NCBI RefSeq assembly: GCF_024704725.1
Contig: NZ_JALIQS010000001.1
Span: forward strand, 930,001 to 994,000
From: Shinella sp. CPCC 101442
GTDB taxonomy: Bacteria; Pseudomonadota; Alphaproteobacteria; Rhizobiales; Rhizobiaceae
Length of the DNA stretch: 64,000 nucleotides
Direction of reading: 5' to 3'
The notes under the pieces were generated by a model. That model worked only from the letters and a program-made list of their open reading frames with translations. It was not told the origin of the DNA and did not search any database. Shown here piece after piece: positions 1 through 64,000 of the stretch (its first letter is position 1; the number at the start of each line of letters is the position of its first letter). Position numbers and translations under genes: made by a program.

Positions 1-617
1 GCGAGGTGCTCGGCAGCGTTCGCTTCGGTGAGGCCGGCGCCGACAAGCAGCGGCACTGTGCCGCCGGTGGCGGCGCGGAAGCGTGCCACTTTGTCCATGT
101 CCGTCGGCTGGCCGGTGGCATCCGAGGTCACCACGAGGCCATCGCAGCGCGCGGCACCCAGCCGCACATCCTCTTCTTCCGGTCGCCCGGAAAGGACCGG
201 TTGATACTTGAACCGCACGCCGCCGAGCAGCAGCGATGGAACGCTCGCCCGCCGGGCGGCAAAATTCGCCGCGAAGACGGCATCGTCCTCCGGCGGCAGG
301 TGGCCGGCGACGGAATCGACCTGAATGAAGGAAACCGGATAGCGTTTGGCGAGCGTAAAGGCGCGCGGATCGTCGCGCAGCACATTGACGCCGATCTTCG
401 CGCCGAGATCGAGGCTGCACAGCCGGTCGAGGACACGCTCGACGTCATCGGCATCGCCGAAATAGTTTTCCACCACCAGCCCGTCGACGCCTTCGCCGGC
501 CATGATGCGGGCTTCCTCCTCGGCCTGAGCGAGTTTCGCGGCGGGACCTTCGCCGGCAAGATGCAGCATGCCGAGAATGGGTTTCACGGTGTTGAAGGTC
601 TCACTGAGACGGTTCAT
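1..617 (-). CDS. BtpA/SgcQ family protein, 3' end cut by window edge
   Basis: A TIM-barrel protein of the BtpA/SgcQ family; about 205 N-terminal residues are visible and the C-terminus lies outside the window. Seen: the opening KPILGMLHLAG, the VENYFGD motif near residue 50, and later VTSDATG and LLVGAG strands typical of a phosphate-binding barrel. The ATG at 617 has AGGAG upstream with good spacing. It follows the GntR gene by 26 bases and is the last visible gene of the amino-acid-type ABC operon. The family is poorly characterised: BtpA was linked to photosystem I accumulation in cyanobacteria and SgcQ belongs to an enterobacterial sugar cluster. The context suggests a catabolic enzyme for the imported compound, but the reaction is unknown. 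Confidence 0.8.
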   Translation of the reverse strand, partial: MNRLSETFNTVKPILGMLHLAGEGPAAKLAQAEEEARIMAGEGVDGLVVENYFGDADDVERVLDRLCSLDLGAKIGVNVLRDDPRAFTLAKRYPVSFIQVDSVAGHLPPEDDAVFAANFAARRASVPSLLLGGVRFKYQPVLSGRPEEEDVRLGAARCDGLVVTSDATGQPTDMDKVARFRAATGGTVPLLVGAGLTEANAAEHL

Positions 618-643
618 GTCGGTTCTCCTGCGTCGCGCCGCCC

Positions 644-1420
644 TCAGGCGGGCGCGGTATCGCGCCCCCAGCGCGTTGCGAATTTCATCTGGACGGCCGG
701 CGAGTAGACGATCGACGTGCGCTCGACCAACCGGTCGTCCGCGTCGAGCACATCCCCGCTGGCGCAAAGGTAGCCAGGCACATGTGGTGCCGGGCCAAAG
801 ACCTCCCGCAGGCGTTCGGACGGCGGCACGACAGTCAGCAGCAGTTCCGAGCGCAGGGGGTGGCGGTCATAGTCGCGGCGCAACACCTCGTAGAGCGATT
901 GCGCCGCGAAATCGTTGGTCTCGATACCGGGATAGAGAGCCAGGTCGAGCTGGGACGTATCGACGTTCAGCCAGCTGACCGTTTCGTCATTGGCCAGCCC
1001 TCGGGCGCGGACGAGCAGCAGCTCGCCATTTTCCACCCGGTGTTCGAGCACCCGCGTGACGGGGCGCTGACCCTGCCGGCGGGCGAGTTCGGTAAAACTG
1101 CCGAAATTCCAGATATTGTGGCTGATCGGTCGATGCGAGACGATGGTGCCCCGGCCGCGTACCTGCTGGACCAAACCTTCCGACACCAGAAGCGCCATCG
1201 CGTTGCGCACGGTGGTGCGGGCGATGCCGAACTGGTCGCGCAACTGGTTTTCAGAGGGGATGGCCTCCCCCTCCGAGAAATCGCCGCTGAGAATAGCGGC
1301 ACGCAGCGCCCGGTAGAGCTGGCGATAGAGCTGCTCGCTCGAATAGGAATCGAGGCGAAAGCGCGACAGCCGGTCATCCGGGCTCGTGGTGTTGGCGTCT
1401 GGCGTGGAAGGCTGGGTCAA
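644..1420 (-). CDS. GntR-family (HutC-type) transcriptional regulator
   Basis: A DNA-binding repressor or activator of 258 residues. A winged helix-turn-helix spans about residues 28-95, with the family signature IPSENQLRDQFGIARTTVRNA, and a UTRA effector-binding domain spans about 105-250. No ATG exists near the right position. The start is a TTG at 1420 preceded by CCGGAG with suitable spacing. It lies 22 bases downstream of the binding-protein gene and 26 bases upstream of the BtpA-like gene, so it is probably part of the operon it controls. Its likely target is the inverted repeat at 4034-4053 in front of the permease gene. The effector is probably the imported solute or a breakdown product, which is inference. 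Confidence 0.9.
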   Translation of the reverse strand: MTQPSTPDANTTSPDDRLSRFRLDSYSSEQLYRQLYRALRAAILSGDFSEGEAIPSENQLRDQFGIARTTVRNAMALLVSEGLVQQVRGRGTIVSHRPISHNIWNFGSFTELARRQGQRPVTRVLEHRVENGELLLVRARGLANDETVSWLNVDTSQLDLALYPGIETNDFAAQSLYEVLRRDYDRHPLRSELLLTVVPPSERLREVFGPAPHVPGYLCASGDVLDADDRLVERTSIVYSPAVQMKFATRWGRDTAPA

Positions 1421-1442
1421 GGCAGGCTCCGGCAGAGTTCCG

Positions 1443-2300
1443 TTACTTCGTGGTTCCGTTTATCTTGAACTCTTCCACGCCCGCCTCTTTCAAGCCGTAG
1501 CGGTCGAGGATCTGTGCATAAGTGCCATCCGCCTTCAGTGCGTCGAGCGTGGCGTGCACCGCGTCGCGCAGTTCTCCATTCGCCTTGGCGAAGGCGATGC
1601 CGTAGTGGTTGACGTCGCCGACCTCGCCGATCTGGTAGAACTTGCCCGGCTCCTGCTTCATCAGGTCGAGCAGGCCTTCCAGGCCGATGACCGACGCCTG
1701 GGCGCGGCCCTGGCGGATTTGCATGATGTGCTCGGCCTGGGTCGGGATCTGGATGACGGTGATCAGCTTGTCGGCCGGGCAAATGGACTTGCCGAGCTCT
1801 TCTGCCCAGGTGACCCAGCTCGTGCCGGTCGCCACGGCGACGGTCTTGCCGCAGAGATCGGCTTCGGTCTTGATCTCGGCCTGATGGTCGACGCTCGAAT
1901 AGAAGACGTTGCCCGTCTTGAAGTAGTCGATGAAATCGAGCTGTGTCTGGCGCTCGACCTTGTCGGAGAAGGCCGTGATGATCATGTCCGACCGGCCCGT
2001 GACGACCTGCGGGATGAGCTGCGGAAACTCGACGTTCTGGAATTCCGCCGCCAGGCCGAGCCGTTCGGCGATCGCCTTGGCAAGATCGATGTCGAAGCCT
2101 TTCAGCTCCGTCGAGCCGGCGTCGTTGTATTCCATCGGCGGGTAGGCCAGGCTGATCGTGAAGTTCAGCTTGCCGGCCGAGCGCACGGCCTCGGGCAGCG
2201 CGGCCGCGAGCTTTTCGTCGCCGGCCGCCTGTGCGATGCCGGCGAGACTGATAAACGTGGCGGAGGCAAGCCCCAGCATCATTGGCAGGATTGTCTTCAT
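1443..2300 (-). CDS. amino-acid-type ABC transporter substrate-binding protein
   Basis: A periplasmic solute-binding protein of family 3, the polar amino acid type, of 285 residues. A signal peptide covers about residues 1-26 (MKTILPMMLGLAS ending near AQA). The mature part has the two-lobe signature, including LNFTISLAYPPMEY and LKGFDIDLAKAIAERLG. An in-frame ATG also exists at 2315, but only the ATG at 2300 has a ribosome site (GGGAG, about eight bases away). It sits between the ATPase gene and the GntR gene. Glu and Asp contacts of the family suggest an amino acid, opine or amine-like ligand, but the ligand cannot be read from the sequence. Confidence 0.9.
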   Translation of the reverse strand: MKTILPMMLGLASATFISLAGIAQAAGDEKLAAALPEAVRSAGKLNFTISLAYPPMEYNDAGSTELKGFDIDLAKAIAERLGLAAEFQNVEFPQLIPQVVTGRSDMIITAFSDKVERQTQLDFIDYFKTGNVFYSSVDHQAEIKTEADLCGKTVAVATGTSWVTWAEELGKSICPADKLITVIQIPTQAEHIMQIRQGRAQASVIGLEGLLDLMKQEPGKFYQIGEVGDVNHYGIAFAKANGELRDAVHATLDALKADGTYAQILDRYGLKEAGVEEFKINGTTK

Positions 2301-2336
2301 TGTCCGTACTCCCATTGTTGGACGAAAGAAAAAGGG

Positions 2337-3101
2337 TCAGGCGAGCACGCGGCTCAGGAACGAGCGCACGCGCGGATCGGAGGGGTTGCTGAGGACGTCG
2401 CCGGGCGCACCCATTTCGCGGATTTCGCCGTCGATCATGACCACGACGCGGTCGGCCACCTCGCGGGCGAAGCCGATCTCGTGGGTGACGACGATCATGG
2501 TGGTGCCGCCGCGGGCAAGCGCGCGCATCACCTCCAGCACCTCGCCGACAAGCTCCGGGTCGAGCGCGCTGGTCGGCTCGTCGAACAGCATGACGCGCGG
2601 CTCCATCGCAAGCGCGCGGGCGATGGCCACGCGTTGCTTCTGGCCGCCGGAAAGCTGCGAGGGATAGCTTGCGGCCTTGCCGGCCATGCCGACCTGCTCC
2701 AGCAGCTCCATGGCGCGGGCCTCCGCCTTGGCGCGGCTGAGACCGCGAACGACCATGGGCCCTTCGATGACATTGCCGAGCACCGTACGGTGGGCGAAAA
2801 GATTGAAATGCTGGAACACCATGCCAAGCTGGCTCTGCTGGGCGCGCAGCCGCTTGACCGGCAGCTCCTGCAGGGCGCCGCGGGTAAGCGCGTAGCCCAT
2901 GATGGCGCCATCGACCCAGACGTAGCCGCCATTGGGCGTTTCCAGGTGGTTGATGCAGCGCAGGAACGTGCTCTTGCCACTGCCGGAAGGGCCGAGGATG
3001 CACAGCACCTCGCCATGGGTGACTTCGAGATCGAGCCCCTTGAGGACTTCGTGGTCACCAAAACTCTTGCGGATACCGACCGCCTTGACTGCGAGGCTCA
3101 T
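2337..3101 (-). CDS. amino-acid-type ABC transporter ATP-binding protein
   Basis: The ATPase that powers the polar amino-acid-type transporter, 254 residues. Walker [10 protein letters not shown] lies near residue 40, signature LSGGQKQR near 140, Walker [13 protein letters not shown] near 165, and the switch His is in VVTHE. The start is the ATG at 3101 with GAGGGGGA upstream; a longer frame to 3146 runs into the permease gene and lacks such a site. The start overlaps the permease stop by four bases (ATGA), so the two are translationally coupled. The close GlnQ/HisP-like match makes the family certain; the solute is not known. Confidence 0.95.
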
Positions 3102-4024
3102 GCTTCCCCCTCGACGGCCGGACGTCGCGCCCAGCCCTTGAACCACCGGCGCTCGCCGGACGCCGTCGCGCCGTCGCGGCCGAAATGGCGTTCGAGATAA
3201 TATTGACCGATGGACAGCACCGTGGTGCCGGCGAGATACCAGACGGCGCAGACGAACAGCAGTTCGATGACGGCCCCGTTGATGAAGTAGATGCGCTGCG
3301 CCGCGTTGAGCATTTCGCCCATGGCGATGGTGGCGGCGAGCGAGGAGAATTTCAGCATGCCGATGGCGCTGTTGCCGAGCACCGGCAGGATCAGCCGCAA
3401 TGTCTGCGGCAGAACGATGCGGCGCATCGTCTGGTCGGGCGTCATGCCGAGCGTATGGGCTGCTTCCTTCTGGCCGCGATCGACGGAGCCGATGCCGCCG
3501 CGCACCACTTCCGTGAGGTAGGAGCCCTCGTTGACGCCCAGGCCGAGGACCGCAGCGACGAACGGCGTCACCACATCGACCATACGCTCATCCACCAGAC
3601 CGGGAATGTACAGGCGCGGAAACACAAGCGCGATGTTGAACCAGATGAGAAGCTGGAGAAGCACCGGCGTTCCGCGAAAGATCCAGACATAGAGCCAGGC
3701 GGCAAAGCGCAGGATCGGGTTTTCCGACAGGCGCATGATGCCGAAGGCAAAGCCGAGCGCGACCCCCAGCACCAGGGCACAGGCCGAAATCAGCAGCGTC
3801 CAGCCGAAACCGGTGATGATGACCTCCGCCGTCAGAAACTGCCCGACCACCGTCCACTGGATCTGCCCGACAGCGAAAGCGCGGGCGACGACGGCAAGCA
3901 GAAGAAGAACGATACCACCGCTGACCCAGCGGCCGGGATGTCGCAAACGGCGCACAGCCACGTCCGGGCCGGGAAGGTCCGCAAGGGGCAGCGTTACGGT
4001 TGAGTTCAGAGAGGACTGTCGCAT
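3098..4024 (-). CDS. amino-acid-type ABC transporter permease
   Basis: An inner-membrane permease of the HisM/GlnP type, 308 residues. It has a cytoplasmic N-terminal stretch and about five to six membrane segments. The coupling EAA loop is visible near residue 200 ([13 protein letters not shown]). The ATG at 4024 is preferred; an in-frame TTG at 4033 is possible. It is the first gene of the operon permease-ATPase-binding protein-GntR-BtpA. Only one permease gene is present, so the pore is probably a homodimer unless a partner lies elsewhere. The 5' leader carries a promoter and an operator-like inverted repeat, described separately. Confidence 0.92.
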
Positions 4025-4033
4025 GGCATCCAA

Positions 4034-4053
4034 TTGTAGGGTTAGGCCTACAA
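4034..4053. promoter_or_regulatory. inverted repeat, likely GntR operator
   Basis: Two perfect seven-base arms (TTGTAGG and CCTACAA) are separated by six bases. The repeat starts one base downstream of a -10-like hexamer and ends ten bases before the permease ATG, so a bound protein would block transcription start. GntR-family operators are commonly short inverted repeats at this place. The regulator encoded at 644-1420 is the natural candidate; this pairing is inferred. Confidence 0.6.
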
Positions 4054-4054
4054 C

Positions 4055-4083
4055 TTACTAGGCAGTTCTATCGGCAGAGTCAA
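4055..4083 (-). promoter_or_regulatory. predicted promoter of the amino-acid-type ABC operon
   Basis: On the minus strand, TTGACT (4078-4083) is followed after exactly 17 bases by TAGTAA (4055-4060). The -35 box is close to the sigma-70 consensus; the -10 box is weak (3 of 6). The predicted start point falls inside the inverted repeat at 4034-4053. Confidence 0.45.
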
Positions 4084-4333
4084 GTCGATCCTCTACACCT
4101 CGCGTTTTGGGTAAAGGCGACTTCGTCAGCGGCAGCATGATGGAGGATTGGAGACGCGCTAGCTGGGCGGCTACGCTGAGGGCTGTCGACGCTGGAAGCG
4201 CACTCGAAGATCAATGGGATCAAGGCCAAGAGCCGCATGAGGGAGACTGATCATATCCAGTCGCGCGAAGTCCGCGATGCACGAGGTGAAACGCCCTGCC
4301 GCTCCTTGGTAAACATGACCTCGACGTTGCCGC
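4084..4333. other. intergenic stretch without a recognisable gene
   Basis: Between the permease promoter and the stop codon of the LacI gene nothing convincing is seen. A minus-strand frame enters here from within the LacI gene, but it has no family resemblance. No terminator with a U-tract was found. Confidence 0.5.
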
Positions 4334-5389
4334 TCACTCGACCTGAAGGTTTTCCTTGAGGAGGACCTCGATGCGGATTCGCTCCTGCGAGGCGAGAAGC
4401 TCGCGGTGGTCGGAGCGGGCGCGCATGATGCGCAACGCGCTGCGCACGGCATGGCCGGGATCCTGGGCGATCACGGCGTCGATGCGCTCGTCTATCAGCG
4501 CCTGCTCGCTGAAGGGGGTGCGCTCATGCGCGACGACGGTGAGGGCGCGCCCCTCCTGCGCGCTCCAGACGGCGGTCAGCGGCACGCGCGCCTCCGAGCT
4601 CAGGACATAGACGGCGATGGTGTCCGGGTTGTGGTGCAACGTCCGACCGATGATGAGGCCGGCGCGCTTTTCGTCCGCATAGGTTTCCAGCGACGGCAGG
4701 CTCTGGAGATAGGGGAACTGAGCGTTGATAATGCTGTCGAAGCCGAGTCGACGCTGGATGCTGTCGAGCGCCATCATGGTTTCGGCGACGACCATGATCT
4801 TGCCCGGCCGCGCACCGATGAAACGGCCGGCGATCTTGCCGGCCGTCGCGCCTGCGGCGAAGTTGTCGACGCCGACATAGTCCGCGCTCTCCATGCGCTC
4901 CTGGCCGGAGAGGAACTGCACGACCTTCACGCCGCGCTCGACGAGCCGCATCAATGCGTCGCGGACCTGCGGCGATTCCGGCGCCATCACGGCAACGCCG
5001 TCCACCGCCTCGCTGTCGATGGCGGAGAGATATTTCGCGATCTGGTGCGGGTCGCCCATGGGAATCTGAGCGGCCTCGACGTCGGTGGAATCGGCGCGTA
5101 GCGCCTCTTTCGCCTCGCCGACACGGGAGATGAGTTCGGCGAGATATTGGTCGCCGGAGGCCGGAACGACGAATCGGAAGCGATAGGTCTTGTTGCGGGC
5201 CAGCGCCACGGCGGCTGGATTGCGTATGAAGCCGATGCGCTCGATGGCTTCAGCTACCTTTTTCGCCGCCTTGGGGCTGACATTGGGCCGCTCGTTGAGC
5301 ACGCGATCGACGGTCGCGAGACTGAGGCCCGCGGCTTCTGCCAGATCTTTTGCGGTTGGCCGCATTCTCCGTCCTCGTTCACTCGGCAT
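4334..5389 (-). CDS. LacI-family transcriptional regulator (polyol/sugar operon)
   Basis: A 351-residue repressor. The N-terminal helix-turn-helix is clear (TAKDLAEAAGLSLATVDRVLNE, about residues 12-33) and is followed by the hinge region and a periplasmic-binding-protein-like effector domain with the VGVDNFAAG strand. The ATG at 5389 has GGAG six bases upstream; an internal ATG at 5365 is less well placed. It is divergent from the sugar/polyol ABC operon that starts at 5638. Two palindromic sites at 5434-5483 lie between them, so it probably controls both itself and the transporter. The inducer is presumably the imported solute or its phosphate. Confidence 0.93.
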   Translation of the reverse strand: MPSERGRRMRPTAKDLAEAAGLSLATVDRVLNERPNVSPKAAKKVAEAIERIGFIRNPAAVALARNKTYRFRFVVPASGDQYLAELISRVGEAKEALRADSTDVEAAQIPMGDPHQIAKYLSAIDSEAVDGVAVMAPESPQVRDALMRLVERGVKVVQFLSGQERMESADYVGVDNFAAGATAGKIAGRFIGARPGKIMVVAETMMALDSIQRRLGFDSIINAQFPYLQSLPSLETYADEKRAGLIIGRTLHHNPDTIAVYVLSSEARVPLTAVWSAQEGRALTVVAHERTPFSEQALIDERIDAVIAQDPGHAVRSALRIMRARSDHRELLASQERIRIEVLLKENLQVE

Positions 5390-5433
5390 GACGTCTCCGC
5401 GATTTCTCTAGCAAAATGCGGACGAAAGCAACA

Positions 5434-5483
5434 ATTGACGTGCGCACCTCAAAATTCCCTTGCATTGAGGTGCGCACCTCAAT
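5434..5483. promoter_or_regulatory. paired palindromic operators, likely LacI-type
   Basis: A perfect 20-base palindrome occupies 5464-5483, centred on TGCGCA and flanked by GAGG/CCTC arms. An imperfect copy occupies 5434-5453. Their centres are exactly 30 bases apart, close to three helical turns. A partial third copy of the GTGCGCAC core is at 5514-5521. Palindromes with a central CG are typical of LacI-family sites, and the position between the divergent regulator and transporter fits. Binding by the 4334-5389 product is inferred. Confidence 0.65.
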
Positions 5484-5637
5484 ATGACTTGTTCCGTGGT
5501 CGCCGGGAGGAACGTGCGCACCACGAGGCGGCGCGGAGGAGAGCAAGCCCGCCGGGAAGTCATTCCGCGCCAGGTGCCCGTAATGGGCGTTTTCTGCCTT
5601 CCGATGGGGTCGGGAGGCGAGGGAGGAGGTCCCCGCC

Positions 5638-6972
5638 ATGACATTTCGCCATATCAGATCACTCGCCGCTTTCGGTGCGCTTCTGGCCGCCGGTGTTGCA
5701 ACCACGGGCCAGGCCAATGCAAAGGACTTGACACTCTGCTGGGCTGCCTGGGATCCGGCAAACGCACTCGTCGAGCTGAGCAAGGATTTTGAGGCCAAGA
5801 GCGGCGTCACGATGAAATTCGAGTTCGTGCCATGGCCGAACTTCGCCGACCGCATGCTCAACGAGCTAAACTCCGGCGGCAAGCTGTGCGATCTCATGAT
5901 CGGCGACAGCCAGTGGATCGGCGGCGCCGCCGAGAACGGCCAATACGTGAAGCTCAACGATTTCTTCGACAAGGAAGGGATCAAGATGAGCGATTTCATC
6001 CCGGCGACCGTCGTCGGTTATGCCGAATGGCCGAAGAACTCGCCGAACTACTGGGCGCTGCCGGCCTTCGGCGACGTCGTCGGCTGGAGCTACCGCAAGG
6101 ACTGGTTCGCCCGTCCGGAATTGCAGGCGGAGTTCAAGGAAAAATACGGCCGTGAACTGGCCGTGCCGAAGACCTTCGGCGAATTGAAGGATATCGCGCA
6201 GTTCTTCCAGAAGCGCGAGATCGACGGCAAGACGGTCTATGGCGCGGCGATCTATACGGAGCGCGGCTCCGAGGGCATCACCATGGGCGTCATGGACGTG
6301 CTCTACAGCTTCGGCTTCAAGTATGAGAACCCGGACAAGCCCTACGATCTGGAAGGCTACGTCAATTCCGCCGAGGCGGTGAAGGGTCTGGAGTTCTACA
6401 AGGAACTCTACGATTGCTGCACGCCGCCCGGCCATTCCGACGCCTATATGTCGGAAGACATCGACGCCTACAAATCGGGCCAGGTCGCGCTGCACATGAA
6501 CTTCGCCTTCACCTGGCCCGGCATCCATGCCGACGCCAATGTCGGCGGCGAAAAATCGGGCTATTTCCCCAATCCGGCGGGTCCTGACGGTGCGGCCTAT
6601 GCGCAGCTCGGCGGCCAGGGCATTTCCGTCGTCTCTTCCTCGGAAAAGCAGGAGGATGCGCTCGCCTATATCAAGTGGTTCGCGCAGCCGGAAATCCAGC
6701 AGAAATGGTGGGAAATGGGCGGCTATTCGGCGCTCTTGAAGGTGGTCGAGGACCCGAAGTTCGCGACCAGCCAGCCCTATGCGCAGACCTTCCTCGATTC
6801 CATGGCGATCGTGCAGGATTTCTGGGCAGAGCCGGCCTATGCCTCGCTGCTCCAGGCGGCGCAGAAACGGTTCCACGACTATGTCGTCGCCGGCCAGGGT
6901 TCCGCCAAGGATGCACTCGATGGCCTCGCCAAGGACTGGACGCAGGTCTTCGACGACGAAGGCAAGTACTGA
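5638..6972 (+). CDS. sugar/polyol ABC transporter substrate-binding protein
   Basis: A periplasmic binding protein of the family 1 (MalE/UgpB-like) type, 444 residues. A signal peptide ends near residue 28 (ANA). The mature start DLTLCWAAWDPANALVELSK is typical of the family, as is the conserved LGGQGISV segment near residue 322. The ATG at 5638 has a strong AGGAGGT site. It heads a seven-gene operon (5638-12966) and is followed by a stable intercistronic hairpin, which usually means more binding protein than permease is made. The kinase at the end of the operon points to a small polyol, triose or tetrulose as solute; this is inference. Confidence 0.9.
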   Translation: MTFRHIRSLAAFGALLAAGVATTGQANAKDLTLCWAAWDPANALVELSKDFEAKSGVTMKFEFVPWPNFADRMLNELNSGGKLCDLMIGDSQWIGGAAENGQYVKLNDFFDKEGIKMSDFIPATVVGYAEWPKNSPNYWALPAFGDVVGWSYRKDWFARPELQAEFKEKYGRELAVPKTFGELKDIAQFFQKREIDGKTVYGAAIYTERGSEGITMGVMDVLYSFGFKYENPDKPYDLEGYVNSAEAVKGLEFYKELYDCCTPPGHSDAYMSEDIDAYKSGQVALHMNFAFTWPGIHADANVGGEKSGYFPNPAGPDGAAYAQLGGQGISVVSSSEKQEDALAYIKWFAQPEIQQKWWEMGGYSALLKVVEDPKFATSQPYAQTFLDSMAIVQDFWAEPAYASLLQAAQKRFHDYVVAGQGSAKDALDGLAKDWTQVFDDEGKY

Positions 6973-7020
6973 TCGCCATCGGCCCAGGCCCGCGCCTCCC
7001 AGTGGGCCAAGGCGCGGCCG

Positions 7021-7043
7021 GAGCCGGGGATCTGCCCCGGCTC
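7021..7043 (+). other. GC-rich hairpin after the binding-protein gene
   Basis: Two perfect nine-base arms (GAGCCGGGG/CCCCGGCTC) enclose a five-base loop between the binding-protein stop and the first permease start. There is no U-tract, so it is more likely a 3'-end stabiliser or partial attenuator than a full terminator. Confidence 0.6.
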
Positions 7044-7077
7044 TGCCGCCGCTCAGTCTGACATCAGGGGAACACCC

Positions 7078-8025
7078 ATGCTGAAATCATCCGTGGACCG
7101 GGTCGCCGAAGCGACGCCGCGCGCCATCGCCAACCGCATGCACGGCCTGTCGGACCGCGCGCTCGCCTGGCTCTTCGTCGGCCCGTCGATCGTGCTGCTT
7201 CTGGCGGTCAACATCTTCCCGCTCATCTGGACGATCCGGCTGAGTTTTACCAATTTCCGCGTCAACCGGCCCAATGCCGAAGTCGAGTTCGTCGGCCTTA
7301 AAAACTACCTGAACATCCTGTCGGACCGGGACATCTGGCTGACAATGCAGGCGACGGCCCACTTCCTGATCTGGACCATCGTGCTTCAGGTCCTGATCGG
7401 TTTCACACTCGCCTATCTCATCAACAAGAAGTTCCGTGGCAACGATCTCTGGACGACGATCATCGTGCTTCCGATGATGCTGAGCCCGGCCGTCGTCGGT
7501 AATTTCTGGACCTTCCTCTACCAGCCGCAGATCGGCCTCTTCAACTATGCGGTCGGTTTCCTGACCGGCGCGGACCCATCGAGCTTCTCGATGATCGGTG
7601 ACGTGTCGCTTGCCCCCTGGGCCATCGTCATCGTCGATACCTGGATGTGGACCCCTTTCGTCATGCTGATCTGCCTTGCGGGCCTGCGCTCCATTCCGGG
7701 CAGCATCTACGAGGCGGCCGAATGCGACCGGGCCAGCAAGTGGCGGCAGTTCTGGACGATCACCATCCCGCTCGTCCTGCCCTTCCTGATGCTCGCCGTG
7801 CTGTTCCGCGGCATCGAGAACTTCAAGATGTTCGATCTCGTCGTGCAACTCACCGGCGGCGGCCCGGGCTCGATCACCGAACTCACCTCGATCAACCTCA
7901 AGCGCGAGGCCTTCGAGAAATGGCGTACCGGCTACGCCTCGGCCTATGCCGTCATCCTCTTCGTCACGGTCTTCGGCCTCGCCTCGATCTATGTCAAAGC
8001 GCTCAACAAGGTGAAACAACGATGA
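7078..8025 (+). CDS. sugar/polyol ABC transporter permease (MalF/UgpA type)
   Basis: An inner-membrane permease of 315 residues with about six membrane segments. The first segment is near residues 30-55 (WLFVGPSIVLLLAVNIFPLIW). The EAA coupling loop is visible near residue 215 (YEAAECDRASKWRQF). A GGGGA site precedes the ATG. Its stop overlaps the next permease start by four bases (ATGA), so the two are coupled and probably form the heterodimeric pore. Confidence 0.93.
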   Translation: MLKSSVDRVAEATPRAIANRMHGLSDRALAWLFVGPSIVLLLAVNIFPLIWTIRLSFTNFRVNRPNAEVEFVGLKNYLNILSDRDIWLTMQATAHFLIWTIVLQVLIGFTLAYLINKKFRGNDLWTTIIVLPMMLSPAVVGNFWTFLYQPQIGLFNYAVGFLTGADPSSFSMIGDVSLAPWAIVIVDTWMWTPFVMLICLAGLRSIPGSIYEAAECDRASKWRQFWTITIPLVLPFLMLAVLFRGIENFKMFDLVVQLTGGGPGSITELTSINLKREAFEKWRTGYASAYAVILFVTVFGLASIYVKALNKVKQR

Positions 8026-8963
8026 GCAGCTATTCCGTCACCGAGCCGTCACCGCGGCAAAAATGGGCCGCGGGCATCCTGGTCATCGGCTATGCGCTGA
8101 TCACGATCCTCCCGCTGGTCTGGATCATCACGACCAGCTTCAAGAGCCCGTCGGACGCCATCGCCTATCCGCCGAAAACCTTCTTCACGCCGACGGTGGA
8201 AGGCTACGTCAACGTCTTCACCACGCGCACCCGCCTCTCGCCCGAACAATTGCAGGCGCTTGGCGAACCCACCACCTGGTACGACAAGCTGGTGCGCAAG
8301 GACGGGCTCGTCATTTCCGGCCCCTCGCGCTTTGCCGAACGCTTCACCAACTCCGTCATCATCGGCTTCGGATCGACGGTGCTGTGCATCGTGCTCGGCA
8401 CGGCGGCGGCCTATGCGTTCTCCCGCTTCAAGGTGCCGCTGAAGGACGATCTGCTGTTCTTCATCCTCTCGACGCGCATGATGCCGCCGATCGCCGTCGC
8501 TATTCCGATCTTCCTGATGTTCCGTTCGCTCGGCCTTAGCGACACGCATGCCGGCATGATCCTGCTCTATACGGCGGTGAACCTGTCGCTGTCCGTCTGG
8601 CTGCTCAAGGGCTTCATCGACGAGATCCCGATCGAATACGAGGAGGCGGCACTGATCGACGGCTACACGCGGTTCCAGGCCTTCTACAAGGTGGTGCTGC
8701 CGCAGGCGGCCACCGGCATCGCCTCGACCGCGATCTTCTGCCTGATCTTCGCCTGGAACGAATATGCCTTCGCCGTCCTGCTGACATCCGGCAACGCCCA
8801 GACGGCGCCGCCCTTCATTCCCACCATCATCGGCGTCAGCGGCCAGGATTGGCCGGCCGTTGCCGCCGGCGCGACGCTCTTCCTCGTCCCGGTCATGGTG
8901 TTCACCATCCTTCTGCGCAAACATCTCCTGCGCGGCATCACCTTCGGAGCAGTCCGCAAATGA
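8022..8963 (+). CDS. sugar/polyol ABC transporter permease (MalG/UgpE type)
   Basis: The second inner-membrane permease, 313 residues. An N-terminal membrane segment (ILVIGYALITILPLVWII) is followed by a periplasmic loop of about 60 residues. The remaining segments include the EAA motif near residue 207 (YEEAALIDGYTRFQAF). The ATG at 8022 overlaps the preceding stop, and its own stop overlaps the start of the 62-residue membrane protein. Translational coupling through three consecutive genes is therefore likely. A longer upstream frame is only read-through of the previous gene. Confidence 0.93.
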   Translation: MSSYSVTEPSPRQKWAAGILVIGYALITILPLVWIITTSFKSPSDAIAYPPKTFFTPTVEGYVNVFTTRTRLSPEQLQALGEPTTWYDKLVRKDGLVISGPSRFAERFTNSVIIGFGSTVLCIVLGTAAAYAFSRFKVPLKDDLLFFILSTRMMPPIAVAIPIFLMFRSLGLSDTHAGMILLYTAVNLSLSVWLLKGFIDEIPIEYEEAALIDGYTRFQAFYKVVLPQAATGIASTAIFCLIFAWNEYAFAVLLTSGNAQTAPPFIPTIIGVSGQDWPAVAAGATLFLVPVMVFTILLRKHLLRGITFGAVRK

Positions 8964-9148
8964 CAAGATTCTTCAACGGCTTGCTGCATTTCAGGCGAAG
9001 CGCCTGGGAAATGCTGGCCTCGGTGCTGATCGCGGCGGGCGTCTTCATGCTCATGCAGCCTTTCGCGCTGGTGCTCTATTCGTGGTCCTTCGTCGTAACC
9101 TTGCTGGGCACGGTGATGTTCATCATCGTCAGCCATTTCCCGGAGTAG
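8960..9148 (+). CDS. 62-residue two-segment membrane protein in transporter operon
   Basis: A small hydrophobic protein starting at the ATG that overlaps the stop of the second permease (ATGA) and ending four bases before the first ATPase gene. Two membrane segments are evident, about residues 17-33 and 36-57, after a short basic N-terminus (FFNGLLHFRR). No family is recognised with certainty. Small two-segment proteins occur at a comparable place in the rhizobial glycerol (glp) transporter operon, but this one is shorter. The tight coupling argues for an accessory subunit of the permease complex; its role is unknown. Confidence 0.75.
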   Translation: MTRFFNGLLHFRRSAWEMLASVLIAAGVFMLMQPFALVLYSWSFVVTLLGTVMFIIVSHFPE

Positions 9149-9152
9149 GCCG

Positions 9153-10250
9153 ATGGCGCAGATCAAAATCCAGAACGTTCGCAAGGAGTTCGGCGCCTTC
9201 ACTGCCGTGCGTTCCTCGTCCTTCACCATCGAGGACGGCGAGTTCTTCATGCTGCTCGGCCCCTCCGGCTGCGGCAAAACGACGACGTTGCGCATGATGG
9301 CCGGCCTCGAACTGCCGACGTCGGGCGAAATCTTCATCGACGGCGAGGAAGTCGGCATGAAGCCGGCGAGCCAGCGCGACATCGCCTTCGTCTTCCAGAT
9401 GTTCGCGCTCTACCCGCACATGAACGTGCGCAAGAACATCTCCTACCCGCTGGTGAGCCAGGGCCTGCGCGGCGAGGAGGTCAAGACCCGCGTTGCCGAA
9501 GTCGCCCGCATCCTGAAGATAGAGCACATTCTCGATAGGCCCGTAGGCGGGCTTTCCGGTGGCGACCGCCAGCGCGTGGCGCTCGGACGGGCCATCGTGC
9601 GGCGACCGAAAGCCTTCTTCATGGACGAGCCGCTCGGCGCGCTCGATGCCGAGTTCCGCGAGCATATGGCCGAGGAACTCAGGGCTCTGCATGATCGCAT
9701 GGGCGCGACAACCGTCTATGTCACGCATGACCAGCTTGAAGCCATGCAGATGGGCGACAAGATCGTCGTCATGAACCACGGCTCGGTCGAGCAGTTCGGC
9801 AAGCCGCAACAGATCTACGACTGGCCGGCGACGAAATTCGTCGCCCAGTTCATCGGTTCTCCGTCCATGAATTTTCTGGAGTTCGACGGCATGATCGGCA
9901 TCGGCGGGACCAGTGTCGATCTCGGCGGCATCAGGATCAACGTGCCCGCCGCACGAGAAGGCCGCGCCGGCCGCCTGACGCTTGGCGTTCGTCCGGAACA
10001 TGTGACGTTCCGCGACGACGCGCCCTATCGCGGCCGTATCAGCGCCGTCGAATATCTCGGCACGACACAGATCGTCACGCTCTCGACGGAGCATGGCGAC
10101 CTGAAGGCGCGCATTTCATCCGCTCAAACGGCGCGTGAGGATGAACTGCTCGGCCTCGATTTCGATGCGCGCACCCTCTCGCTTTTCGATGCGGAAAGCG
10201 GCAGGGCGATGATCTCCGAGGGTAATGAGGGAGTGCTGGCACATGGCTGA
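9153..10250 (+). CDS. MalK/UgpC-like ABC transporter ATPase, first copy
   Basis: An ATPase of 365 residues. Walker A GPSGCGKTTT lies near residue 38, the Q-loop is in VFQMFALYPHM, the signature LSGGDRQRVALGRA is near 137, and Walker B is KAFFMDEPLGALD. A C-terminal regulatory TOBE/OB domain follows from about residue 240 (LGVRPEHV). It is the first of two adjacent, clearly different ATPases. Both have intact catalytic motifs, so the transporter may use a heterodimeric engine, as in the rhizobial glycerol system. The end overlaps the next gene by eight bases. Confidence 0.93.
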   Translation: MAQIKIQNVRKEFGAFTAVRSSSFTIEDGEFFMLLGPSGCGKTTTLRMMAGLELPTSGEIFIDGEEVGMKPASQRDIAFVFQMFALYPHMNVRKNISYPLVSQGLRGEEVKTRVAEVARILKIEHILDRPVGGLSGGDRQRVALGRAIVRRPKAFFMDEPLGALDAEFREHMAEELRALHDRMGATTVYVTHDQLEAMQMGDKIVVMNHGSVEQFGKPQQIYDWPATKFVAQFIGSPSMNFLEFDGMIGIGGTSVDLGGIRINVPAAREGRAGRLTLGVRPEHVTFRDDAPYRGRISAVEYLGTTQIVTLSTEHGDLKARISSAQTAREDELLGLDFDARTLSLFDAESGRAMISEGNEGVLAHG

Positions 10251-11235
10251 GATCGTTCTTGAAAACGTGACGAAACGCTTCGGGGATACCGTCGCGCTCG
10301 ACAATGTCTCACTGACCGTGCCCGACGGCTCCTTCGTCGTGCTGCTCGGCCCGACAGGCGCGGGCAAGACGACTACGCTGCGCATGGTTTCGGGCCTCGA
10401 TGCGCCCGACAGCGGCGAGGTTTATATCGGCGGGCGCTCCATGAGGGGGCTCTCGCCGGCCGAGCGCAATGTCGCCATGGTGTTTCAGCAATATTCGCTT
10501 TATCCGCACCTCACCGTTCGCCAGAACCTGGAGTTCCCCCTGAAATCCCCGCTCCTGAAGACGCCGAAAGAGGCGATCGACCGGAAGGTGCGGGAGGTCG
10601 CGGAGGTCCTGCAGATCGCCCATAAGCTGGACAACAAGGCAACGGCGCTTTCGGGCGGCGAGATGCAGCGCGTCTCGATTGGGCGTGCGTTGGTGCGCAA
10701 TCCCGAAATCTTCCTGATGGACGAACCGCTGAGTTCGCTCGACGCGAAGCTCAGGGCGGACCTGCGCATCGAATTGAAGCGCATCCAGGCGAAATCGGGT
10801 GCGACGCTGCTCTATGTCACCCACGACCAGATCGAGGCGATGACCATGGCGACCCATGTCGGCGTGCTCAATGCGGGCAAACTGGTGCAGTTCGGCTCGC
10901 CGCGCGAAGTCTACGAACAGCCCGTCAGCATCTACGCCGCAACCCGCCTCGGCCAGCCGCGCATCAACGTGCTGCCGGCCGATCTTTTCGCCGGCGCCCC
11001 GGCGCGTGCAACGAGCATCGGCCTTCGCCCGGAGCATATCGCGCAAGGCGAGGGGGAGGAGGCGCTGGTCAAGCGCGTCGAGCACCTCGGCGACCAGACA
11101 CGCCTCCACCTCACCTTCAAGCGGCATGACCTGATAACCGTCACCGACGCCCATACCCCGCTTCGCGGTGGCGAGACCATCCGGATCCAACCGTCACGAC
11201 CGCTCTTTTTCGATGCGGCCGGCATGCGCCTGTAG
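10243..11235 (+). CDS. MalK/UgpC-like ABC transporter ATPase, second copy
   Basis: An ATPase of 330 residues. It has Walker A GPTGAGKTTT, Q-loop VFQQYSLYPHL, signature LSGGEMQRVSIGRA, Walker B EIFLMDEPLSSLD and switch VTHDQ, then a short TOBE domain (IGLRPEHI). The start is the ATG at 10243, which overlaps the end of the preceding ATPase gene and has a GGGAG site. An in-frame ATG at 10225 lies inside that gene. It differs from its neighbour in the signature loop and is about 35 residues shorter, so the pair is an old duplication rather than a recent copy. Confidence 0.92.
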   Translation: MAEIVLENVTKRFGDTVALDNVSLTVPDGSFVVLLGPTGAGKTTTLRMVSGLDAPDSGEVYIGGRSMRGLSPAERNVAMVFQQYSLYPHLTVRQNLEFPLKSPLLKTPKEAIDRKVREVAEVLQIAHKLDNKATALSGGEMQRVSIGRALVRNPEIFLMDEPLSSLDAKLRADLRIELKRIQAKSGATLLYVTHDQIEAMTMATHVGVLNAGKLVQFGSPREVYEQPVSIYAATRLGQPRINVLPADLFAGAPARATSIGLRPEHIAQGEGEEALVKRVEHLGDQTRLHLTFKRHDLITVTDAHTPLRGGETIRIQPSRPLFFDAAGMRL

Positions 11236-11346
11236 TGCTGGCCCGCTTGCAACGGACCAGCGCTAAAGCTTTTGTTTTTTCAGCATGATCCTGCCGATTC
11301 CTGTTTCACACCGGTCGGATCACGCATCAGTCTGAGGAGATTTTTC

Positions 11347-12966
11347 ATGGCGCAATTCATCAATCGGCGTGAAGACGTCGTTACCGAGGCGATCGACGGG
11401 GTGCTGGCTCTCTCGGGCGGTACGCTGACCCGTCTCGACGGCTATCCCCATATCAGGGTCGTCCTGCGCAGCGACTGGGACAAGTCCAAGGTGGCGATCG
11501 TCTCGGGCGGCGGCTCTGGCCATGAGCCGGCCCATGTCGGCTTCGTCGGCAAGGGCATGCTGACGGCCGCCGTCTGCGGCGACGTTTTTGCCTCGCCGAG
11601 CGTCGATGCCGTGCTCGCCGGAATTCTTGCGGTAACAGGCCCCGCCGGATGCCTCCTCGTCGTGAAAAACTATACTGGCGACCGGCTGAATTTCGGCCTT
11701 GCCGCGGAGCGGGCGCGGGCTTTCGGCCTCAACGTTTCCATGGTGATTGTCGGCGACGACATCGCGCTGCCCGAGCTGCCGCAGGCGCGCGGCGTCGCCG
11801 GCACGCTCTTCGTGCACAAGATTGCGGGTGCTCTTGCGGAAAAGGGGGCCGACCTCGACACGGTCACCGCCGCCGCCAGACATGTCATCGCCCGCACGCA
11901 CTCCATCGGCATGTCGCTCGACACCTGCCGCGTGCCGGGTTCGCCGAAGGAGGATCGCATTCCCGAAGGCAAGGCCGAACTCGGCCTCGGCATCCATGGC
12001 GAAGCCGGTGTCGAACAGATCGATTTCGCAGGCGCACGCGCCTCCGTTTCGATCATGGTCGACCGGCTGGCCGCCGTCATGGGTGAAGGGCAGCACGTGG
12101 CGCTGATCAACAATCTCGGCGGCGCCTCGGTGGTGGAAATGTCCGTGCTCGCCCATGACCTTCTCGGCTCGTCCATCGGCGCAAAAATCACCCACGCCGT
12201 CGGCCCCGCACCGCTGATGACCTCGCTCGACATGCAGGGTTTCTCCATCTCCGTCCTCTCCGCCGATGCGGCCGAACTGGACCTGCTGAAAGCCCCCGTG
12301 CCGATCGCCGCCTGGCCCGGCGTCTCGGAAATCCGCCCGATCGCTATCGCCGCGCTGCCGGATGGCCTGACCCCGATCACCCCGATGGCCTCCGGCCATG
12401 CCGCGACGCGTGCCTTCGTCATCAATTGCTGCGACGTCCTCATCGCCGCCGAACAGGACCTCAACGCGCTGGACGCCAAATCCGGCGACGGCGACACCGG
12501 CTCGACGCTGGCAGGCGCCGCCCGCGCGCTGATCAACGCCATCGATCGCCTGCCGCTGTCCGATCACACCCAGCTCCTGCGCGCCATCGGCCAGGAGCTT
12601 AGCCAAACTATGGGCGGATCCTCCGGCGTGCTGCTCGCCATCTTCTTCGCGGCGGCCGGCGACGGCGCATCGAGTGGCTTGCCGATGCGCGAGGCGCTCC
12701 GCGCGGGTCTCGCCCGCATGCAGGAAATCGGCGGCGCGCGGGCCGGCGACCGCACGATGGTCGATGCGCTTGCGCCCGCGCTCGAATCCCTCGGCCAGAG
12801 CGTTGCCGCCGCCGCGGCGGCAGCCCGCGAAGGAGCGAATTTCACGGCAACCCTCACCCGCGCAAAGGCCGGGCGCGCAGCCTATATCAACGCCAGACAA
12901 CTCGAAGGGCACATCGATCCGGGCGCCGAGGCCGTGGCCCGGCTCTTCGAACATCTTGCGCGCTGA
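11347..12966 (+). CDS. dihydroxyacetone-kinase-family protein (DhaK-DhaL fusion)
   Basis: An ATP-dependent kinase of small ketoses with both domains in one 539-residue chain. The DhaK domain (about 1-335) has the GSGHEPAH loop and the substrate-binding histidine in GLGIHGEAG (His217). The DhaL domain (about 350-535) has the nucleotide/Mg loop KSGDGDTGS and GGSSGVL. The ATG at 11347 has TGAGGAGA upstream. It follows the polyol-type transporter genes, so it probably phosphorylates the imported compound or its oxidised form. Family members act on dihydroxyacetone, glyceraldehyde or the erythruloses; the sequence does not decide between them. No matching dehydrogenase is in the operon. Confidence 0.9.
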   Translation: MAQFINRREDVVTEAIDGVLALSGGTLTRLDGYPHIRVVLRSDWDKSKVAIVSGGGSGHEPAHVGFVGKGMLTAAVCGDVFASPSVDAVLAGILAVTGPAGCLLVVKNYTGDRLNFGLAAERARAFGLNVSMVIVGDDIALPELPQARGVAGTLFVHKIAGALAEKGADLDTVTAAARHVIARTHSIGMSLDTCRVPGSPKEDRIPEGKAELGLGIHGEAGVEQIDFAGARASVSIMVDRLAAVMGEGQHVALINNLGGASVVEMSVLAHDLLGSSIGAKITHAVGPAPLMTSLDMQGFSISVLSADAAELDLLKAPVPIAAWPGVSEIRPIAIAALPDGLTPITPMASGHAATRAFVINCCDVLIAAEQDLNALDAKSGDGDTGSTLAGAARALINAIDRLPLSDHTQLLRAIGQELSQTMGGSSGVLLAIFFAAAGDGASSGLPMREALRAGLARMQEIGGARAGDRTMVDALAPALESLGQSVAAAAAAAREGANFTATLTRAKAGRAAYINARQLEGHIDPGAEAVARLFEHLAR

Positions 12967-12982
12967 CTGAACGTCCGCCCTT

Positions 12983-13010
12983 CGCCGGCCGCGATCCTAT
13001 CGCGCCGGCG
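12983..13010. terminator. strong hairpin downstream of the kinase gene
   Basis: An arm of 13 bases (12983-12995) pairs with 12999-13010 around a three-base loop, with one bulged C. It lies 16 bases after the kinase stop. The plus strand has no U-run afterwards, so it may mark the mRNA 3' end without being a classic intrinsic terminator. Confidence 0.4.
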
Positions 13011-13183
13011 TGGCGTGGGGGGCCGTTCGTTTCCGATAGAGGATAGCCGCATGTCCGTTTTGCGGACTGCGTGGTTGACGCCAAGCCACGCCATGCGGCG
13101 GATCAAGCCAAAGATCCTGCCGAGTTTGCGCGGCGTATTCGGCCCCGATCCGATACGCATCGCCGGCGAGAGACGGGAGGCCG

Positions 13184-13405
13184 TCAGTCTTCGCCGATCA
13201 GGCCGTCAAACACCTCCAGCATCGCGTCGACGATGGCTTGGCCGAGCGCATTGGCAGCACCGGCAATGGCCTCATCGCCATCTCCTCGCGCGGTAAGAGC
13301 GAGAGCGCCACCCTGTTCGGCAACAATGGCCGCAGCGCGTTCGATCGCCCATTGGGCGAAATCGCTGCGGTTTGCGATGGTCGTCGTTTCCTCGATCGGC
13401 TCCAT
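13184..13405 (-). CDS. hypothetical small acidic protein
   Basis: A possible 73-residue protein, not recognised. It is acidic and alanine-rich, with a predicted helical middle (FAQWAIERAAAIVAEQ) and an acidic C-terminus ending IGED. Composition and frame look protein-like. The ATG at 13405 has only a weak AGAGAG site, and an alternative ATG at 13426 has none. It stands alone between the kinase operon and the peptide-type ABC operon. It could be a chance frame. Confidence 0.4.
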   Translation of the reverse strand: MEPIEETTTIANRSDFAQWAIERAAAIVAEQGGALALTARGDGDEAIAGAANALGQAIVDAMLEVFDGLIGED

Positions 13406-13651
13406 GGACTTCTCTCTGGTCTTCATTGTCAGGGTGTCGGCAGGAAGGACACAGTGCGAAGTCAGCGCAAGCGCCTGGCACCCCCGCCTAGAATAGCGAT
13501 TCGGCACCATACGGCAGGGGATAGCAGCCTGCACCTGGATAAATGAGGACGCGACGACGGCAGTGGATCAGGCCTTATAGGCTCTCAATTCGCGGGGTCG
13601 CCGTAGATCTCACCGAAGAATGCTGACCTGTCGTCGTTCCGGTCATGTTGA

Positions 13652-13692
13652 ATACATAACATTGATGTTGACTGATGTGGCATACATAACAT
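13652..13692. repeat. two direct repeats upstream of the peptide-type ABC operon
   Basis: The 11-mer ATACATAACAT occurs at 13652-13662 and 13682-13692, exactly 30 bases apart and 50 to 90 bases before the binding-protein start. The first copy is preceded by ATGTT, which makes an ATGTT/AACAT inverted pair. Same-face spacing suggests cooperative binding by a regulator, perhaps the RpiR-type protein encoded at 20269-21198. The rest of 13406-13742 holds no gene. Confidence 0.5.
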
Positions 13693-13742
13693 AGCCTCCG
13701 CATTGTGTCTGACGGCACGTTGGATTTGGGGAGGAGAAAAAG

Positions 13743-15290
13743 ATGAACTTTTGGAGCAGGCCCCGCATGCGGGCCATGGGTTTGACATTGCGCGGCGCGA
13801 CCTTCCTGGTTGCCGGACTGATTGCTTTTGAACCCGCCTTGGCGGCCGACGTCATTCGTGTCGTCTCGCCCTACCAGACGACGACCCTGGACCCGATGCG
13901 TTCGGCGGCGGCCGGCAACATCGAAACCTATGGCCAGCTCTATTCGCGCCTTGTTCGGCGCAATTCGGAGACCGGCGTCCTGGAGCCAGGACTGGCCGAG
14001 ACGTGGGAAGTTTCCGGAGACGGCAAGACCTACACGTTCCATCTGCGTGACGCGCAGTTCTCCGACGGTTCGCCGATCACGGCTGCCGACGTGGCCTTCA
14101 GCCTGGAACGCATCCGGGGCGACAAGAAATCGGCTTATCCCGCGCCGCTCAGCTCTGTGGAATCCGTGACCGCCGCTGATCCGAAAACCGTGGTCGTGCA
14201 GCTCAAATCGGCCTTCGCGCCGTTCCTCGGCAACGCCGAAATCTGGAATATGGGCATAGTTTCCAAGGCCGATGTCGAGAAGCGCGGCGAGGAAGCAGCG
14301 TTCGCCACGGTGCCGGTCACATCCGGCCCCTATGAGGTCAAGCAGTGGAAGCCGAACGAAAAGCTCGTTCTCGAACCCAATCCGCACTACTGGCGCAAGG
14401 GCTATCCGAAGTCGGACGCAACCGTCGAGCTGATCGAGATCGCATCGCCTGAAACCCGTATCGCCATGCTGAAGGCGGGCGAGATCGATGTCGTCCGGGC
14501 AGTGCCGTGGGCGCAGATCGACGATCTGAAGACGGTCGAGACGATCGATATGCGGCTCGAACCATCGACCACCATCTACATGACCCTGCTCAACCACAAG
14601 CGTGAACCCTTCTCCAACCTGCAGGCACGGCAGGCCGCAGGCATGGCGATCGACAACGAAGCCATGGCCAAGGCCATCACGCGTGGTTATGCCGAACCGG
14701 CAAACACCACGCTGCCGGGCAGTGTCGATTTCCATGACAAGGACTATCCGGGCATTCCCTACGATCCTGCCAAGGCGAAGGAACTGCTCGCCGAGTCCGG
14801 CATGGCGGGGCACGAAGTAAAAATCCTGGCGACCGCCGACGCGCCGTCCCAGCAGACAGCGCTGCTGATCCAGGCGCAATGGCAGGCGATCGGCCTGAAG
14901 CCCGTCATCGTCAATGTCGACGGTGGTGCCTGGTGGGATGCCACCGGCAAGGGCGACTACGACGCCGCAGCCAACTGGTGGTACAACGAGACACCGGACC
15001 CCGACCTTGCCGTGCGCTGGGCCGTGTGCGGAACCTGCGGCTCGAACTCCTACAACACCTTCTATGCCAATCCGAAGGTGGATGCGCTCGTGGAGGAGGG
15101 CACCAAGGAGGTCGATCAGGCCAAGCGGGCGGAAATCTACAAGGAAATCCAGAAGATCACCACCGACGAGGTTGCACAGGTTCCTCTTTACTACGCGCCG
15201 AATGCGGTCGCGTACGCGAAGCGTCTCGAAGGCCTCAAGCTGACGCCATCGCTGCAATGGACCCTGGAAGAAACGACCATCGGCCAGTGA
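13743..15290 (+). CDS. peptide/nickel-type ABC transporter substrate-binding protein
   Basis: A periplasmic binding protein of family 5 (DppA/OppA type), 515 residues. A twin-basic N-terminus and a hydrophobic stretch end in ALAAD near residue 35. The conserved family segment LEPGLAETWEVSGDGKTYTF is near residue 80. GGGGAGGAG precedes the ATG. It heads an operon with two permeases, a fused ATPase, an amidase, an RpiR regulator and a NylB-like hydrolase. The ligand is therefore probably an amide-linked oligomer or peptide-like compound cut after uptake; this is inference from the context. Confidence 0.92.
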   Translation: MNFWSRPRMRAMGLTLRGATFLVAGLIAFEPALAADVIRVVSPYQTTTLDPMRSAAAGNIETYGQLYSRLVRRNSETGVLEPGLAETWEVSGDGKTYTFHLRDAQFSDGSPITAADVAFSLERIRGDKKSAYPAPLSSVESVTAADPKTVVVQLKSAFAPFLGNAEIWNMGIVSKADVEKRGEEAAFATVPVTSGPYEVKQWKPNEKLVLEPNPHYWRKGYPKSDATVELIEIASPETRIAMLKAGEIDVVRAVPWAQIDDLKTVETIDMRLEPSTTIYMTLLNHKREPFSNLQARQAAGMAIDNEAMAKAITRGYAEPANTTLPGSVDFHDKDYPGIPYDPAKAKELLAESGMAGHEVKILATADAPSQQTALLIQAQWQAIGLKPVIVNVDGGAWWDATGKGDYDAAANWWYNETPDPDLAVRWAVCGTCGSNSYNTFYANPKVDALVEEGTKEVDQAKRAEIYKEIQKITTDEVAQVPLYYAPNAVAYAKRLEGLKLTPSLQWTLEETTIGQ

Positions 15291-15300
15291 GCCGCCTCAA

Positions 15301-15322
15301 GCGCGCCCTGACAGGGGCGCGC
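15301..15322 (+). other. GC-rich hairpin after the binding-protein gene
   Basis: Perfect eight-base arms (GCGCGCCC/GGGCGCGC) surround a six-base loop, starting 11 bases after the binding-protein stop. There is no U-tract. It probably protects the upstream message and lowers permease expression. Confidence 0.6.
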
Positions 15323-15349
15323 CCTTGACGCTCGAACCGGAGAACCGGA

Positions 15350-16288
15350 TTGTCTCTTCTGCAACTTATCGCGCGGCGCCTGCTGCAATTGATCGGCGTT
15401 CTGGCCGGCATCAGCCTCGTGACGTTCCTGCTGGTGCATATGGCGCCCGGCGATCCCGCGCGGCTTCTTGCCGGGGAGAGGGCGAGCGCCGAGACCATTG
15501 CCGCGATCCGCTCGCAATATGGGCTGGACCTGCCGCTCTGGCGGCAGTTTCTGACCTATCTCGTCAATCTGCTTTCGGGTGACATCGGCCAGTCCCTGCG
15601 CTTTCAGCGGCCGGTCAGCCAGCTCATCGAACAGTTCATGTGGCCGACGCTGTTCCTCACCGTCTATGTCATCTGCCTCGCCATCCCGCCGACGGTCGCG
15701 CTCGCCATCCTCGGCGCCCGCCGGCCCGGCGGCATCGCCGACCAGATCATCCGGCTGGTCGGCATTGCGGGCCTCACCATCCCGGTGTTCTGGCTGGGTA
15801 TCATGATGTCGCGTTTCTTCGGCGTCAGCCTCGGCTGGTTCCCCGTTTCGGGCTACGGCACGGGCTTCACGGGGCATCTCCATCACCTGTTCCTGCCGGC
15901 GATGTCGACGGCTATCTGGCTGGTGCCGGTTCTGACGCAGAGCCTGCGCGCCGCCCTCATCGAGAAGACGACGGCCGACTTCGTGACCGCCGCCCGGGCA
16001 CAGGGCGCGACGGAACGGCAGATTTTCTGGCAAACCATGTTGCCGAACGCCGTGCTGCCGACGCTCAACCTGCTCGGTGTCATGGTGGCCTTCATGATCG
16101 GCGGCGCCGTCATCGTCGAAACCGTCTATGCGGTACCGGGGCTCGGCACGCTGATGGTCAACGCGTTGCTCGGGCGCGACTACTACGTCGTGCAGGGGCT
16201 GACGCTGGTCTTTGCGGTCTCGACGGTCCTGATCACGCTGCTGGTGGATTTGCTGACCGCCTTCATCGACCCGCGCGTCCGGTTCTGA
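15350..16288 (+). CDS. peptide-type ABC transporter permease (DppB type)
   Basis: An inner-membrane permease of 312 residues with about six membrane segments. The start is a TTG at 15350, with GGAG nine bases upstream; the encoded MSLLQLIARRLLQLIGVLAGIS is the usual DppB-type beginning. The N-terminal VTFLLVHMAPGDPA motif and the late IDPRVRF end are characteristic. The EAA-like loop TADFVTAARAQGATERQIF is near residue 205. It pairs with the DppC-type permease that follows after 11 bases. Confidence 0.93.
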   Translation: MSLLQLIARRLLQLIGVLAGISLVTFLLVHMAPGDPARLLAGERASAETIAAIRSQYGLDLPLWRQFLTYLVNLLSGDIGQSLRFQRPVSQLIEQFMWPTLFLTVYVICLAIPPTVALAILGARRPGGIADQIIRLVGIAGLTIPVFWLGIMMSRFFGVSLGWFPVSGYGTGFTGHLHHLFLPAMSTAIWLVPVLTQSLRAALIEKTTADFVTAARAQGATERQIFWQTMLPNAVLPTLNLLGVMVAFMIGGAVIVETVYAVPGLGTLMVNALLGRDYYVVQGLTLVFAVSTVLITLLVDLLTAFIDPRVRF

Positions 16289-16299
16289 GGAAATCGCAC

Positions 16300-17151
16300 A
16301 TGGCTGACACCCCCGTTCTGGCGCAGATCGCGCCGCCCGCCCGCAGAATCACCCCTACCATGCCAGTTGCGCTCGCCATCCTGTTCGGATGGCTGATGGT
16401 GGCGCTGACGGCTCCGTTGATCGCGCCCTATGATCCTGATGCCATCGACATCGTCAACATGCTCTCGCCGCCGGGCGCGGCCCACTGGTTCGGCACGGAC
16501 CAGGTCGGGCGCGACGTCTTTTCGCGTGTTCTCTACGCAAGCCGTGTCGATCTGCTGCTGTGTTTCGCCGGCGTGCTGCCGCCCCTTCTGATCGGCACGA
16601 CCATCGGGCTGCTGAGCGGCTACTTCGGTGGTGTCGTCGACAATGTGTTCATGCGCATCTACGACTTGACCGTCGCATTTCCCTTCTTCGTGCTGGTGCT
16701 GGCCATTGTCGGCGTGCTCGGGCCGGGGCTTCTCAACTTCATCCTCGCGCTGGCGCTCGTCGGCTGGGTCAGCTATGCGCGGCTGGTGCGGGCGCAGGTG
16801 CTGACGATCCGTGAAAGCGAGTATATCCAGGCGGCCAAATGCCTCGGCTACCCGCCGAGGGCCATTCTCAGCCATCATGTGCTGCCGAACGCCGTCGGGC
16901 CTGTCATCGCTTATGCGGTCAGCGACGCGGTGCTCGTCATGCTGGCGGGCGCAAGCTTCGGCTTCCTCGGCCTCGGCGCACAACCGCCGCTCGCCGAATG
17001 GGGCGTCATGATCGCCGACGGGCAGGCATTCGTGCAGCAGGCCTGGTGGATATGCCTGTTTCCGGGTCTCGCCGCGATTTCGCTCGGCCTCGGTTTCGCC
17101 TTGCTTGGTGATGGGCTCGGACAGATACAGCGCAGGGGAGTTACGGCATGA
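16300..17151 (+). CDS. peptide-type ABC transporter permease (DppC type)
   Basis: The partner permease, 283 residues. The HWFGTDQVGRDVFSRVLYASR motif near residue 62 is diagnostic of DppC/OppC proteins. The coupling loop SEYIQAAKCLGYPPRAI is near residue 170. About six membrane segments are present. The ATG at 16300 follows the DppB-type stop by 11 bases. Its own stop overlaps the ATPase start by four bases (ATGA). Confidence 0.94.
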   Translation: MADTPVLAQIAPPARRITPTMPVALAILFGWLMVALTAPLIAPYDPDAIDIVNMLSPPGAAHWFGTDQVGRDVFSRVLYASRVDLLLCFAGVLPPLLIGTTIGLLSGYFGGVVDNVFMRIYDLTVAFPFFVLVLAIVGVLGPGLLNFILALALVGWVSYARLVRAQVLTIRESEYIQAAKCLGYPPRAILSHHVLPNAVGPVIAYAVSDAVLVMLAGASFGFLGLGAQPPLAEWGVMIADGQAFVQQAWWICLFPGLAAISLGLGFALLGDGLGQIQRRGVTA

Positions 17152-18815
17152 ACGGCCTGGAAACCGGCAAGCCGCCGCTGCTCGAAGTCAAGGACCTGTC
17201 CGTCAGCTTCGGCGATTTCGAAGCGGTCAAGACTGTCTCGTTCACGCTCCAACCGGGCGAAATCCTCGGTATCGTCGGCGAAAGCGGTTCGGGCAAGTCC
17301 GTGACCTGCCGCGCCGTGATGCGATTGCTGACCGGTGCGGCCCGGGCGCAGGGCAAGGTGGCGCTCGATGGGCAGGATCTGCTGGCGCTCGGCGAGGAGG
17401 AACTCTGCGCCATTCGCGGCCGCGATATCGGCATGATCTTCCAGAACCCGGCCTCGCATCTCGATCCGCTGCGCCGTATCGGCCAGCAGGTCGCGGCCCC
17501 GATGATCCGCCATCTCGGCCTCGGCAGGCGCGAGGGCCTGCGGCGCGCAGTCAAGCTGTTGGAGGACGTCGGCATCCGCGAGCCTGAAAAGCGCGCGCGC
17601 TCCTATCCGCACGAGTTCTCGGGCGGCATGAAACAGCGGGCGATGATCGCCGCCGCCATCGGCTGCCAGCCGAAACTGTTGATCGCAGACGAGCCGACGA
17701 CGGCCCTCGACGTCACCGTTCAGGCCCGCATCCTGCAACTGCTCAAGGAGCTCAACCGCAAGACCGGGCTGGCGATGATCCTCATTTCGCACGATCTCGG
17801 CGTCGTCGCGGATATCTGCTCGCATGTGGTGGTGATGCGCAATGGCGAGGTGGTGGAGCAGGGGCCGATCGATGACGTCATCAACCGGCCGCGCCACGCC
17901 TATACCAAACTGTTGATCGACTCCCAGCCGGGCCGCAAGACCTATGGCACGGCCGATCGCCCGGATCGGGGCGCGCCGCTGCTCGAAGTCGAAAACCTCT
18001 CGGTGTCCTTTTCCTCCGGCAAGGGACTGTTCGGGGGACTGGCGGGAAACAGCAATTCCTTCCGCGCCCTCGATGGCGTCGATCTCACGATCAACGCGGG
18101 CGAAACGGTTGGCATCGTCGGCGAAAGCGGCTCCGGCAAGAGCACGCTCGCCCGCTCGATCATCCGCCTCAATACGCCGAGCGGCGGAGCGATCCGCCTG
18201 GACGGGCAGGATGTCGGGGCGCTTGGCGGCGAGGCGCTGACGGCCTTCCGCCGCCGCGTGCAGATGGTGTTCCAGAATCCCTACGACTCGCTCAATCCAC
18301 GCCTGACGATTGCCGAGGCGGTCGCCGAGCCGATCTGGCGACATGGCCTTGCCGATCGAAAAGCGGCGCAGAAAGAGGCCGATGCCCTGCTGGAAATGGT
18401 GGAATTGCCGCGCAGCCTGCGGGATCGCAAACCGCGCCAGCTCTCCGGCGGGCAGTGCCAGCGCGTCGGCCTTGCGCGGGCGCTGGCACTGAAGCCGCAA
18501 TTGCTCATCGCGGATGAAATCACCTCGGCGCTCGATGTGACGACACAGGCACAGATCCTGGAACTGCTGGTGAAGCTCCAGCGCGAGCGGTCGCTGACGC
18601 TGCTCTACATCTCGCACGATCTTTCCGTGGTCAGCAGTTTCTGCCAGCGCGTCTATGTCTTCAAGGCTGGGCGCATCGTGGAGGAAGGCGTGGCGCGGCA
18701 GGTTCTGTCCACGCCACAGGATCCCTATACGCAGGCGCTGGTCGGTTCTCTGGCCAGGCTGCCGTCTTTACAGACAACCCCCAGTGCAGAACCGGTGTCG
18801 ATCCATGCGACTTGA
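17148..18815 (+). CDS. fused peptide-type ABC transporter ATPase (DppD-DppF in one chain)
   Basis: A tandem ATPase of 555 residues that combines the two subunits usually encoded separately. The first half has Walker [11 protein letters not shown] near residue 48 and signature [14 protein letters not shown]. The second half, from about residue 275, has Walker [14 protein letters not shown], signature [14 protein letters not shown] and Walker [13 protein letters not shown]. Both halves are intact. Such fusions (GsiA-like) are common in alphaproteobacteria. It overlaps the preceding permease by four bases and the following amidase by eleven. Confidence 0.95.
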
Positions 18816-20256
18816 CGAATATACAGCCCATGACGGAACCAGCCTCGCCCGCCTGCTGGCAAAGCGCGAGGTTACGCCAGGCGAGCTTGGCCATTGCCTT
18901 AAAGAGGCCGTTGCGGCGGTGAACCCCACGCTGAATGCTGTCATCGAACTCTATCCCGATGCACTGGAAGGCCTGTCGGAGACCGCCGCCGCCGGACCGT
19001 TCGGTGGCATTCCCACCTTGACCAAGGACTTTCCGATCGAAGCCGGGCGGCCAGCGGAATTCGGCAGTCGCCTAGCGCAGGGTTTTCGCGCCGCCCAGGA
19101 TGCCGTCTACTGGACACGTCTGCGCAAGGGTGGATTGGTCAACGTCGGACGTACGACCAGTTCCGAGTTCGGTGTGCCGGCGACCACGGAATCGCCGCTC
19201 TACGGCGCGACCCGCAATCCGTGGAACCCGGAGCGCGGCGTTGCCGGATCGAGCGGCGGCGCGGCTGCTGCCGTCGCGGCGGGCATCGTGCCGTTCGCGC
19301 AGGGCAGCGACGGCGGTGGATCGATCCGCAATCCGGCCGCGTTCTGCGGTCTGATCGGCCTGAAACCTTCGCGCGGCCGGGTCACCGGCTCTCCGAACGC
19401 GAACGCGCCGCTTCTGGGGCTGGCAACGGCGTTCATGCTCACCCGTTCCGTGCGCGACACCGCCGCGCTGCTTGACTTGTGCCATGGTCCGGATGCCGGC
19501 GACGGATATGAAATCGCGCCGCCGGTGGGCATCTATCTCGATGCCATGCAGCGAACACCCAAGGGGCTCCGGATAGCCCTGTGCCTACGCTCATGGTCCG
19601 GCGTCCAGATCGACCCGGACGTGGCGGCGGCGACAAGATCGGCGGCGGAACGGGTTGCGTCTCTTGGCCACCATATCGATGAAGTCTCACCGGACTTCGA
19701 CTATCCCGCCTTTCTTCATGCCCAGAAAGTCATCTGGGCCGCGGACGCCGCCGCAAACATGCCGGCGATGGCCCAGCGCATGAACCGAAAGCTCGAGGAG
19801 GCACTCGGCGCAAGCGTCTACGCACTGTACCGACGGGGCTTGGGCGTGAGCGGCGCGCAACTCATCGAGGCGCTTGCCGTCTATGACCGGACGACGCGGC
19901 AGGTCGGCCGTTTCATGACCGGATACGATCTGTTGCTGACGCCCACCAGCGCAATCCTGCCGGAACCGATCGGCACCTTCGATCCCAATCGTGCGGGCAT
20001 CGATGCGGACGGCGTGTTCAATGATCTTGCGCCGAAGGAGACCTTCACCGCATTGTTCAACGCCACGGGGCAACCCGCGATCTCCCTGCCGCTTGGACGC
20101 AGCCGGGATGGTCTGCCCATCGGTATCCAGCTTGTTGCCCGTTTCGGACGGGAGGACCTGCTGCTTGCGGCGGCGCGGCAAATCGAGGAAGAGGTGGAAA
20201 GCGCGCCCGGCATCTGGGGGCAGGGGCGTCCGGCCATCCATGCAGGCAATTTCTAG
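18805..20256 (+). CDS. NylA-like amidase (amidase-signature family)
   Basis: A cytoplasmic amide hydrolase of 483 residues. The Ser-cisSer-Lys triad is complete: Lys74 (TLTKD), cis-Ser149 (GSSGG) and nucleophile Ser173 (GGSIR). The 24-residue spacing between the serines equals that recalled for NylA (150/174). Shared landmarks with NylA, the 6-aminohexanoate cyclic-dimer hydrolase, include GATRNPWN and GPF-GI-P-TKD. The ATG at 18805 lies inside the end of the ATPase gene, so the enzyme is translationally tied to the transporter. Amidases are broad, and glutamyl-tRNA amidotransferase subunit A is excluded by context. The natural substrate is unknown; an imported amide or cyclic dimer is the inference. 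Confidence 0.88.
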   Translation: MRLDEYTAHDGTSLARLLAKREVTPGELGHCLKEAVAAVNPTLNAVIELYPDALEGLSETAAAGPFGGIPTLTKDFPIEAGRPAEFGSRLAQGFRAAQDAVYWTRLRKGGLVNVGRTTSSEFGVPATTESPLYGATRNPWNPERGVAGSSGGAAAAVAAGIVPFAQGSDGGGSIRNPAAFCGLIGLKPSRGRVTGSPNANAPLLGLATAFMLTRSVRDTAALLDLCHGPDAGDGYEIAPPVGIYLDAMQRTPKGLRIALCLRSWSGVQIDPDVAAATRSAAERVASLGHHIDEVSPDFDYPAFLHAQKVIWAADAAANMPAMAQRMNRKLEEALGASVYALYRRGLGVSGAQLIEALAVYDRTTRQVGRFMTGYDLLLTPTSAILPEPIGTFDPNRAGIDADGVFNDLAPKETFTALFNATGQPAISLPLGRSRDGLPIGIQLVARFGREDLLLAAARQIEEEVESAPGIWGQGRPAIHAGNF

Positions 20257-20268
20257 GAGGCTGTCACT

Positions 20269-21198
20269 GTGGCGAAAGCGCGAAACGGCAAGGATGCCAA
20301 GGGACCGAACGGCGCTGAGGAGAAGATCGACATCGACGCGCTCCTGCGCGCCCGCATGGCCGATTTTTCGCCCTCGGAGCAGAACCTAGCAGCCTACATC
20401 CTGGACAACATCCAGATGCTGCCCTTCGAGACCGGCAGCAGCATTGCGCAGGCCGTGGGCGTCAGCGAAATGACGGTCACACGGTTCGTTCGCGGCCTCG
20501 GCTTCGAGAACCTGCGCGACCTCAAGAACCGGTTGCGCGTGGCGGTAACGGAGAAGGACAGCGAAGTCGACGACTATATGGCTCGTTTCCAGATGCGCGA
20601 GGGCCCGCAGCAGGTGCTGCAGGAAAGCCTGCGGCTGGAACTCGACGCCATCGTGAAGGCCTATGCCTTGACGACCACCGATGTGTGGGACGAGGCGGCG
20701 ACCCTGCTGGTGAAGGCGCGCACCATCTATGTCGTCGGTTTCCAGGCGTCGAAAGGCCTTGCGCTGGATTTCGCCAGCCGCCTGCTATGGGCCCGCTCCA
20801 ACGTGATCTTCATCGACAACGCCTCGGGCACGTTCGGTGAGATCATCAACGCGGATCCGAAGCAGAGCGTCGTCGTTCTGGTGGACACGGCCTCCTATGC
20901 CACGCGTGGTATCAAGCTGGTGGAGATGCTGAAGTCGATGGACATGCCAATGGTCATCGTCACCGACAAGTTCAGCCATTGGGCCTTTGCCTATACACGC
21001 TTCGTCTTCGAGGCCCATACGCATGTGAAGACCTTCTGGGATTCGACGGCGAGCCTGAGCGTCGTGCTCAACCTGATGATCGATGCGGTAGCCACCAAGC
21101 TCGGCCCGAAGGCCAAGCGCAACTTTTCCATGATGAGCGACATGGGCAGCCTGTTCGGAGAGTTCGTCGGCGGCAGCTATCTTCGCCGCAACGACTGA
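20269..21198 (+). CDS. RpiR/MurR-family transcriptional regulator
   Basis: A regulator of 309 residues. An RpiR-type helix-turn-helix spans about residues 30-105 (LAAYILDNIQMLPFETGSSI, then VSEMTVTRFVRGLGF). A SIS sugar-isomerase-like effector domain spans about 140-270. The start is GTG at 20269 with TAGGAGG upstream. SIS domains usually bind phosphosugars, which is odd for an operon of peptide-type transport and amide hydrolysis. The effector may instead be another phosphorylated or amino compound. The repeats at 13652-13692 are its candidate site. Confidence 0.9.
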   Translation: MAKARNGKDAKGPNGAEEKIDIDALLRARMADFSPSEQNLAAYILDNIQMLPFETGSSIAQAVGVSEMTVTRFVRGLGFENLRDLKNRLRVAVTEKDSEVDDYMARFQMREGPQQVLQESLRLELDAIVKAYALTTTDVWDEAATLLVKARTIYVVGFQASKGLALDFASRLLWARSNVIFIDNASGTFGEIINADPKQSVVVLVDTASYATRGIKLVEMLKSMDMPMVIVTDKFSHWAFAYTRFVFEAHTHVKTFWDSTASLSVVLNLMIDAVATKLGPKAKRNFSMMSDMGSLFGEFVGGSYLRRND

Positions 21199-21236
21199 TC
21201 GAGGCGTCGCTCCAAATCGTCAAACGAGAGTAAACC

Positions 21237-22427
21237 ATGACCAGCATTCCGCCATTCCGTGATCCGGCCGCTCCGGGCAACCCCGTCATCCCGCGACAGG
21301 ATTGGGACCGCGCGCCCTGGAACCGCTGGACCTTCCAGCATGTCCGGGACATGGTGCCGACCACGCAGGTCTGGCGCGGGCAGGGGCCGGCGAGCCTGTT
21401 GCCGAGCAACGTGCAGGATATCGACGCCATTCCCTTCGAGGCGGACGGATGGCACGGCACCATCGGCGGCTTTCTCGAAACGAGCTACGCCGATGGCCTG
21501 CTCGTGCTCCATCGCGGCACGGTCGTCGCCGAGCGCTACCTGAACGGCATGACCCCGCACACGCAGCACCTGTCGCAGTCGGTCGCCAAGTCGATCGTCG
21601 GCACACTCGCCGGCATCTTGATCGGACGGGGCCTGGTCGATCCGACCGCCCCGGTCACGCACTACCTGCCGGAACTGGAAGCGACGGCCTATCACGGCGC
21701 GACGGTCCAGCACGTACTGGATATGACCAGCGGCGTGCTTTTCGACGAGACCTATACCACGCTCGATTCCCACATGGCGCAGCTGGATGCCGCCTGCGGC
21801 TGGAAGGAGCGCTGGAACCCGAACTGGCCGGCGCATGTCTGGGGCCTGATCCTGTCGCTGCAGACGCTGGAGTGCCCGCATGGCGCCTCCTTCCGCTATC
21901 GCTCGATCGAGACGGATGTCCTGTCCTTCGTGCTGCAGCGCGCCGCCGCAACACCGCTTGCGGAGCTTGTCAGCCGCGAATTGTGGGCACCCATGGGGGC
22001 GGAGGAGGACGCCTATTTCACCGTCGATCCGGCAGGCTACGCCCTGGGCGACGGCGGCTTCAATGCCACCCTGCGTGACTATGGCCGTTTTGCCTTGCTG
22101 CATCTTCGCGGCGGCGAGATCGACGGCCGGCGCGTGGTTCCGGCCGAATGGATCGCCGGGACGCGCTTCGGCGCTGACCCGACGCTGTTCGGCGGCATCT
22201 ATCACGATGTCCTGCCCGAAGGCGCCTATCACAACCAGTTCTGGATCGAGGACAGCACACGCCGCGCGTATATGGCGCGCGGCGTTTTCGGGCAGCTTGT
22301 CTATATCGACCCGGAAGCGGATTTCGCCGCGGTCATCCTGTCGAGCTGGCCCGAATTCGTCAGCACGGCGCGGACACGGACGGCGCTTGCGGCCGTCAGG
22401 GCAATTCGTCTGGCCTTGTCCGTCTAG
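21237..22427 (+). CDS. NylB-like serine hydrolase (class C beta-lactamase fold)
   Basis: A hydrolase of 396 residues resembling 6-aminohexanoate-dimer hydrolase NylB. Compared with NylB from memory, the catalytic Ser112, Lys115 and Tyr215 correspond to Ser115, Lys118 (SVAKS) and Tyr221 (FRYRS). The substrate-contact Tyr170 and Asp181 correspond to Tyr173 and Asp184, while Asn266 corresponds to Asp272. The N-terminal WNRWTF and C-terminal SSWPE segments also match. No signal peptide is seen, so the enzyme is cytoplasmic. It closes the peptide-type ABC operon, 38 bases after the RpiR gene. Many related serine hydrolases are esterases, so amidase activity is not proven. Confidence 0.85.
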   Translation: MTSIPPFRDPAAPGNPVIPRQDWDRAPWNRWTFQHVRDMVPTTQVWRGQGPASLLPSNVQDIDAIPFEADGWHGTIGGFLETSYADGLLVLHRGTVVAERYLNGMTPHTQHLSQSVAKSIVGTLAGILIGRGLVDPTAPVTHYLPELEATAYHGATVQHVLDMTSGVLFDETYTTLDSHMAQLDAACGWKERWNPNWPAHVWGLILSLQTLECPHGASFRYRSIETDVLSFVLQRAAATPLAELVSRELWAPMGAEEDAYFTVDPAGYALGDGGFNATLRDYGRFALLHLRGGEIDGRRVVPAEWIAGTRFGADPTLFGGIYHDVLPEGAYHNQFWIEDSTRRAYMARGVFGQLVYIDPEADFAAVILSSWPEFVSTARTRTALAAVRAIRLALSV

Positions 22428-22478
22428 ACGCGATGGACATGCCGACGCATCCCTGACCCCATGATCATGACGGGCGGC

Positions 22479-23954
22479 CTAGATGCCGCCCATGCAGAGA
22501 TACTTCATCTCCAGATAATCCTCCAAACCGTGTCTGGAGCCCTCGCGCCCCATGCCCGATTGCTTGACGCCGCCGAAGGGGGCGGCTTCGGAGGACATGC
22601 GGCCCGTATTGATGCCGACCATGCCATATTCCAGCGCTTCGGCGACCCGCCAGACGCGGGAGAGGTTGGAGGCGTAGAAATAGGCAGCAAGCCCGTAGAT
22701 CGTGTCGTTGGCCTCGCGCACCACCTGGTCGGCATCCGTAAAGCGGATGATGGGGGCGAGCGGCCCGAAGGTCTCTTCCTGTGCGATGCGCATGTCGCGG
22801 GCGATCCCGGTGAGCACGGTGGGCGCGAAGAAGGTGCCCGTGCCATCGATCCTCCTTCCGCCGCAATGGATGCTACCGCCCCGTTCGACCGCATCGGCGA
22901 CATGCGCCTCGATCTTGGCGAGCGCCCGCGTGTCGATCAGCGGGCCGATCGCCACATCAGGGTCGAACCCGTCACCGACGCTAAGCGTCTTGACGCGTGC
23001 GGTGAATTTTTCGGCGAACGCGTCATGCACGCCCGCCTGCACGTAAAGCCGGTTCGCCGAAACGCAGGTCTGGCCGGCATTGCGGAACTTTGCCTGGATG
23101 GCGCCGTCGACGGCGGCATCGACATCGGCATCGTCGAAGACGATGAAGGGGGCGTTGCCGCCAAGCTCCAGGCTGAGCTTCTTCACCTGATCGGAACACT
23201 GCCGCATGAGCAGGCGGCCGACTTCCGTCGAGCCGGTGAAGCTGATCTTGCGCACCTTGGGATTCGTGCAGAGCTCCCGCCCGACAGCGTCTCCCTCCGA
23301 AGCATAGACGAGGTTCACCACGCCGGCCGGGAAACCGGCTTTTTCCGCAAGCGCAAACATGGCGCCGGCCACCAGCGGCGTCTGCTCCGCCGGCTTCAGC
23401 ACGACCGTACAGCCGGCCGCCAGCGCCGGAGAAATTTTTCGTGCGACCATCGAGGCTGGAAAATTCCAGGGCGTGATGGCGCCGACCACGCCGATCGGCT
23501 GTTTGATGACGATCATGCGCCGGTCGCGCGAGGGCGCCGGGATGGTCTCGCCATAGATGCGGTTGGCCTCCTCCGCATACCATTGCAGATAGGCCGCCGC
23601 ATGCGAGACCTCGGATTTCGCCTCGGCCAGCGGCTTGCCCATCTCGGCCGTCAGGATGGCAGCAAGGTCGTCCGTATGCCGCACGATCAACTGGTGCCAG
23701 CGCCACAGCGTATCGGACCGTTCGCGCGCCGTGCGGGCCGCCCACTCGGTCTGCGCCTCGGCGGCGCGGTCGATGGCGGTTCGTGTCTCCGCAACCCCCA
23801 TATCCGGGATTTCTGCAAGAAGCTCGCCGGTCGCAGGATTGAAGACCTCGAACGTCGCGCCGCCCGCTGGTAGGCCAAGCCATGCCGGGTCGGCAATCGT
23901 TTCGAACAGATCCCGGTTCTCCAGGCGGCGAATGAGATTTTGCGTCAGGGCCAC
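22479..23954 (-). CDS. gabD: succinate-semialdehyde dehydrogenase-like aldehyde dehydrogenase
   Basis: An NAD(P)-dependent aldehyde dehydrogenase of 491 residues closest to GabD. The general base Glu263 (LELGGNAPF) and nucleophile Cys297 (RNAGQTCVSANR) are in place, as is the cofactor motif ITPWNFPASMVARK. The start is GTG at 23954 with GGAGG eight bases upstream. It converges on the NylB-like gene with only 51 bases between stops. Oxidation of succinic, glutaric or adipic semialdehyde would fit the end of omega-amino acid breakdown. That link to the neighbouring amidases is suggestive only, and no aminotransferase is present. Confidence 0.88.
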   Translation of the reverse strand: MALTQNLIRRLENRDLFETIADPAWLGLPAGGATFEVFNPATGELLAEIPDMGVAETRTAIDRAAEAQTEWAARTARERSDTLWRWHQLIVRHTDDLAAILTAEMGKPLAEAKSEVSHAAAYLQWYAEEANRIYGETIPAPSRDRRMIVIKQPIGVVGAITPWNFPASMVARKISPALAAGCTVVLKPAEQTPLVAGAMFALAEKAGFPAGVVNLVYASEGDAVGRELCTNPKVRKISFTGSTEVGRLLMRQCSDQVKKLSLELGGNAPFIVFDDADVDAAVDGAIQAKFRNAGQTCVSANRLYVQAGVHDAFAEKFTARVKTLSVGDGFDPDVAIGPLIDTRALAKIEAHVADAVERGGSIHCGGRRIDGTGTFFAPTVLTGIARDMRIAQEETFGPLAPIIRFTDADQVVREANDTIYGLAAYFYASNLSRVWRVAEALEYGMVGINTGRMSSEAAPFGGVKQSGMGREGSRHGLEDYLEMKYLCMGGI

Positions 23955-24161
23955 GTGGCATCCTCCAGGTCAAGACAGTCCTTGGCGAAGAGATATGAGA
24001 GCTGAGGGTGGTCCGCAATCGGGTAATGTATTGATTTTTCAGTCGGCAGCCCCGGCAAACGCCCCCGATCGCATTGCGCAACGAAATCCCGTCACATTTG
24101 TAACTCTCGAGCGGCCTCCGAGGGCCTGTAGGGTGCTCCTCGATCGGACGTTTGGAGCGGG

Positions 24162-24395
24162 ATGATGGCGACGACGACAACAAGCCTTTCGAAGGACGAC
24201 ATCCGCTGGCCCGGACTGGCAGCCTCGCCGACCTTCGCCGTGATGGCGTTGATTTCGGTGTTTGACACGCCACCGGTGGCGATATGCGGCACCGGCACCG
24301 ATCTCTCGCCGATCAGCAGCATGACGGCGATGTATCTGCTGATGGCTCTCTTCCACCTGGCGCCCTGGCTCAAGCTCGCCCGGCGCCCCGACTGA
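24162..24395 (+). CDS. hypothetical small membrane protein next to DUF899 gene
   Basis: A 77-residue protein, not recognised. It has two hydrophobic stretches (about 22-40 and 48-68) around the segment VAICGTGTDLSPISSMTAMYLLMALFH, written here in part as its conserved-looking core. GGAGCGGG precedes the ATG. The stop lies 19 bases before the DUF899 gene, so the two are probably co-transcribed. It is likely a membrane protein; function unknown. Confidence 0.6.
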   Translation: MMATTTTSLSKDDIRWPGLAASPTFAVMALISVFDTPPVAICGTGTDLSPISSMTAMYLLMALFHLAPWLKLARRPD

Positions 24396-24414
24396 ACAGC
24401 AAAGGAGAAAGACG

Positions 24415-25116
24415 ATGCGACACGAGATTGTTTCACGCGAGGAATGGCTGAACGCGCGCAAGGCGCTGTTCGAAAAGGAACGCGCCATGACCCATGCCCT
24501 CGACGAATTGCGCGCCGAGCGCCAGAGGCTTCCCTGGGTGCGGATCGAGAAGGTCTATCCTTTTCAAGGCCCCGACGGGCAAATCACCCTCGACGACCTC
24601 TTTGGCGAGCGCAGCCAGCTTGCCATTTATCACTTCATGCTACCGCCGGATTCCGACCACCTTTGCCCGGGCTGCTCATACACGATGGACCATGTCGATG
24701 CGGCCCGGCAGCATTTCGAGCATGCCGATCTCTCCTTCGTCGCGGTGTCTCGTGCGCCCATCGCCCGCATCGCGGCCATAAAAGAGCGGATGGGCTGGAC
24801 GTTTCCATGGGTTTCGGCAGGCGACGGCGATTTCAGCTACGATTTCGGCGTGTCCTTCACGCGGGAGGATCGGGAGGCGGGGCAGGCCGTCTACAATTAT
24901 GGCCTGACGACGATCAAGCGCAGTTCCGACATGTTCGGCGTGAGCGTATTCGTGAAGGATGAAAACGGTTCCATCTTTCACAGCTATTCGACCTATCATC
25001 GCGGGACAGAACTGTTGATGGGGGCGTTCAACTGGCTGGACTTAACGCCCAAGGGGCGCAACGAGGCCGGCGGCACCATGAACTGGGTGCGCCTGCACGA
25101 CGAATACGGCGCATAG
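24415..25116 (+). CDS. DUF899 family thioredoxin-like protein
   Basis: A cytoplasmic protein of 233 residues with the features of DUF899. It begins with a helical segment (VSREEWLNARKALFEKE) and continues with WVRIEKVYPFQGPDG. The segment HLCPGCSYTMDHVDA carries a single-pair CxxC-like site near residues 83-86. The C-terminal GRNE-GG-MNWVRLHDEY is typical. AAAGGAGA precedes the ATG. The fold is thioredoxin-like, but the biochemical role of the family is not established. Confidence 0.88.
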   Translation: MRHEIVSREEWLNARKALFEKERAMTHALDELRAERQRLPWVRIEKVYPFQGPDGQITLDDLFGERSQLAIYHFMLPPDSDHLCPGCSYTMDHVDAARQHFEHADLSFVAVSRAPIARIAAIKERMGWTFPWVSAGDGDFSYDFGVSFTREDREAGQAVYNYGLTTIKRSSDMFGVSVFVKDENGSIFHSYSTYHRGTELLMGAFNWLDLTPKGRNEAGGTMNWVRLHDEYGA

Positions 25117-25173
25117 AGGCACGCTGTGTTCCTCCGTCAGGCCGTGCAACCCATATCCTGAACGTTTGCGATC

Positions 25174-26067
25174 TCAAAGATCGGCATCTTCCAGCAGGCG
25201 GGTGAGCGTGCTCCGGCCAAGCGCCGCCATGGCCGGATTGCTGGCGCGGTAATACCAGACCAGCCCCATCGCCTGCTGGAACGCCCAGGCGGCACCGCGC
25301 TTCCATTCGACCTCACCGGAGCCAAGCAGCGTGCGGATCAGCTCGCGGCGGTCCCGGTCGAAGAGATGCCAGGCCGCCACGAGGTCGAGCGCAGGGTCGG
25401 CGGGCCCGAAGCCGCCGGTGTCGAGCACGCCCACGAGGTTTTCGCCGCGCACCAGCAGGTTCCAGGGGATGAGGTCACCATGGGTCATGCGGTCCGGGCC
25501 GACGGATGGCAGGGTACGCAGCCGCCGCCAGGTGTCGCGCAGGCGCGCCACATCGAGAAGACCTTCGCTTTTTTCGAAGCAGACCGCCATCCAGGCATCG
25601 TGGTCGGGAAGGTGACCGCCTCGACCCTCGCCGGCGAAGCGTCGACCCTGTGTATCCACGCGCCGCAGCCGCGCGATAAGTCCGGCAATGTCCCGGGCAA
25701 AAGCGATCGAGGCGGAAAGGCCATCCGGTGTGGCGACATCGCCCTCCAGCCAGCTCTGAAGCGACCAGGGCAATGGGTAGTGCGGTCCCGGCGCGCCGAT
25801 CCCGATTGGCTGCGATGCGGCAAAGGGAGACTGCTCTGCGAACGCGGCCATCGCGGCCGCTTCTCGATGCAGGGTCGCCAGGCATGCGTCCGGTTCGTCG
25901 GCGCGCAGGGGAAACCGCGCTGCGACATGCCGGCCGACCCGGAAGATGGCATTGGTGGTGCCGGTGGCGACAAGGAGAACAACCGGCTCCCCACGATATC
26001 GCGGAAACTGCTCCGCAATCATCGAACGCGCGATATCGGCGTCTATGTGAAGCTGATCGTCATGCAT
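25174..26067 (-). CDS. aminoglycoside/macrolide phosphotransferase-like kinase
   Basis: A 297-residue protein of the APH kinase-like family. The Brenner motif HGDLIPWNLL near residue 200 holds the catalytic Asp and the Mg-binding Asn. The second metal motif is VLDTGGFGPADPALDL, near residue 220. An N-terminal lobe (LLVATGTTNAIFRVG, then VAARFPL with the Lys replaced by Arg) is also seen. It resembles macrolide 2'-phosphotransferases and homoserine-kinase-type enzymes. Environmental members usually act on small alcohols or amino alcohols, so resistance should not be assumed. It converges on the DUF899 gene. Confidence 0.8.
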   Translation of the reverse strand: MHDDQLHIDADIARSMIAEQFPRYRGEPVVLLVATGTTNAIFRVGRHVAARFPLRADEPDACLATLHREAAAMAAFAEQSPFAASQPIGIGAPGPHYPLPWSLQSWLEGDVATPDGLSASIAFARDIAGLIARLRRVDTQGRRFAGEGRGGHLPDHDAWMAVCFEKSEGLLDVARLRDTWRRLRTLPSVGPDRMTHGDLIPWNLLVRGENLVGVLDTGGFGPADPALDLVAAWHLFDRDRRELIRTLLGSGEVEWKRGAAWAFQQAMGLVWYYRASNPAMAALGRSTLTRLLEDADL

Positions 26068-26190
26068 CCCGATCAGGACATTCCACAGGCATTGGCAGAA
26101 AGCAAGGTCCGCCCGCGGACGCTGGACCCGGCTTGCTCGTCGCCGGATTGTCGTTTCCCGAAGCCGTGTAGTTCAAGGCGAACTTGTTGC

Positions 26191-28191
26191 TCAGGCGGTA
26201 CCGCCAACGATGGCATAGGCGGCGGCACCCTCTGCGCAAGCGATCACGATATGCCCATAGGGGTTTCGCCATTCGCTGTGGACATGGGTGTTGTCTTCCA
26301 TATCCAGGCTCGCATCGATCTGCGTGCCCTCCTGCTGAAACACGACAGGCGCGCCGTTCACCGTCAACCAGAGCAACCGGCTTTGGCTTTGCACCTGTAT
26401 CGACAGGCGCTGGCCTCCATGGCCGTCGGGGGCAATCGACAGATTCATCACCGGGTCGGTCGCGTCCGGACGGTTGGTTCCGGTTCGGTCTGAAAGATCC
26501 GGGAGTTCGGGCGTTCGGGTTGGTGGCTGGCGATAGGTGCCTGTCTGCTCGAAGGCGCAGGCATAGGCGAGCAGCGCCGTATCGTCCCAGGCCCGGCCGG
26601 CAAAGGTCAGTCCCGCCGGCATGCCGATATCCGCCAGCATCCCCATCGGCACGGTCACCGTCGGAATACCCAGATGCCGGATCGCCAGATTGCCGTTGGC
26701 GACCCAGGTGCCGTTGCGCCAGGCGAGATCGGCGGAGACGGGGTTCATGTCCGCATCGGCCGGACCGATATCGGCTACGGCCGGGAAGATCACCGCATCG
26801 AGCCCCAGCCGGTCCATCCAGGATTCGAGATCGATGCGTCGGGTTTCCTCGAGCCCTCGAAGCCCGTCGGCAAGGCCCGGAATATCGTGAAACGAAGCGA
26901 TGGGCTGGTCGCGCAGGCGGGCGGGATACTCGGCGATGCGATCGTCGAACCCATGGTAGCGGTCGGGCAGGCTACCGCCCGGCGCGGGGAAGATGCGTTT
27001 CCCATCGACATCCGCAAGCCGGTGCAGGGTGGGGTCGGCATTGGTCGCCAGAAAATCGTCCCAGGCCCATGCCGAGAGATCCACGATCTCGCGGTGAAGA
27101 TAGTCGGCGTCGACCAGGCCGCGTGTCGCGATGGTTGGTGCGCCAGGCCGGTCTCCCTCGTAATTGCTGACAACGGGGAAATCGGTGATCACGACCTCTG
27201 CCCCTGCGGCCTCGAGTGCTTCCCGCGCCGCGGCGCAAAGCGCGATCATGGAGGCGCGGGTTTCGATGCGCTGGCCCGTCGGACCTCCGATCCCCACGTT
27301 TTCGCCGGTTCCCGCTTCCGGGTCGGCGTTGATATACATCGCTGGCAGGGCGAAGCGCTTGCCTGCAAGGCTGGCCGTCGCGGCGACGCCGACATAGGAC
27401 TGCGGCCGCGAAGCAGAGGCCTTTGGGATGGAAATCCACGTCTGACGGCGCCAGAGGTCGCCACGCGTATCGGGATCGTCGGCCACGATGATGTCCAGCA
27501 GCTCCAGCATGTCCGCCATCGAACGGCTGTGCGGCACCACGACGTCCATGGTCGGCACGAGCGGCCAGTTGCCGCGCACGGAAATGACGCCACGGCTCGG
27601 CGTATAGGCGCAGAGCCCGTTGTTGGCTGCGGGCGCGCGCCCGCTCGACCATGTTTCCTCGCCGAGACCGAAGGCTGCTAAACTCGCGGCCGTCGCTGTT
27701 CCCGACCCGTTCGAGGAACCGGAACCGAAGGCGGCAGTCAACCAGTCGGCATTGTAGGGGGACTCCGCGCGGCCATAGACACCGCGCTGCATCCCGCCAT
27801 TGGCCATCGGAGGCATGTTCGTCAGCCCGATCAACACAGCGCCCGCGGCCCTTAGACGAGAAATCGCAAAGGCGTCCTCCGTCGCAATGAGGTCGGCGAA
27901 AGCGGGCGAGCCCGACGCGACGCTCAGCCCTTTCACCTTGTAGCTGTCCTTGGCGGCATAGGGGATGCCGTCGAGGGGCCCGAGACTTTCGCCCCGCGCG
28001 CGCCGCAGGTCCGAAGCGCGCGCCTCGGTGAACATATCGGGATTGAGCACCGGGACGGCGTTGAGGGTGATACCATGCCGGTCGTAGTGGGCAATGCGGT
28101 TCAAATAGGCCGCGACCAGGCCGACGCTGGTTGTGTCACCTGCCTGGAGCGCATCGCGCAGCTTTTCAATCGACGCCTCGACAACCTTCAT
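26191..28191 (-). CDS. amidase-signature protein with C-terminal extension
   Basis: A 666-residue protein. The amidase domain covers about residues 5-545 with the triad Lys81 (AAKDS), cis-Ser159 (GSGSSNG) and Ser183 (WSSGR). The usual DxGGS sequence before the nucleophile is changed to ETWSS, which marks a divergent subgroup. About 120 extra residues follow, rich in beta strands (LSIQVQSQSRLLWLTV), perhaps a small binding domain. The ATG at 28191 has GGGAGGG upstream; the reading frame continues to 28407 without such a site and into the cupin gene. Palindromic half-sites lie about 110 bases upstream. The substrate is unknown. Confidence 0.85.
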   Translation of the reverse strand: MKVVEASIEKLRDALQAGDTTSVGLVAAYLNRIAHYDRHGITLNAVPVLNPDMFTEARASDLRRARGESLGPLDGIPYAAKDSYKVKGLSVASGSPAFADLIATEDAFAISRLRAAGAVLIGLTNMPPMANGGMQRGVYGRAESPYNADWLTAAFGSGSSNGSGTATAASLAAFGLGEETWSSGRAPAANNGLCAYTPSRGVISVRGNWPLVPTMDVVVPHSRSMADMLELLDIIVADDPDTRGDLWRRQTWISIPKASASRPQSYVGVAATASLAGKRFALPAMYINADPEAGTGENVGIGGPTGQRIETRASMIALCAAAREALEAAGAEVVITDFPVVSNYEGDRPGAPTIATRGLVDADYLHREIVDLSAWAWDDFLATNADPTLHRLADVDGKRIFPAPGGSLPDRYHGFDDRIAEYPARLRDQPIASFHDIPGLADGLRGLEETRRIDLESWMDRLGLDAVIFPAVADIGPADADMNPVSADLAWRNGTWVANGNLAIRHLGIPTVTVPMGMLADIGMPAGLTFAGRAWDDTALLAYACAFEQTGTYRQPPTRTPELPDLSDRTGTNRPDATDPVMNLSIAPDGHGGQRLSIQVQSQSRLLWLTVNGAPVVFQQEGTQIDASLDMEDNTHVHSEWRNPYGHIVIACAEGAAAYAIVGGTA

Positions 28192-28300
28192 CGATGCCCT
28201 CCCGCACGAACTATGTTTGGCCGAGTTCTGCGCAAGGAAGCGACGATGGCTCTCGGCAATGCTGCCCCTTCGTTCTAACCATCGGTTTTTTGGCGGGCAA

Positions 28301-28326
28301 TGTCCCATATGGGACAGGGGTGTCCC
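28301..28326. promoter_or_regulatory. tandem palindromic half-sites upstream of the amidase
   Basis: A perfect 16-base palindrome (TGTCCC-ATAT-GGGACA) at 28301-28316 is followed directly by a third half-site. Positions 28311-28326 then form a second palindrome around GGGG. The half-sites repeat every ten bases, one helical turn. This looks like a multi-dimer operator in the amidase promoter region. The binding protein is not known. Confidence 0.55.
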
Positions 28327-28370
28327 CCGCGTCCAGGCAAGCTTGCCTTCTGCCGCTCGTTCAACGTTCT

Positions 28371-28898
28371 CTACGAAGAGGCATGGTCGCCGTTTTCCCG
28401 ACCCCACAACGTCACCAGCGGGCCGGTCGGGCCGTAGAGCGGATCGCTCTTTGGTATGGGCAGCGCCGCGATGATCTTCAGCTCACCCTCGGTGGCAGCC
28501 GCCGTCTCGATGTCGGCATATTGGCCGGGCGGGTAACCGCCGATCACCAGGAAATCGTCGCTCGCCACATTGCGCTTGTGTCCGGTGCCGGCGGGCAGCA
28601 CAAGACAATCGCCGGCATGGACCGCAAGGGCTTCGCCATCCGGCCCGCCGATAAGGAGTTCGGCGCTTCCTTCCGCGATGCCCAGCACTTCATGCGCTCC
28701 GACGTGATAATGCTGGTAGGAGAAGACGCCGTTGCGCCACAGCCCCTGCCACCCTGAATCACGGAACAGCTGCTCGAAAGCATCGGCGCGATCCCTCACA
28801 TCCGGTGACAGAGCGGCCCGGTAGACAAGCACCGGCAGAAACGGGTGGTTCGGCACCCATGCGCTGGCGGGAAAGAAAAGTGTTTCCGGTTGTTTCAT
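28371..28898 (-). CDS. cupin-domain protein (YjlB-like)
   Basis: A 175-residue single-domain cupin. The first cupin motif is seen as FSYQHYHVGAHEVLGIAEG near residue 65, with the metal-ligand histidines and glutamate. The second is CLVLPAGTGHKRN near residue 105. This arrangement resembles the YjlB group, whose reaction is unknown. It lies upstream of the amidase on the same strand with a 179-base gap that contains the palindromic sites, so the two may have separate promoters. Confidence 0.82.
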   Translation of the reverse strand: MKQPETLFFPASAWVPNHPFLPVLVYRAALSPDVRDRADAFEQLFRDSGWQGLWRNGVFSYQHYHVGAHEVLGIAEGSAELLIGGPDGEALAVHAGDCLVLPAGTGHKRNVASDDFLVIGGYPPGQYADIETAAATEGELKIIAALPIPKSDPLYGPTGPLVTLWGRENGDHASS

Positions 28899-29277
28899 CT
28901 CGCTGCCTCATTCGTCTTCATCAGCGTTCTGCACAATTCTTGCAGCGCGCGCCTGACTTTTCCGAGGTCGCGCGCCTTTTCCCGAAAAACGCCCATCGTG
29001 GGAAGGGCTCGATTTACACGGATAACCGGGAAGTTAACCTTTCCATCCGCCGAATGTTCCGGCAACCGATACCGCATCGACATGCGGATAGACGTTTCCG
29101 AAGATTTTCTCCATGGACAACAAGGGCTGGCACGTACCCGCGCTGACTGCCCCTCTGAGAGCCGAGCGCAAAACCCTGGGGTCCGAACGTTTCGATACTC
29201 TTCAAGGCCGTGTTTACCGGCATGATTGCCAAACGGCGGGCTCGCCGACTATTTTGGCGGTTGATTTGGGGAGCACG
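28899..29277. other. divergent intergenic region, no gene seen
   Basis: This 379-base region separates the cupin gene (minus) from the second LacI gene (plus). An in-frame ATG at 29113 would extend the LacI protein by 55 residues, but that extension has no family resemblance. No clear operator or sigma-70 promoter stands out. Confidence 0.5.
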
Positions 29278-30279
29278 ATGAACAGACCCGGCTACAAGGA
29301 CATCGCCCGGCTGTCAGGCGTAGGGACCGCGACGGTAGAGCGGGTTTTGAACGGGCGTGGAGGCGTCAAGCCCGACCTCGTCGAGAAGGTAGTCGTGGCC
29401 GCGCGAAGCCTGAACTATCCGCGCCTGCTTCCCGACGCCCATCGTGGCCTGCTGAGGGTCGATGTTCTCATGGTGCGTCCGGAGACCACCTTCTACCGAC
29501 GCCTGTCAAAGGCATTCGAACAGATCGCCCACAGCATCGATCCGCTCGTGGTCGTCCACCGGCGTTTCGTCGAGGAGATGAACCCGCAGGAGATCGCAAA
29601 GGCGATCGCAGGGGCGGACTATCCGCGCGCCGGGCTCATTCTCGCCGTCCCCAACAGCCCGTTGGTCAAGGCCGCGGTGGAAAAACTGGCCATCCGGGGC
29701 CTGCCAATCGTCCATGTCGTCACGCGTGCTTCCGAAGAGCACGTCGAATTCGTCGGTATCGACAATTACGCGGCAGGGCGTACGGCGGCGCACTTCATCA
29801 GCCGCATGGCCCGGGCCGAAGGACCGGTCGTCGCCCTCTGTCATCCAATCTATCAGGTGCATCGCGACCGGGTGCGCGGGTTTTCCGAGTATTTCCGCGA
29901 CCATCCCGGCCCGATCAATTTCGAATGGCTCGGTTTCACCCGCGACGAGGAGCATTTCAGCGCCGAGACCTTGGCGATGGCGTTGCGGATGTATCCGAAC
30001 CTCGTCGGCCTCTACAATGTGGGCGGGGCGAACTCCGCGGTGATCGACGTCCTGCGCCGCAGCGGACGCGGCAAGGACATCCTGTTCATCGGCCACGAAC
30101 TGACCGACTATACCCGCACGGCGCTACGCGAAGGCATCATGGACGTGGTGCTGGATCAGGCTCCGGAGGCTCAGGCGCAACGCGCGCTCGATATCGTCCT
30201 GCGCCGGGTCGGGCTCACGAAAATCGAGCCGGACCGGAACCCCATCCGCTTCATCACAATCACCGCCGAGAGCCTTTGA
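29278..30279 (+). CDS. LacI-family transcriptional regulator of the moc-like cluster
   Basis: A 333-residue regulator. The helix-turn-helix at about residues 6-27 (KDIARLSGVGTATVERVLNG) is followed by the effector domain with VGIDNYAAGRTAAHFI. The ATG at 29278 has TTGGGGAG upstream. It stands directly ahead of mocD in the same direction, and an inverted repeat (30276-30293) overlaps its stop codon. Described moc clusters are controlled by the unrelated MocR, so a LacI regulator here is a difference. Its ligand is probably the inositol-like compound bound by MocB; this is inferred. Confidence 0.9.
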   Translation: MNRPGYKDIARLSGVGTATVERVLNGRGGVKPDLVEKVVVAARSLNYPRLLPDAHRGLLRVDVLMVRPETTFYRRLSKAFEQIAHSIDPLVVVHRRFVEEMNPQEIAKAIAGADYPRAGLILAVPNSPLVKAAVEKLAIRGLPIVHVVTRASEEHVEFVGIDNYAAGRTAAHFISRMARAEGPVVALCHPIYQVHRDRVRGFSEYFRDHPGPINFEWLGFTRDEEHFSAETLAMALRMYPNLVGLYNVGGANSAVIDVLRRSGRGKDILFIGHELTDYTRTALREGIMDVVLDQAPEAQAQRALDIVLRRVGLTKIEPDRNPIRFITITAESL

Positions 30280-30293
30280 TCTATTTTGATCAA
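30276..30293. promoter_or_regulatory. inverted repeat between LacI gene and mocD
   Basis: Perfect six-base arms TTGATC and GATCAA lie six bases apart, across the LacI stop codon and about 145 bases before mocD. It is a candidate operator for the LacI protein just encoded. The TGATCA-type sequence is short, so chance is possible. Confidence 0.4.
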
Positions 30294-30412
30294 TGAAGTC
30301 TTCGGCGCCCGGGGCTGCTCCTGATAATCTTCAAATCAAGAGGAGAGGCGGGGTGCTGTCGGGCATGACCGACATAGGCGGGTTCCGCCTCTCCATCACC
30401 GTGACGATTGTG

Positions 30413-30426
30413 CGGGCGAAAGCCCG
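30413..30426 (+). other. GNRA-loop hairpin at the mocD ribosome site
   Basis: A five-base stem (CGGGC/GCCCG) is closed by a GAAA tetraloop and ends directly before the AAGGAGA ribosome site of mocD. It could modulate translation or protect the 5' end of the message. Confidence 0.4.
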
Positions 30427-30438
30427 AAGGAGAGCGCA

Positions 30439-31473
30439 ATGGACGACCTCAAATATGGCATGCGTAACAAACGCGGCGACTGGGCGCCGAACACGCCGGT
30501 GGAGACTGCGCCGCTGTTTGTTTTCCCGCCGAAGCTGATGGCGATCGCCAAGTGGTTGCCGCACTATTTCTTCCCGTGGAATGCCATTTTTGCAGCTTCA
30601 GCCGTTGCCTACTGGGCATGGGTCATCCCATCGGTCGAGACGATGCGGACGCTCGGCATCGGTTGGGCGCTGTGGCTTTATGCGGTGAATGCTGTCTGCG
30701 TCTTCCTGTTCTACGGCGCCTTCGAGCTTCATCTATACGTGCTGAAGCGGCAGGAAAACCGCTTCAAATACAACGGCAAATTCCCCGCGGACCAGAAGAA
30801 CAATGTTTTCTGGTTCGACCGCCAGAATATCGACAACATGCTGCGCACGTTCCTGTCGGGCGTGACAATCTGGACGGCCATCGAGGTCGCCATGCTCTGG
30901 GCCTATGCCAACGGCTACGCGCCCTGGCTGAGCTTTGCGGAAAATCCCTGGACGCTGGCGCTGGTCGCACTCGTCGTGCCTATCATCCACGAATTCCACT
31001 TCTTCTGCATCCACCGGCTCATCCACGTCCCGTTCCTCTACAAGTGGGTGCATTCGGTCCACCACAATTCGGTGAACCCGTCCCCCTGGTCGTCGCTGTC
31101 GATGCATCCGGTCGAGCATTTCCTCTATCTCGGCACCGCCTTCTATCACCTGATCCTGCCGTCCAATCCGATCCTGATGCTCTATCAGCTTCACTATGCG
31201 GGCTTCGGCGCCATTCCCGGCCATGTCGGCTTCGACAAGGTGGAAGTCGGCGAGGACAAGCTGGTCGATAGCCATGCCTACGCACACTACCTGCACCACA
31301 AGTATTTCGAGGTGAATTACGGCGATGCGCTGATCCCGCTCGATAAATGGTTCGGCACCTGGCACGACGGCTCCGCCGAGGGCGAGGCCCGCATGCAGGA
31401 GCGTTACCGCCAGCGCAAGGAAAAGCTTGCCGCTCGCAAGGCGCGCAACGAAGTCCAGGGAGCTGCGGAATGA
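30439..31473 (+). CDS. mocD: MocD-like membrane di-iron hydroxylase (fatty acid hydroxylase superfamily)
   Basis: A membrane-bound oxygenase of 344 residues. The eight-histidine di-iron site is visible: His184/187/192 (HEFHFFCIH), His205/208/209 (HSVHH), His223/227 and His283/286/287 (HAYAHYLHH). At least four hydrophobic segments flank these motifs. Directly downstream, with a four-base overlap, is a Rieske ferredoxin, and a matching reductase follows. In Rhizobium, mocD, mocE and mocF are the oxygenase system needed to convert 3-O-methyl-scyllo-inosamine to scyllo-inosamine. The same role, oxidative O-demethylation, is inferred here. The general family also includes sterol and alkane-type hydroxylases. 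Confidence 0.85.
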   Translation: MDDLKYGMRNKRGDWAPNTPVETAPLFVFPPKLMAIAKWLPHYFFPWNAIFAASAVAYWAWVIPSVETMRTLGIGWALWLYAVNAVCVFLFYGAFELHLYVLKRQENRFKYNGKFPADQKNNVFWFDRQNIDNMLRTFLSGVTIWTAIEVAMLWAYANGYAPWLSFAENPWTLALVALVVPIIHEFHFFCIHRLIHVPFLYKWVHSVHHNSVNPSPWSSLSMHPVEHFLYLGTAFYHLILPSNPILMLYQLHYAGFGAIPGHVGFDKVEVGEDKLVDSHAYAHYLHHKYFEVNYGDALIPLDKWFGTWHDGSAEGEARMQERYRQRKEKLAARKARNEVQGAAE

Positions 31474-31781
31474 GCTGGGTATCTGCTTGCAAGTTCGAAG
31501 ACATCGAACAGGAAGGCGCAATCCGCTTCGATCACGGTGGCCGCACCTATGCCATCTACCGCGGCCCGGATGACAGCATCCACTGCACGGCGGGCCTGTG
31601 CACCCACGAGGCGATCCATCTCGCCGACGGGCTGGTCATGGATTTCGAGGTGGAATGTCCCAAGCATTCCGGCGCCTTCGACTATCGCACCGGTGAGGCG
31701 TTGCGCCTTCCCGCCTGCGAAAACCTGAAGACCTATCCGGCCGAAGTGGTCGATGGCGAGGTTCGCGTGGCCCTCGGCTAG
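31470..31781 (+). CDS. mocE: MocE-like Rieske [2Fe-2S] ferredoxin
   Basis: A small electron carrier of 103 residues. The Rieske cluster ligands are Cys44/His46 (LCTHEAIH) and Cys63/His66 (ECPKHSGAFD), in the spacing found in NirD/BphF-type ferredoxins. The ATG at 31470 overlaps the mocD stop (ATGA), which ties the ferredoxin to its oxygenase. It should pass electrons from the reductase encoded at 32858-34063 to MocD. Confidence 0.9.
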   Translation: MSWVSACKFEDIEQEGAIRFDHGGRTYAIYRGPDDSIHCTAGLCTHEAIHLADGLVMDFEVECPKHSGAFDYRTGEALRLPACENLKTYPAEVVDGEVRVALG

Positions 31782-31799
31782 GGCCGCGTTCTGGAAATC

Positions 31800-31814
31800 A
31801 GGCCCGTCGGGCCT
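31800..31814 (+). other. intercistronic hairpin between mocE and mocB
   Basis: Perfect six-base arms AGGCCC/GGGCCT surround a three-base loop. No U-tract follows. It may set a processing point ahead of the binding-protein gene. Confidence 0.45.
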
Positions 31815-31857
31815 CCGGTGTGCGATTGGGTGAGCCGGCACCTATTGGGAGGATACC

Positions 31858-32802
31858 ATGAAATCCATGTGCCTGGCGGCCGCTCTGGCCGCCATGATGG
31901 GAAGTGCTGCCTTTGCCGAGACGATCGGCGTCTCAATGCAGAGCTTCGACAACAACTTCCAGACACTTCTGCGCGAAGGCATCAGTGCCAGGGCTGCGGC
32001 GGTGAACGGCGTCAGCGTGCAGGTCGAGGATGCCCAGACGGACATCTCCAAGCAACTCAACCAGGTGAACAACTTCATCGCAGCCGGCGTCGATGCCATC
32101 GTGATGACACTCACCGACACCTCCGCCGCCCCGGGTATCAGCGATGCAGCCGCCAAGGCGGGCATTCCGCTGGTGTTCCTCAATCTCGAACCCGAAAACG
32201 TCGCCAAGCTGCCGGAAAAGCAGGCCTATGTCGGCTCGAAGGAAACCGATGCCGGACGCCTTGCCGGGGAGGAAGCCTGTTCGCTGCTGAAGGAAAAGGG
32301 CAAAAGCGCGGATGCGCAGGTCTATATCCTGATGGGCGACCTCGCTCATCAGGCCTCGCGCGACCGCACGTCCTCCTTCAAGGAAGCGCTGGCGGCCGGT
32401 GATTGCAAGGGCGTGACGATCGCCGACGAGCAGTCGGCCGCATGGACGCGCACCAACGCCATGGACATGACGACGAACTGGATCACGGCCGGTCAGCCGA
32501 TCAACGTGATTTTCGCCAACAATGACGAAATGGCCATCGGCGCCATTCAGGCCCTGAAGGCGGCGGGCACAGCGATGGAAGACGTCATCGTGATCGGCAT
32601 CGACGCCACCCAGGACGGCCTTGCCGCCATGGCGGCGGGCGATCTCGACGCGACCGTCTTCCAGAACGCCAAGGCCCAGTCGGCAAGCGCCGTGGACGCT
32701 GCTCTTTCATTGAAGCGCGGCGAGCCTGTCGAAAAGCAGGTCTGGGTGCCGTTCGAACTCGTCACCGCGAAAAACATGGCCGACTACGCCAGCAAGAACT
32801 GA
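31858..32802 (+). CDS. mocB: MocB-like rhizopine/inositol-type substrate-binding protein
   Basis: A periplasmic binding protein of the ribose/galactose type, 314 residues. A signal peptide ends near residue 20 (SAAFA). The mature protein opens TIGVSMQSFDNNFQTLLREG and contains VDAIVMTLTDTSAAPG and VIFANNDEMAIGA, the standard hinge strands. GGGAGG precedes the ATG. It matches rhizopine-binding MocB in type and in neighbours. No cognate permease or ATPase is present in the window, so it must share an inositol- or sugar-type transporter encoded elsewhere, or act in sensing. Confidence 0.85.
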   Translation: MKSMCLAAALAAMMGSAAFAETIGVSMQSFDNNFQTLLREGISARAAAVNGVSVQVEDAQTDISKQLNQVNNFIAAGVDAIVMTLTDTSAAPGISDAAAKAGIPLVFLNLEPENVAKLPEKQAYVGSKETDAGRLAGEEACSLLKEKGKSADAQVYILMGDLAHQASRDRTSSFKEALAAGDCKGVTIADEQSAAWTRTNAMDMTTNWITAGQPINVIFANNDEMAIGAIQALKAAGTAMEDVIVIGIDATQDGLAAMAAGDLDATVFQNAKAQSASAVDAALSLKRGEPVEKQVWVPFELVTAKNMADYASKN

Positions 32803-32814
32803 TCCTCCCTGGTT

Positions 32815-32830
32815 GGCGCGTCCGCGCGCC
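32815..32830 (+). other. hairpin after the mocB gene
   Basis: Arms GGCGCG and CGCGCC enclose a TCCG loop 12 bases after the mocB stop. It resembles the hairpins that follow two other binding-protein genes in this window (7021-7043 and 15301-15322). Confidence 0.5.
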
Positions 32831-32857
32831 GGCCTCCCATTTTCGATGGAGAACCAC

Positions 32858-34063
32858 ATGAGCGGCATCGTCATCATTGGCGCCGGGGAGACCGGCACCC
32901 GCGCGGCTTTCGCCCTGCGCGAAGCCGGGTTCTCCGGACCGGTCACGCTGGTCGGCACGGAACCGCACCTGCCCTATGAGCGCCCACCGCTTTCCAAACC
33001 CCTGGGCGGCGCCGTCCAGATGAAACCGATCTGCTCGGCCGAGGCACTCGAGGCCGCCGGCATCGACTATCTTCCCGGCATGTCGGCAATGCAGATCGAA
33101 GCCGCCCGTCGCCAGCTCCTCCTCGGCGACGGGCGGATACTTTCCTATGACCGTCTGCTTCTGGCGACAGGCGCGCGACCGCGCCGCCTTGTTTGCGCCG
33201 GCGCGGAACGGGCGCTCGATTTTCGGACCTTCCTGGATGCGGAGGCGATCTTTTCGCACGCGCAAACGGATGCAAACGTCGCGATCATCGGCGGCGGGCT
33301 GATCGGCATGGAGCTCGCAGCGGTGCTGCGCGGCAAAGGTACCGCCGTCAGTATCGTCGAGATGGCTCCCAAGCCGCTCGGCCGCGCCGTTCCCGCTCGC
33401 TTCGCCGCAAGGCTGCATGAGCGTCATATGGCAGAAGGTGTTCGTTTCCATCTCGGGCAAGGGTTGGCGGAAATCACGACGGATGCCGTCATCCTGGCCG
33501 ATGGCACGTCTGTTCCCGCCGATATCGTCATATCGGCCATCGGCGTCGTGCCGGATATCGAACTGGCGGAAAAAGCCGGCCTTGCCGTCCACAACGGCAT
33601 CCTGACGGATGCATTCCTGCGTACCAGCGATCCCCATATCTTCGCCGCCGGTGACTGCGCGGCCGTGTCCCAGCCGGGTGGTGGCCATATGCGCTTCGAA
33701 AGCTGGCGCAATGCGCGCAGCCAGGCCGAGACGGCCGCCCGCAACATGGCAGGCAATAACGAAGCCTTTGTCGCCGTTCCATGGTTCTGGTCCGATCAGT
33801 ACGACCTCGGTCTGCAGGTTGCCGGTCTGCCGCAACCGGGACACCACACCGTCTTGCGGGCGCTCGAACAGGGCGACCTGGAGTTCTACCTCGACGACGG
33901 TCGCCTCGTGGCTGCCGCCGGGCTCGGCCCCGGCAACAGCCTCGCCAAAGAGATCAAACTGGCGGAGATGCTGATTGCGGCAGGCACCCGTCCCGATCCG
34001 GCCGACCTCGCCGATCCATCGGCAAGCCTCAAGGCGCTCCTCAAAAGCGCACGGGCTGCCTGA
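32858..34063 (+). CDS. mocF: MocF-like NAD(P)H:ferredoxin reductase
   Basis: An FAD-dependent reductase of 401 residues, of the type that serves Rieske ferredoxins. It has the N-terminal FAD motif VIIGAGETGTRAA, the PYERPPLSK segment near residue 39, a second dinucleotide motif IIGGGLIGMELAA near residue 145, and the flavin-binding FAAGDCA near residue 265. The ATG at 32858 has GGAG seven bases upstream; in-frame starts at 32846 and 32813 lack a site. With MocD and MocE it forms a complete three-part oxygenase chain. Confidence 0.88.
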   Translation: MSGIVIIGAGETGTRAAFALREAGFSGPVTLVGTEPHLPYERPPLSKPLGGAVQMKPICSAEALEAAGIDYLPGMSAMQIEAARRQLLLGDGRILSYDRLLLATGARPRRLVCAGAERALDFRTFLDAEAIFSHAQTDANVAIIGGGLIGMELAAVLRGKGTAVSIVEMAPKPLGRAVPARFAARLHERHMAEGVRFHLGQGLAEITTDAVILADGTSVPADIVISAIGVVPDIELAEKAGLAVHNGILTDAFLRTSDPHIFAAGDCAAVSQPGGGHMRFESWRNARSQAETAARNMAGNNEAFVAVPWFWSDQYDLGLQVAGLPQPGHHTVLRALEQGDLEFYLDDGRLVAAAGLGPGNSLAKEIKLAEMLIAAGTRPDPADLADPSASLKALLKSARAA

Positions 34064-34911
34064 TGCAGAAGCTGCTTGTTTTCCAGTCGCTCTGGGCCAT
34101 GGAGCGCCGGCATACCGATGGCCACGAACGCAGCCTTGCGGAAAATATCGGAATGATCGTGGAAGCGGGTTTCGACGGCATCAGTGCGCACTATACGAAC
34201 CGCACGGATGTCGTTTCCCTCAACGAGACCATCCGGGGAACCGGCCTGAAAATCGAAGGCGTCTGCTTCCCACGCTCCATAGAAGACTTGCGCCTTCCGC
34301 TGGACCTGGCGACCGAGTTTCCCGTCAGCCACATCAACCTGCAACCTGACGTGCGCCTGCGCCGGGTCGAGGATTGCCTGCCGCTGCTCGACGGCTGGAT
34401 GCGGCTTGCCGAGGATGCGGGCATTCCTGTCTTCATCGAAACGCACCGCGACCGGATGACGACGGACCTGTTCTTCACGCTCGATCTTCTTGATCGTCGG
34501 CCGGATCTGCCGCTTCTTGCCGACCTCTCGCATTTTCTCGTCGGCCGCGAGTTCGCCTTTCCAGTTGAGGAGGAAAATCACGCGCTCATCCGGCGCATCC
34601 TGGACAATGCTCACGCCTTCCATGGTCGCGTCGCGTCGCGCGAGCAGGTGCAGGTCGAAATCGCCTTCCCGCATCACCGCCCGTGGCTCGAACTCTTTCT
34701 GGGCTGGTGGGAGTACGGTTTTGACACGTGGCGCTCACGTGCTCCCGAAGATGGCGAACTCATCTTCACCTGCGAACTCGGGCCAAAACCTTATGCGATA
34801 ACCGGAAGGGACGGCAACGATACGACGGACCGCTGGGCCGAAGCCCTGATGCTCCGCGAGATGGTGCGCGATTTGTGGGATGGCACTACAAAGCCGACAA
34901 GCGAACGGTAG
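34063..34911 (+). CDS. TIM-barrel sugar isomerase/epimerase family protein, possible MocC
   Basis: A 282-residue protein of the xylose-isomerase/endonuclease IV-like barrel family. Recognisable strands carry IPVFIETHRDR near residue 128 and LPLLADLSHFLVGRE, with the Glu, Asp and His ligands typical of a divalent metal site. Its ATG overlaps the mocF stop by one base, so it belongs to the same transcript. MocC of known clusters is in this superfamily and acts in rhizopine breakdown, possibly like the inositol enzymes IolE or IolI. Exact orthology with MocC cannot be judged here. Confidence 0.75.
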   Translation: MQKLLVFQSLWAMERRHTDGHERSLAENIGMIVEAGFDGISAHYTNRTDVVSLNETIRGTGLKIEGVCFPRSIEDLRLPLDLATEFPVSHINLQPDVRLRRVEDCLPLLDGWMRLAEDAGIPVFIETHRDRMTTDLFFTLDLLDRRPDLPLLADLSHFLVGREFAFPVEEENHALIRRILDNAHAFHGRVASREQVQVEIAFPHHRPWLELFLGWWEYGFDTWRSRAPEDGELIFTCELGPKPYAITGRDGNDTTDRWAEALMLREMVRDLWDGTTKPTSER

Positions 34912-35035
34912 CGCAGATCATCGTGACGTCGTCCATCGCCGTCCTTGCACCGGGCAAACCGCAGGAAATGCCGAACAGGCGGGGCCATTCGCGATGACGC
35001 GTCGTCACGAAACCGTTGATAACCAATCATAGCCA

Positions 35036-35063
35036 TTGACGCAATTTTTACCTTGTCTACTAT
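35036..35063 (+). promoter_or_regulatory. predicted promoter of the nrdHIEF transcript
   Basis: TTGACG (35036-35041) and TACTAT (35058-35063) are separated by 16 bases in a locally AT-rich stretch. They lie a few bases before the first helix of the cobalamin riboswitch. Confidence 0.55.
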
Positions 35064-35070
35064 ATCTAGT

Positions 35071-35262
35071 GTTCGAGGTTCCTTCGATTCGAAAGAGTTG
35101 AAGGCTAAGACGGGAATCCGGGGCGACCATGATGGTCGCATCTGTCCGGAGCTGCCCCCGCAACTGTAAGCGGCGAGCATTCGTTCAAAAAACCACTGAG
35201 GCGCAAATGCCTTGGGAAGGTGAACGGTTGCCGTGACCCGCAAGCCAGGAGACCTGCCTCGC
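35071..35262 (+). ncRNA. cobalamin (AdoCbl) riboswitch
   Basis: The conserved elements appear in order: GGTTCC near 35077; GGGAATCCGG near 35112; the central CTGCCCCCGCAACTGTAAG block near 35152-35170; CCACTG near 35193; GGGAAGG near 35214; and the B12 box AGCCAGGAGACCTGCC at 35243-35258. It lies between the predicted promoter and nrdH. Cobalamin binding normally turns the downstream genes off. Controlling a B12-independent ribonucleotide reductase this way is known in bacteria that also have the B12-dependent class II enzyme. Confidence 0.95.
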
Positions 35263-35340
35263 ACATGAACGTCCACGGGCGGGGTGTCCGGCAGGCGAGC
35301 GATGGGTTGCGGAATGATGCCGCCCGCCGTCTCCCCAGAT

Positions 35341-35364
35341 ACCCCGTATGAGTAACTTCGGGGT
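35341..35364 (+). other. hairpin in the riboswitch expression platform
   Basis: ACCCCG and CGGGGT pair around a 12-base loop in the roughly 265-base stretch between the aptamer and nrdH. No U-run follows, so it is not a clear intrinsic terminator. The rest of this stretch shows no gene. Control may be by ribosome-site masking or Rho. Confidence 0.4.
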
Positions 35365-35526
35365 GAAGTCATGTCGAATTTGTTTCCAGTTCCTCCGCGC
35401 GAGTAAGCGGCGCCCTGCGTCCGGCCGTTATCAAGACGGTTGCCCATCCATGTTCGGCGCATCGAACGGTCATCGGCGGATGACCGAACGGTTTGTCGCG
35501 CCCATTTGCCAGATACGAGGAAAACC

Positions 35527-35748
35527 ATGTCCATCACAGTTTATTCCAAGCCTGCCTGCGTCCAGTGCACCGCGACCACCCGCGCGCTCGATCGCCAAGG
35601 CATCGACTACAACGTCATCGACGTTTCCGAGGACGCCGACGCGTTCGCGCTCGTGCAGGGTCTTGGCTATCGCCAGGTTCCCGTCGTCATCGCCGGCGAA
35701 CAGCACTGGGCCGGGTTTCGGCCCGACATGATCAGCGCGCTCGCCTGA
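35527..35748 (+). CDS. nrdH: NrdH glutaredoxin-like redoxin
   Basis: The electron donor for the class Ib ribonucleotide reductase, 73 residues. The redox site is Cys11-Val-Gln-Cys14, the NrdH form of the thioredoxin motif, and the conserved C-terminal WAGFRPDMI is present. GAGGAAAA precedes the ATG at 35527. It is the first gene behind the cobalamin riboswitch and is followed by nrdI after nine bases. Confidence 0.95.
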   Translation: MSITVYSKPACVQCTATTRALDRQGIDYNVIDVSEDADAFALVQGLGYRQVPVVIAGEQHWAGFRPDMISALA

Positions 35749-35757
35749 GCCGGCGCG

Positions 35758-36152
35758 ATGGCTGGGCTCGTCTATTTCTCCAGCCGGTCGGAAAACACCC
35801 ACCGCTTCGTCGAGAAGCTCGGGGTTACGGCGCTGCGATTGCCGGTCGATGCGACCGAGGAACCGCCGGAGGTCGAAGAGCCCTTCGTACTGGTGCTGCC
35901 GACCTATGGCGCGGGCGGTGAAAAGGGAGCGGTACCGAAACCGGTCATCCGCTTCCTCAACAATCCGCGCAACAGAAGCCTGATCCGCGGCGTGATCGCG
36001 GCCGGCAACACCAATTTTGGCACAGGATACGCCATCGCGGGCAAGATCGTTTCCGCGAAATGCGCCGTGCCATTCCTCTATCGTTTCGAACTGCTCGGCA
36101 CGAATGAGGACGTCGATAACGTCAGACAGGGGCTGGAACGATTTTGGACACG

Positions 36153-36156
<4 letters not shown>
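35758..36156 (+). CDS. nrdI: NrdI flavodoxin-like protein
   Basis: A flavodoxin-like protein of 132 residues that supplies the oxidant for assembling the Mn(III)2-tyrosyl radical in NrdF. The FMN-binding segments [13 protein letters not shown] near the N-terminus, LPTYGAGG near residue 45 and NTNFGTGYA near residue 84 are clear. Its stop overlaps the nrdE ATG by four bases. Confidence 0.95.
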
Positions 36157-39304
<3,148 letters not shown>

Positions 39305-39380
39305 CCGACGGCCGAACGGTGCCGCGTTTCATCACGGCAACGGCAATTTTCCGGAAGCGGAGGCGGGCGACGCTTCGTGG

Positions 39381-40139
39381 CTAGATGGTCAGGGGATGCG
39401 CCCGGTCGTCCTCAAGCCATTTGTCGAAGAAGTAGGCAATCTGCTTGTGCCACCAGGGCCAGTCATGGCTGGCATCCGTGCCCCAGAAATCGACCCAGGC
39501 CGGAATGGCCTTGTCACGGAGCACGGCCTCCAGGCGGCGCGTATCCTCGATCATGGGCTCTTCCCATGCGCCCTGGCCGCAACAGAAGAACAAGCGGCGT
39601 GCCCGGATCTGGTCGAGGAAACCCTCATCGTCCAGCCCGGCCAGATAGTTGACCGGCGAGTTGTAGTAGATCTGACCCTCCAACGCGTCGCCAAAGAAAT
39701 GGCGGGTGGAATAGACGCCGCTCAGGGCAATCACCCCGGCGGCCCGGCCGGGAAAGCGGAACAGGAAATTGCTTGCATGGAAGGCGCCCATGGAGCAGCC
39801 AGACAGGATCGGCACACGCCCGCCGACATGGAGGATCTCCGGCAGCAATTCCTCGTTTACGTAGCGGAAATAGGATTCGTGGCGGGCGATCCGGGCTGGC
39901 AGGTCATGGCCGTTGGAAAAGAAGCTCTCGCCGTCGATACCATCGACGGTCCATAGCCGCAGCTCTCCGGCGTCGATGCGGCCGGCCAGCGCGCCGACGC
40001 CGCCGGAATCCTCATATTGAAAGAAGCGGCCGTTGGATGTGGGGAAGACCAGCACGGGACGACCGGCATGGCCGTAGGTCTTGAATTCCATCTCCCGCCC
40101 GAGATGCCTGCTGAACCGCTTGTGATGCTCGACCTGCAC
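39381..40139 (-). CDS. esterase-like alpha/beta hydrolase paired with ATP-grasp gene
   Basis: A 252-residue putative esterase. The nucleophile elbow is GCSMGAFHA near residue 116; the catalytic His is likely in TDASHDWPWW near the C-terminus. No signal peptide is seen. The start is GTG at 40139 with GGAG nine bases upstream, only three bases after the ATP-grasp stop, so the two are co-expressed. The family is described only as esterase/lipase-like. The pairing suggests it releases or trims a product of the ligase. Confidence 0.82.
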   Translation of the reverse strand: MQVEHHKRFSRHLGREMEFKTYGHAGRPVLVFPTSNGRFFQYEDSGGVGALAGRIDAGELRLWTVDGIDGESFFSNGHDLPARIARHESYFRYVNEELLPEILHVGGRVPILSGCSMGAFHASNFLFRFPGRAAGVIALSGVYSTRHFFGDALEGQIYYNSPVNYLAGLDDEGFLDQIRARRLFFCCGQGAWEEPMIEDTRRLEAVLRDKAIPAWVDFWGTDASHDWPWWHKQIAYFFDKWLEDDRAHPLTI

Positions 40140-40142
40140 TGC

Positions 40143-41312
40143 TTAGCACTCCGAATCCTGAATAAAGCGCACGATGGCTCTCACCTCTTCGAAATCTTCC
40201 GAACGGAACTGATAGGCGAAGTTGCCCATGGCCCGGCTGAACACGTCTTCGATCGGCGCGAAATGGACGATTTTTTCGCCATGGGCCGCAACGATGGCTC
40301 TGTGGTCGTTGACGTAGCGGATATGGTTCTTCCGGCTGGCATAGCCCGTGTAGTAGCGCCCCGTGAAAGGCCCGCCAACCGTGTTATGGACCACCATCTG
40401 CGCCCATTCTCGGTAGACGTCCATGTCGTACGAGTAGTTGATGGCGTCGGTCATCCAGGCGCCGGGCGGGCGCATGTTGATTTCGAGCGCCACGATGCGC
40501 TTGTCGGCGCGGGTCTGGAAGAATTCGATGTGGAAGAATTTTTCCCGGATGCCGAAGGCCTTCACCGCCGCGCGGCCGGCCTCCTCCACCTCGGGGTCGA
40601 TGAATGGCAGGCAATAATAGTTGAGGTGGGAGTTGGTGTTCACCACGTCCATGATGCTCTGCTCAAAGCGGTGGCTGGCGGCGAAGACGACCTGACCGTC
40701 GCGGTCTACCAGCCCGTCATAGGTCAGCACGATGCCGTCGATGAACTCTTCCGCGACGTAGCTCACGCCCGGCAGCTTCGCCGTCTCGAAGGCGTCGAGG
40801 CCCTGTTTGCCGTCGATCTTCACCGTGTTGCTGGCACCCGACCCCTGATCCGGCTTGATCACGATGGGATAGCCGACCTCGGCGACGAAAGCCTCCACGC
40901 CGGCCCGGCTCGAATATTTGTGCTGCCGGATCGTCTGGACACCCGCCTTTTTGAAGAAGGCGCTCATCTTCGATTTGTGCTTCAGGTTCTCGATGAAGTC
41001 GCTTCGAATGCCGGGAATGTTGAAATCGGTGCGGACCGCGGCATCCTTTTCCAGCCAGTGCTCGTTGAGGGATTCGAAACGATCGATCCGCCCCCAGCGA
41101 TGAATGAAATGGCCCATGGCGCGCAGGACCTGATCGGCATCCTCCATATCCGCGACACGGTAATATTCGCCGAGCACATTTTTCAGCCTTGGCGCGAGAT
41201 GGCTGTAGGACGCATCGCCGATACCCAGAACCGTAGCGCCCGCCTTGTGAAGACGGTCGCAGAATTCGATGCTGCTCGCGGGAAATTGCGGAGAAAAGAA
41301 TACAAACTTCAC
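40143..41312 (-). CDS. ATP-grasp carboxylate-amine ligase family protein
   Basis: A 389-residue ATP-grasp enzyme, which would join a carboxylate to an amine through an acyl-phosphate. The ATP-binding lysine strand is YPIVIKPDQGSGASNT near residue 150, followed by YVAEEFIDGIVLTYDG. The Mg-binding end is VALEINMRPPGAW near residue 290. The N-terminal preATP-grasp domain starts KFVFFSPQFPAS. It is upstream of, and closely spaced with, the esterase gene. Product and partner are unknown; peptide-like or modified amino acid synthesis is possible. Confidence 0.82.
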   Translation of the reverse strand: MKFVFFSPQFPASSIEFCDRLHKAGATVLGIGDASYSHLAPRLKNVLGEYYRVADMEDADQVLRAMGHFIHRWGRIDRFESLNEHWLEKDAAVRTDFNIPGIRSDFIENLKHKSKMSAFFKKAGVQTIRQHKYSSRAGVEAFVAEVGYPIVIKPDQGSGASNTVKIDGKQGLDAFETAKLPGVSYVAEEFIDGIVLTYDGLVDRDGQVVFAASHRFEQSIMDVVNTNSHLNYYCLPFIDPEVEEAGRAAVKAFGIREKFFHIEFFQTRADKRIVALEINMRPPGAWMTDAINYSYDMDVYREWAQMVVHNTVGGPFTGRYYTGYASRKNHIRYVNDHRAIVAAHGEKIVHFAPIEDVFSRAMGNFAYQFRSEDFEEVRAIVRFIQDSEC

Positions 41313-41444
41313 GAGGAAGACACTCCGAAGACAGGAGGCAAGGGGGCCTCTTGTACATTAGCCGAAAACGATGCGTAGGCTGCGTGGTGAGGTTGGGCTA
41401 TGCGCCTGCGGCGACGGCTTCCAGCCGGGCCGCGAAGCCGTTCG

Positions 41445-41750
41445 TCAGATCCCGGATCCGTCAAGCTGCTGGGCGTCTTCGCCTTCCCAAGGTGAGGGCG
41501 CGGAGGCACGGCTGCGATCGGCCGAGGGCATCGGCATCCAGCACTTCAGTTCCGGTTCGGCATATTCAATGACGCGGCCGGGGGACGAATCGGAAGCGCG
41601 CCAACCCTCTGCTCCAAACCGATCGCCATTCGACCAGTAGGCGACATCCACTTCCGCCGGCCCCTGTTCGGAGGAGCGGACGGTGACGAGAACCCGGCTA
41701 CCGTCTCTGGGTGCGCTTGCCATGTGGCGCCACCGGTCTGGTTCGTCCAT
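41445..41750 (-). CDS. small DUF551-like protein
   Basis: A 101-residue protein of the widespread kind with WRHMASAPRDGSRVLV at the start, a tryptophan-centred middle (VAYWSNGDRFGAEGWRA) and CWMPMP near residue 70. This pattern resembles DUF551 proteins, often found in phage and rhizobial genomes, with no known role. The last 25 residues are low-complexity. It stands alone. Confidence 0.6.
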   Translation of the reverse strand: MDEPDRWRHMASAPRDGSRVLVTVRSSEQGPAEVDVAYWSNGDRFGAEGWRASDSSPGRVIEYAEPELKCWMPMPSADRSRASAPSPWEGEDAQQLDGSGI

Positions 41751-41943
41751 TATTTTTCCTCCTGCCTCGCGGTTGGTCGAAGTGTCGTCTGGTCATCGAA
41801 GGCGGTCAACCCAAACTTTCACGGGTCATCCACTTTCGATTGGCCGGCCCGTTGCAGGCAAGTAAGCCGCCGATCCAGACGTAACCGCTTGCATATTGCA
41901 ATCGGATCTGCATGATTGTCGCGTCCAGGGGAGGGACGTGGCT

Positions 41944-42474
41944 ATGGCCAAGCTCGTATTCGGCATGAACCAGTCTCTGGATGGCTACGTCGATCACATG
42001 GCGTTTGGGCCAAGCCCCGTACTCTTCCGTCACTTCATCGAGGAGGCCCAGGGGCAGGCGGGCAGTGTGTACGGCCGCCGGATCTATGAGATCATGCGCT
42101 ATTGGGACGATGATCACCCTGAATGGGATGCAGACAAACACGCCTTTGCTGCGGCATGGCGGAAACAGCCGAAATGGGTCGTCTCACGCTCGCTGAACTC
42201 CGTCGGTCCGAACGCCAGGCTTGTCGCGGACGACCTTGAGGAGGCGATCCGAAGATTGAAGGCGGAGCATGAAGGGGAGATCGAAGTTGCCGGTCCGGTC
42301 CTGGCGAAAAGCCTCACCGAACTTGGCCTGATCGATGAGTATCGCATCTACCTTCACCCCGTCGTGCTCGGTCACGGCACGCCATATTTCGCGGGGCCCC
42401 GGCCGCCGCTCCGTCTTATGACGCACGACCGAATTGGCGAGGATGTGATCAGGCTGACCTACGTTCCCGCTTGA
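41944..42474 (+). CDS. dihydrofolate reductase-family (RibD C-terminal) protein
   Basis: A 176-residue single-domain reductase-like protein. The family landmarks are the opening LVFGMNQSLDGYVD, the segment GRRIYEIMRYWDD near residue 50, and EIEVAGPVLAKSLTELGLIDEYRI near residue 115, followed by HPVVLGHGTPYF. The ATG at 41944 has GGGAGGG upstream. Such YyaP/YwjB-like proteins bind NADPH and rarely have known substrates. It converges on exoP. Confidence 0.85.
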   Translation: MAKLVFGMNQSLDGYVDHMAFGPSPVLFRHFIEEAQGQAGSVYGRRIYEIMRYWDDDHPEWDADKHAFAAAWRKQPKWVVSRSLNSVGPNARLVADDLEEAIRRLKAEHEGEIEVAGPVLAKSLTELGLIDEYRIYLHPVVLGHGTPYFAGPRPPLRLMTHDRIGEDVIRLTYVPA

Positions 42475-42512
42475 TCCCGCGGATTTCGACGCCATGTGCG
42501 CGCGTCAAGCCT

Positions 42513-44867
42513 CTAGCCGGTCATGCCCTTCATGCTGTCGGTATAATACTGCTCGTAGAGATCACGGTACTGTTCCGCGCCGCCCGCATCGCTGTAACGG
42601 GTCAGCGCCGCCATGTCAGTCTTGTTGAGGATGACGCCGAGCGTCTTTCCCTCGATCCGGTGTTCGGCGGCGAGGAGCTCGCGCACGAAGTTCGCAGACG
42701 TCTTGCCCCATTCGATGACGAAAAGGAAACCGTCTGCCAGCGGCTCGAAGGCCTTCGCATCGACCACAGGTCCAAGCGGCGTCAGGTCGACCACGACATA
42801 GTCGAAATTCTGCCGCGCCTCATCGATGAGTTGCTTCATCGCTGCCGAGGACATCAGTTCGTTGGCTTCGTGCCGGCGGGCCTCGCCCGGGCGCAGCGCA
42901 ATCGGAAGGATGGCGAGCTGGGATCGGCGGTCGGTCTTGACCGCCTGCGTCCAGGGGATGTCGCCACGCAGCACCTCGACAAGGCCGATCTGCGGGGTCG
43001 GTTTCATCATGGCGCTAAGGCCCGGCCGGCGCACGTCCGCGTCGATCAGCAGCGTGCGCTTGCCGCTGACGGCAAGGAGGGCCGCGAAATTGGTCGCGAC
43101 CGTCGACTTGCCTTCACCCGGTAGCGCCGAGGTGACGCCGATCACGCGGTTCTGACGGCCGTGGAGCATGGTTTCGGCAGTGAGCTTCGCATTGCGCAAG
43201 GTTTCGGCAAAGGCGGAGCGGGGTGCGTCCAGCACCACGCGCGTCATGCGCTCGAGCGGAATGACGTCGTCATCCTCAGCGCCGGACGATGGCTCGGTTT
43301 TGACGGCTTTGGCGCCGATCATCGCGGGCTTGCGTTTCTTCTGCCCGCCGCCGACGAGCGGCAGGTAACCGAGCGGTTTCAGGCCCAGGATGGTGCGAAC
43401 GTCGTTTTCGAGGCGGAAGGCGCGTTCGCGCATCTCCTGCACGAAGGTCAGCGCGCCGCCGGCCATCAGGCCGAGCACCAGCGAGAGGCCGAGCACCATG
43501 GTCTTGCTGGGGCTGGATGGCGAGACGGGGACGCCCGCATCGGAGATCACCCGCGCCTTGGCGATCGGGAAGGACTGTTTTTGCGAAGCCTGCTCGAAAC
43601 GGCCAAGATAGCTTTCCGAAAGCGCCTTCAGCGCCGTCGCTTTCTGCTCCAGTTCGCGCAGGCGCACCGAGGAGCGGTTCGCCTCGGCATTGTTGCCGGC
43701 GACCTTCTGGATGTTTTCCCTGAGCGAAACCTCGCGCGAGCGGGCGACGTCATATTCGTTGCGGTAGCTTGCCGTCAGCTGCTGAAGCTGTCGGTAGATC
43801 TGCCCGGCAAGGTCCGCCTTCTCCGCCCGCAGGGCGGTGGCCTGCGGATGATCCGCACCGAAGTTCTTCGTAATGTCCTGGGCACGCTTGACGACGGAAT
43901 TGTAGCGGCCGCGCAACTCCTGCAGCGCAGAGGCATCCGCCCCCTGTGTCGGGATGGACGCATTGTCGATAGCATTATCCGGGCCCTGCTCGACGATCGC
44001 CTTAAACTGGGCATATCGAGCCGATGCGCTGGCGGCATCGGCCTGCGCGAGGATGAGCTGACTGTTGAGGTCGGCAAGCTGCTGTTCCGACATCAGTTCG
44101 CCGCGTGCCGTGGTGAGGCCGTTTTCCGTGCGGTATTGCTCTACCTCCAATGCGGCCTCTTGTGCGCGAGCCTGGATGTCCGTCAACCGCTCCTGAAGCC
44201 AGGTGGAAGCCTGTTCCGTCGCTGTGAAGTTGGAACTCAACTGGTCCTCGAAGAAGGCTTCGGCATAGCGCCTGGTCACGGCGGCCGCGAGTTGCGGATC
44301 GGTGGAACGGAAGGACACGGCGAGCACGGCGCTGCGCGACACACGTTCGACCGTCAAGGCCTGCTGCAGCACGGCGGCCGCCTTGTCGCGGCGGCCGTTG
44401 GCGAGCGCGTCTTCCGATGCTTGCGGTCCGGCGGAGCCGAAGGACGCCAGCGACTTCACCCATCCCTTGGCGATCGCGAGGGGCGATTGCGGTGGATTGA
44501 CGATGGTCTCGTTGTCGGCGAGTTTCAGGTCGTCGACGACGCGCAGCGCCAGCCGGCCTGATTTCAGGATTTCGGCGGCACTGGCAATGCGCATGTCGAC
44601 CTGCTGGCTGCTCTGCGGCGCCGGCTCGCTCTCCTCCGCATAGCGCGACAGGTCCTCATCGAGCAGGATCTGCGTCATCGATGTATAGACAGGCGTCGCG
44701 AACAGAAGATAGGTCACGCCCAACGCGAGCGCGAGCGCGACGGCAAGGCCGATCAGCCGCGCCCGGCGAACGAGGATCGTCAGCAGGCGGTTGAGGTCGA
44801 TGAAGGAATCGGACGGATCCGGTTCCCGTCTCAGGATGCTGCTGTGCGGTACGGTGCGTTGGTGCAT
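42513..44867 (-). CDS. exoP: ExoP, succinoglycan polymerisation/export tyrosine kinase (Wzc-like)
   Basis: An inner-membrane polysaccharide co-polymerase with a fused BY-kinase, 784 residues. Membrane segments lie near residues 38-58 and 450-470, enclosing a long periplasmic coiled-coil region. The cytoplasmic kinase has Walker A ALPGEGKST near residue 580, Walker A' LLIDADVRRP and Walker B VVVDLTPLG. A C-terminal tyrosine cluster (YRDLYEQYYTDS) is the usual autophosphorylation site. It sets chain length together with ExoQ and ExoT. It is the last gene of the exoHKLAMONP strand. Confidence 0.95.
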   Translation of the reverse strand: MHQRTVPHSSILRREPDPSDSFIDLNRLLTILVRRARLIGLAVALALALGVTYLLFATPVYTSMTQILLDEDLSRYAEESEPAPQSSQQVDMRIASAAEILKSGRLALRVVDDLKLADNETIVNPPQSPLAIAKGWVKSLASFGSAGPQASEDALANGRRDKAAAVLQQALTVERVSRSAVLAVSFRSTDPQLAAAVTRRYAEAFFEDQLSSNFTATEQASTWLQERLTDIQARAQEAALEVEQYRTENGLTTARGELMSEQQLADLNSQLILAQADAASASARYAQFKAIVEQGPDNAIDNASIPTQGADASALQELRGRYNSVVKRAQDITKNFGADHPQATALRAEKADLAGQIYRQLQQLTASYRNEYDVARSREVSLRENIQKVAGNNAEANRSSVRLRELEQKATALKALSESYLGRFEQASQKQSFPIAKARVISDAGVPVSPSSPSKTMVLGLSLVLGLMAGGALTFVQEMRERAFRLENDVRTILGLKPLGYLPLVGGGQKKRKPAMIGAKAVKTEPSSGAEDDDVIPLERMTRVVLDAPRSAFAETLRNAKLTAETMLHGRQNRVIGVTSALPGEGKSTVATNFAALLAVSGKRTLLIDADVRRPGLSAMMKPTPQIGLVEVLRGDIPWTQAVKTDRRSQLAILPIALRPGEARRHEANELMSSAAMKQLIDEARQNFDYVVVDLTPLGPVVDAKAFEPLADGFLFVIEWGKTSANFVRELLAAEHRIEGKTLGVILNKTDMAALTRYSDAGGAEQYRDLYEQYYTDSMKGMTG

Positions 44868-44951
44868 GGGGCTCCGTTCTACCTTTCGGGCGCGATGGAA
44901 ACTCTGTCCTCCCGGAGGCGGCCCCGGATCCTCCCATCCGGGGCCTTGGTC

Positions 44952-45857
44952 TTATGCCGCGCGAATCCGGCCCTCGTGCGACGACATCATGGCGCGCAGG
45001 GACTGGTAGACCGCACCGCCGATATCCGGCCGCGCGAGCGCGAAGGCGACATTGGCTTCGATGAAGCCTTGTTTGGAGCCGCAGTCGTAGGTTCGCCCTT
45101 CGTAAGCATGGGCGTGGAACGGCTGGGTTCCCGAAAGTTTCAGCATGCTGTCGGTCAACTGGATCTCGTTGCCCGCGCCGCGCTGCTGGCGGGCAAGATG
45201 GCCGAAGATTTCCGGCTGGAGGATGTAGCGGCCGTTGAGAAAAAGATTGGACGGGGCTTCGTCGGCCCGCGGCTTTTCCACCATGTGGGTCACGGCAAAA
45301 CCGTGGCGCACGGCAGCCCCCTTGCCGACGATGCCATATTGCGAAACCTCTTCGGGTGCGCATTGTTCGACACCGACGACATTGCCGCCGACCTCGCCGT
45401 AGAGATCCATAAGCCCGGCAAGGCAGCCGCGTGGGCCAAACGAGATCATGTCCGGCAGCAGCAGCGCGAAAGGCTCATCGCCGATGACGTCCCGGGCGCA
45501 CCAGACCGCATGGCCAAGGCCGAGCGGCGCCTGCTGGCGCGTGAAACTGACCGATCCGGCCTGCGGCAGAAGCTCTCCCAGTTCGCGGACCTTATCGTCC
45601 TTGCCGGATTTCTCGAGCGACGAGATGAGCTCCGGCGTGTCATCGAAATGGTCCTCGATGACCTGCTTGTTGCGGCTGGTGACGAAGACGACATGCTCGA
45701 TGCCGGCCTCGCGCGCCTCGTCGAGGGCATACTGCACGACGGGGCGGTCGACGATGGTCAGCATTTCCTTCGGCATGGCCTTGGTGGCCGGCAGGAAGCG
45801 GGTTCCGTTGCCGGCGACGGGAATGATGGCCTTGCGGACAGTCCTGGTTCGCTCCAT
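44952..45857 (-). CDS. exoN: ExoN, UTP-glucose-1-phosphate uridylyltransferase
   Basis: A nucleotidyltransferase of 301 residues that makes UDP-glucose, the glucosyl donor of succinoglycan. The GalU signature [20 protein letters not shown] is at the N-terminus, with the catalytic Lys in [10 protein letters not shown]. The sugar-site segment [16 protein letters not shown] and the VEKP motif are present. AAGGA precedes the ATG. It lies four bases after exoO and upstream of exoP. Confidence 0.95.
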
Positions 45858-45861
45858 GGCA

Positions 45862-46869
45862 TTATCCTTTGTTCTTGAGCGCGCGATCCTGCGCTGTCGT
45901 TGGGGAGGAGGCAGCGCGGCGCGCGGCCGTCTTGCGATGGGATGGCGTCACGAGACGACGCCATCGGGCGGCAACCGGCATCGCCAGATGCCGGAGTGCG
46001 ACGGGATCGCCGAGTGCCACTTTAAGGGCAGGCCCGAACGAACGGTTCTTGAGATGCTGGACGAGCGCAAGGAAGGCGCGCGTCTCGTGGAGGTTGCGCG
46101 TGCGGCGGCGCTGCGCTGCCGCTGCTGCTGCTGTCAAAGGGTAGCGGGCGAGGAAACGCTGGTCCCCGGCAAGCATCGCCTCGACGTGACGGAGATGCAG
46201 CACGCGCGAAATCGAGCCTTCACGGATGTGGTAGACATAGCCCCCTGCCGGGGTGACCACGCAGCGGCCGCCGGCGGCGAGCGTCGAGGCGAAGAGCAGA
46301 TAGTCCTCACCGATCCGCAATGCCTCGTCATAGGCAAGGTCGTTGTCTTCCAGGAAGGCGCGGCGGAAGACCGGCTTCATGTAGCCGAAATTGTGCGTGC
46401 TGCGAAAAATCCGGTTGGAATCGATGAAATCGGGGAGGTCGAGCCGTGGGGTTCTGGTGAGCAGATCGTCCGGAAACATGGTTTCGAGGCGGCCGTCGAG
46501 ATGCAGGATGTCGATGTTGTCGACAACGAGTGCTGCGTTTTCCTGCTCTGCGGCTGCGATCATGCCGCCAAGCCGCTCGGGCCGCATCGTGTCGTCTGCA
46601 TCGAGCACGGCGATCCAGCGGCCGCGTGCCAAGGCGAAGCCGGCATTGCGCGCACCGCCGGGGCCGCGATTGCGATCCAGGGCGACGAGGCGCACGGCGG
46701 GGTCAGTGAAGACTGCGACGGCTGCACGTGTCGCATCCGTCGAGCAATCATCGGCGACGATCACCTCCACCGTCACGCCCTGCTGTGCAAGGGCGCTCCG
46801 AATGGCGCGCTGGATCGTCTCGGCCGCGTTATACGCGGCGATGACGATGCTGATGTCGGGGGCTGTCAT
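45862..46869 (-). CDS. exoO: ExoO-like glycosyltransferase (GT2)
   Basis: A GT-A family 2 transferase of 335 residues. The N-terminal [22 protein letters not shown] and the DxD motif [11 protein letters not shown] near residue 90 identify the fold. A likely base is in RIGEDYLLF near residue 195. The ATG at 46869 overlaps the exoM stop. In S. meliloti, ExoO adds the fourth glucose in beta-1,6 linkage; this is assigned from position and family. The C-terminal 40 residues are basic. Confidence 0.9.
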
Positions 46870-47789
46870 CGCACGGTCTCCAGCTTTCCATAGGGCTCGA
46901 TGGCGCGCGCGCCGAACAGGCCGCCAATGGCGCCGGCATGCAGCAGGCCGCGCAACAGGAAGCGGTTGCGGCGGATCGGGAAAAGGGCAAAGGCGGCGGC
47001 ACCCGCAAGGCAGGTTGCGCATTTCGCGCCGGCAAGGGCTGCCGCTTTCATACGGGCGGCACCTTCATGCCGTTCCGCAAGCATGCGGCCATGGGTCTGC
47101 CCCATGCGCAGCCGTCGCTGCGCCAGCCAGGCGAAGCGGGCGCGGGCCGCGGGGACGGGTTCCTCCACCCAGGCATCGGCGGCAAAGACGATGCGGCCGC
47201 CAGCATCGTAGACCCCGCTGAAAAAGGCGGAATCCTCGCCGCCGCTGCGGCCGAGCGCAAGGTCGAACCGTCGCCCGGCGATCGACGGTGCCGCGAGGCG
47301 CATCAGGACGTTGCAGGTATAGCCCGTGCGGATCTCGCCCTTCACCCAGACGGGTCTGGTTGCATGAAATTCGCCACGCCGCATCCAGTCGGGGGCCCCC
47401 GGCCCGTAGAGGGCGCGGACGGGCCCCAGCACGACATCCGCCCCGTTCAGTTCCGCCGCATAGAGCAAGCGGGACAGCCATTGCGGCTCCACCGTCTCGT
47501 CGTCATCGACGAAGGCGAGGAAATCGGCGTCGCTGTGATCCAGGCAGGCGTTGCGGGCAATCGAAATATTACCGGCCGGGCAGTGAACATACGCCACCTC
47601 CATGGGTAGCCACGCCACGACAGCCTCGACACGGGGATAGGCGCTCGGTTCGACATCGTTGTCGGCGACGATGACGCGAAGGCTGATACCCGGCGGAACC
47701 TTCAGCGTCGCCAGGGATGCGAGCGTTTCCGTCAAAGCCTCACGGCGGAAGGTGCAGACGGCGATATCGATGCGAAGCGGCGCACTCAT
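46866..47789 (-). CDS. exoM: ExoM-like glycosyltransferase (GT2)
   Basis: A family 2 glucosyltransferase of 307 residues. It opens RIDIAVCTFRREALTETLASL and has the DDD metal site in FLAFVDDDETVEP near residue 95, plus the conserved RSGGEDSAFFSGV near residue 190. A hydrophobic C-terminal stretch suggests membrane association. Start and stop overlap the neighbouring genes by four bases each. ExoM adds the third glucose (beta-1,4) in S. meliloti. Confidence 0.92.
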   Translation of the reverse strand: MSAPLRIDIAVCTFRREALTETLASLATLKVPPGISLRVIVADNDVEPSAYPRVEAVVAWLPMEVAYVHCPAGNISIARNACLDHSDADFLAFVDDDETVEPQWLSRLLYAAELNGADVVLGPVRALYGPGAPDWMRRGEFHATRPVWVKGEIRTGYTCNVLMRLAAPSIAGRRFDLALGRSGGEDSAFFSGVYDAGGRIVFAADAWVEEPVPAARARFAWLAQRRLRMGQTHGRMLAERHEGAARMKAAALAGAKCATCLAGAAAFALFPIRRNRFLLRGLLHAGAIGGLFGARAIEPYGKLETVR

Positions 47790-48784
47790 GCAGGCACCCT
47801 GCGCTGGCGGATGTCGAGCAGTTCGCGCCAGAAGCCGGCCGACCAGGCGAAATGCATGATCATCGCGGAGATAGCGGCGAGCGGGCCGTAGGGGTTGCGC
47901 TCGCCCAGCGCCATCCAGGCGCCGTAACCGAGGCAGGCCGCCGCCCACAGCACGAAGGGCACGGCCGCAATCCAGGTCAATGCCGCGAGGAATGCACCGA
48001 CGGCGACCGGCGCCACCATCAGGGGCAGCATCTGGCGCAGGCTCGGCCGCGCGCGGTGTTTCAGAAAGTTGCGCGCCCGCCCGCGACCGTAGCCGAAATA
48101 CTGCTTGAAGAGCGGCAGGGCACTGGCGCGGGGATAGTAGATCATGCTGGTGCGCGCAGTCATCCAGATGCGATAGCCCGCCTGGCGGAGCCGGTAGTCG
48201 CACTCGGCGTCCTCATTGGCCGTGAAATTTTCGTCATAGCCGCCGACGGCCCGGAAGGCCGAGATGCGCATCAATGCATGGTGGCCATGGTCGGCCCAAT
48301 GGCTCTGCGCCCCCACGCGATGCTTGGCCCCACCATTGCCGAGCACGGAATTCTGGGCCACGGCCGTCGCTTTCTGGAAGGTGCCGAAGCCGACGGTCTG
48401 CATGGCGACGACGACGGAGTCGGCACCGGTTTCCAGCGCCTCCTCCACCAGTACGCGGCAGTAATCCCTGGGATAGGTGCCGTGCGCGTCGATGCGGATC
48501 ATATAGTCGTGCTCGACGCCGAAGGTTTCGACGGCAAGGTTGATCGCCGCGCTCTGGATGCGTTTGGGATTGTCGAGCACATGCATCTTCGGCAGGCGGG
48601 CCGCGAGGCTGCGGGCGATGTCCCGCGTGCCATCCGTGCTGCCGCCATCGACAACAACGAGTGTCGCGTTGAGCTCGGCAAGGGTGGGTTCGAGCTGGCT
48701 CACCAGCGACTCGAGATAGGACGCCTCGTTGAGGCACGGGATTACGATCAGGCAACGCACGGCTGCGACAGCGTCAACGGTCAT
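47786..48784 (-). CDS. exoA: ExoA-like glycosyltransferase (GT2)
   Basis: A family 2 transferase of 332 residues with three C-terminal membrane segments (about 245-310). Motifs: VIPCLNEASYLESLVSQLEP, the metal site MIRIDAHGTYP near residue 100, and ENFTANEDAECDYRLR near residue 180. The ATG at 48784 lies within the end of exoL (11-base overlap). In S. meliloti, ExoA adds the first glucose to the lipid-linked galactose in beta-1,3 linkage. Confidence 0.93.
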   Translation of the reverse strand: MTVDAVAAVRCLIVIPCLNEASYLESLVSQLEPTLAELNATLVVVDGGSTDGTRDIARSLAARLPKMHVLDNPKRIQSAAINLAVETFGVEHDYMIRIDAHGTYPRDYCRVLVEEALETGADSVVVAMQTVGFGTFQKATAVAQNSVLGNGGAKHRVGAQSHWADHGHHALMRISAFRAVGGYDENFTANEDAECDYRLRQAGYRIWMTARTSMIYYPRASALPLFKQYFGYGRGRARNFLKHRARPSLRQMLPLMVAPVAVGAFLAALTWIAAVPFVLWAAACLGYGAWMALGERNPYGPLAAISAMIMHFAWSAGFWRELLDIRQRRVPA

Positions 48785-49988
48785 GGCAATCCACCTTGTT
48801 GGCGACGAGGGAGGGAATGGGCTGCGGCGCCGCAGCCTGCTCCGCCGGACGGCGAAGGGCGGCGAGACGCTGGACGAAGGCGGTGCAATCGGCGCGGTCG
48901 AGAATCCATGGCCGTGTGCCGCGCCGGACGAGATTGGCATGAAGCGCCTGATAGGCGGCTTCGTCGAAACCCGTGAAACGGCCGATCAGGGTTTCAAGCC
49001 GTGCATCGGCAAGCGCCAGGCCAACGCCGTGCTCCGTGGCAAGCCGAGCCGTCTCGGTTCCATCGAGAACGATGGGGAGGGCGCCGTGGCGGCAGCCCTC
49101 GTAGAGCCGGTTCGGCAGGAGCCAGAGCGAATTTTGCCCTTCCTCGAAGAAGTCGATAGCCCAGGTGAAATCGACCTCGGCATAGATCGCGGCAAGGTCT
49201 TCCGGATTGCGGTAGGGGCCTTCGAACCGAAGGAAGGGCTCGCGGTCGACAAGGCCATCGAAGTCGTCGAACTCGCTGCGCACCGGCCGGCCACGCAGCA
49301 CGACCTCGAAGCGGCCTTCCATGCGCCGGGTGAAGGCGGCGAGCAGATCGAAAGACTTGCGGCAACGGATCGCCCCAAACCAGCCGATACGCCACGGTGC
49401 GCCCGCCGGCCGGGTGCGGGACGGGATGGCCGTTTCGCGGCCATCGAGCTCCAGAACCCGATTTTCGAGCAGATGGACGGGCGCGCGAAGGCCGGACAGC
49501 GGCTTGAAATAATGCTCGACAAAGGCCGGGGAGCTGGTGACGAGAAGGCCGGCCCTGCGGCCGAAATGGCGCTCCGCCGCCCTGAGCGCCTTGCCGGTCA
49601 TGCCGCCATTCAGCAGCAGGCGGTGCACATCGAGGCACTCATAGGCAACAGGCACGCCACCGAAATGCGTGGAGGCGCGGCCGGCGAGCGCGAGCATTTC
49701 GAGATTGCGCGCAAGAATGACATCCGGCCGGGGAGCACCAGCCAGCAGCCGGGGGAGTTTCGCGGCCGCGCCCGCTACAGCAACGAGGCGCTGGACGAAG
49801 CGGGCATCCGCGGTGGCACCGAGTTCGAGCGGCGTGACGCCCTCGATGTCCGCGAGACGGTTTTCGCCGCGCCGGAAGCCGGCGAGCGTCACTGCGGCAC
49901 CGCCGGCGCCAAGCATCAGCACCCGCCGGCGGACGGCGGGATCGGAAAGGTCGTGAACGAGATACAGCACCCTGGGCATCGGGGTCAT
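48774..49988 (-). CDS. exoL: ExoL-like glycosyltransferase
   Basis: A 404-residue transferase of the GT-B type. The N-terminal RVLYLVHDLSDPAVRRRVLML and a glycine loop open the acceptor domain. The donor domain shows IGWFGAIRCRKSFDLLAAF near residue 200 and the late NSLWLLPNRLYEGCRHGALPIV with the nucleotide-sugar Glu. It lies three bases after exoK. ExoL adds the second glucose (beta-1,4) in S. meliloti. Confidence 0.9.
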   Translation of the reverse strand: MTPMPRVLYLVHDLSDPAVRRRVLMLGAGGAAVTLAGFRRGENRLADIEGVTPLELGATADARFVQRLVAVAGAAAKLPRLLAGAPRPDVILARNLEMLALAGRASTHFGGVPVAYECLDVHRLLLNGGMTGKALRAAERHFGRRAGLLVTSSPAFVEHYFKPLSGLRAPVHLLENRVLELDGRETAIPSRTRPAGAPWRIGWFGAIRCRKSFDLLAAFTRRMEGRFEVVLRGRPVRSEFDDFDGLVDREPFLRFEGPYRNPEDLAAIYAEVDFTWAIDFFEEGQNSLWLLPNRLYEGCRHGALPIVLDGTETARLATEHGVGLALADARLETLIGRFTGFDEAAYQALHANLVRRGTRPWILDRADCTAFVQRLAALRRPAEQAAAPQPIPSLVANKVDCHDR

Positions 49989-49991
49989 CCG

Positions 49992-50768
49992 TCAGTTCAA
50001 CAGGCAGGCGACGGAGCCGTCGAACTGGCAAGGGTCGCCTTCTGCCGTGAAGGCGATGCGCTCGACGTCGAGCGTTGCCTTGCCGGCAAAGGCGAAGCGG
50101 CCCATCCAGTCCGATAGTGTGTCGGTGCCCCAGAGCGAAAGGAAGATCTTCTGGGCGTTGGACGGCAGTTTGGCCGGGTCCGTCACCTCATGCACGAGCA
50201 CGCCGTTGACGTAGTAGCGCAGGCGATCCTTCTGCCAGGCGAAGGCATAATCGTTGAAGTCACTGTCGGCGCCGCCTTCCACGGGCACCAGTTTCTCATT
50301 GCCGCCCTTGCCGGCGATGTACTGGTTGACCTGCACACGGCCCGTATCCTTGCCGAGAACCTCGAAGTCGATCTCGTCATGCGGCCTCTTGTCGGCGGGG
50401 CCGATGTAGCTGAAGAAGGCCGAGTTGAGGCCGGGACCTGTCGCCGCTTTCATCCGCACCTCGTAGGTGCCGTAGCCGTAGCGCTTGCGGGTCTGCACCT
50501 CGCCGCAGGAAAACTGTCGTTCACCGGCGGGCCGGGCGTCGAAAGACAGCGTGAGCTTGCCGCCATCGACCGCGACCTGATCCTTCGACCAGGTGCAGTT
50601 CTGGTGTCCGCCGTTGTTCCAGCCGTCGGAAACATACCAGCGGGCGGTGTCGAGCGTATCAAACTCCTCGACGAAAGAGGTGCCGCTCACGCCTTCCTGC
50701 GCGGCGAGCGGGCCGGCGGCAAGCAGGATCGTCGCGGTGCAGAGCGTTGTTTTCAGGGAAATGGTCAT
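49992..50768 (-). CDS. exoK: ExoK, secreted endo-beta-glycanase (GH16)
   Basis: A 258-residue glycoside hydrolase that cleaves nascent succinoglycan to low-mass forms. A signal peptide ends near residue 23 (LAAQ). The GH16 catalytic motif DEIDFEVLG, with both catalytic glutamates, is near residue 125, preceded by the GYGTYEVRMKAA strand. GGAGGTG precedes the ATG. It is two bases downstream of exoH, so the two are co-translated. Confidence 0.95.
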   Translation of the reverse strand: MTISLKTTLCTATILLAAGPLAAQEGVSGTSFVEEFDTLDTARWYVSDGWNNGGHQNCTWSKDQVAVDGGKLTLSFDARPAGERQFSCGEVQTRKRYGYGTYEVRMKAATGPGLNSAFFSYIGPADKRPHDEIDFEVLGKDTGRVQVNQYIAGKGGNEKLVPVEGGADSDFNDYAFAWQKDRLRYYVNGVLVHEVTDPAKLPSNAQKIFLSLWGTDTLSDWMGRFAFAGKATLDVERIAFTAEGDPCQFDGSVACLLN

Positions 50769-50770
50769 TG

Positions 50771-51892
50771 TCACCTCCGTTGGGCGATGGGGCCGTCGGG
50801 CTCCATCTGCGGATGGCCGGCCACGGGCCGTTTCTGACCGCCTGCGCGGCGGCCGGTGAGGATGGCGGCGAGGGCCGGCGTGAAGCGCCGCGCCGCTGCA
50901 TGGGTCGAAACGAGGATGGCAAGCGCCAGCGCGGGGCTTGCGGCATAGAACAGCGGATAGTCGGCAATGCCGAGCCGGTTCCAGACCATCCAGAACAGGA
51001 TGAGCAGCGGATAGTGCCCGCAGAAAATCCAGAAACTCAGGCCGCCGAGCCGCGATAGCGCCTGACCGGTGCCGGTGCGGATGAGCAGCGCGGAGAGCGC
51101 CCAGGCGCCGAAAATGCCGGCAATCGCGGCAAGGGCGCGCAGCGTGTCGAGCCACACCGGAAATTCCGGGCCGAAGGCATAGAGCGCGAAGGAGAGCAGC
51201 AGCGCCATCGTGACAGCGGCGAGCACGACGGGCACGGCGAAACGATCCAAACGCGTGATATCGACGCGATGCAGCGCGGCCGCAACGCCGAAGCTGAAGC
51301 CGAACAGGATGGATTTCTTGAGGAAGATGCCGTTCGGCAGCGGCAGCACCGCATAGGCCAGCATCAGGATGAACACGGTGCGCGGATAGCGCATGACGAC
51401 GAAGGCGATAAGCGGCGACAGCAGCAGGCAGAGCAACAGGTCGCGCAGGAAATAGAGCGGGATGTTGATCGGCCAGGTTTCGATGGCAAGGCCAAGATTC
51501 ATCAGCTCGCGCGGACTGGCGTTCACCACATCCGGCAGGTAGCCGAAACCGATACCGCCTGTCTGCGCGATATAGACGAAGGCTAGAAAGGCCGCGTTCC
51601 AGAGAAGGAAAGGCAGCAGGATCGTCGAAGCCTTGCCCCGCAAGGTCTTGCCGTAGTCGAAGCCCGCAAGGCCGCGATGAAAAAGCAGATAGCCGGAGAT
51701 GGCACTGAGGCACGGCACGCCGATGCGAAACAGGCTGTCGGCGAGGAACACACGCAGCCAGTCCAGCCCGCCGAATGTGCCCATATAGGGGCTCGTCGCC
51801 GGATCATAGGGAACATGCACGAAGATGATCCCGGAAATCAGCACGATGCGCATCAGGTTGATACGCGCCGAGATGGTCGCGTCGATGGTCAC
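50771..51892 (-). CDS. exoH: ExoH-like acyltransferase (succinyl transfer)
   Basis: A membrane acyltransferase of family 3, about 373 residues with ten or so membrane segments. The N-terminal ARINLMRIVLISGIIFVHVP contains the family His. In S. meliloti, ExoH adds succinyl groups to succinoglycan. The start is uncertain: no ATG is available near the expected position. GTG at 51892, with AGAGGGG upstream, is preferred, while a TTG at 51940 would add 16 residues. It leads the exoH-K-L-A-M-O-N-P operon. Confidence 0.88.
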   Translation of the reverse strand: MTIDATISARINLMRIVLISGIIFVHVPYDPATSPYMGTFGGLDWLRVFLADSLFRIGVPCLSAISGYLLFHRGLAGFDYGKTLRGKASTILLPFLLWNAAFLAFVYIAQTGGIGFGYLPDVVNASPRELMNLGLAIETWPINIPLYFLRDLLLCLLLSPLIAFVVMRYPRTVFILMLAYAVLPLPNGIFLKKSILFGFSFGVAAALHRVDITRLDRFAVPVVLAAVTMALLLSFALYAFGPEFPVWLDTLRALAAIAGIFGAWALSALLIRTGTGQALSRLGGLSFWIFCGHYPLLILFWMVWNRLGIADYPLFYAASPALALAILVSTHAAARRFTPALAAILTGRRAGGQKRPVAGHPQMEPDGPIAQRR

Positions 51893-52257
51893 GATGTCCG
51901 TCACCCCTCTGGTGAGCCGATCCCCCCGGACGGCGTTCAAACAAGAGCAGACTGGAGCCTACGAAGTGGAGTGTGAGTGACCGGGCGGCAAAAAATATGG
52001 CGACGCAGCAATTTCATCGGCAAGAACGGTTGCATTGCAGCATACGCGGTCCGACCGGCGGCGCGAAGTCGCGTCATTTTTATGTGCCGGCAGGAAAGTT
52101 CGAGCCCCTGCCCCTCAATACTTTGAAGTCCATGCGAATATACTGATTTACCCGCAATTTCTGGGTGCAGCGCGGACCGAAACTTTTTTGTGGTTCCGGG
52201 TGCGTTTTGCCGGCGACCAGTGTGAATACGGCCGCCGGAGGTCGAATTGCGGCGGGC
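51893..52257. promoter_or_regulatory. exoH upstream region; position of exoI in S. meliloti but no gene here
   Basis: These 365 bases separate exoT and exoH, both on the minus strand. No frame with protein-like composition exists, so exoI is absent rather than hidden. The sequence is less GC-rich than its surroundings in parts (around 52060-52190) and presumably holds the promoter of the eight-gene exoH operon. No clear -35/-10 pair could be chosen. Confidence 0.5.
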
Positions 52258-53736
52258 TCAAGGCAGGTCGGCGACGACGGCCGCCTTGGGCCGACGCACG
52301 AGATCGACGAGTTTTTTCAGGAGCGGCCGCTCGGTGAGAAGCGTGAACACAGCATAGATCAGGCCGCCCAGCGCGATGCCGAGCACGACCTGCAGCGCGG
52401 GATGGAAATGCTGGGCGAGATAGTGGTCGAGCGCATAGCGCACGGCGAGCGCCATCAGCGCAGCGGTCAGCATAGGGCGGATCGAGCGGTAGAAACCGGA
52501 GAGGAAAGGCGTCTGGTCTGCGCGGAAGACGACCCAGGAATAGCCGACGAGAACGAACGCGTTGACGAGGCAGAGCGCCAGCATAGCCTCGACCAGCGTA
52601 CCGTTGTGGGCGCCGTAGGCCACGGCGGCGGTCGTTGCCACGGCGCGGCCGACAGCCCACCAGAACAATGCCCCGCCGTGACCGGACCCCTTGAGATAGG
52701 GGATGAAGGTGCTGCAGGGAGTGAGCAGCCCCTTGGAGAGAGCAAGCAAGCCGAGCACCGGCCAGGCGGCGGCCCATTGCGGGCCAAACAGCAGCAGCAT
52801 GGCGGGTTCGGCAAGCGCCCAGAGGCCGAACATCATCGGCGCGAGCAGCAGGGTCGTCACCTGCGTGCTCAGCATCAGCGCCTGCGAGCGCCGCCGCCGG
52901 TCGTGCATCATGGCGCTGAAGGCGGGAAACAGCACGCCCATCACGCCTGACAGCACCACCTGATTCGGAATGCTGGAAAAGCGATTGGCCGCGGAATAGG
53001 CACCGGCATCGGCAAGACCGAGAAAACGCGAGATCACCACCATGGGCGACTGGAAGGTGACAAAATTGGCGACTTCCGAGCCCATCAGGCCGAGACTGAA
53101 GCGTCCCAGGCGAACAACGCCATTGGTGCGAAACTGAAAGCGCGGCAGATAGCGCGACACGAAGAACAGCCCGGCAAGCCGTATCACACCTGCTACGAAA
53201 AGCTGCGCGACGAGCGCCCAGACGCCAAACCCCGCAAGTGCCAGGATGACGGCGGCAATCGCTGCGACCGATTCGGAAATCATGCTCCACAGCGCATCCC
53301 GGCTGAACTGCATGCGCCGCGCGACCAGCGCATAGGCAACGTCGCCGGCAAGCTGAAGCGGAATGAGCAGGCACATGAGCCGGAGAAGATAGGCCGCGTC
53401 GGCCGCGCCGAACCAGCCGGCGAGCGGTTCGGCCCAGATGTAGAGCCCCGCCGCCATCAGGCAGGCGAAGGCGAGATTGGCCCAGAAAACGGAGTGGATC
53501 GTCTCCTCGTCTTCGCGAGGCTCAAGGATCAGCGCGGAGGCCAGACCCGCCCCGCCGATCATCGCCAGAAACTGCACGACGGCAAGCGCGACAGCCACGC
53601 CGCCGAACTCTTCGGGCGTCAGCAGACGGGCCAGAATCGGCACGGTGACAAATTTAAGCCCGAATGTGCTTGTCTTGGATAGGACACTCCAGCCGACGTT
53701 TCGGGTCACCGACTTTGCATTCATGGACTGGGACAT
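52258..53736 (-). CDS. exoT: ExoT-like lipopolysaccharide/succinoglycan flippase (Wzx family)
   Basis: A polysaccharide translocase of 492 residues with about 12 to 14 membrane segments. The start VTRNVGWSVLSKTSTFGLKFVTVPIL is typical of the MATE/Wzx superfamily (PST clan). ExoT moves the lipid-linked octasaccharide and affects low-mass succinoglycan production. The ATG at 53736 has AGGA upstream; a longer frame to 53847 starts in non-conserved sequence. It is divergent from exoW with 123 bases between the starts. Confidence 0.92.
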   Translation of the reverse strand: MSQSMNAKSVTRNVGWSVLSKTSTFGLKFVTVPILARLLTPEEFGGVAVALAVVQFLAMIGGAGLASALILEPREDEETIHSVFWANLAFACLMAAGLYIWAEPLAGWFGAADAAYLLRLMCLLIPLQLAGDVAYALVARRMQFSRDALWSMISESVAAIAAVILALAGFGVWALVAQLFVAGVIRLAGLFFVSRYLPRFQFRTNGVVRLGRFSLGLMGSEVANFVTFQSPMVVISRFLGLADAGAYSAANRFSSIPNQVVLSGVMGVLFPAFSAMMHDRRRRSQALMLSTQVTTLLLAPMMFGLWALAEPAMLLLFGPQWAAAWPVLGLLALSKGLLTPCSTFIPYLKGSGHGGALFWWAVGRAVATTAAVAYGAHNGTLVEAMLALCLVNAFVLVGYSWVVFRADQTPFLSGFYRSIRPMLTAALMALAVRYALDHYLAQHFHPALQVVLGIALGGLIYAVFTLLTERPLLKKLVDLVRRPKAAVVADLP

Positions 53737-53859
53737 AGCGGGATCCTGTATCGCAAGAGGAGCTTTGACGACGACGACAAGCCTGCGCCGGAAACGGCCG
53801 CGCCCCGGTGGGAGGAGACCAGACGAACGTCTTTCTAGAGAGAACACAGGGACGAAAAA

Positions 53860-54819
53860 ATGGCGAAGCTGACAGTTGTAATCCCCTTCTACCAGAAGGA
53901 TCAGGGCATTCTAAGGCGTGCGCTCACGTCTATTTTTTCACAAAATTTCAAAGACTTCGACGTCATCGTTGTCGACGACGAATCCCCTTATCCCGCCGAT
54001 GGCGACATTATCGGTTTTTCCGAGGAAGAACGCGCCCGCGTGCGCATTGTGCGCCAGGAAAATGCCGGGCCGGGCGGTGCGCGCAACACCGGGCTCGACA
54101 ATGTGCCCATTGAGACCGAGTACGTCGCCTTCCTTGATTCGGACGACACATGGGCTCCCGACCACCTCGCAGAGGCAGTGAGGGCGATGTCGCAATTTGA
54201 CGCGAACTGCTATTTCGCCTCAATCACCGGCAGCGATGCGTTCTACTATCATTTCGGTGTTGCCGACCTCGAAAAGACCGAGTCCGTCATCCGTCTCTCC
54301 AATGATCCCTTGCTCATCGAAATTCCCGGCCTGACGCAGGTCATGCTGAAGAACTGGAGTTTTCTGCACCTCTCCGCGATGGTCATCGGTCGTCCGCTCA
54401 TCGAGCGCATACGCTTCGATGCGGCGCTGCGGCTTGCGGCGGAGGATGTGCTGTTCTTCTGCGACTGCGTGCTTGGAGCCCGGCGCATTGTGCTGAGCGC
54501 GAGCGCCGGCGCGGTGCGCGGCGAAGGGCTCAACATCTTCCACGGCGTGGACAACGACTCCCCCCAGTTCCTGCACCAGCAATTCAACACCTGGGTGGCG
54601 CTGGACCGGCTGGAACAACGTTTTGCCGAACGTCCGGCTGAAATCGCGTCGCTGCGCTCCTACAAGCAGACGGCGCGGCGCCAGGCGCTATGGAGCCAGG
54701 CGCGGCGCGTGCGCCACCGCAAGCTGCCGCAGTTCGACATGCTCGCTCGCTGGGCGGTGCGTGATCCCAAGCTCTTTACCAGCGTCTTCGAGCTTGCCGC
54801 CGGCAAGTTCTCCCGCTGA
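53860..54819 (+). CDS. exoW: ExoW-like glycosyltransferase (GT2)
   Basis: A family 2 transferase of 319 residues. It opens KLTVVIPFYQKDQGILRRALTS, and the metal site is YVAFLDSDDTWAPDH near residue 90. The conserved RLAAEDVLFFCDC is near residue 195. In S. meliloti, ExoW adds the sixth and probably seventh glucose in beta-1,3 linkage. It is followed by exoV after 23 bases. Confidence 0.93.
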   Translation: MAKLTVVIPFYQKDQGILRRALTSIFSQNFKDFDVIVVDDESPYPADGDIIGFSEEERARVRIVRQENAGPGGARNTGLDNVPIETEYVAFLDSDDTWAPDHLAEAVRAMSQFDANCYFASITGSDAFYYHFGVADLEKTESVIRLSNDPLLIEIPGLTQVMLKNWSFLHLSAMVIGRPLIERIRFDAALRLAAEDVLFFCDCVLGARRIVLSASAGAVRGEGLNIFHGVDNDSPQFLHQQFNTWVALDRLEQRFAERPAEIASLRSYKQTARRQALWSQARRVRHRKLPQFDMLARWAVRDPKLFTSVFELAAGKFSR

Positions 54820-54842
54820 TCCAACGTTTTCAAGGAGAGGTC

Positions 54843-55766
54843 ATGAAGCCCTACTACTGGGAATCGCAACATGGCAATTTCGGTGACGATCTCAATCTCT
54901 GGCTCTGGGATTTCCTGCTGCCGGGGTTCCGCGAGGCGCATGCGGACGTGCTCCTCGTCGGTGTGGGCACCGTGCTGAACAGCACCCTTCTGCCGGAAGA
55001 GGGGCGAAAACTCGTGCTCGGCAGCGGATTCGGCTACGGCAGCCTGCCGGATATGCGTGACAGGGATCTCTGGGATATCCGTTGCGTGCGCGGCCCGTTG
55101 ACGGCCGGCAAGATCGGCGTGGCCGAGGACCTCGGCATCGTCGACCCCGCAGTGCTGGTTGCCGACATGCCGGAGTTTTCCAATCAACCGAAGCGTTATC
55201 CCTGCGCCTTCGTGCCCCATTGGGAATCGGCGGTGGCGGGGCTCTGGCCGGTCGTTTGCGCGACCGCGGGCATGCACTATATCGATCCACGCGGGGAGGC
55301 GAAGGACGTGATCGGCGAGATCGCGCAATCCGAGCTGATCATCGCGGAATCCATGCATGGTGCGATCCTCGCCGATGCCTTCCGGGTGCCGTGGGTGGCC
55401 GTCAGCACGTCGGCCAACATCAACAGCTTCAAATGGCAGGACTGGGCGGCGACGCTCGGCGTCGAGCATCGGCCGCGCCGCATCCCCATCTCCACAAGGG
55501 CAGAGGCGATCATCAAGGGCGCCCGCTTCTGGGGCGTCGATTATGAGGGGACGACCTTCGCGGGGACCGGAGAGATCGCCGTAGCCCAGGCATCGCCACG
55601 GTCAGGGCTGCGCCTTGCCGCCAAGCAGATGCTTGCAGCACCATCGACCCTGGCGCTGTGGCAGGCAAGCCGCGCCGAACCGCAGCTCAGCAGCGATGCG
55701 CGCCTTCTCGAACGCAAAGAGCGGCTCTATGCCGTGCTGGAGAATGTACGGCGCGACTATCTCTAG
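54843..55766 (+). CDS. exoV: ExoV, succinoglycan ketal pyruvyltransferase
   Basis: A polysaccharide pyruvyltransferase of 307 residues that uses phosphoenolpyruvate to put the 4,6-pyruvyl ketal on the terminal glucose. The N-terminal GNFGDDLNLWLWDFLLPG and the late SELIIAESMHGAILADAFRVPWVA with its conserved His are family hallmarks. AAGGAGAGG precedes the ATG. The S. meliloti gene follows exoW in the same way. Confidence 0.95.
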   Translation: MKPYYWESQHGNFGDDLNLWLWDFLLPGFREAHADVLLVGVGTVLNSTLLPEEGRKLVLGSGFGYGSLPDMRDRDLWDIRCVRGPLTAGKIGVAEDLGIVDPAVLVADMPEFSNQPKRYPCAFVPHWESAVAGLWPVVCATAGMHYIDPRGEAKDVIGEIAQSELIIAESMHGAILADAFRVPWVAVSTSANINSFKWQDWAATLGVEHRPRRIPISTRAEAIIKGARFWGVDYEGTTFAGTGEIAVAQASPRSGLRLAAKQMLAAPSTLALWQASRAEPQLSSDARLLERKERLYAVLENVRRDYL

Positions 55767-55854
55767 GGTATTTCGCTTTTCTCGCGAAAACGCCGCATCT
55801 CTGCGTGTTGCGCAATTGCGGACGCAAACCGCTGCGAAGCCTGCCGGAATTGCG

Positions 55855-56841
55855 CTAGTCGGTCGTGAGGAGATAGCGCAGCCCGTGCTGCGGGGCGGAT
55901 GGTCGTGGCCGGACACGTCGATGGGCGGCATCCAGCTTGTCCCGGAAAATCCCGCCGGCGATGGCCGGTATGGCTGACGGGTTCGTGAGCGCGTAGGCAA
56001 GGGCAGCGCTCGCGCCGTCGTCCCGCTTGCGATCCAGGAAGTGGCGCAGCGCATGCCGCCGGCCGATTTGCCGGCAGTGATGGCGCATCGCGCTCTCGGC
56101 CTGGGGCGGGACGTTCCCTGCTGCAAGGATCGAGCGCTCCGCCTCGAACAGGGTTTCGAGGTCCTTCGTCCGGTGCTGGCCGCTCAGCGAATTGGCGCGC
56201 ACCACCGCCCCATAGCCGCAGCTTTCAATGACGGTGTAGCGCGCGCCGGCGATCAGCGCACGCACATAGAGTTCGTAGTCCTCGCCAAGCCGCATGTCTT
56301 CGCGGTAGCGCAGCGCATGGGCATCAAGAAACGCCCGGCGCATGACAGGCTTGAGGAAGCCGAGTTCACCGCGCGGTGCGCCCCGGCGCGAGATGTTGCC
56401 GAGGACGAAATCCTTCAGGTGGAGAGGCCTGGGGCGTGGTGCGAAGTCCACCGGTGCGTGGGCCGGATCGGCCTTTTCCATGAAGGCTATATTGTCGGCG
56501 ATGAAATCCCAGCCCTTGCAGGCGAGCATGGGGCGAAAGCGCCCCGGAAAGAAAAAATCGTCCGCGTCGAGAATGGCGATCAGCGGCGCACGGGAAACGG
56601 CGATCGCGTGGTTGCGGGCAGCAGATGGGCCCCGATTGACCTTGAAACGGATAACGTCGAGCCGCTTGCTTCCGTCATCGGCTGCCGCTGCGGCCGCCAT
56701 GGTTCGATCGTCCGACCCGTCGTCCACGACCACCACCTCGGCCACTTCACCTTCGGCAAGCGCCGAGCGCACGGCCCGACCGATCGTATCTTCCGCATTC
56801 CTCGCAGCAATGATGACGCAGACCTTTTCTTCCTCGGTCAC
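55855..56841 (-). CDS. exoU: ExoU-like glycosyltransferase (GT2)
   Basis: A family 2 transferase of 328 residues. It opens EEKVCVIIAARNAEDTIGRAVRSAL, and the metal site is IAILDADDFFFPG near residue 90. The MRLGEDYELYVRALI segment is near residue 185, parallel to that of ExoO. The GTG at 56841 with AAGGGG upstream gives the usual start; an ATG at 56868 lacks a site. ExoU adds the fifth glucose (beta-1,6) in S. meliloti. It converges on exoV. Confidence 0.92.
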   Translation of the reverse strand: MTEEEKVCVIIAARNAEDTIGRAVRSALAEGEVAEVVVVDDGSDDRTMAAAAAADDGSKRLDVIRFKVNRGPSAARNHAIAVSRAPLIAILDADDFFFPGRFRPMLACKGWDFIADNIAFMEKADPAHAPVDFAPRPRPLHLKDFVLGNISRRGAPRGELGFLKPVMRRAFLDAHALRYREDMRLGEDYELYVRALIAGARYTVIESCGYGAVVRANSLSGQHRTKDLETLFEAERSILAAGNVPPQAESAMRHHCRQIGRRHALRHFLDRKRDDGASAALAYALTNPSAIPAIAGGIFRDKLDAAHRRVRPRPSAPQHGLRYLLTTD

Positions 56842-56947
56842 GACAATCCCCTTCACGCGTTGAACCATGCGCGGAAGAATCCGCGCTGCAATGCAGCATG
56901 AAAGGTGAAAAGGGCACAAAAACGGCTCCGCCGGGGCGGCGGCGCAA

Positions 56948-57271
56948 TCAGGATTGCGAGTGGCCCGGTTCGTTCATCGAAACGGGCACCGGCGGCTTGG
57001 ATGTGTCCAGCCCCGTTTTGCCGCGCGTTCCGCTCTCCTGCTCAGCCTTGCGCGCCTTTGCGGTCCGCCAGGTTATGAAAAGCAGGGCGACGAAATAGCC
57101 GATCTGGATGAGGACAGCGCAGATGAAGGTCTGGATCGCAGTCGTTGCGAGCGAGCCGGTGGAGACGAAGGTAATGATCGCAAAAGCCACCAACGCAAAA
57201 AACATGCTCAGGAAGAAGCGCGGCCCATAGGCCGGGCTGTCCCGCCATTTCGTTTCCGGCGCGCGTTTCAT
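56948..57271 (-). CDS. exoX: ExoX-like exopolysaccharide production repressor (SyrA/ExoX family)
   Basis: A 107-residue inner-membrane protein. The N-terminal YGPRFFLSMFFALVAFAIITF and a second segment (QTFICAVLIQIGYFVALLFITW) give two membrane passes. A polar tail follows, rich in Lys and Glu. In S. meliloti, ExoX lowers succinoglycan synthesis after translation, probably by acting on ExoY, and the ExoX:ExoY ratio matters. The divergent exoX-exoY layout is the same here. Confidence 0.88.
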   Translation of the reverse strand: MKRAPETKWRDSPAYGPRFFLSMFFALVAFAIITFVSTGSLATTAIQTFICAVLIQIGYFVALLFITWRTAKARKAEQESGTRGKTGLDTSKPPVPVSMNEPGHSQS

Positions 57272-57984
57272 CGATAGGTCTGCCTTCTCCTCCGAGGCTC
57301 ACGGGAGACTATAGGGCGCCACCGTCTTCCGTGCAATCATTGGTATTAACCAGCCACAAGCAGCCCGTGTTCCCCTTTTCTCCCAATTGTGTTGTGCTTC
57401 CGTTAAGCCGCGGTCGTCACCGCCCGATGGAATCATCTGCCCCGTTCCTGCCCAGATTCCGACACGGTTGGACAAAGGCGGGGTGATCGCCACGCCGATG
57501 ACGGGAAAAGACCGTTTCTGGCTGCATCTGATGGGTTGCGGCTCAGGCCCGCTGCGATCAACTTTTGTTACAATTTGAGAGTCGCCTCACGGAAAATTTT
57601 GCGATGCAAAATAATATTGCAGTGCAAAATTATCGCTTTCATCCATGTTTATCCAGCGCATGAGGCGAGGTGACTCAAGCCGATTTTGGTAGATTCACGT
57701 AATACTACGGGTGGAGAGCGCGTCAAAAGAAGTGATGTAAATAAAGTTTCGCCAGAATCACCTGAATAATATTGCAAGAGGATTTGAAAAACGATTCAAC
57801 GACACTGTCCTCTGAAGAAAATAATCATAAAATTAGGACATGATAATCTTCTGAAATTCAGGCATTGGATTCTTTGTCCACCGATCACGCTTCAAAAAAC
57901 AAACTGTGACCATACACTCTGCCTTGGATGTACGAACGCGTCCGAGGGACCCGACCAAATCGCAAATCCAATGGAGCCATCTCT
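57272..57984. promoter_or_regulatory. long exoX-exoY regulatory region
   Basis: These 713 bases between the divergent genes hold no convincing reading frame. From about 57590 to 57910 they are markedly AT-rich against the rest of the window. An in-frame ATG at 57928 could extend ExoY but lacks a ribosome site. In S. meliloti the matching region is the target of several exo regulators. Repeats within it are listed separately. Confidence 0.65.
57601..57636. repeat. interlocked TGCAA/TTGCA repeats upstream of exoY
   Basis: GCGAT (57601) and ATCGC (57632) enclose three half-sites: TGCAA at 57605 and 57623, and TTGCA at 57617. The 11-mer TGCAAAATAAT at 57605 recurs with one change at 57623. The 12-mer AATAATATTGCA at 57610-57621 recurs exactly at 57765-57776. 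The pattern fits multiple binding sites for an AT-preferring regulator such as a MucR/Ros-type protein; which one is unknown. Confidence 0.5.
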
Positions 57985-58662
57985 ATGAAGTCCGCGACCC
58001 GATCGGCCAGTTCGCCGTTTTTCAGTTCGTCAATATCAGGCGCTCCGCCGGTAGGAGGGATATCGAAACGGAGTTTTGACATTCTGGTGGCACTGGCCGC
58101 CCTCGTCATGCTCAGCCCGATTTTCGTGCTGATCATGGCGCTTGTGAAAATGTCCGATGGCGGCAAGGTCTTTTACGGCCATCGCCGCATCGGCTATAAC
58201 GGATCGAGTTTCCGTTGCCTGAAATTCCGCACCATGGCGGAAAACGGGGATGCTCTTCTCCATGCCTATCTGGAGGAGAACCCGGCCGCCTGTGAGGAAT
58301 GGCGCTCCACGCGCAAGCTGCAGCATGATCCACGCGTCACTGTGGTGGGAACGGTGCTGCGCAAGCTCAGCCTCGACGAATTGCCCCAGCTTATCAACAT
58401 CATCAGGGGCGAGATGAGCCTCGTCGGCCCGCGACCGGTGGTGGAGGACGAGCTGGAGCTTTATGAGGCTTCCGCCGTCTACTACCTCCAGACGCGGCCC
58501 GGCCTCACCGGCCTGTGGCAGGTGAGCGGACGCAACGACGTGTCCTATGCATCCCGCGTCGCCTTCGACACCCACTATGTGCGCAACTGGTCGCTGGCCA
58601 GCGATCTGATGATCGTCGCGCGCACCATCCCGGCCGTCTGCCTCTCCCGCGGCAGTTACTGA
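57985..58662 (+). CDS. exoY: ExoY, undecaprenyl-phosphate galactose-1-phosphate transferase
   Basis: The initiating enzyme of succinoglycan synthesis, 225 residues. A hydrophobic hairpin (about 33-57) is followed by the catalytic bacterial sugar transferase domain with KFRTM near residue 80, LSLDELPQLINIIRGEMSLVGPRP near residue 140 and RPGLTGLWQVSGR near residue 180. The ATG at 57985 has GGAG upstream and gives the family length. It is divergent from exoX. Confidence 0.95.
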   Translation: MKSATRSASSPFFSSSISGAPPVGGISKRSFDILVALAALVMLSPIFVLIMALVKMSDGGKVFYGHRRIGYNGSSFRCLKFRTMAENGDALLHAYLEENPAACEEWRSTRKLQHDPRVTVVGTVLRKLSLDELPQLINIIRGEMSLVGPRPVVEDELELYEASAVYYLQTRPGLTGLWQVSGRNDVSYASRVAFDTHYVRNWSLASDLMIVARTIPAVCLSRGSY

Positions 58663-58755
58663 TCCGAAGCGCTCCCGCGTCCTCGAGGGCCGCGGGAGAT
58701 CTGAGCGCGCCGGGCTATCGCGGACGCACGCAAACGCACCAAGACAGGGGTTTTC

Positions 58756-60024
58756 ATGAAAACCAATTCGACCGCGGCCTTTGCCGCGACCGCCTTTCCC
58801 ATGAAAGTGCTTGGCGGGCTCTGCCTGGCGCTTGCGCTTGTCGCGCCGCCGTCGCCAGCCTCTGCGGAGGAATACCGGCTCGGCGTGATGGACAAGTTGC
58901 GCATCCGCGTTGCCGAATGGCAGACCGCAGAAGGCGCGATCCGCGACTGGAGTGCCGTCAGCGGCGACTACAGTATCGGTGCCGACGGGGCTCTTTCTTT
59001 GCCCTTCATCGGACAACTGCCGGCCGACGGCCGCACCTCGGCGGAGTTGGCGGCGGATATCGGCGGGAAGATGCAGATCCTGTTCGGCCTGAAGGACCTT
59101 CCCTCCGCCTCGGTGGAGATCGCCGAGTACCGGCCGGTCTATCTTTCCGGCGAGGTGCAAACGCCCGGCGCCTATCCGTACGCACCGGGCCTCACGGTGC
59201 TCAAGGCCGTCAGTCTCAGCGGCGGCCTCAAGCGTGGCGATCCGGGCCAGCGCTTTGCGCGTGACTTCCTGCGCTCAGAGGGGGAGGCCGCCGTGCAGGT
59301 GGCCGAACGCAACCGCCTTCTAATCCGCCGTGCCCGCATTTCTGCCGAGATGAATGGCACGGAAGACATCGTCATGCCCAAGGAACTCGGGACCTCCGAC
59401 GAGGCGCGCGCGATCCTCGAAAGCGAGAAGGCCTTGATGACTTCGCGCGAAAAGCGGCTGCGGCTGCAATTGACCGCGCTCGCCGACCTGAAATCGCTGC
59501 TCAACAATGAAGTCGAGTCACTCGGCAAGAAAACCGAAACGCAGACGCGTCAGCTCGAACTCGTTCAGGGCGATCTCTCCAAGGTGGATTCGCTTGCCGA
59601 GAAAGGCCTCGCCATCAGTTCCCGACGCCTGGCTCTGGAACAGCGCACGGCCGATCTGCAGGCCGCGCTGCTCGACATCGACACATCCTCGCTGAAGGCC
59701 AGGCAGGAGATCAACAAGGCGGCACAGGACGAAACGAACCTGCAGAACGATTGGGACGCCCAGCTTGCGCAGGAGCTGCAGAACACCGAGCAGGAACTGG
59801 ATACGCTGACGCTGAAATTGGGCACAAGCCGGGACCTGATGTCGGAGGCCTTGATGCAGTCGGCCGATGCCGCGTCGTTGAAGGGCGGGATGGGCGCGGA
59901 CAATATCGGCTACTCGATCCTGCGCACCGTCAAGGGCAAGGCCGAGCAGATTCGCGCCGCCGAAACGACCCCGGTCCTGCCGGGTGATGTCGTGAAGGTG
60001 GAACTCGATCTGAAAACGCAGTGA
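58756..60024 (+). CDS. exoF: ExoF, Wza-like polysaccharide export protein
   Basis: A periplasmic/outer-membrane polysaccharide export protein of 422 residues. A signal peptide ends near residue 38 (ASAEE). The export domain starts EYRLGVMDKLRIRVAEWQ and is followed by an SLBB-like segment VYLSGEVQTPGAYPYAPG near residue 135. A coiled-coil region spans about 210-360. ExoF is required with ExoY for the first step in S. meliloti and is thought to form part of the export channel. Confidence 0.93.
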   Translation: MKTNSTAAFAATAFPMKVLGGLCLALALVAPPSPASAEEYRLGVMDKLRIRVAEWQTAEGAIRDWSAVSGDYSIGADGALSLPFIGQLPADGRTSAELAADIGGKMQILFGLKDLPSASVEIAEYRPVYLSGEVQTPGAYPYAPGLTVLKAVSLSGGLKRGDPGQRFARDFLRSEGEAAVQVAERNRLLIRRARISAEMNGTEDIVMPKELGTSDEARAILESEKALMTSREKRLRLQLTALADLKSLLNNEVESLGKKTETQTRQLELVQGDLSKVDSLAEKGLAISSRRLALEQRTADLQAALLDIDTSSLKARQEINKAAQDETNLQNDWDAQLAQELQNTEQELDTLTLKLGTSRDLMSEALMQSADAASLKGGMGADNIGYSILRTVKGKAEQIRAAETTPVLPGDVVKVELDLKTQ

Positions 60025-60031
60025 GGCCTTG

Positions 60032-61285
60032 ATGCGGATCGCGAAGACGCGCCTGATCGGACCCGACGGCAATGAGGCCTACGCCGCGTTCGCCGTCGCA
60101 TTGTCCTTTTTCGTCTTCGCCTATTCCTTCCGCTTCGGTCAGGCGTCCATTCTCGCCTACTACGCCCTGTGGCTGCCGCTTGCCGCCATCGACTACAGGC
60201 GTGTGCTCGGCAACTATACGCGCTACGCCTGGATCTTCGCCTTCGCGCTGTTTGCCTGCCTTTCCGTCTTCTGGTCGCAAGCGCCCGGAGCCACGGCGCG
60301 CGCAGGCGTGCAATATCTCTCGCATGTCATCTGCGCGCTGATCGCCATGCGCGTCGTCGATACCCGCACGCTGGTGCGCGGCGGGATGATCGGCACGGGG
60401 CTCGTCCTCGGTTACTCCATGGCCTTTGGCGTCTATCACCTCGACCCGCTCGATGGCACTTACAGTTTCGTCGGCGCCTTCGCGTCCAAGAACCAGCTCG
60501 GCTTCTATGCGTCGCTGGCGGTGCTCTTTGCATTTGCCGCGCTCTTCCTCGGCGTCGAGCGTGGCCCCTGGAAGCTTGCCGCCATCGGATGCGTCCTGAT
60601 CGCGCTCTATTGCCTCAAGGCCTCGCAATCGGCGACCTCGGTGCTGACGACGGTCGCCATCGCCGGCCTGTGCCTGGCGTTGCGGGCGCTTGAAAGGCTT
60701 GCCCCGCGCCATCGCAAGATGCTGTTCCTGGCGCTTTCGGTATTGACGGTGCTGGTCGCCATCGCCGGCGCCTATGGCGGGGGCTATGAGATGGTGCTCG
60801 GCGCCTTCGGCAAGGACGCGACGCTCACCGGCCGTACCTATCTCTGGCAGCAGGGCATCGAAGCGGCGGGCGAAGCACCCTTCGCCGGCATCGGCTACCA
60901 GGCCTTCTGGGTGCAGGGCTTTGCCTTGGCGGAAAAGCTCTGGGCGGACTTCTTCATTTCCACGCGCAGCGGCTTTCACTTCCATAACACCTTCATCGCC
61001 GCCACCGTAGAAACGGGCCTCATCGGCTGCCTGCTCCTGACAACAGTGCTCGTCGTCACTCTTGGCGGGCATCTCCGCCGGCTGCTCTCGGCGGCGCGGG
61101 ACGAGGAGGCGCTGGTGCTCTTCACCGTTGCGGCGCTGCTCGCCGTACGCACCTTCGTGGAGATCGACATCCTCAATCCCTACCATGTCGGCTCGTTCCT
61201 GCTCTATTTCGCCGCCGGCAAGCTGGCCGATGGCCGAAGGAGCCGTGTCGTGAACGGCCGCCCGCAACGGGCAGCCTTCGCATGA
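60032..61285 (+). CDS. exoQ: ExoQ, succinoglycan polymerase (Wzy-like)
   Basis: An integral membrane O-antigen-polymerase-type protein of 417 residues with about ten membrane segments. The Wzy_C-type loop region includes LTGRTYLWQQGIEAAGEAPF near residue 275 and FHFHNTFIAATVETGLIG near residue 325. In S. meliloti, ExoQ is needed for high-mass succinoglycan. The ATG at 60032 is preferred to the TTG just before it. The stop overlaps exoZ by four bases. Confidence 0.92.
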   Translation: MRIAKTRLIGPDGNEAYAAFAVALSFFVFAYSFRFGQASILAYYALWLPLAAIDYRRVLGNYTRYAWIFAFALFACLSVFWSQAPGATARAGVQYLSHVICALIAMRVVDTRTLVRGGMIGTGLVLGYSMAFGVYHLDPLDGTYSFVGAFASKNQLGFYASLAVLFAFAALFLGVERGPWKLAAIGCVLIALYCLKASQSATSVLTTVAIAGLCLALRALERLAPRHRKMLFLALSVLTVLVAIAGAYGGGYEMVLGAFGKDATLTGRTYLWQQGIEAAGEAPFAGIGYQAFWVQGFALAEKLWADFFISTRSGFHFHNTFIAATVETGLIGCLLLTTVLVVTLGGHLRRLLSAARDEEALVLFTVAALLAVRTFVEIDILNPYHVGSFLLYFAAGKLADGRRSRVVNGRPQRAAFA

Positions 61286-62331
61286 CCGCGCAGAACAAGT
61301 CCGGCACACTGTATGGCATCCAGTATCTGCGCGCCTTTGCGGCGCTGGCTGTCGTCCTCTTCCATGCCGCGGAGCGCACGGGTCACGCCTTCGCGATCGG
61401 AGCAGCCGGCGTCGACGTCTTCTTCGTCATCAGCGGCTTCATCATGTGGGTGATCGTCGAACGGCGTACCGTATCGCCAGGCCGGTTTCTCATCGAGCGC
61501 ATCCGCCGCATCGTGCCGGTCTACTGGCTTGCGACCGGCGTCATGGTGGCCGGCGCGCTGGCGGGCCTTTTTCCCAATCTCGTACTGAGCGGCAGCCATG
61601 TCGCCGCCTCGCTGCTCTTCCTGCCGGCACGTTCGCCGAGCAGCGGGGAACTCTGGCCCGTGCTCGTGCAGGGCTGGACGCTGAACTACGAAATGTTCTT
61701 CTACCTCGTCTTCGCCGCCTGCCTCGCGCTGCCTTCGCGTATGAGGCTGACGGTTATGGCAGCGGCCTTCGGTCTGCTGGTGATCCTCGGTCTTGTTGTT
61801 GAGAGCGACGCCCCGCTCTTCCTCATGTACACGCGTCCGATCATCCTGGAGTTCGTCGCGGGCATGCTGATCGCCCGTCTGTGGCTCAACGGCCATGTTC
61901 CGCGTCGCCCGTTGGCTCTCGCGCTCATCGGTCTTGGCCTGGCAGGCTTTGCGACGATCGGTATCCTTCGGCTTCCTTTCGACGAATGGACCTGCGGACC
62001 GCTCGCCTGTGCACTGGTTTACGGAACGGTCGCGCTTGAAAAGCACGGCGGCATCGTGCGTTTCTCGCTTCCCGCCATGCTCGGCGATGCGTCCTACTCG
62101 ATCTATCTCTGGCATACATTTGCGATTTCCGTCGCAGCCAAAGCGGCAGTCCTGGGCGGCCTTTCGCCCGCCCTGGCCTTCGCCCTGTCCGTTTGCGTGG
62201 GCATCGCTTTGGGGCTCGCCGGGTACCACCTTGTCGAGCAACCGCTGTTGCGCGGCGGCAAGGGCGGCTGGTTCGTCCGCCGCACGAAAGCGGCGGGTGA
62301 GTTCAGGTCGGAACGGCAAGCCCGACCTTGA
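61282..62331 (+). CDS. exoZ: ExoZ-like acyltransferase (acetyl transfer)
   Basis: A membrane acyltransferase of family 3, 349 residues and about ten segments. The family start LYGIQYLRAFAALAVVLFHAAER contains the catalytic-type His, and VDVFFVISGFIM follows. ExoZ acetylates succinoglycan in S. meliloti. Its ATG overlaps the exoQ stop. Its 3' end overlaps the convergent Lrp gene by 29 bases. The exoB gene that follows exoZ in S. meliloti is not here. Confidence 0.92.
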   Translation: MTAQNKSGTLYGIQYLRAFAALAVVLFHAAERTGHAFAIGAAGVDVFFVISGFIMWVIVERRTVSPGRFLIERIRRIVPVYWLATGVMVAGALAGLFPNLVLSGSHVAASLLFLPARSPSSGELWPVLVQGWTLNYEMFFYLVFAACLALPSRMRLTVMAAAFGLLVILGLVVESDAPLFLMYTRPIILEFVAGMLIARLWLNGHVPRRPLALALIGLGLAGFATIGILRLPFDEWTCGPLACALVYGTVALEKHGGIVRFSLPAMLGDASYSIYLWHTFAISVAAKAAVLGGLSPALAFALSVCVGIALGLAGYHLVEQPLLRGGKGGWFVRRTKAAGEFRSERQARP

Positions 62332-62791
62332 TGCGATCCATCGCCACGAACGTGCGGAAGCGCTTGACGTTATTGTTGCCGAAGAACAGGCGACGGGTGA
62401 GAGCCTCGTATTCGGCCATGGACGGCACGACGATGACGAGCACGAAATCGGCCTCGCCGGTGACGTAATAGCACTGCTGAATCTGTGGCGCGGCAGCAAA
62501 CTCCCGCTTCGCCTGCTCGATCTGTTCCGCCGTCTCGCTGATGACCTCCACCTCGACGAAAATGGTGATCGCCTGGCCGACGGCCGCGGGATCGACAATC
62601 GCGACGTTGGCGCGGATGACGCCCTCTTCCGTCATGCGCTTGATGCGCCGCTGGACCGCAGGCGCGGAGAGATTGATGGCTTCGCCGATCGTTCTTTGCG
62701 GCGTCGTGTTGTCGCGCTGCAGGATGTCGAGGATTTTGCGGTCGAAGGCATCGAGCTGAGGCGTAAAAGAGGACGGCAAGGGCGACTCCAC
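62303..62791 (-). CDS. Lrp/AsnC-family transcriptional regulator
   Basis: A regulator of about 162 residues. The helix-turn-helix spans about residues 10-60 (LDAFDRKILDILQRDNTTPQRTIGEAINLSAPAVQRRIKRM), quoted here only by its beginning LDAFDRKILDIL. An effector-binding ACT-like RAM domain follows (VEVISETAEQIEQ onward). No ATG is present; GTG at 62791 is given, TTG at 62779 has a better GGAG spacing and TTG at 62818 is also open. It is divergent from the ammonia-lyase gene and probably controls it in response to an amino acid. Confidence 0.85.
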   Translation of the reverse strand: MESPLPSSFTPQLDAFDRKILDILQRDNTTPQRTIGEAINLSAPAVQRRIKRMTEEGVIRANVAIVDPAAVGQAITIFVEVEVISETAEQIEQAKREFAAAPQIQQCYYVTGEADFVLVIVVPSMAEYEALTRRLFFGNNNVKRFRTFVAMDRIKVGLAVPT

Positions 62792-62880
62792 GAAACAAAC
62801 TTGCAAAAAGACCGCCAAATATCAGCGCCGCTTTCGCCTCTTCTGCAATATGTTTCTGCGGGAAAGCGAAAGAGGACCTC

Positions 62881-64000
62881 ATGTTTCTTCTCAACACCCA
62901 TCCCGATCATCGCAGCCCGCTCGATCCCACCGATGCCGAGACGCTCGGCCTCGAAGCGGCTACAGGCGTGGAGCGCCATCTGCACTATCGCGACAACAAT
63001 GCCGAGACACCGCTCGTTTCCCTGCCGGGCCTCGCAGCGGCAACGGGTGTCGACGCCATCCATGTAAAGGACGAGGGGCAGCGGCTGGGGCTCGGCAGTT
63101 TCAAGGCGCTCGGCGGAGCCTATGCCGTCATCCGGCTCGTGCTGGAGGAAGCGGCGGCACGTCTCGGGCGCGCGGTCGACATGGCCGCACTGCATTCCCC
63201 TGACATCCGGCAGATCGCGCAAGGCATGACCTTCGCCTGCGCGACCGATGGCAACCACGGCCGCTCGGTCGCGCAGGGTGCCCAGCTTGTCGGCGCACGC
63301 TCGGCGATCTTCGTGCATGCCGGCGTCAGCGACGAACGCGTGGCGGCGATTGCCCGCTTCGGAGCCGAGATGATCCGCGTCGCCGGCAGCTACGACGACT
63401 CCGTGAAAGAGGCGACGCGCATTTCCGAAGAACGCGGCTGGACGATCGTCTCCGATACGTCCTGGCCCGGTTACGAGCGTATTCCGGGGCTGGTTATGCA
63501 GGGTTACACAGCCCTCGTGCGCGAAGCGCTGCGGCAAATCCCGGCGCCTCCCACCCATGTCTTCGTCCAGGCCGGCGTCGGCGGCATCGCAGCGGCGGTT
63601 GCCGGGCATCTGGCTATCGCGCTCGGCGAACGGCGCCCGCTCTTCACCGTCGTCGATCCCGCACGCGCGGCCTGCCTGTTCGAGACGGCGCGTGCTGGCC
63701 ACCTGGTGACCGTACCGCATGGCGAGCCCACGATCATGGCGATGCTCGAATGCTACGAGCCCTCGCGGGTCGCCTGGCGCATTCTCGCGCGCGCCGCCGA
63801 TGCGTTCATGACTGTCGAGGAGGAGGATGCGGTTTCGGTAATGCGCCGCCTTGCCGATCCGGCCGCGGGCGATCCGCCCATCGTCTCCGGCGAGAGCGGC
63901 GGCGTCGGCCTTGCCGGCTTCCTGAAGGCTATTGCCGATCCCGACGTAAAGGCGGCGCTTTCCATCGGCCCGCAATCGCGCATCCTCGTGGTCAACACCG
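62881..64000 (+). CDS. dpaL: diaminopropionate ammonia-lyase-like PLP enzyme, 3' end cut by window edge
   Basis: A fold-type II PLP enzyme; 373 residues are visible and the C-terminus is outside the window. The PLP lysine is in LGLGSFKALGGAYAV near residue 70. The ATDGNHGRSVAQGAQ loop lies near residue 122, and VQAGVGGIAAAVAGHL near residue 225 binds the phosphate. These match YgeX/DpaL, which turns 2,3-diaminopropionate into pyruvate and ammonia, better than threonine deaminase. GAGG precedes the ATG. It is divergent from the Lrp-type gene, 89 bases away. Confidence 0.85.
   Translation, partial: MFLLNTHPDHRSPLDPTDAETLGLEAATGVERHLHYRDNNAETPLVSLPGLAAATGVDAIHVKDEGQRLGLGSFKALGGAYAVIRLVLEEAAARLGRAVDMAALHSPDIRQIAQGMTFACATDGNHGRSVAQGAQLVGARSAIFVHAGVSDERVAAIARFGAEMIRVAGSYDDSVKEATRISEERGWTIVSDTSWPGYERIPGLVMQGYTALVREALRQIPAPPTHVFVQAGVGGIAAAVAGHLAIALGERRPLFTVVDPARAACLFETARAGHLVTVPHGEPTIMAMLECYEPSRVAWRILARAADAFMTVEEEDAVSVMRRLADPAAGDPPIVSGESGGVGLAGFLKAIADPDVKAALSIGPQSRILVVNT

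What the first reader, a model, noticed from the sequence alone, without database searches (positions are those of the whole stretch)
13743..23954. NylA-like and NylB-like hydrolases in one operon with a peptide-type ABC transporter
The operon joins uptake (13743-18815), an amidase with NylA-like landmarks (18805-20256), an RpiR regulator and a serine hydrolase that keeps the NylB residues. From memory of NylB, Ser112, Lys115, Tyr170, Asp181 and Tyr215 match Ser115, Lys118, Tyr173, Asp184 and Tyr221. Asp181 is one of the changes that give NylB its dimer-hydrolase activity, so its presence in a chromosome-style operon is notable. A semialdehyde dehydrogenase converges on it. Together this looks like a pathway for importing and cutting a cyclic or linear amide oligomer, perhaps the natural source of nylon-oligomer activity. 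An omega-aminotransferase is missing.
Basis: partly seen in the sequence, partly recalled or inferred. Interest (0 to 1): 0.75.

Follow-up and report, generated by a model that had tools for sequence, protein, structure and literature searches.

The report
Natural amide uptake-and-hydrolysis operon
Root-associated bacteria share a compact gene set that probably imports a small natural amide and cuts it with relatives of the nylon-oligomer enzymes, suggesting that those enzymes came from an old natural pathway rather than arising with nylon.

Summary
The window (genus Shinella) has a tight operon: AapF-like binding protein, two permeases, fused ATPase, amidase, RpiR-type regulator and NylB-like hydrolase. 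The hydrolase lies outside the NylB clade.

Asp181 is no mark of nylon: it is D in 120 of 120 listed close relatives and in 112 of 114 listed natural relatives of NylB itself. NylB' Gly181/His266 is the derived state.

The module is real: transporter and NylB-like gene stay together in 7 of 7 genomes and 24 of 24 plasmid records, and a promoter repeat occurs in 19 of 20 copies with the regulator and 0 of 5 without. The semialdehyde dehydrogenase is a chance-level neighbour.

Substrate is inferred only. Polyamine-type transporters beside related hydrolases, an ethanolamide-binding SBP relative, and a linked decarboxylase/ATP-grasp/C45 cassette point to amine, guanidine or GABA-family amides; peptidase-linked distant copies point to unusual peptides. 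Nylon oligomers are unlikely.

The parts
13645..13662 (+). operator-like repeat 1, ATGTTGAATACATAACAT
   Evidence: combined pattern in 19 of 20 copies with the regulator gene, 0 of 5 without; with box 2 the only two matches in the genome, though the backwards control pattern also gave two
13668..13673 (+). probable -35 hexamer TTGACT between the two repeats
   Evidence: sequence; TTGAC or TTGAT at this place in the 20 regulator-containing copies, read by eye from the alignment
13675..13692 (+). operator-like repeat 2, ATGTGGCATACATAACAT, just after the -35 hexamer
13743..15290 (+). solute-binding protein, SBP_bac_5, nearest solved relative AapF
15350..16288 (+). ABC permease 1
16300..17151 (+). 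ABC permease 2
   Evidence: start
17148..18815 (+). fused two-domain ABC ATPase
   Evidence: two ABC_tran stretches
18805..20256 (+). amidase-signature hydrolase, K74-S149-S173, W311 at NylA Cys316
20269..21198 (+). RpiR/MurR-type regulator (HTH_6 + SIS)
21237..22427 (+). NylB-like serine hydrolase, S115-K118-Y221, Y173, D184, D272
22479..23954 (-). succinate-semialdehyde dehydrogenase; convergent neighbour, not part of the conserved module

Best explanation
The operon is a self-contained, RpiR-controlled module that imports a small natural amide through a peptide-type ABC transporter and cleaves it in the cytoplasm with an amidase-signature enzyme and a NylB-like serine hydrolase, as carbon and nitrogen source. 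The substrate is probably a conjugate with a basic end, from the agmatine, putrescine, ethanolamine or GABA neighbourhood of metabolism: the acids D184 and D272 would hold the amine or guanidine while S115-K118-Y221 attacks the amide, and the amidase would take a second amide bond or the other half. Shown by computation: module, families, conserved catalytic residues, promoter repeat, recurrence. Inferred: control by the RpiR protein, cytoplasmic cleavage, order of steps, role of D184/D272, substrate class.
For: Tight operon. Transporter-first test: SBP at 68% identity or more in 7 of 199 family genomes (the window's own included), NylB-like gene on the same contig within 6 kb in 7 of 7; 24 of 24 plasmid records with SBP at 77% or more, compared by eye (in two of them the NylB-like match is broken or partial). 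Amidase in the fetched flanks of 25 of 72 query-clade loci against 2.1 expected: 12 of 22 Opp-type and 10 of 20 Pot-type loci, L014 counted in both (base rate). Promoter repeat goes with the regulator gene. Substrate class: nearest solved SBP relative AapF (295 bits, next 178; best other match in this genome 148 bits) was solved with HEHEAA, a small amide described as an ethanolamine derivative; 20 of 72 loci have a Pot-type transporter (PotA above the TIGR01187 cut-off in the one example tested); Hist_deacetyl proteins in 18 of 72 against 0.9 expected; agmatinase genes near NylB-like genes in two plasmids. Decarboxylase/ATP-grasp/C45 cassette upstream of the module on R. leguminosarum and S. 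meliloti plasmids; its ATP-grasp and C45 counterparts in this genome stand with agmatinase, 5-guanidino-2-oxopentanoate decarboxylase and aldehyde dehydrogenase. In engineered P. putida, linear Ahx2 and Ahx3 enter through the ABC system PP_0411-4, in a paper that ties polyamine uptake to such import (PMC11879879, passages).
Against: AapF is only 35% identical, and a close homologue of it in another species does not bind HEHEAA (PMC10134790, passages). Distant copies of the transporter sit with DmpA/BapA-type and D-aminopeptidase genes, which points to unusual peptides. The cassette link is indirect: 7 of 24 plasmid records with the module lack C45, 6 of the 7 module genomes in the family sample lack the ATP-grasp gene, and 5 genomes have a 53-57% ATP-grasp without the module. 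The hydrolase is also found without this transporter: 22 of 199 genomes have it at E 1e-120 or better, 15 of them without the SBP. Agmatinase-like genes occur in only 1 of 72 loci and class III aminotransferases are not clearly enriched (5 of 72, 3.2 expected). Expected numbers come from one genome and the loci are related, so counts are not independent; the loci were chosen by the NylB-like protein.
Confidence: 0.45

Rival explanations
1. The module uses short peptides with D-, beta- or omega-amino acids; amidase, NylB-like hydrolase and DmpA-type peptidases are interchangeable peptide-bond cutters behind one peptide importer.
For: Paracoccus and Sulfitobacter copies of the transporter+RpiR unit (SBP 57% and 51%) lie beside S58 peptidases whose best PDB match is the aminopeptidase 1b65, then beta-peptidyl aminopeptidase; the Sulfitobacter copy also beside M55, C45 and M42 peptidase genes. 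The transporter family is peptide-type.
Against: No NylB-like gene is annotated beside those two copies, and the three more distant copies fetched from genomes carry an amidase (44-58%) with none of these peptidases detected in the stretch held. The Pot-type, agmatinase and arginine-operon links are not explained.
Confidence: 0.27
2. Uptake and degradation of a plant or bacterial signal amide (HEHEAA-like effector or N-acyl-homoserine lactone).
For: SBP nearest to AapF, importer protein for the plant effector HEHEAA. The AS amidase QsdB, grouped with NylA, cuts N-acyl-homoserine lactones (PMC3676327, passages). One plasmid copy (L120) has LuxR-type and acyl-homoserine-lactone synthase genes 7-9 kb downstream.
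Against: Purified NylA and LibA did not inactivate these lactones; the regulator in the operon is RpiR-type, and no proline iminopeptidase gene is annotated beside the module in the plasmid copies read.
Confidence: 0.1
3. It degrades nylon-type or other cyclic/linear amide oligomers.
For: Best PDB sequence matches are NylB and NylA; opp genes lie in the same region as nylB and nylC in Arthrobacter and Agromyces (PMC7019077, passages).
Against: N266 is D272, C316 is W311; the hydrolase lies outside the NylB clade; the module is spread over rhizobial chromosomes and plasmids.
Confidence: 0.06
4. The hydrolase is a beta-lactamase or esterase (PIB-1-like) in a mixed operon.
Against: The class C models are far below cut-off (best 29.2 bits, cut-off 850); the recurrent partners are amidases and transporters.
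Confidence: 0.07

Closest known systems
NylB, 6-aminohexanoate-dimer hydrolase (Arthrobacter, EC 3.5.1.46)
   Different: 35% identity, N266 replaced by D, separate clade
NylA, 6-aminohexanoate-cyclic-dimer hydrolase
   Same: Amidase-signature family, K72/S150/S174, best PDB sequence match
   Different: 38% identity; substrate residue C316 is W, N125 is V
AapF, HEHEAA-binding protein of the Pseudomonas Pip system
   Same: Nearest solved SBP by sequence, 35% identity over 474 positions
   Different: No pip gene or LuxR solo in the operon; it carries amidase, NylB-like hydrolase and RpiR
PIB-1 (8rlj) and 4gb7
   Different: 31% and 26% identity; PIB-1 is called a carbapenem-hydrolyzing enzyme (title in the reference list of PMC13269358)
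Arthrobacter pOAD2 / Agromyces nyl regions
   Same: nylB with opp transporter genes in one region (PMC7019077, passages)
   Different: Those carry nylC; no RpiR is mentioned in the passages seen; that DNA was not examined here

Membership tests
NylB (EC 3.5.1.46) | Ser112-X-X-Lys115 and Tyr215 | tested here: met
   S115, K118, Y221
NylB (EC 3.5.1.46) | Tyr170 and Asp181 | tested here: met
   Y173, D184; gapless between them
NylB (EC 3.5.1.46) | Asn266 | tested here: not met
   D272; in P0001-P0120 D 107, N 12, E 1
NylB (EC 3.5.1.46) | falls within the NylB clade | tested here: not met
   trees put the query outside the actinobacterial NylB group; the tool warned of long branches in both
NylB (EC 3.5.1.46) | hydrolysis of 6-aminohexanoate dimer | not testable with these tools
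   -
NylA (EC 3.5.2.12) | Lys-Ser-Ser triad of the amidase signature | tested here: met
   K74, S149, S173; 120 of 120 listed relatives
NylA (EC 3.5.2.12) | Cys316 for substrate binding | tested here: not met
   W311; W in 120 of 120 listed proteins P0121-P0240
NylA (EC 3.5.2.12) | hydrolysis of the cyclic dimer | not testable with these tools
   -
AapF-type binding protein | closer to AapF than to other solved SBP_bac_5 proteins | tested here: met
   295.5 against 178.4 bits among PDB chains
AapF-type binding protein | HEHEAA-contacting residues | not tested
   structure paper not read
Class C beta-lactamase / PIB-1 | NCBIfam class C models above cut-off | tested here: not met
   best 29.2 bits against 850
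Class C beta-lactamase / PIB-1 | PIB-1-like fold | tested here: met
Class C beta-lactamase / PIB-1 | carbapenem hydrolysis | not testable with these tools
   -
RpiR/MurR regulator | HTH_6 plus SIS domain | tested here: met
   39.2 and 27.1 bits, cut-offs 28.3 and 25; SIS only just

The most novel reading that the evidence does not exclude
The module is the reclaim half of an opine-like cycle: the linked OKR-fold decarboxylase, ATP-grasp ligase and C45 enzyme make an amide of agmatine, putrescine or guanidinobutyrate, an exporter releases it, and this operon takes it back and cuts it. The NylA/NylB-type chemistry is thus an old rhizosphere pathway, and NylB with Asp181/Asn266 was ready before nylon existed; NylB' is a decayed copy.
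Probability: 0.15. Interest if true: 0.85.

Novelty: new variant of a known kind. Interest (0 to 1): 0.6.

Why it matters
NylB/NylB' is (recalled) a widely told example of a new enzyme function arising within decades. Here 111 of 114 listed natural relatives of NylB carry both activity-giving residues, including all 74 that are less than 78% identical to it; such divergence should be far older than nylon (inference), and the NylB'-type chain nests among them. The story then becomes recruitment of an existing amide hydrolase plus a decayed duplicate. The conserved rhizobial operon offers a concrete natural system in which the physiological substrate of this enzyme class can be found.

Tried and rejected
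SSADH as a pathway gene: rejected at chance level, though Mesorhizobium AR02 has an SSADH directly upstream of its NylB-like gene and Rhizobium CIAT894 one about 6.5 kb downstream. Asp181 as a nylon mark: rejected. Pantothenase: considered because I recalled an Ochrobactrum pantothenase as NylB-like; the one paper looked at says the Pseudomonas protein is unidentified (passages), so the lead was dropped. NylC link through S58 peptidases: that NylC belongs there is recalled; phmmer gave only the aminopeptidase 1b65, beta-peptidyl aminopeptidase and D-aminopeptidases. A search for 7KZ8/AapF gave unrelated papers; another found the papers used. The PNAS paper on HEHEAA is not held. Genomic context of actinobacterial NylB relatives could not be fetched. 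Contexts were read but are single cases. In counting residues around NylB I dropped 6 of the 120 listed rows (P0241-P0246), taken as engineered chains from their mutant states. L022 fails the promoter pattern although a weaker version is visible by eye. The whole-genome control for the 18-mer, the pattern read backwards, also gave 2 matches, so that count alone proves nothing; the window shuffles gave none. After re-checking the calls I lowered the best explanation from 0.50 to 0.45 and the novel case from 0.18 to 0.15, and raised the peptide rival from 0.25 to 0.27, because searches show the cassette and the hydrolase often apart from the module.
Full report
OBSERVATION. The operon is present as described. 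Seven genes run from 13743 to 22427 with gaps of 59, 11, -4, -11, 12 and 38 nt. Base composition is that of the window (0.640 against 0.631). The genome is assigned to Shinella because a genome marked 'same genus' (G075) has the NylB-like gene on a contig of 510722 bases, the length of the Shinella sp. WSJ-2 contig fetched by name.

ASP181. D184 is D in 120 of 120 listed close relatives (of 2446 found), in 32 of 33 locus proteins of 60% identity or more, and in 40 of 50 of 40-60%; below 40% the position is R in 22 of 23. Among the 120 listed relatives of NylB (of 1472 found), six are engineered chains (P0241-P0246). Of the other 114, 112 have D181 and 113 have N266; 111 have both. All 74 with less than 78% identity have both. 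The one chain with the NylB' states (P0246, G181/H266, engineered at other sites) sits in a four-row group with 96% support whose other three rows are D181/N266; the seven-row group around it (99%) holds one other G181 protein, P0248. So D181 and N266 are ancestral in that group and the NylB' states derived. That 2zm0 is a mutant carrying G181D, H266N and D370Y is in its title; that its background is a NylB'-derived hybrid is recalled. I saw no statement of this polarity in the passages read.

NOT NYLB ITSELF. In the tree the NylB row joins (93%) a clade of paralogues with R at position 181, while the query sits in a separate 77-row clade; NylB's first BLAST hits are in the R181 clade. The tool warns of long branches. 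This genome has five full-length NylB-like matches, the query included, and two partial ones. One paralogue (G000:C1:796572-797702) lies beside a Pot-type ABC transporter (L092).

MODULE. I took L006-L077 as the query clade (72 loci; L073 is too short and is not in the tree). Of these, 20 hold the SBP at 60% identity or more; 12 of the 20 have the amidase and 15 the regulator. Starting from the transporter, 7 of 199 family genomes, the window's own included, hold the SBP at 68% or more, and all 7 have the NylB-like gene on the same contig within 6 kb. So do 24 of 24 plasmid records with SBP at 77% or more (compared by eye); in CP090118 the NylB-like match is in two pieces and in CP090553 it covers 68% of the query. 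The reverse does not hold: 22 of 199 genomes have a NylB-like gene at E 1e-120 or better, 15 of them without the SBP, and S. medicae and S. meliloti plasmids have split or partial NylB-like matches and no SBP match in the list. Flanks differ between genera; the R. leguminosarum copies share theirs. R. leguminosarum CB782 lacks the amidase. Among more distant copies, G269, G361 and G235 (SBP 45-65%) have an amidase (44-58%) but no NylB-like gene in the stretch held (14962, 7947 and 18501 bases). Paracoccus and Sulfitobacter copies keep RpiR and sit with S58 peptidase genes, the latter also with M55, C45 and M42 genes. The transporter-amidase pairing may therefore be older than the NylB link.

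PROMOTER. Two near-identical 18-mers at 13645 and 13675 flank a TTGACT. Window shuffles give no such match; they are the only two matches in the genome, but the control pattern read backwards also gave two. The combined pattern is found in 19 of 20 copies that have the regulator gene and in 0 of 5 without it. The pattern was fitted on these sequences, and the five copies without it are also the more diverged ones (SBP 61-67%); controls gave 2 of 10000 shuffles and 9 of 4000 random stretches.

NEIGHBOURS AND CHANCE. In the 72 loci an amidase is found in 25 (2.1 expected), a Hist_deacetyl protein in 18 (0.9), a class III aminotransferase in 5 (3.2), an aldehyde dehydrogenase in 8 (8.1) and an agmatinase in 1 (no expectation computed) (by BLAST to a few representatives). 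Expectations use this genome's own gene numbers as I counted them from the matches (10, 4, 15 and about 40). Twenty-two loci have an Opp-type and 20 a Pot-type transporter; L014 is in both, its Pot-type genes at 32-44%. Amidases: 12 of 22 Opp-type, 9 of the 19 other Pot-type, 4 of 31 with neither. So the amidase pairing is real across two transporter types, and the SSADH is a chance-level neighbour.

SUBSTRATE CLASS. Four lines point to amine, guanidine or GABA-family amides. (1) The SBP is nearest to AapF (295 bits against 178 for the next PDB chain and 148 for the next match in its own genome). AapF was solved with HEHEAA (PMC11168924 figure legend; PMC10134790 and PMC7301841 passages). (2) Pot-type transporters beside NylB-like genes. 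In engineered P. putida, Ahx2 and Ahx3 enter through PP_0411-4, and the paper connects polyamine uptake systems with such import (PMC11879879 passages). (3) Agmatinase genes near NylB-like genes in Pseudomonas MPC6 and Shinella HZN7 (the latter about 8 kb away, beyond another transporter), and an arginase-family gene, below the agmatinase cut-off, beside the module in Shinella WSC3-e. (4) A cassette of OKR-fold decarboxylase, ATP-grasp protein and C45 enzyme lies just upstream of the SBP on R. leguminosarum and S. meliloti plasmids. C45 homologues of 62% or more occur in 20 plasmid records, 17 of which also hold the module's SBP (by eye). For one more, Shinella zoogloeoides UPHL-collab-1, the module is on another plasmid of the strain; for Roseateles XES5 an 88% amidase relative is listed for the strain; for Sinorhizobium RAC02 none was seen. 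Conversely 7 of 24 module records lack C45, 6 of 7 module genomes of the family sample lack the ATP-grasp gene, and five genomes have a 53-57% ATP-grasp without the module. In the window's own genome the ATP-grasp and C45 counterparts stand with agmatinase, 5-guanidino-2-oxopentanoate decarboxylase, aldehyde dehydrogenase, D-amino acid dehydrogenase and alanine racemase (names from the annotated Shinella zoogloeoides record). The chain from this to the module's substrate is inference. What the ATP-grasp protein joins is unknown; its PDB matches are weak (best E 2.6e-4), and the C45 enzyme has none.

VERDICT. It is best described as a natural small-amide import and hydrolysis module with NylA- and NylB-family enzymes, not a nylon pathway. 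The most useful outcome may be the reversed polarity of Asp181/Asn266.

Noticed in passing
P0241-P0360 (relatives of NylB): D181 and N266 are the ancestral state in the listed natural actinobacterial relatives of NylB; two natural proteins (P0248, P0253) have G181 with N266 and one (P0275) D181 with Y266.
   Followed up: yes
L086, L088, L114, L115, L116, L117, L120 and L013, upstream of the SBP gene: Cassette of OKR-fold decarboxylase, ATP-grasp protein and C45 enzyme (decarboxylase not seen in L013 and L117, whose fetched upstream ends too early); an ABC ATP-binding gene lies convergent downstream in L013, L086, L114, L115, L116 and L120. Looks like a small unstudied biosynthetic set.
   Followed up: partly
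L122 (G000:C1:490500-510400): Own-genome operon: amino acid permease, agmatinase, 5-guanidino-2-oxopentanoate decarboxylase, aldehyde dehydrogenase, ATP-grasp, C45, D-amino acid dehydrogenase, alanine racemase, RidA.
   Followed up: partly
26191-28407: A second amidase in the window, matching NF005127 at 1005 bits (cut-off 575).
   Followed up: no
5638-12966: ABC transporter genes (SBP_bac_8, permease, ATPases) followed by a Dak1/Dak2 kinase gene.
   Followed up: no
L068: Record titled Oceanobacillus sp. HTM 045 carries a Pot-type/NylB/amidase cluster at 66.8% G+C; probably a mislabelled or mixed assembly.
   Followed up: partly
L048, L050, L053, L056-L059, L063: Pot-type transporter, Amidohydro_3, Hist_deacetyl and two NylB-like genes in one cluster in Mesorhizobium and relatives.
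   Followed up: partly
L027, L029, L034, L052, L060: NylB-like genes with class III aminotransferase, MOSC/ferredoxin oxidoreductase and siderophore-interacting protein genes, and in all but L034 a carnitine-dehydrogenase-like 3HCDH gene.
   Followed up: no
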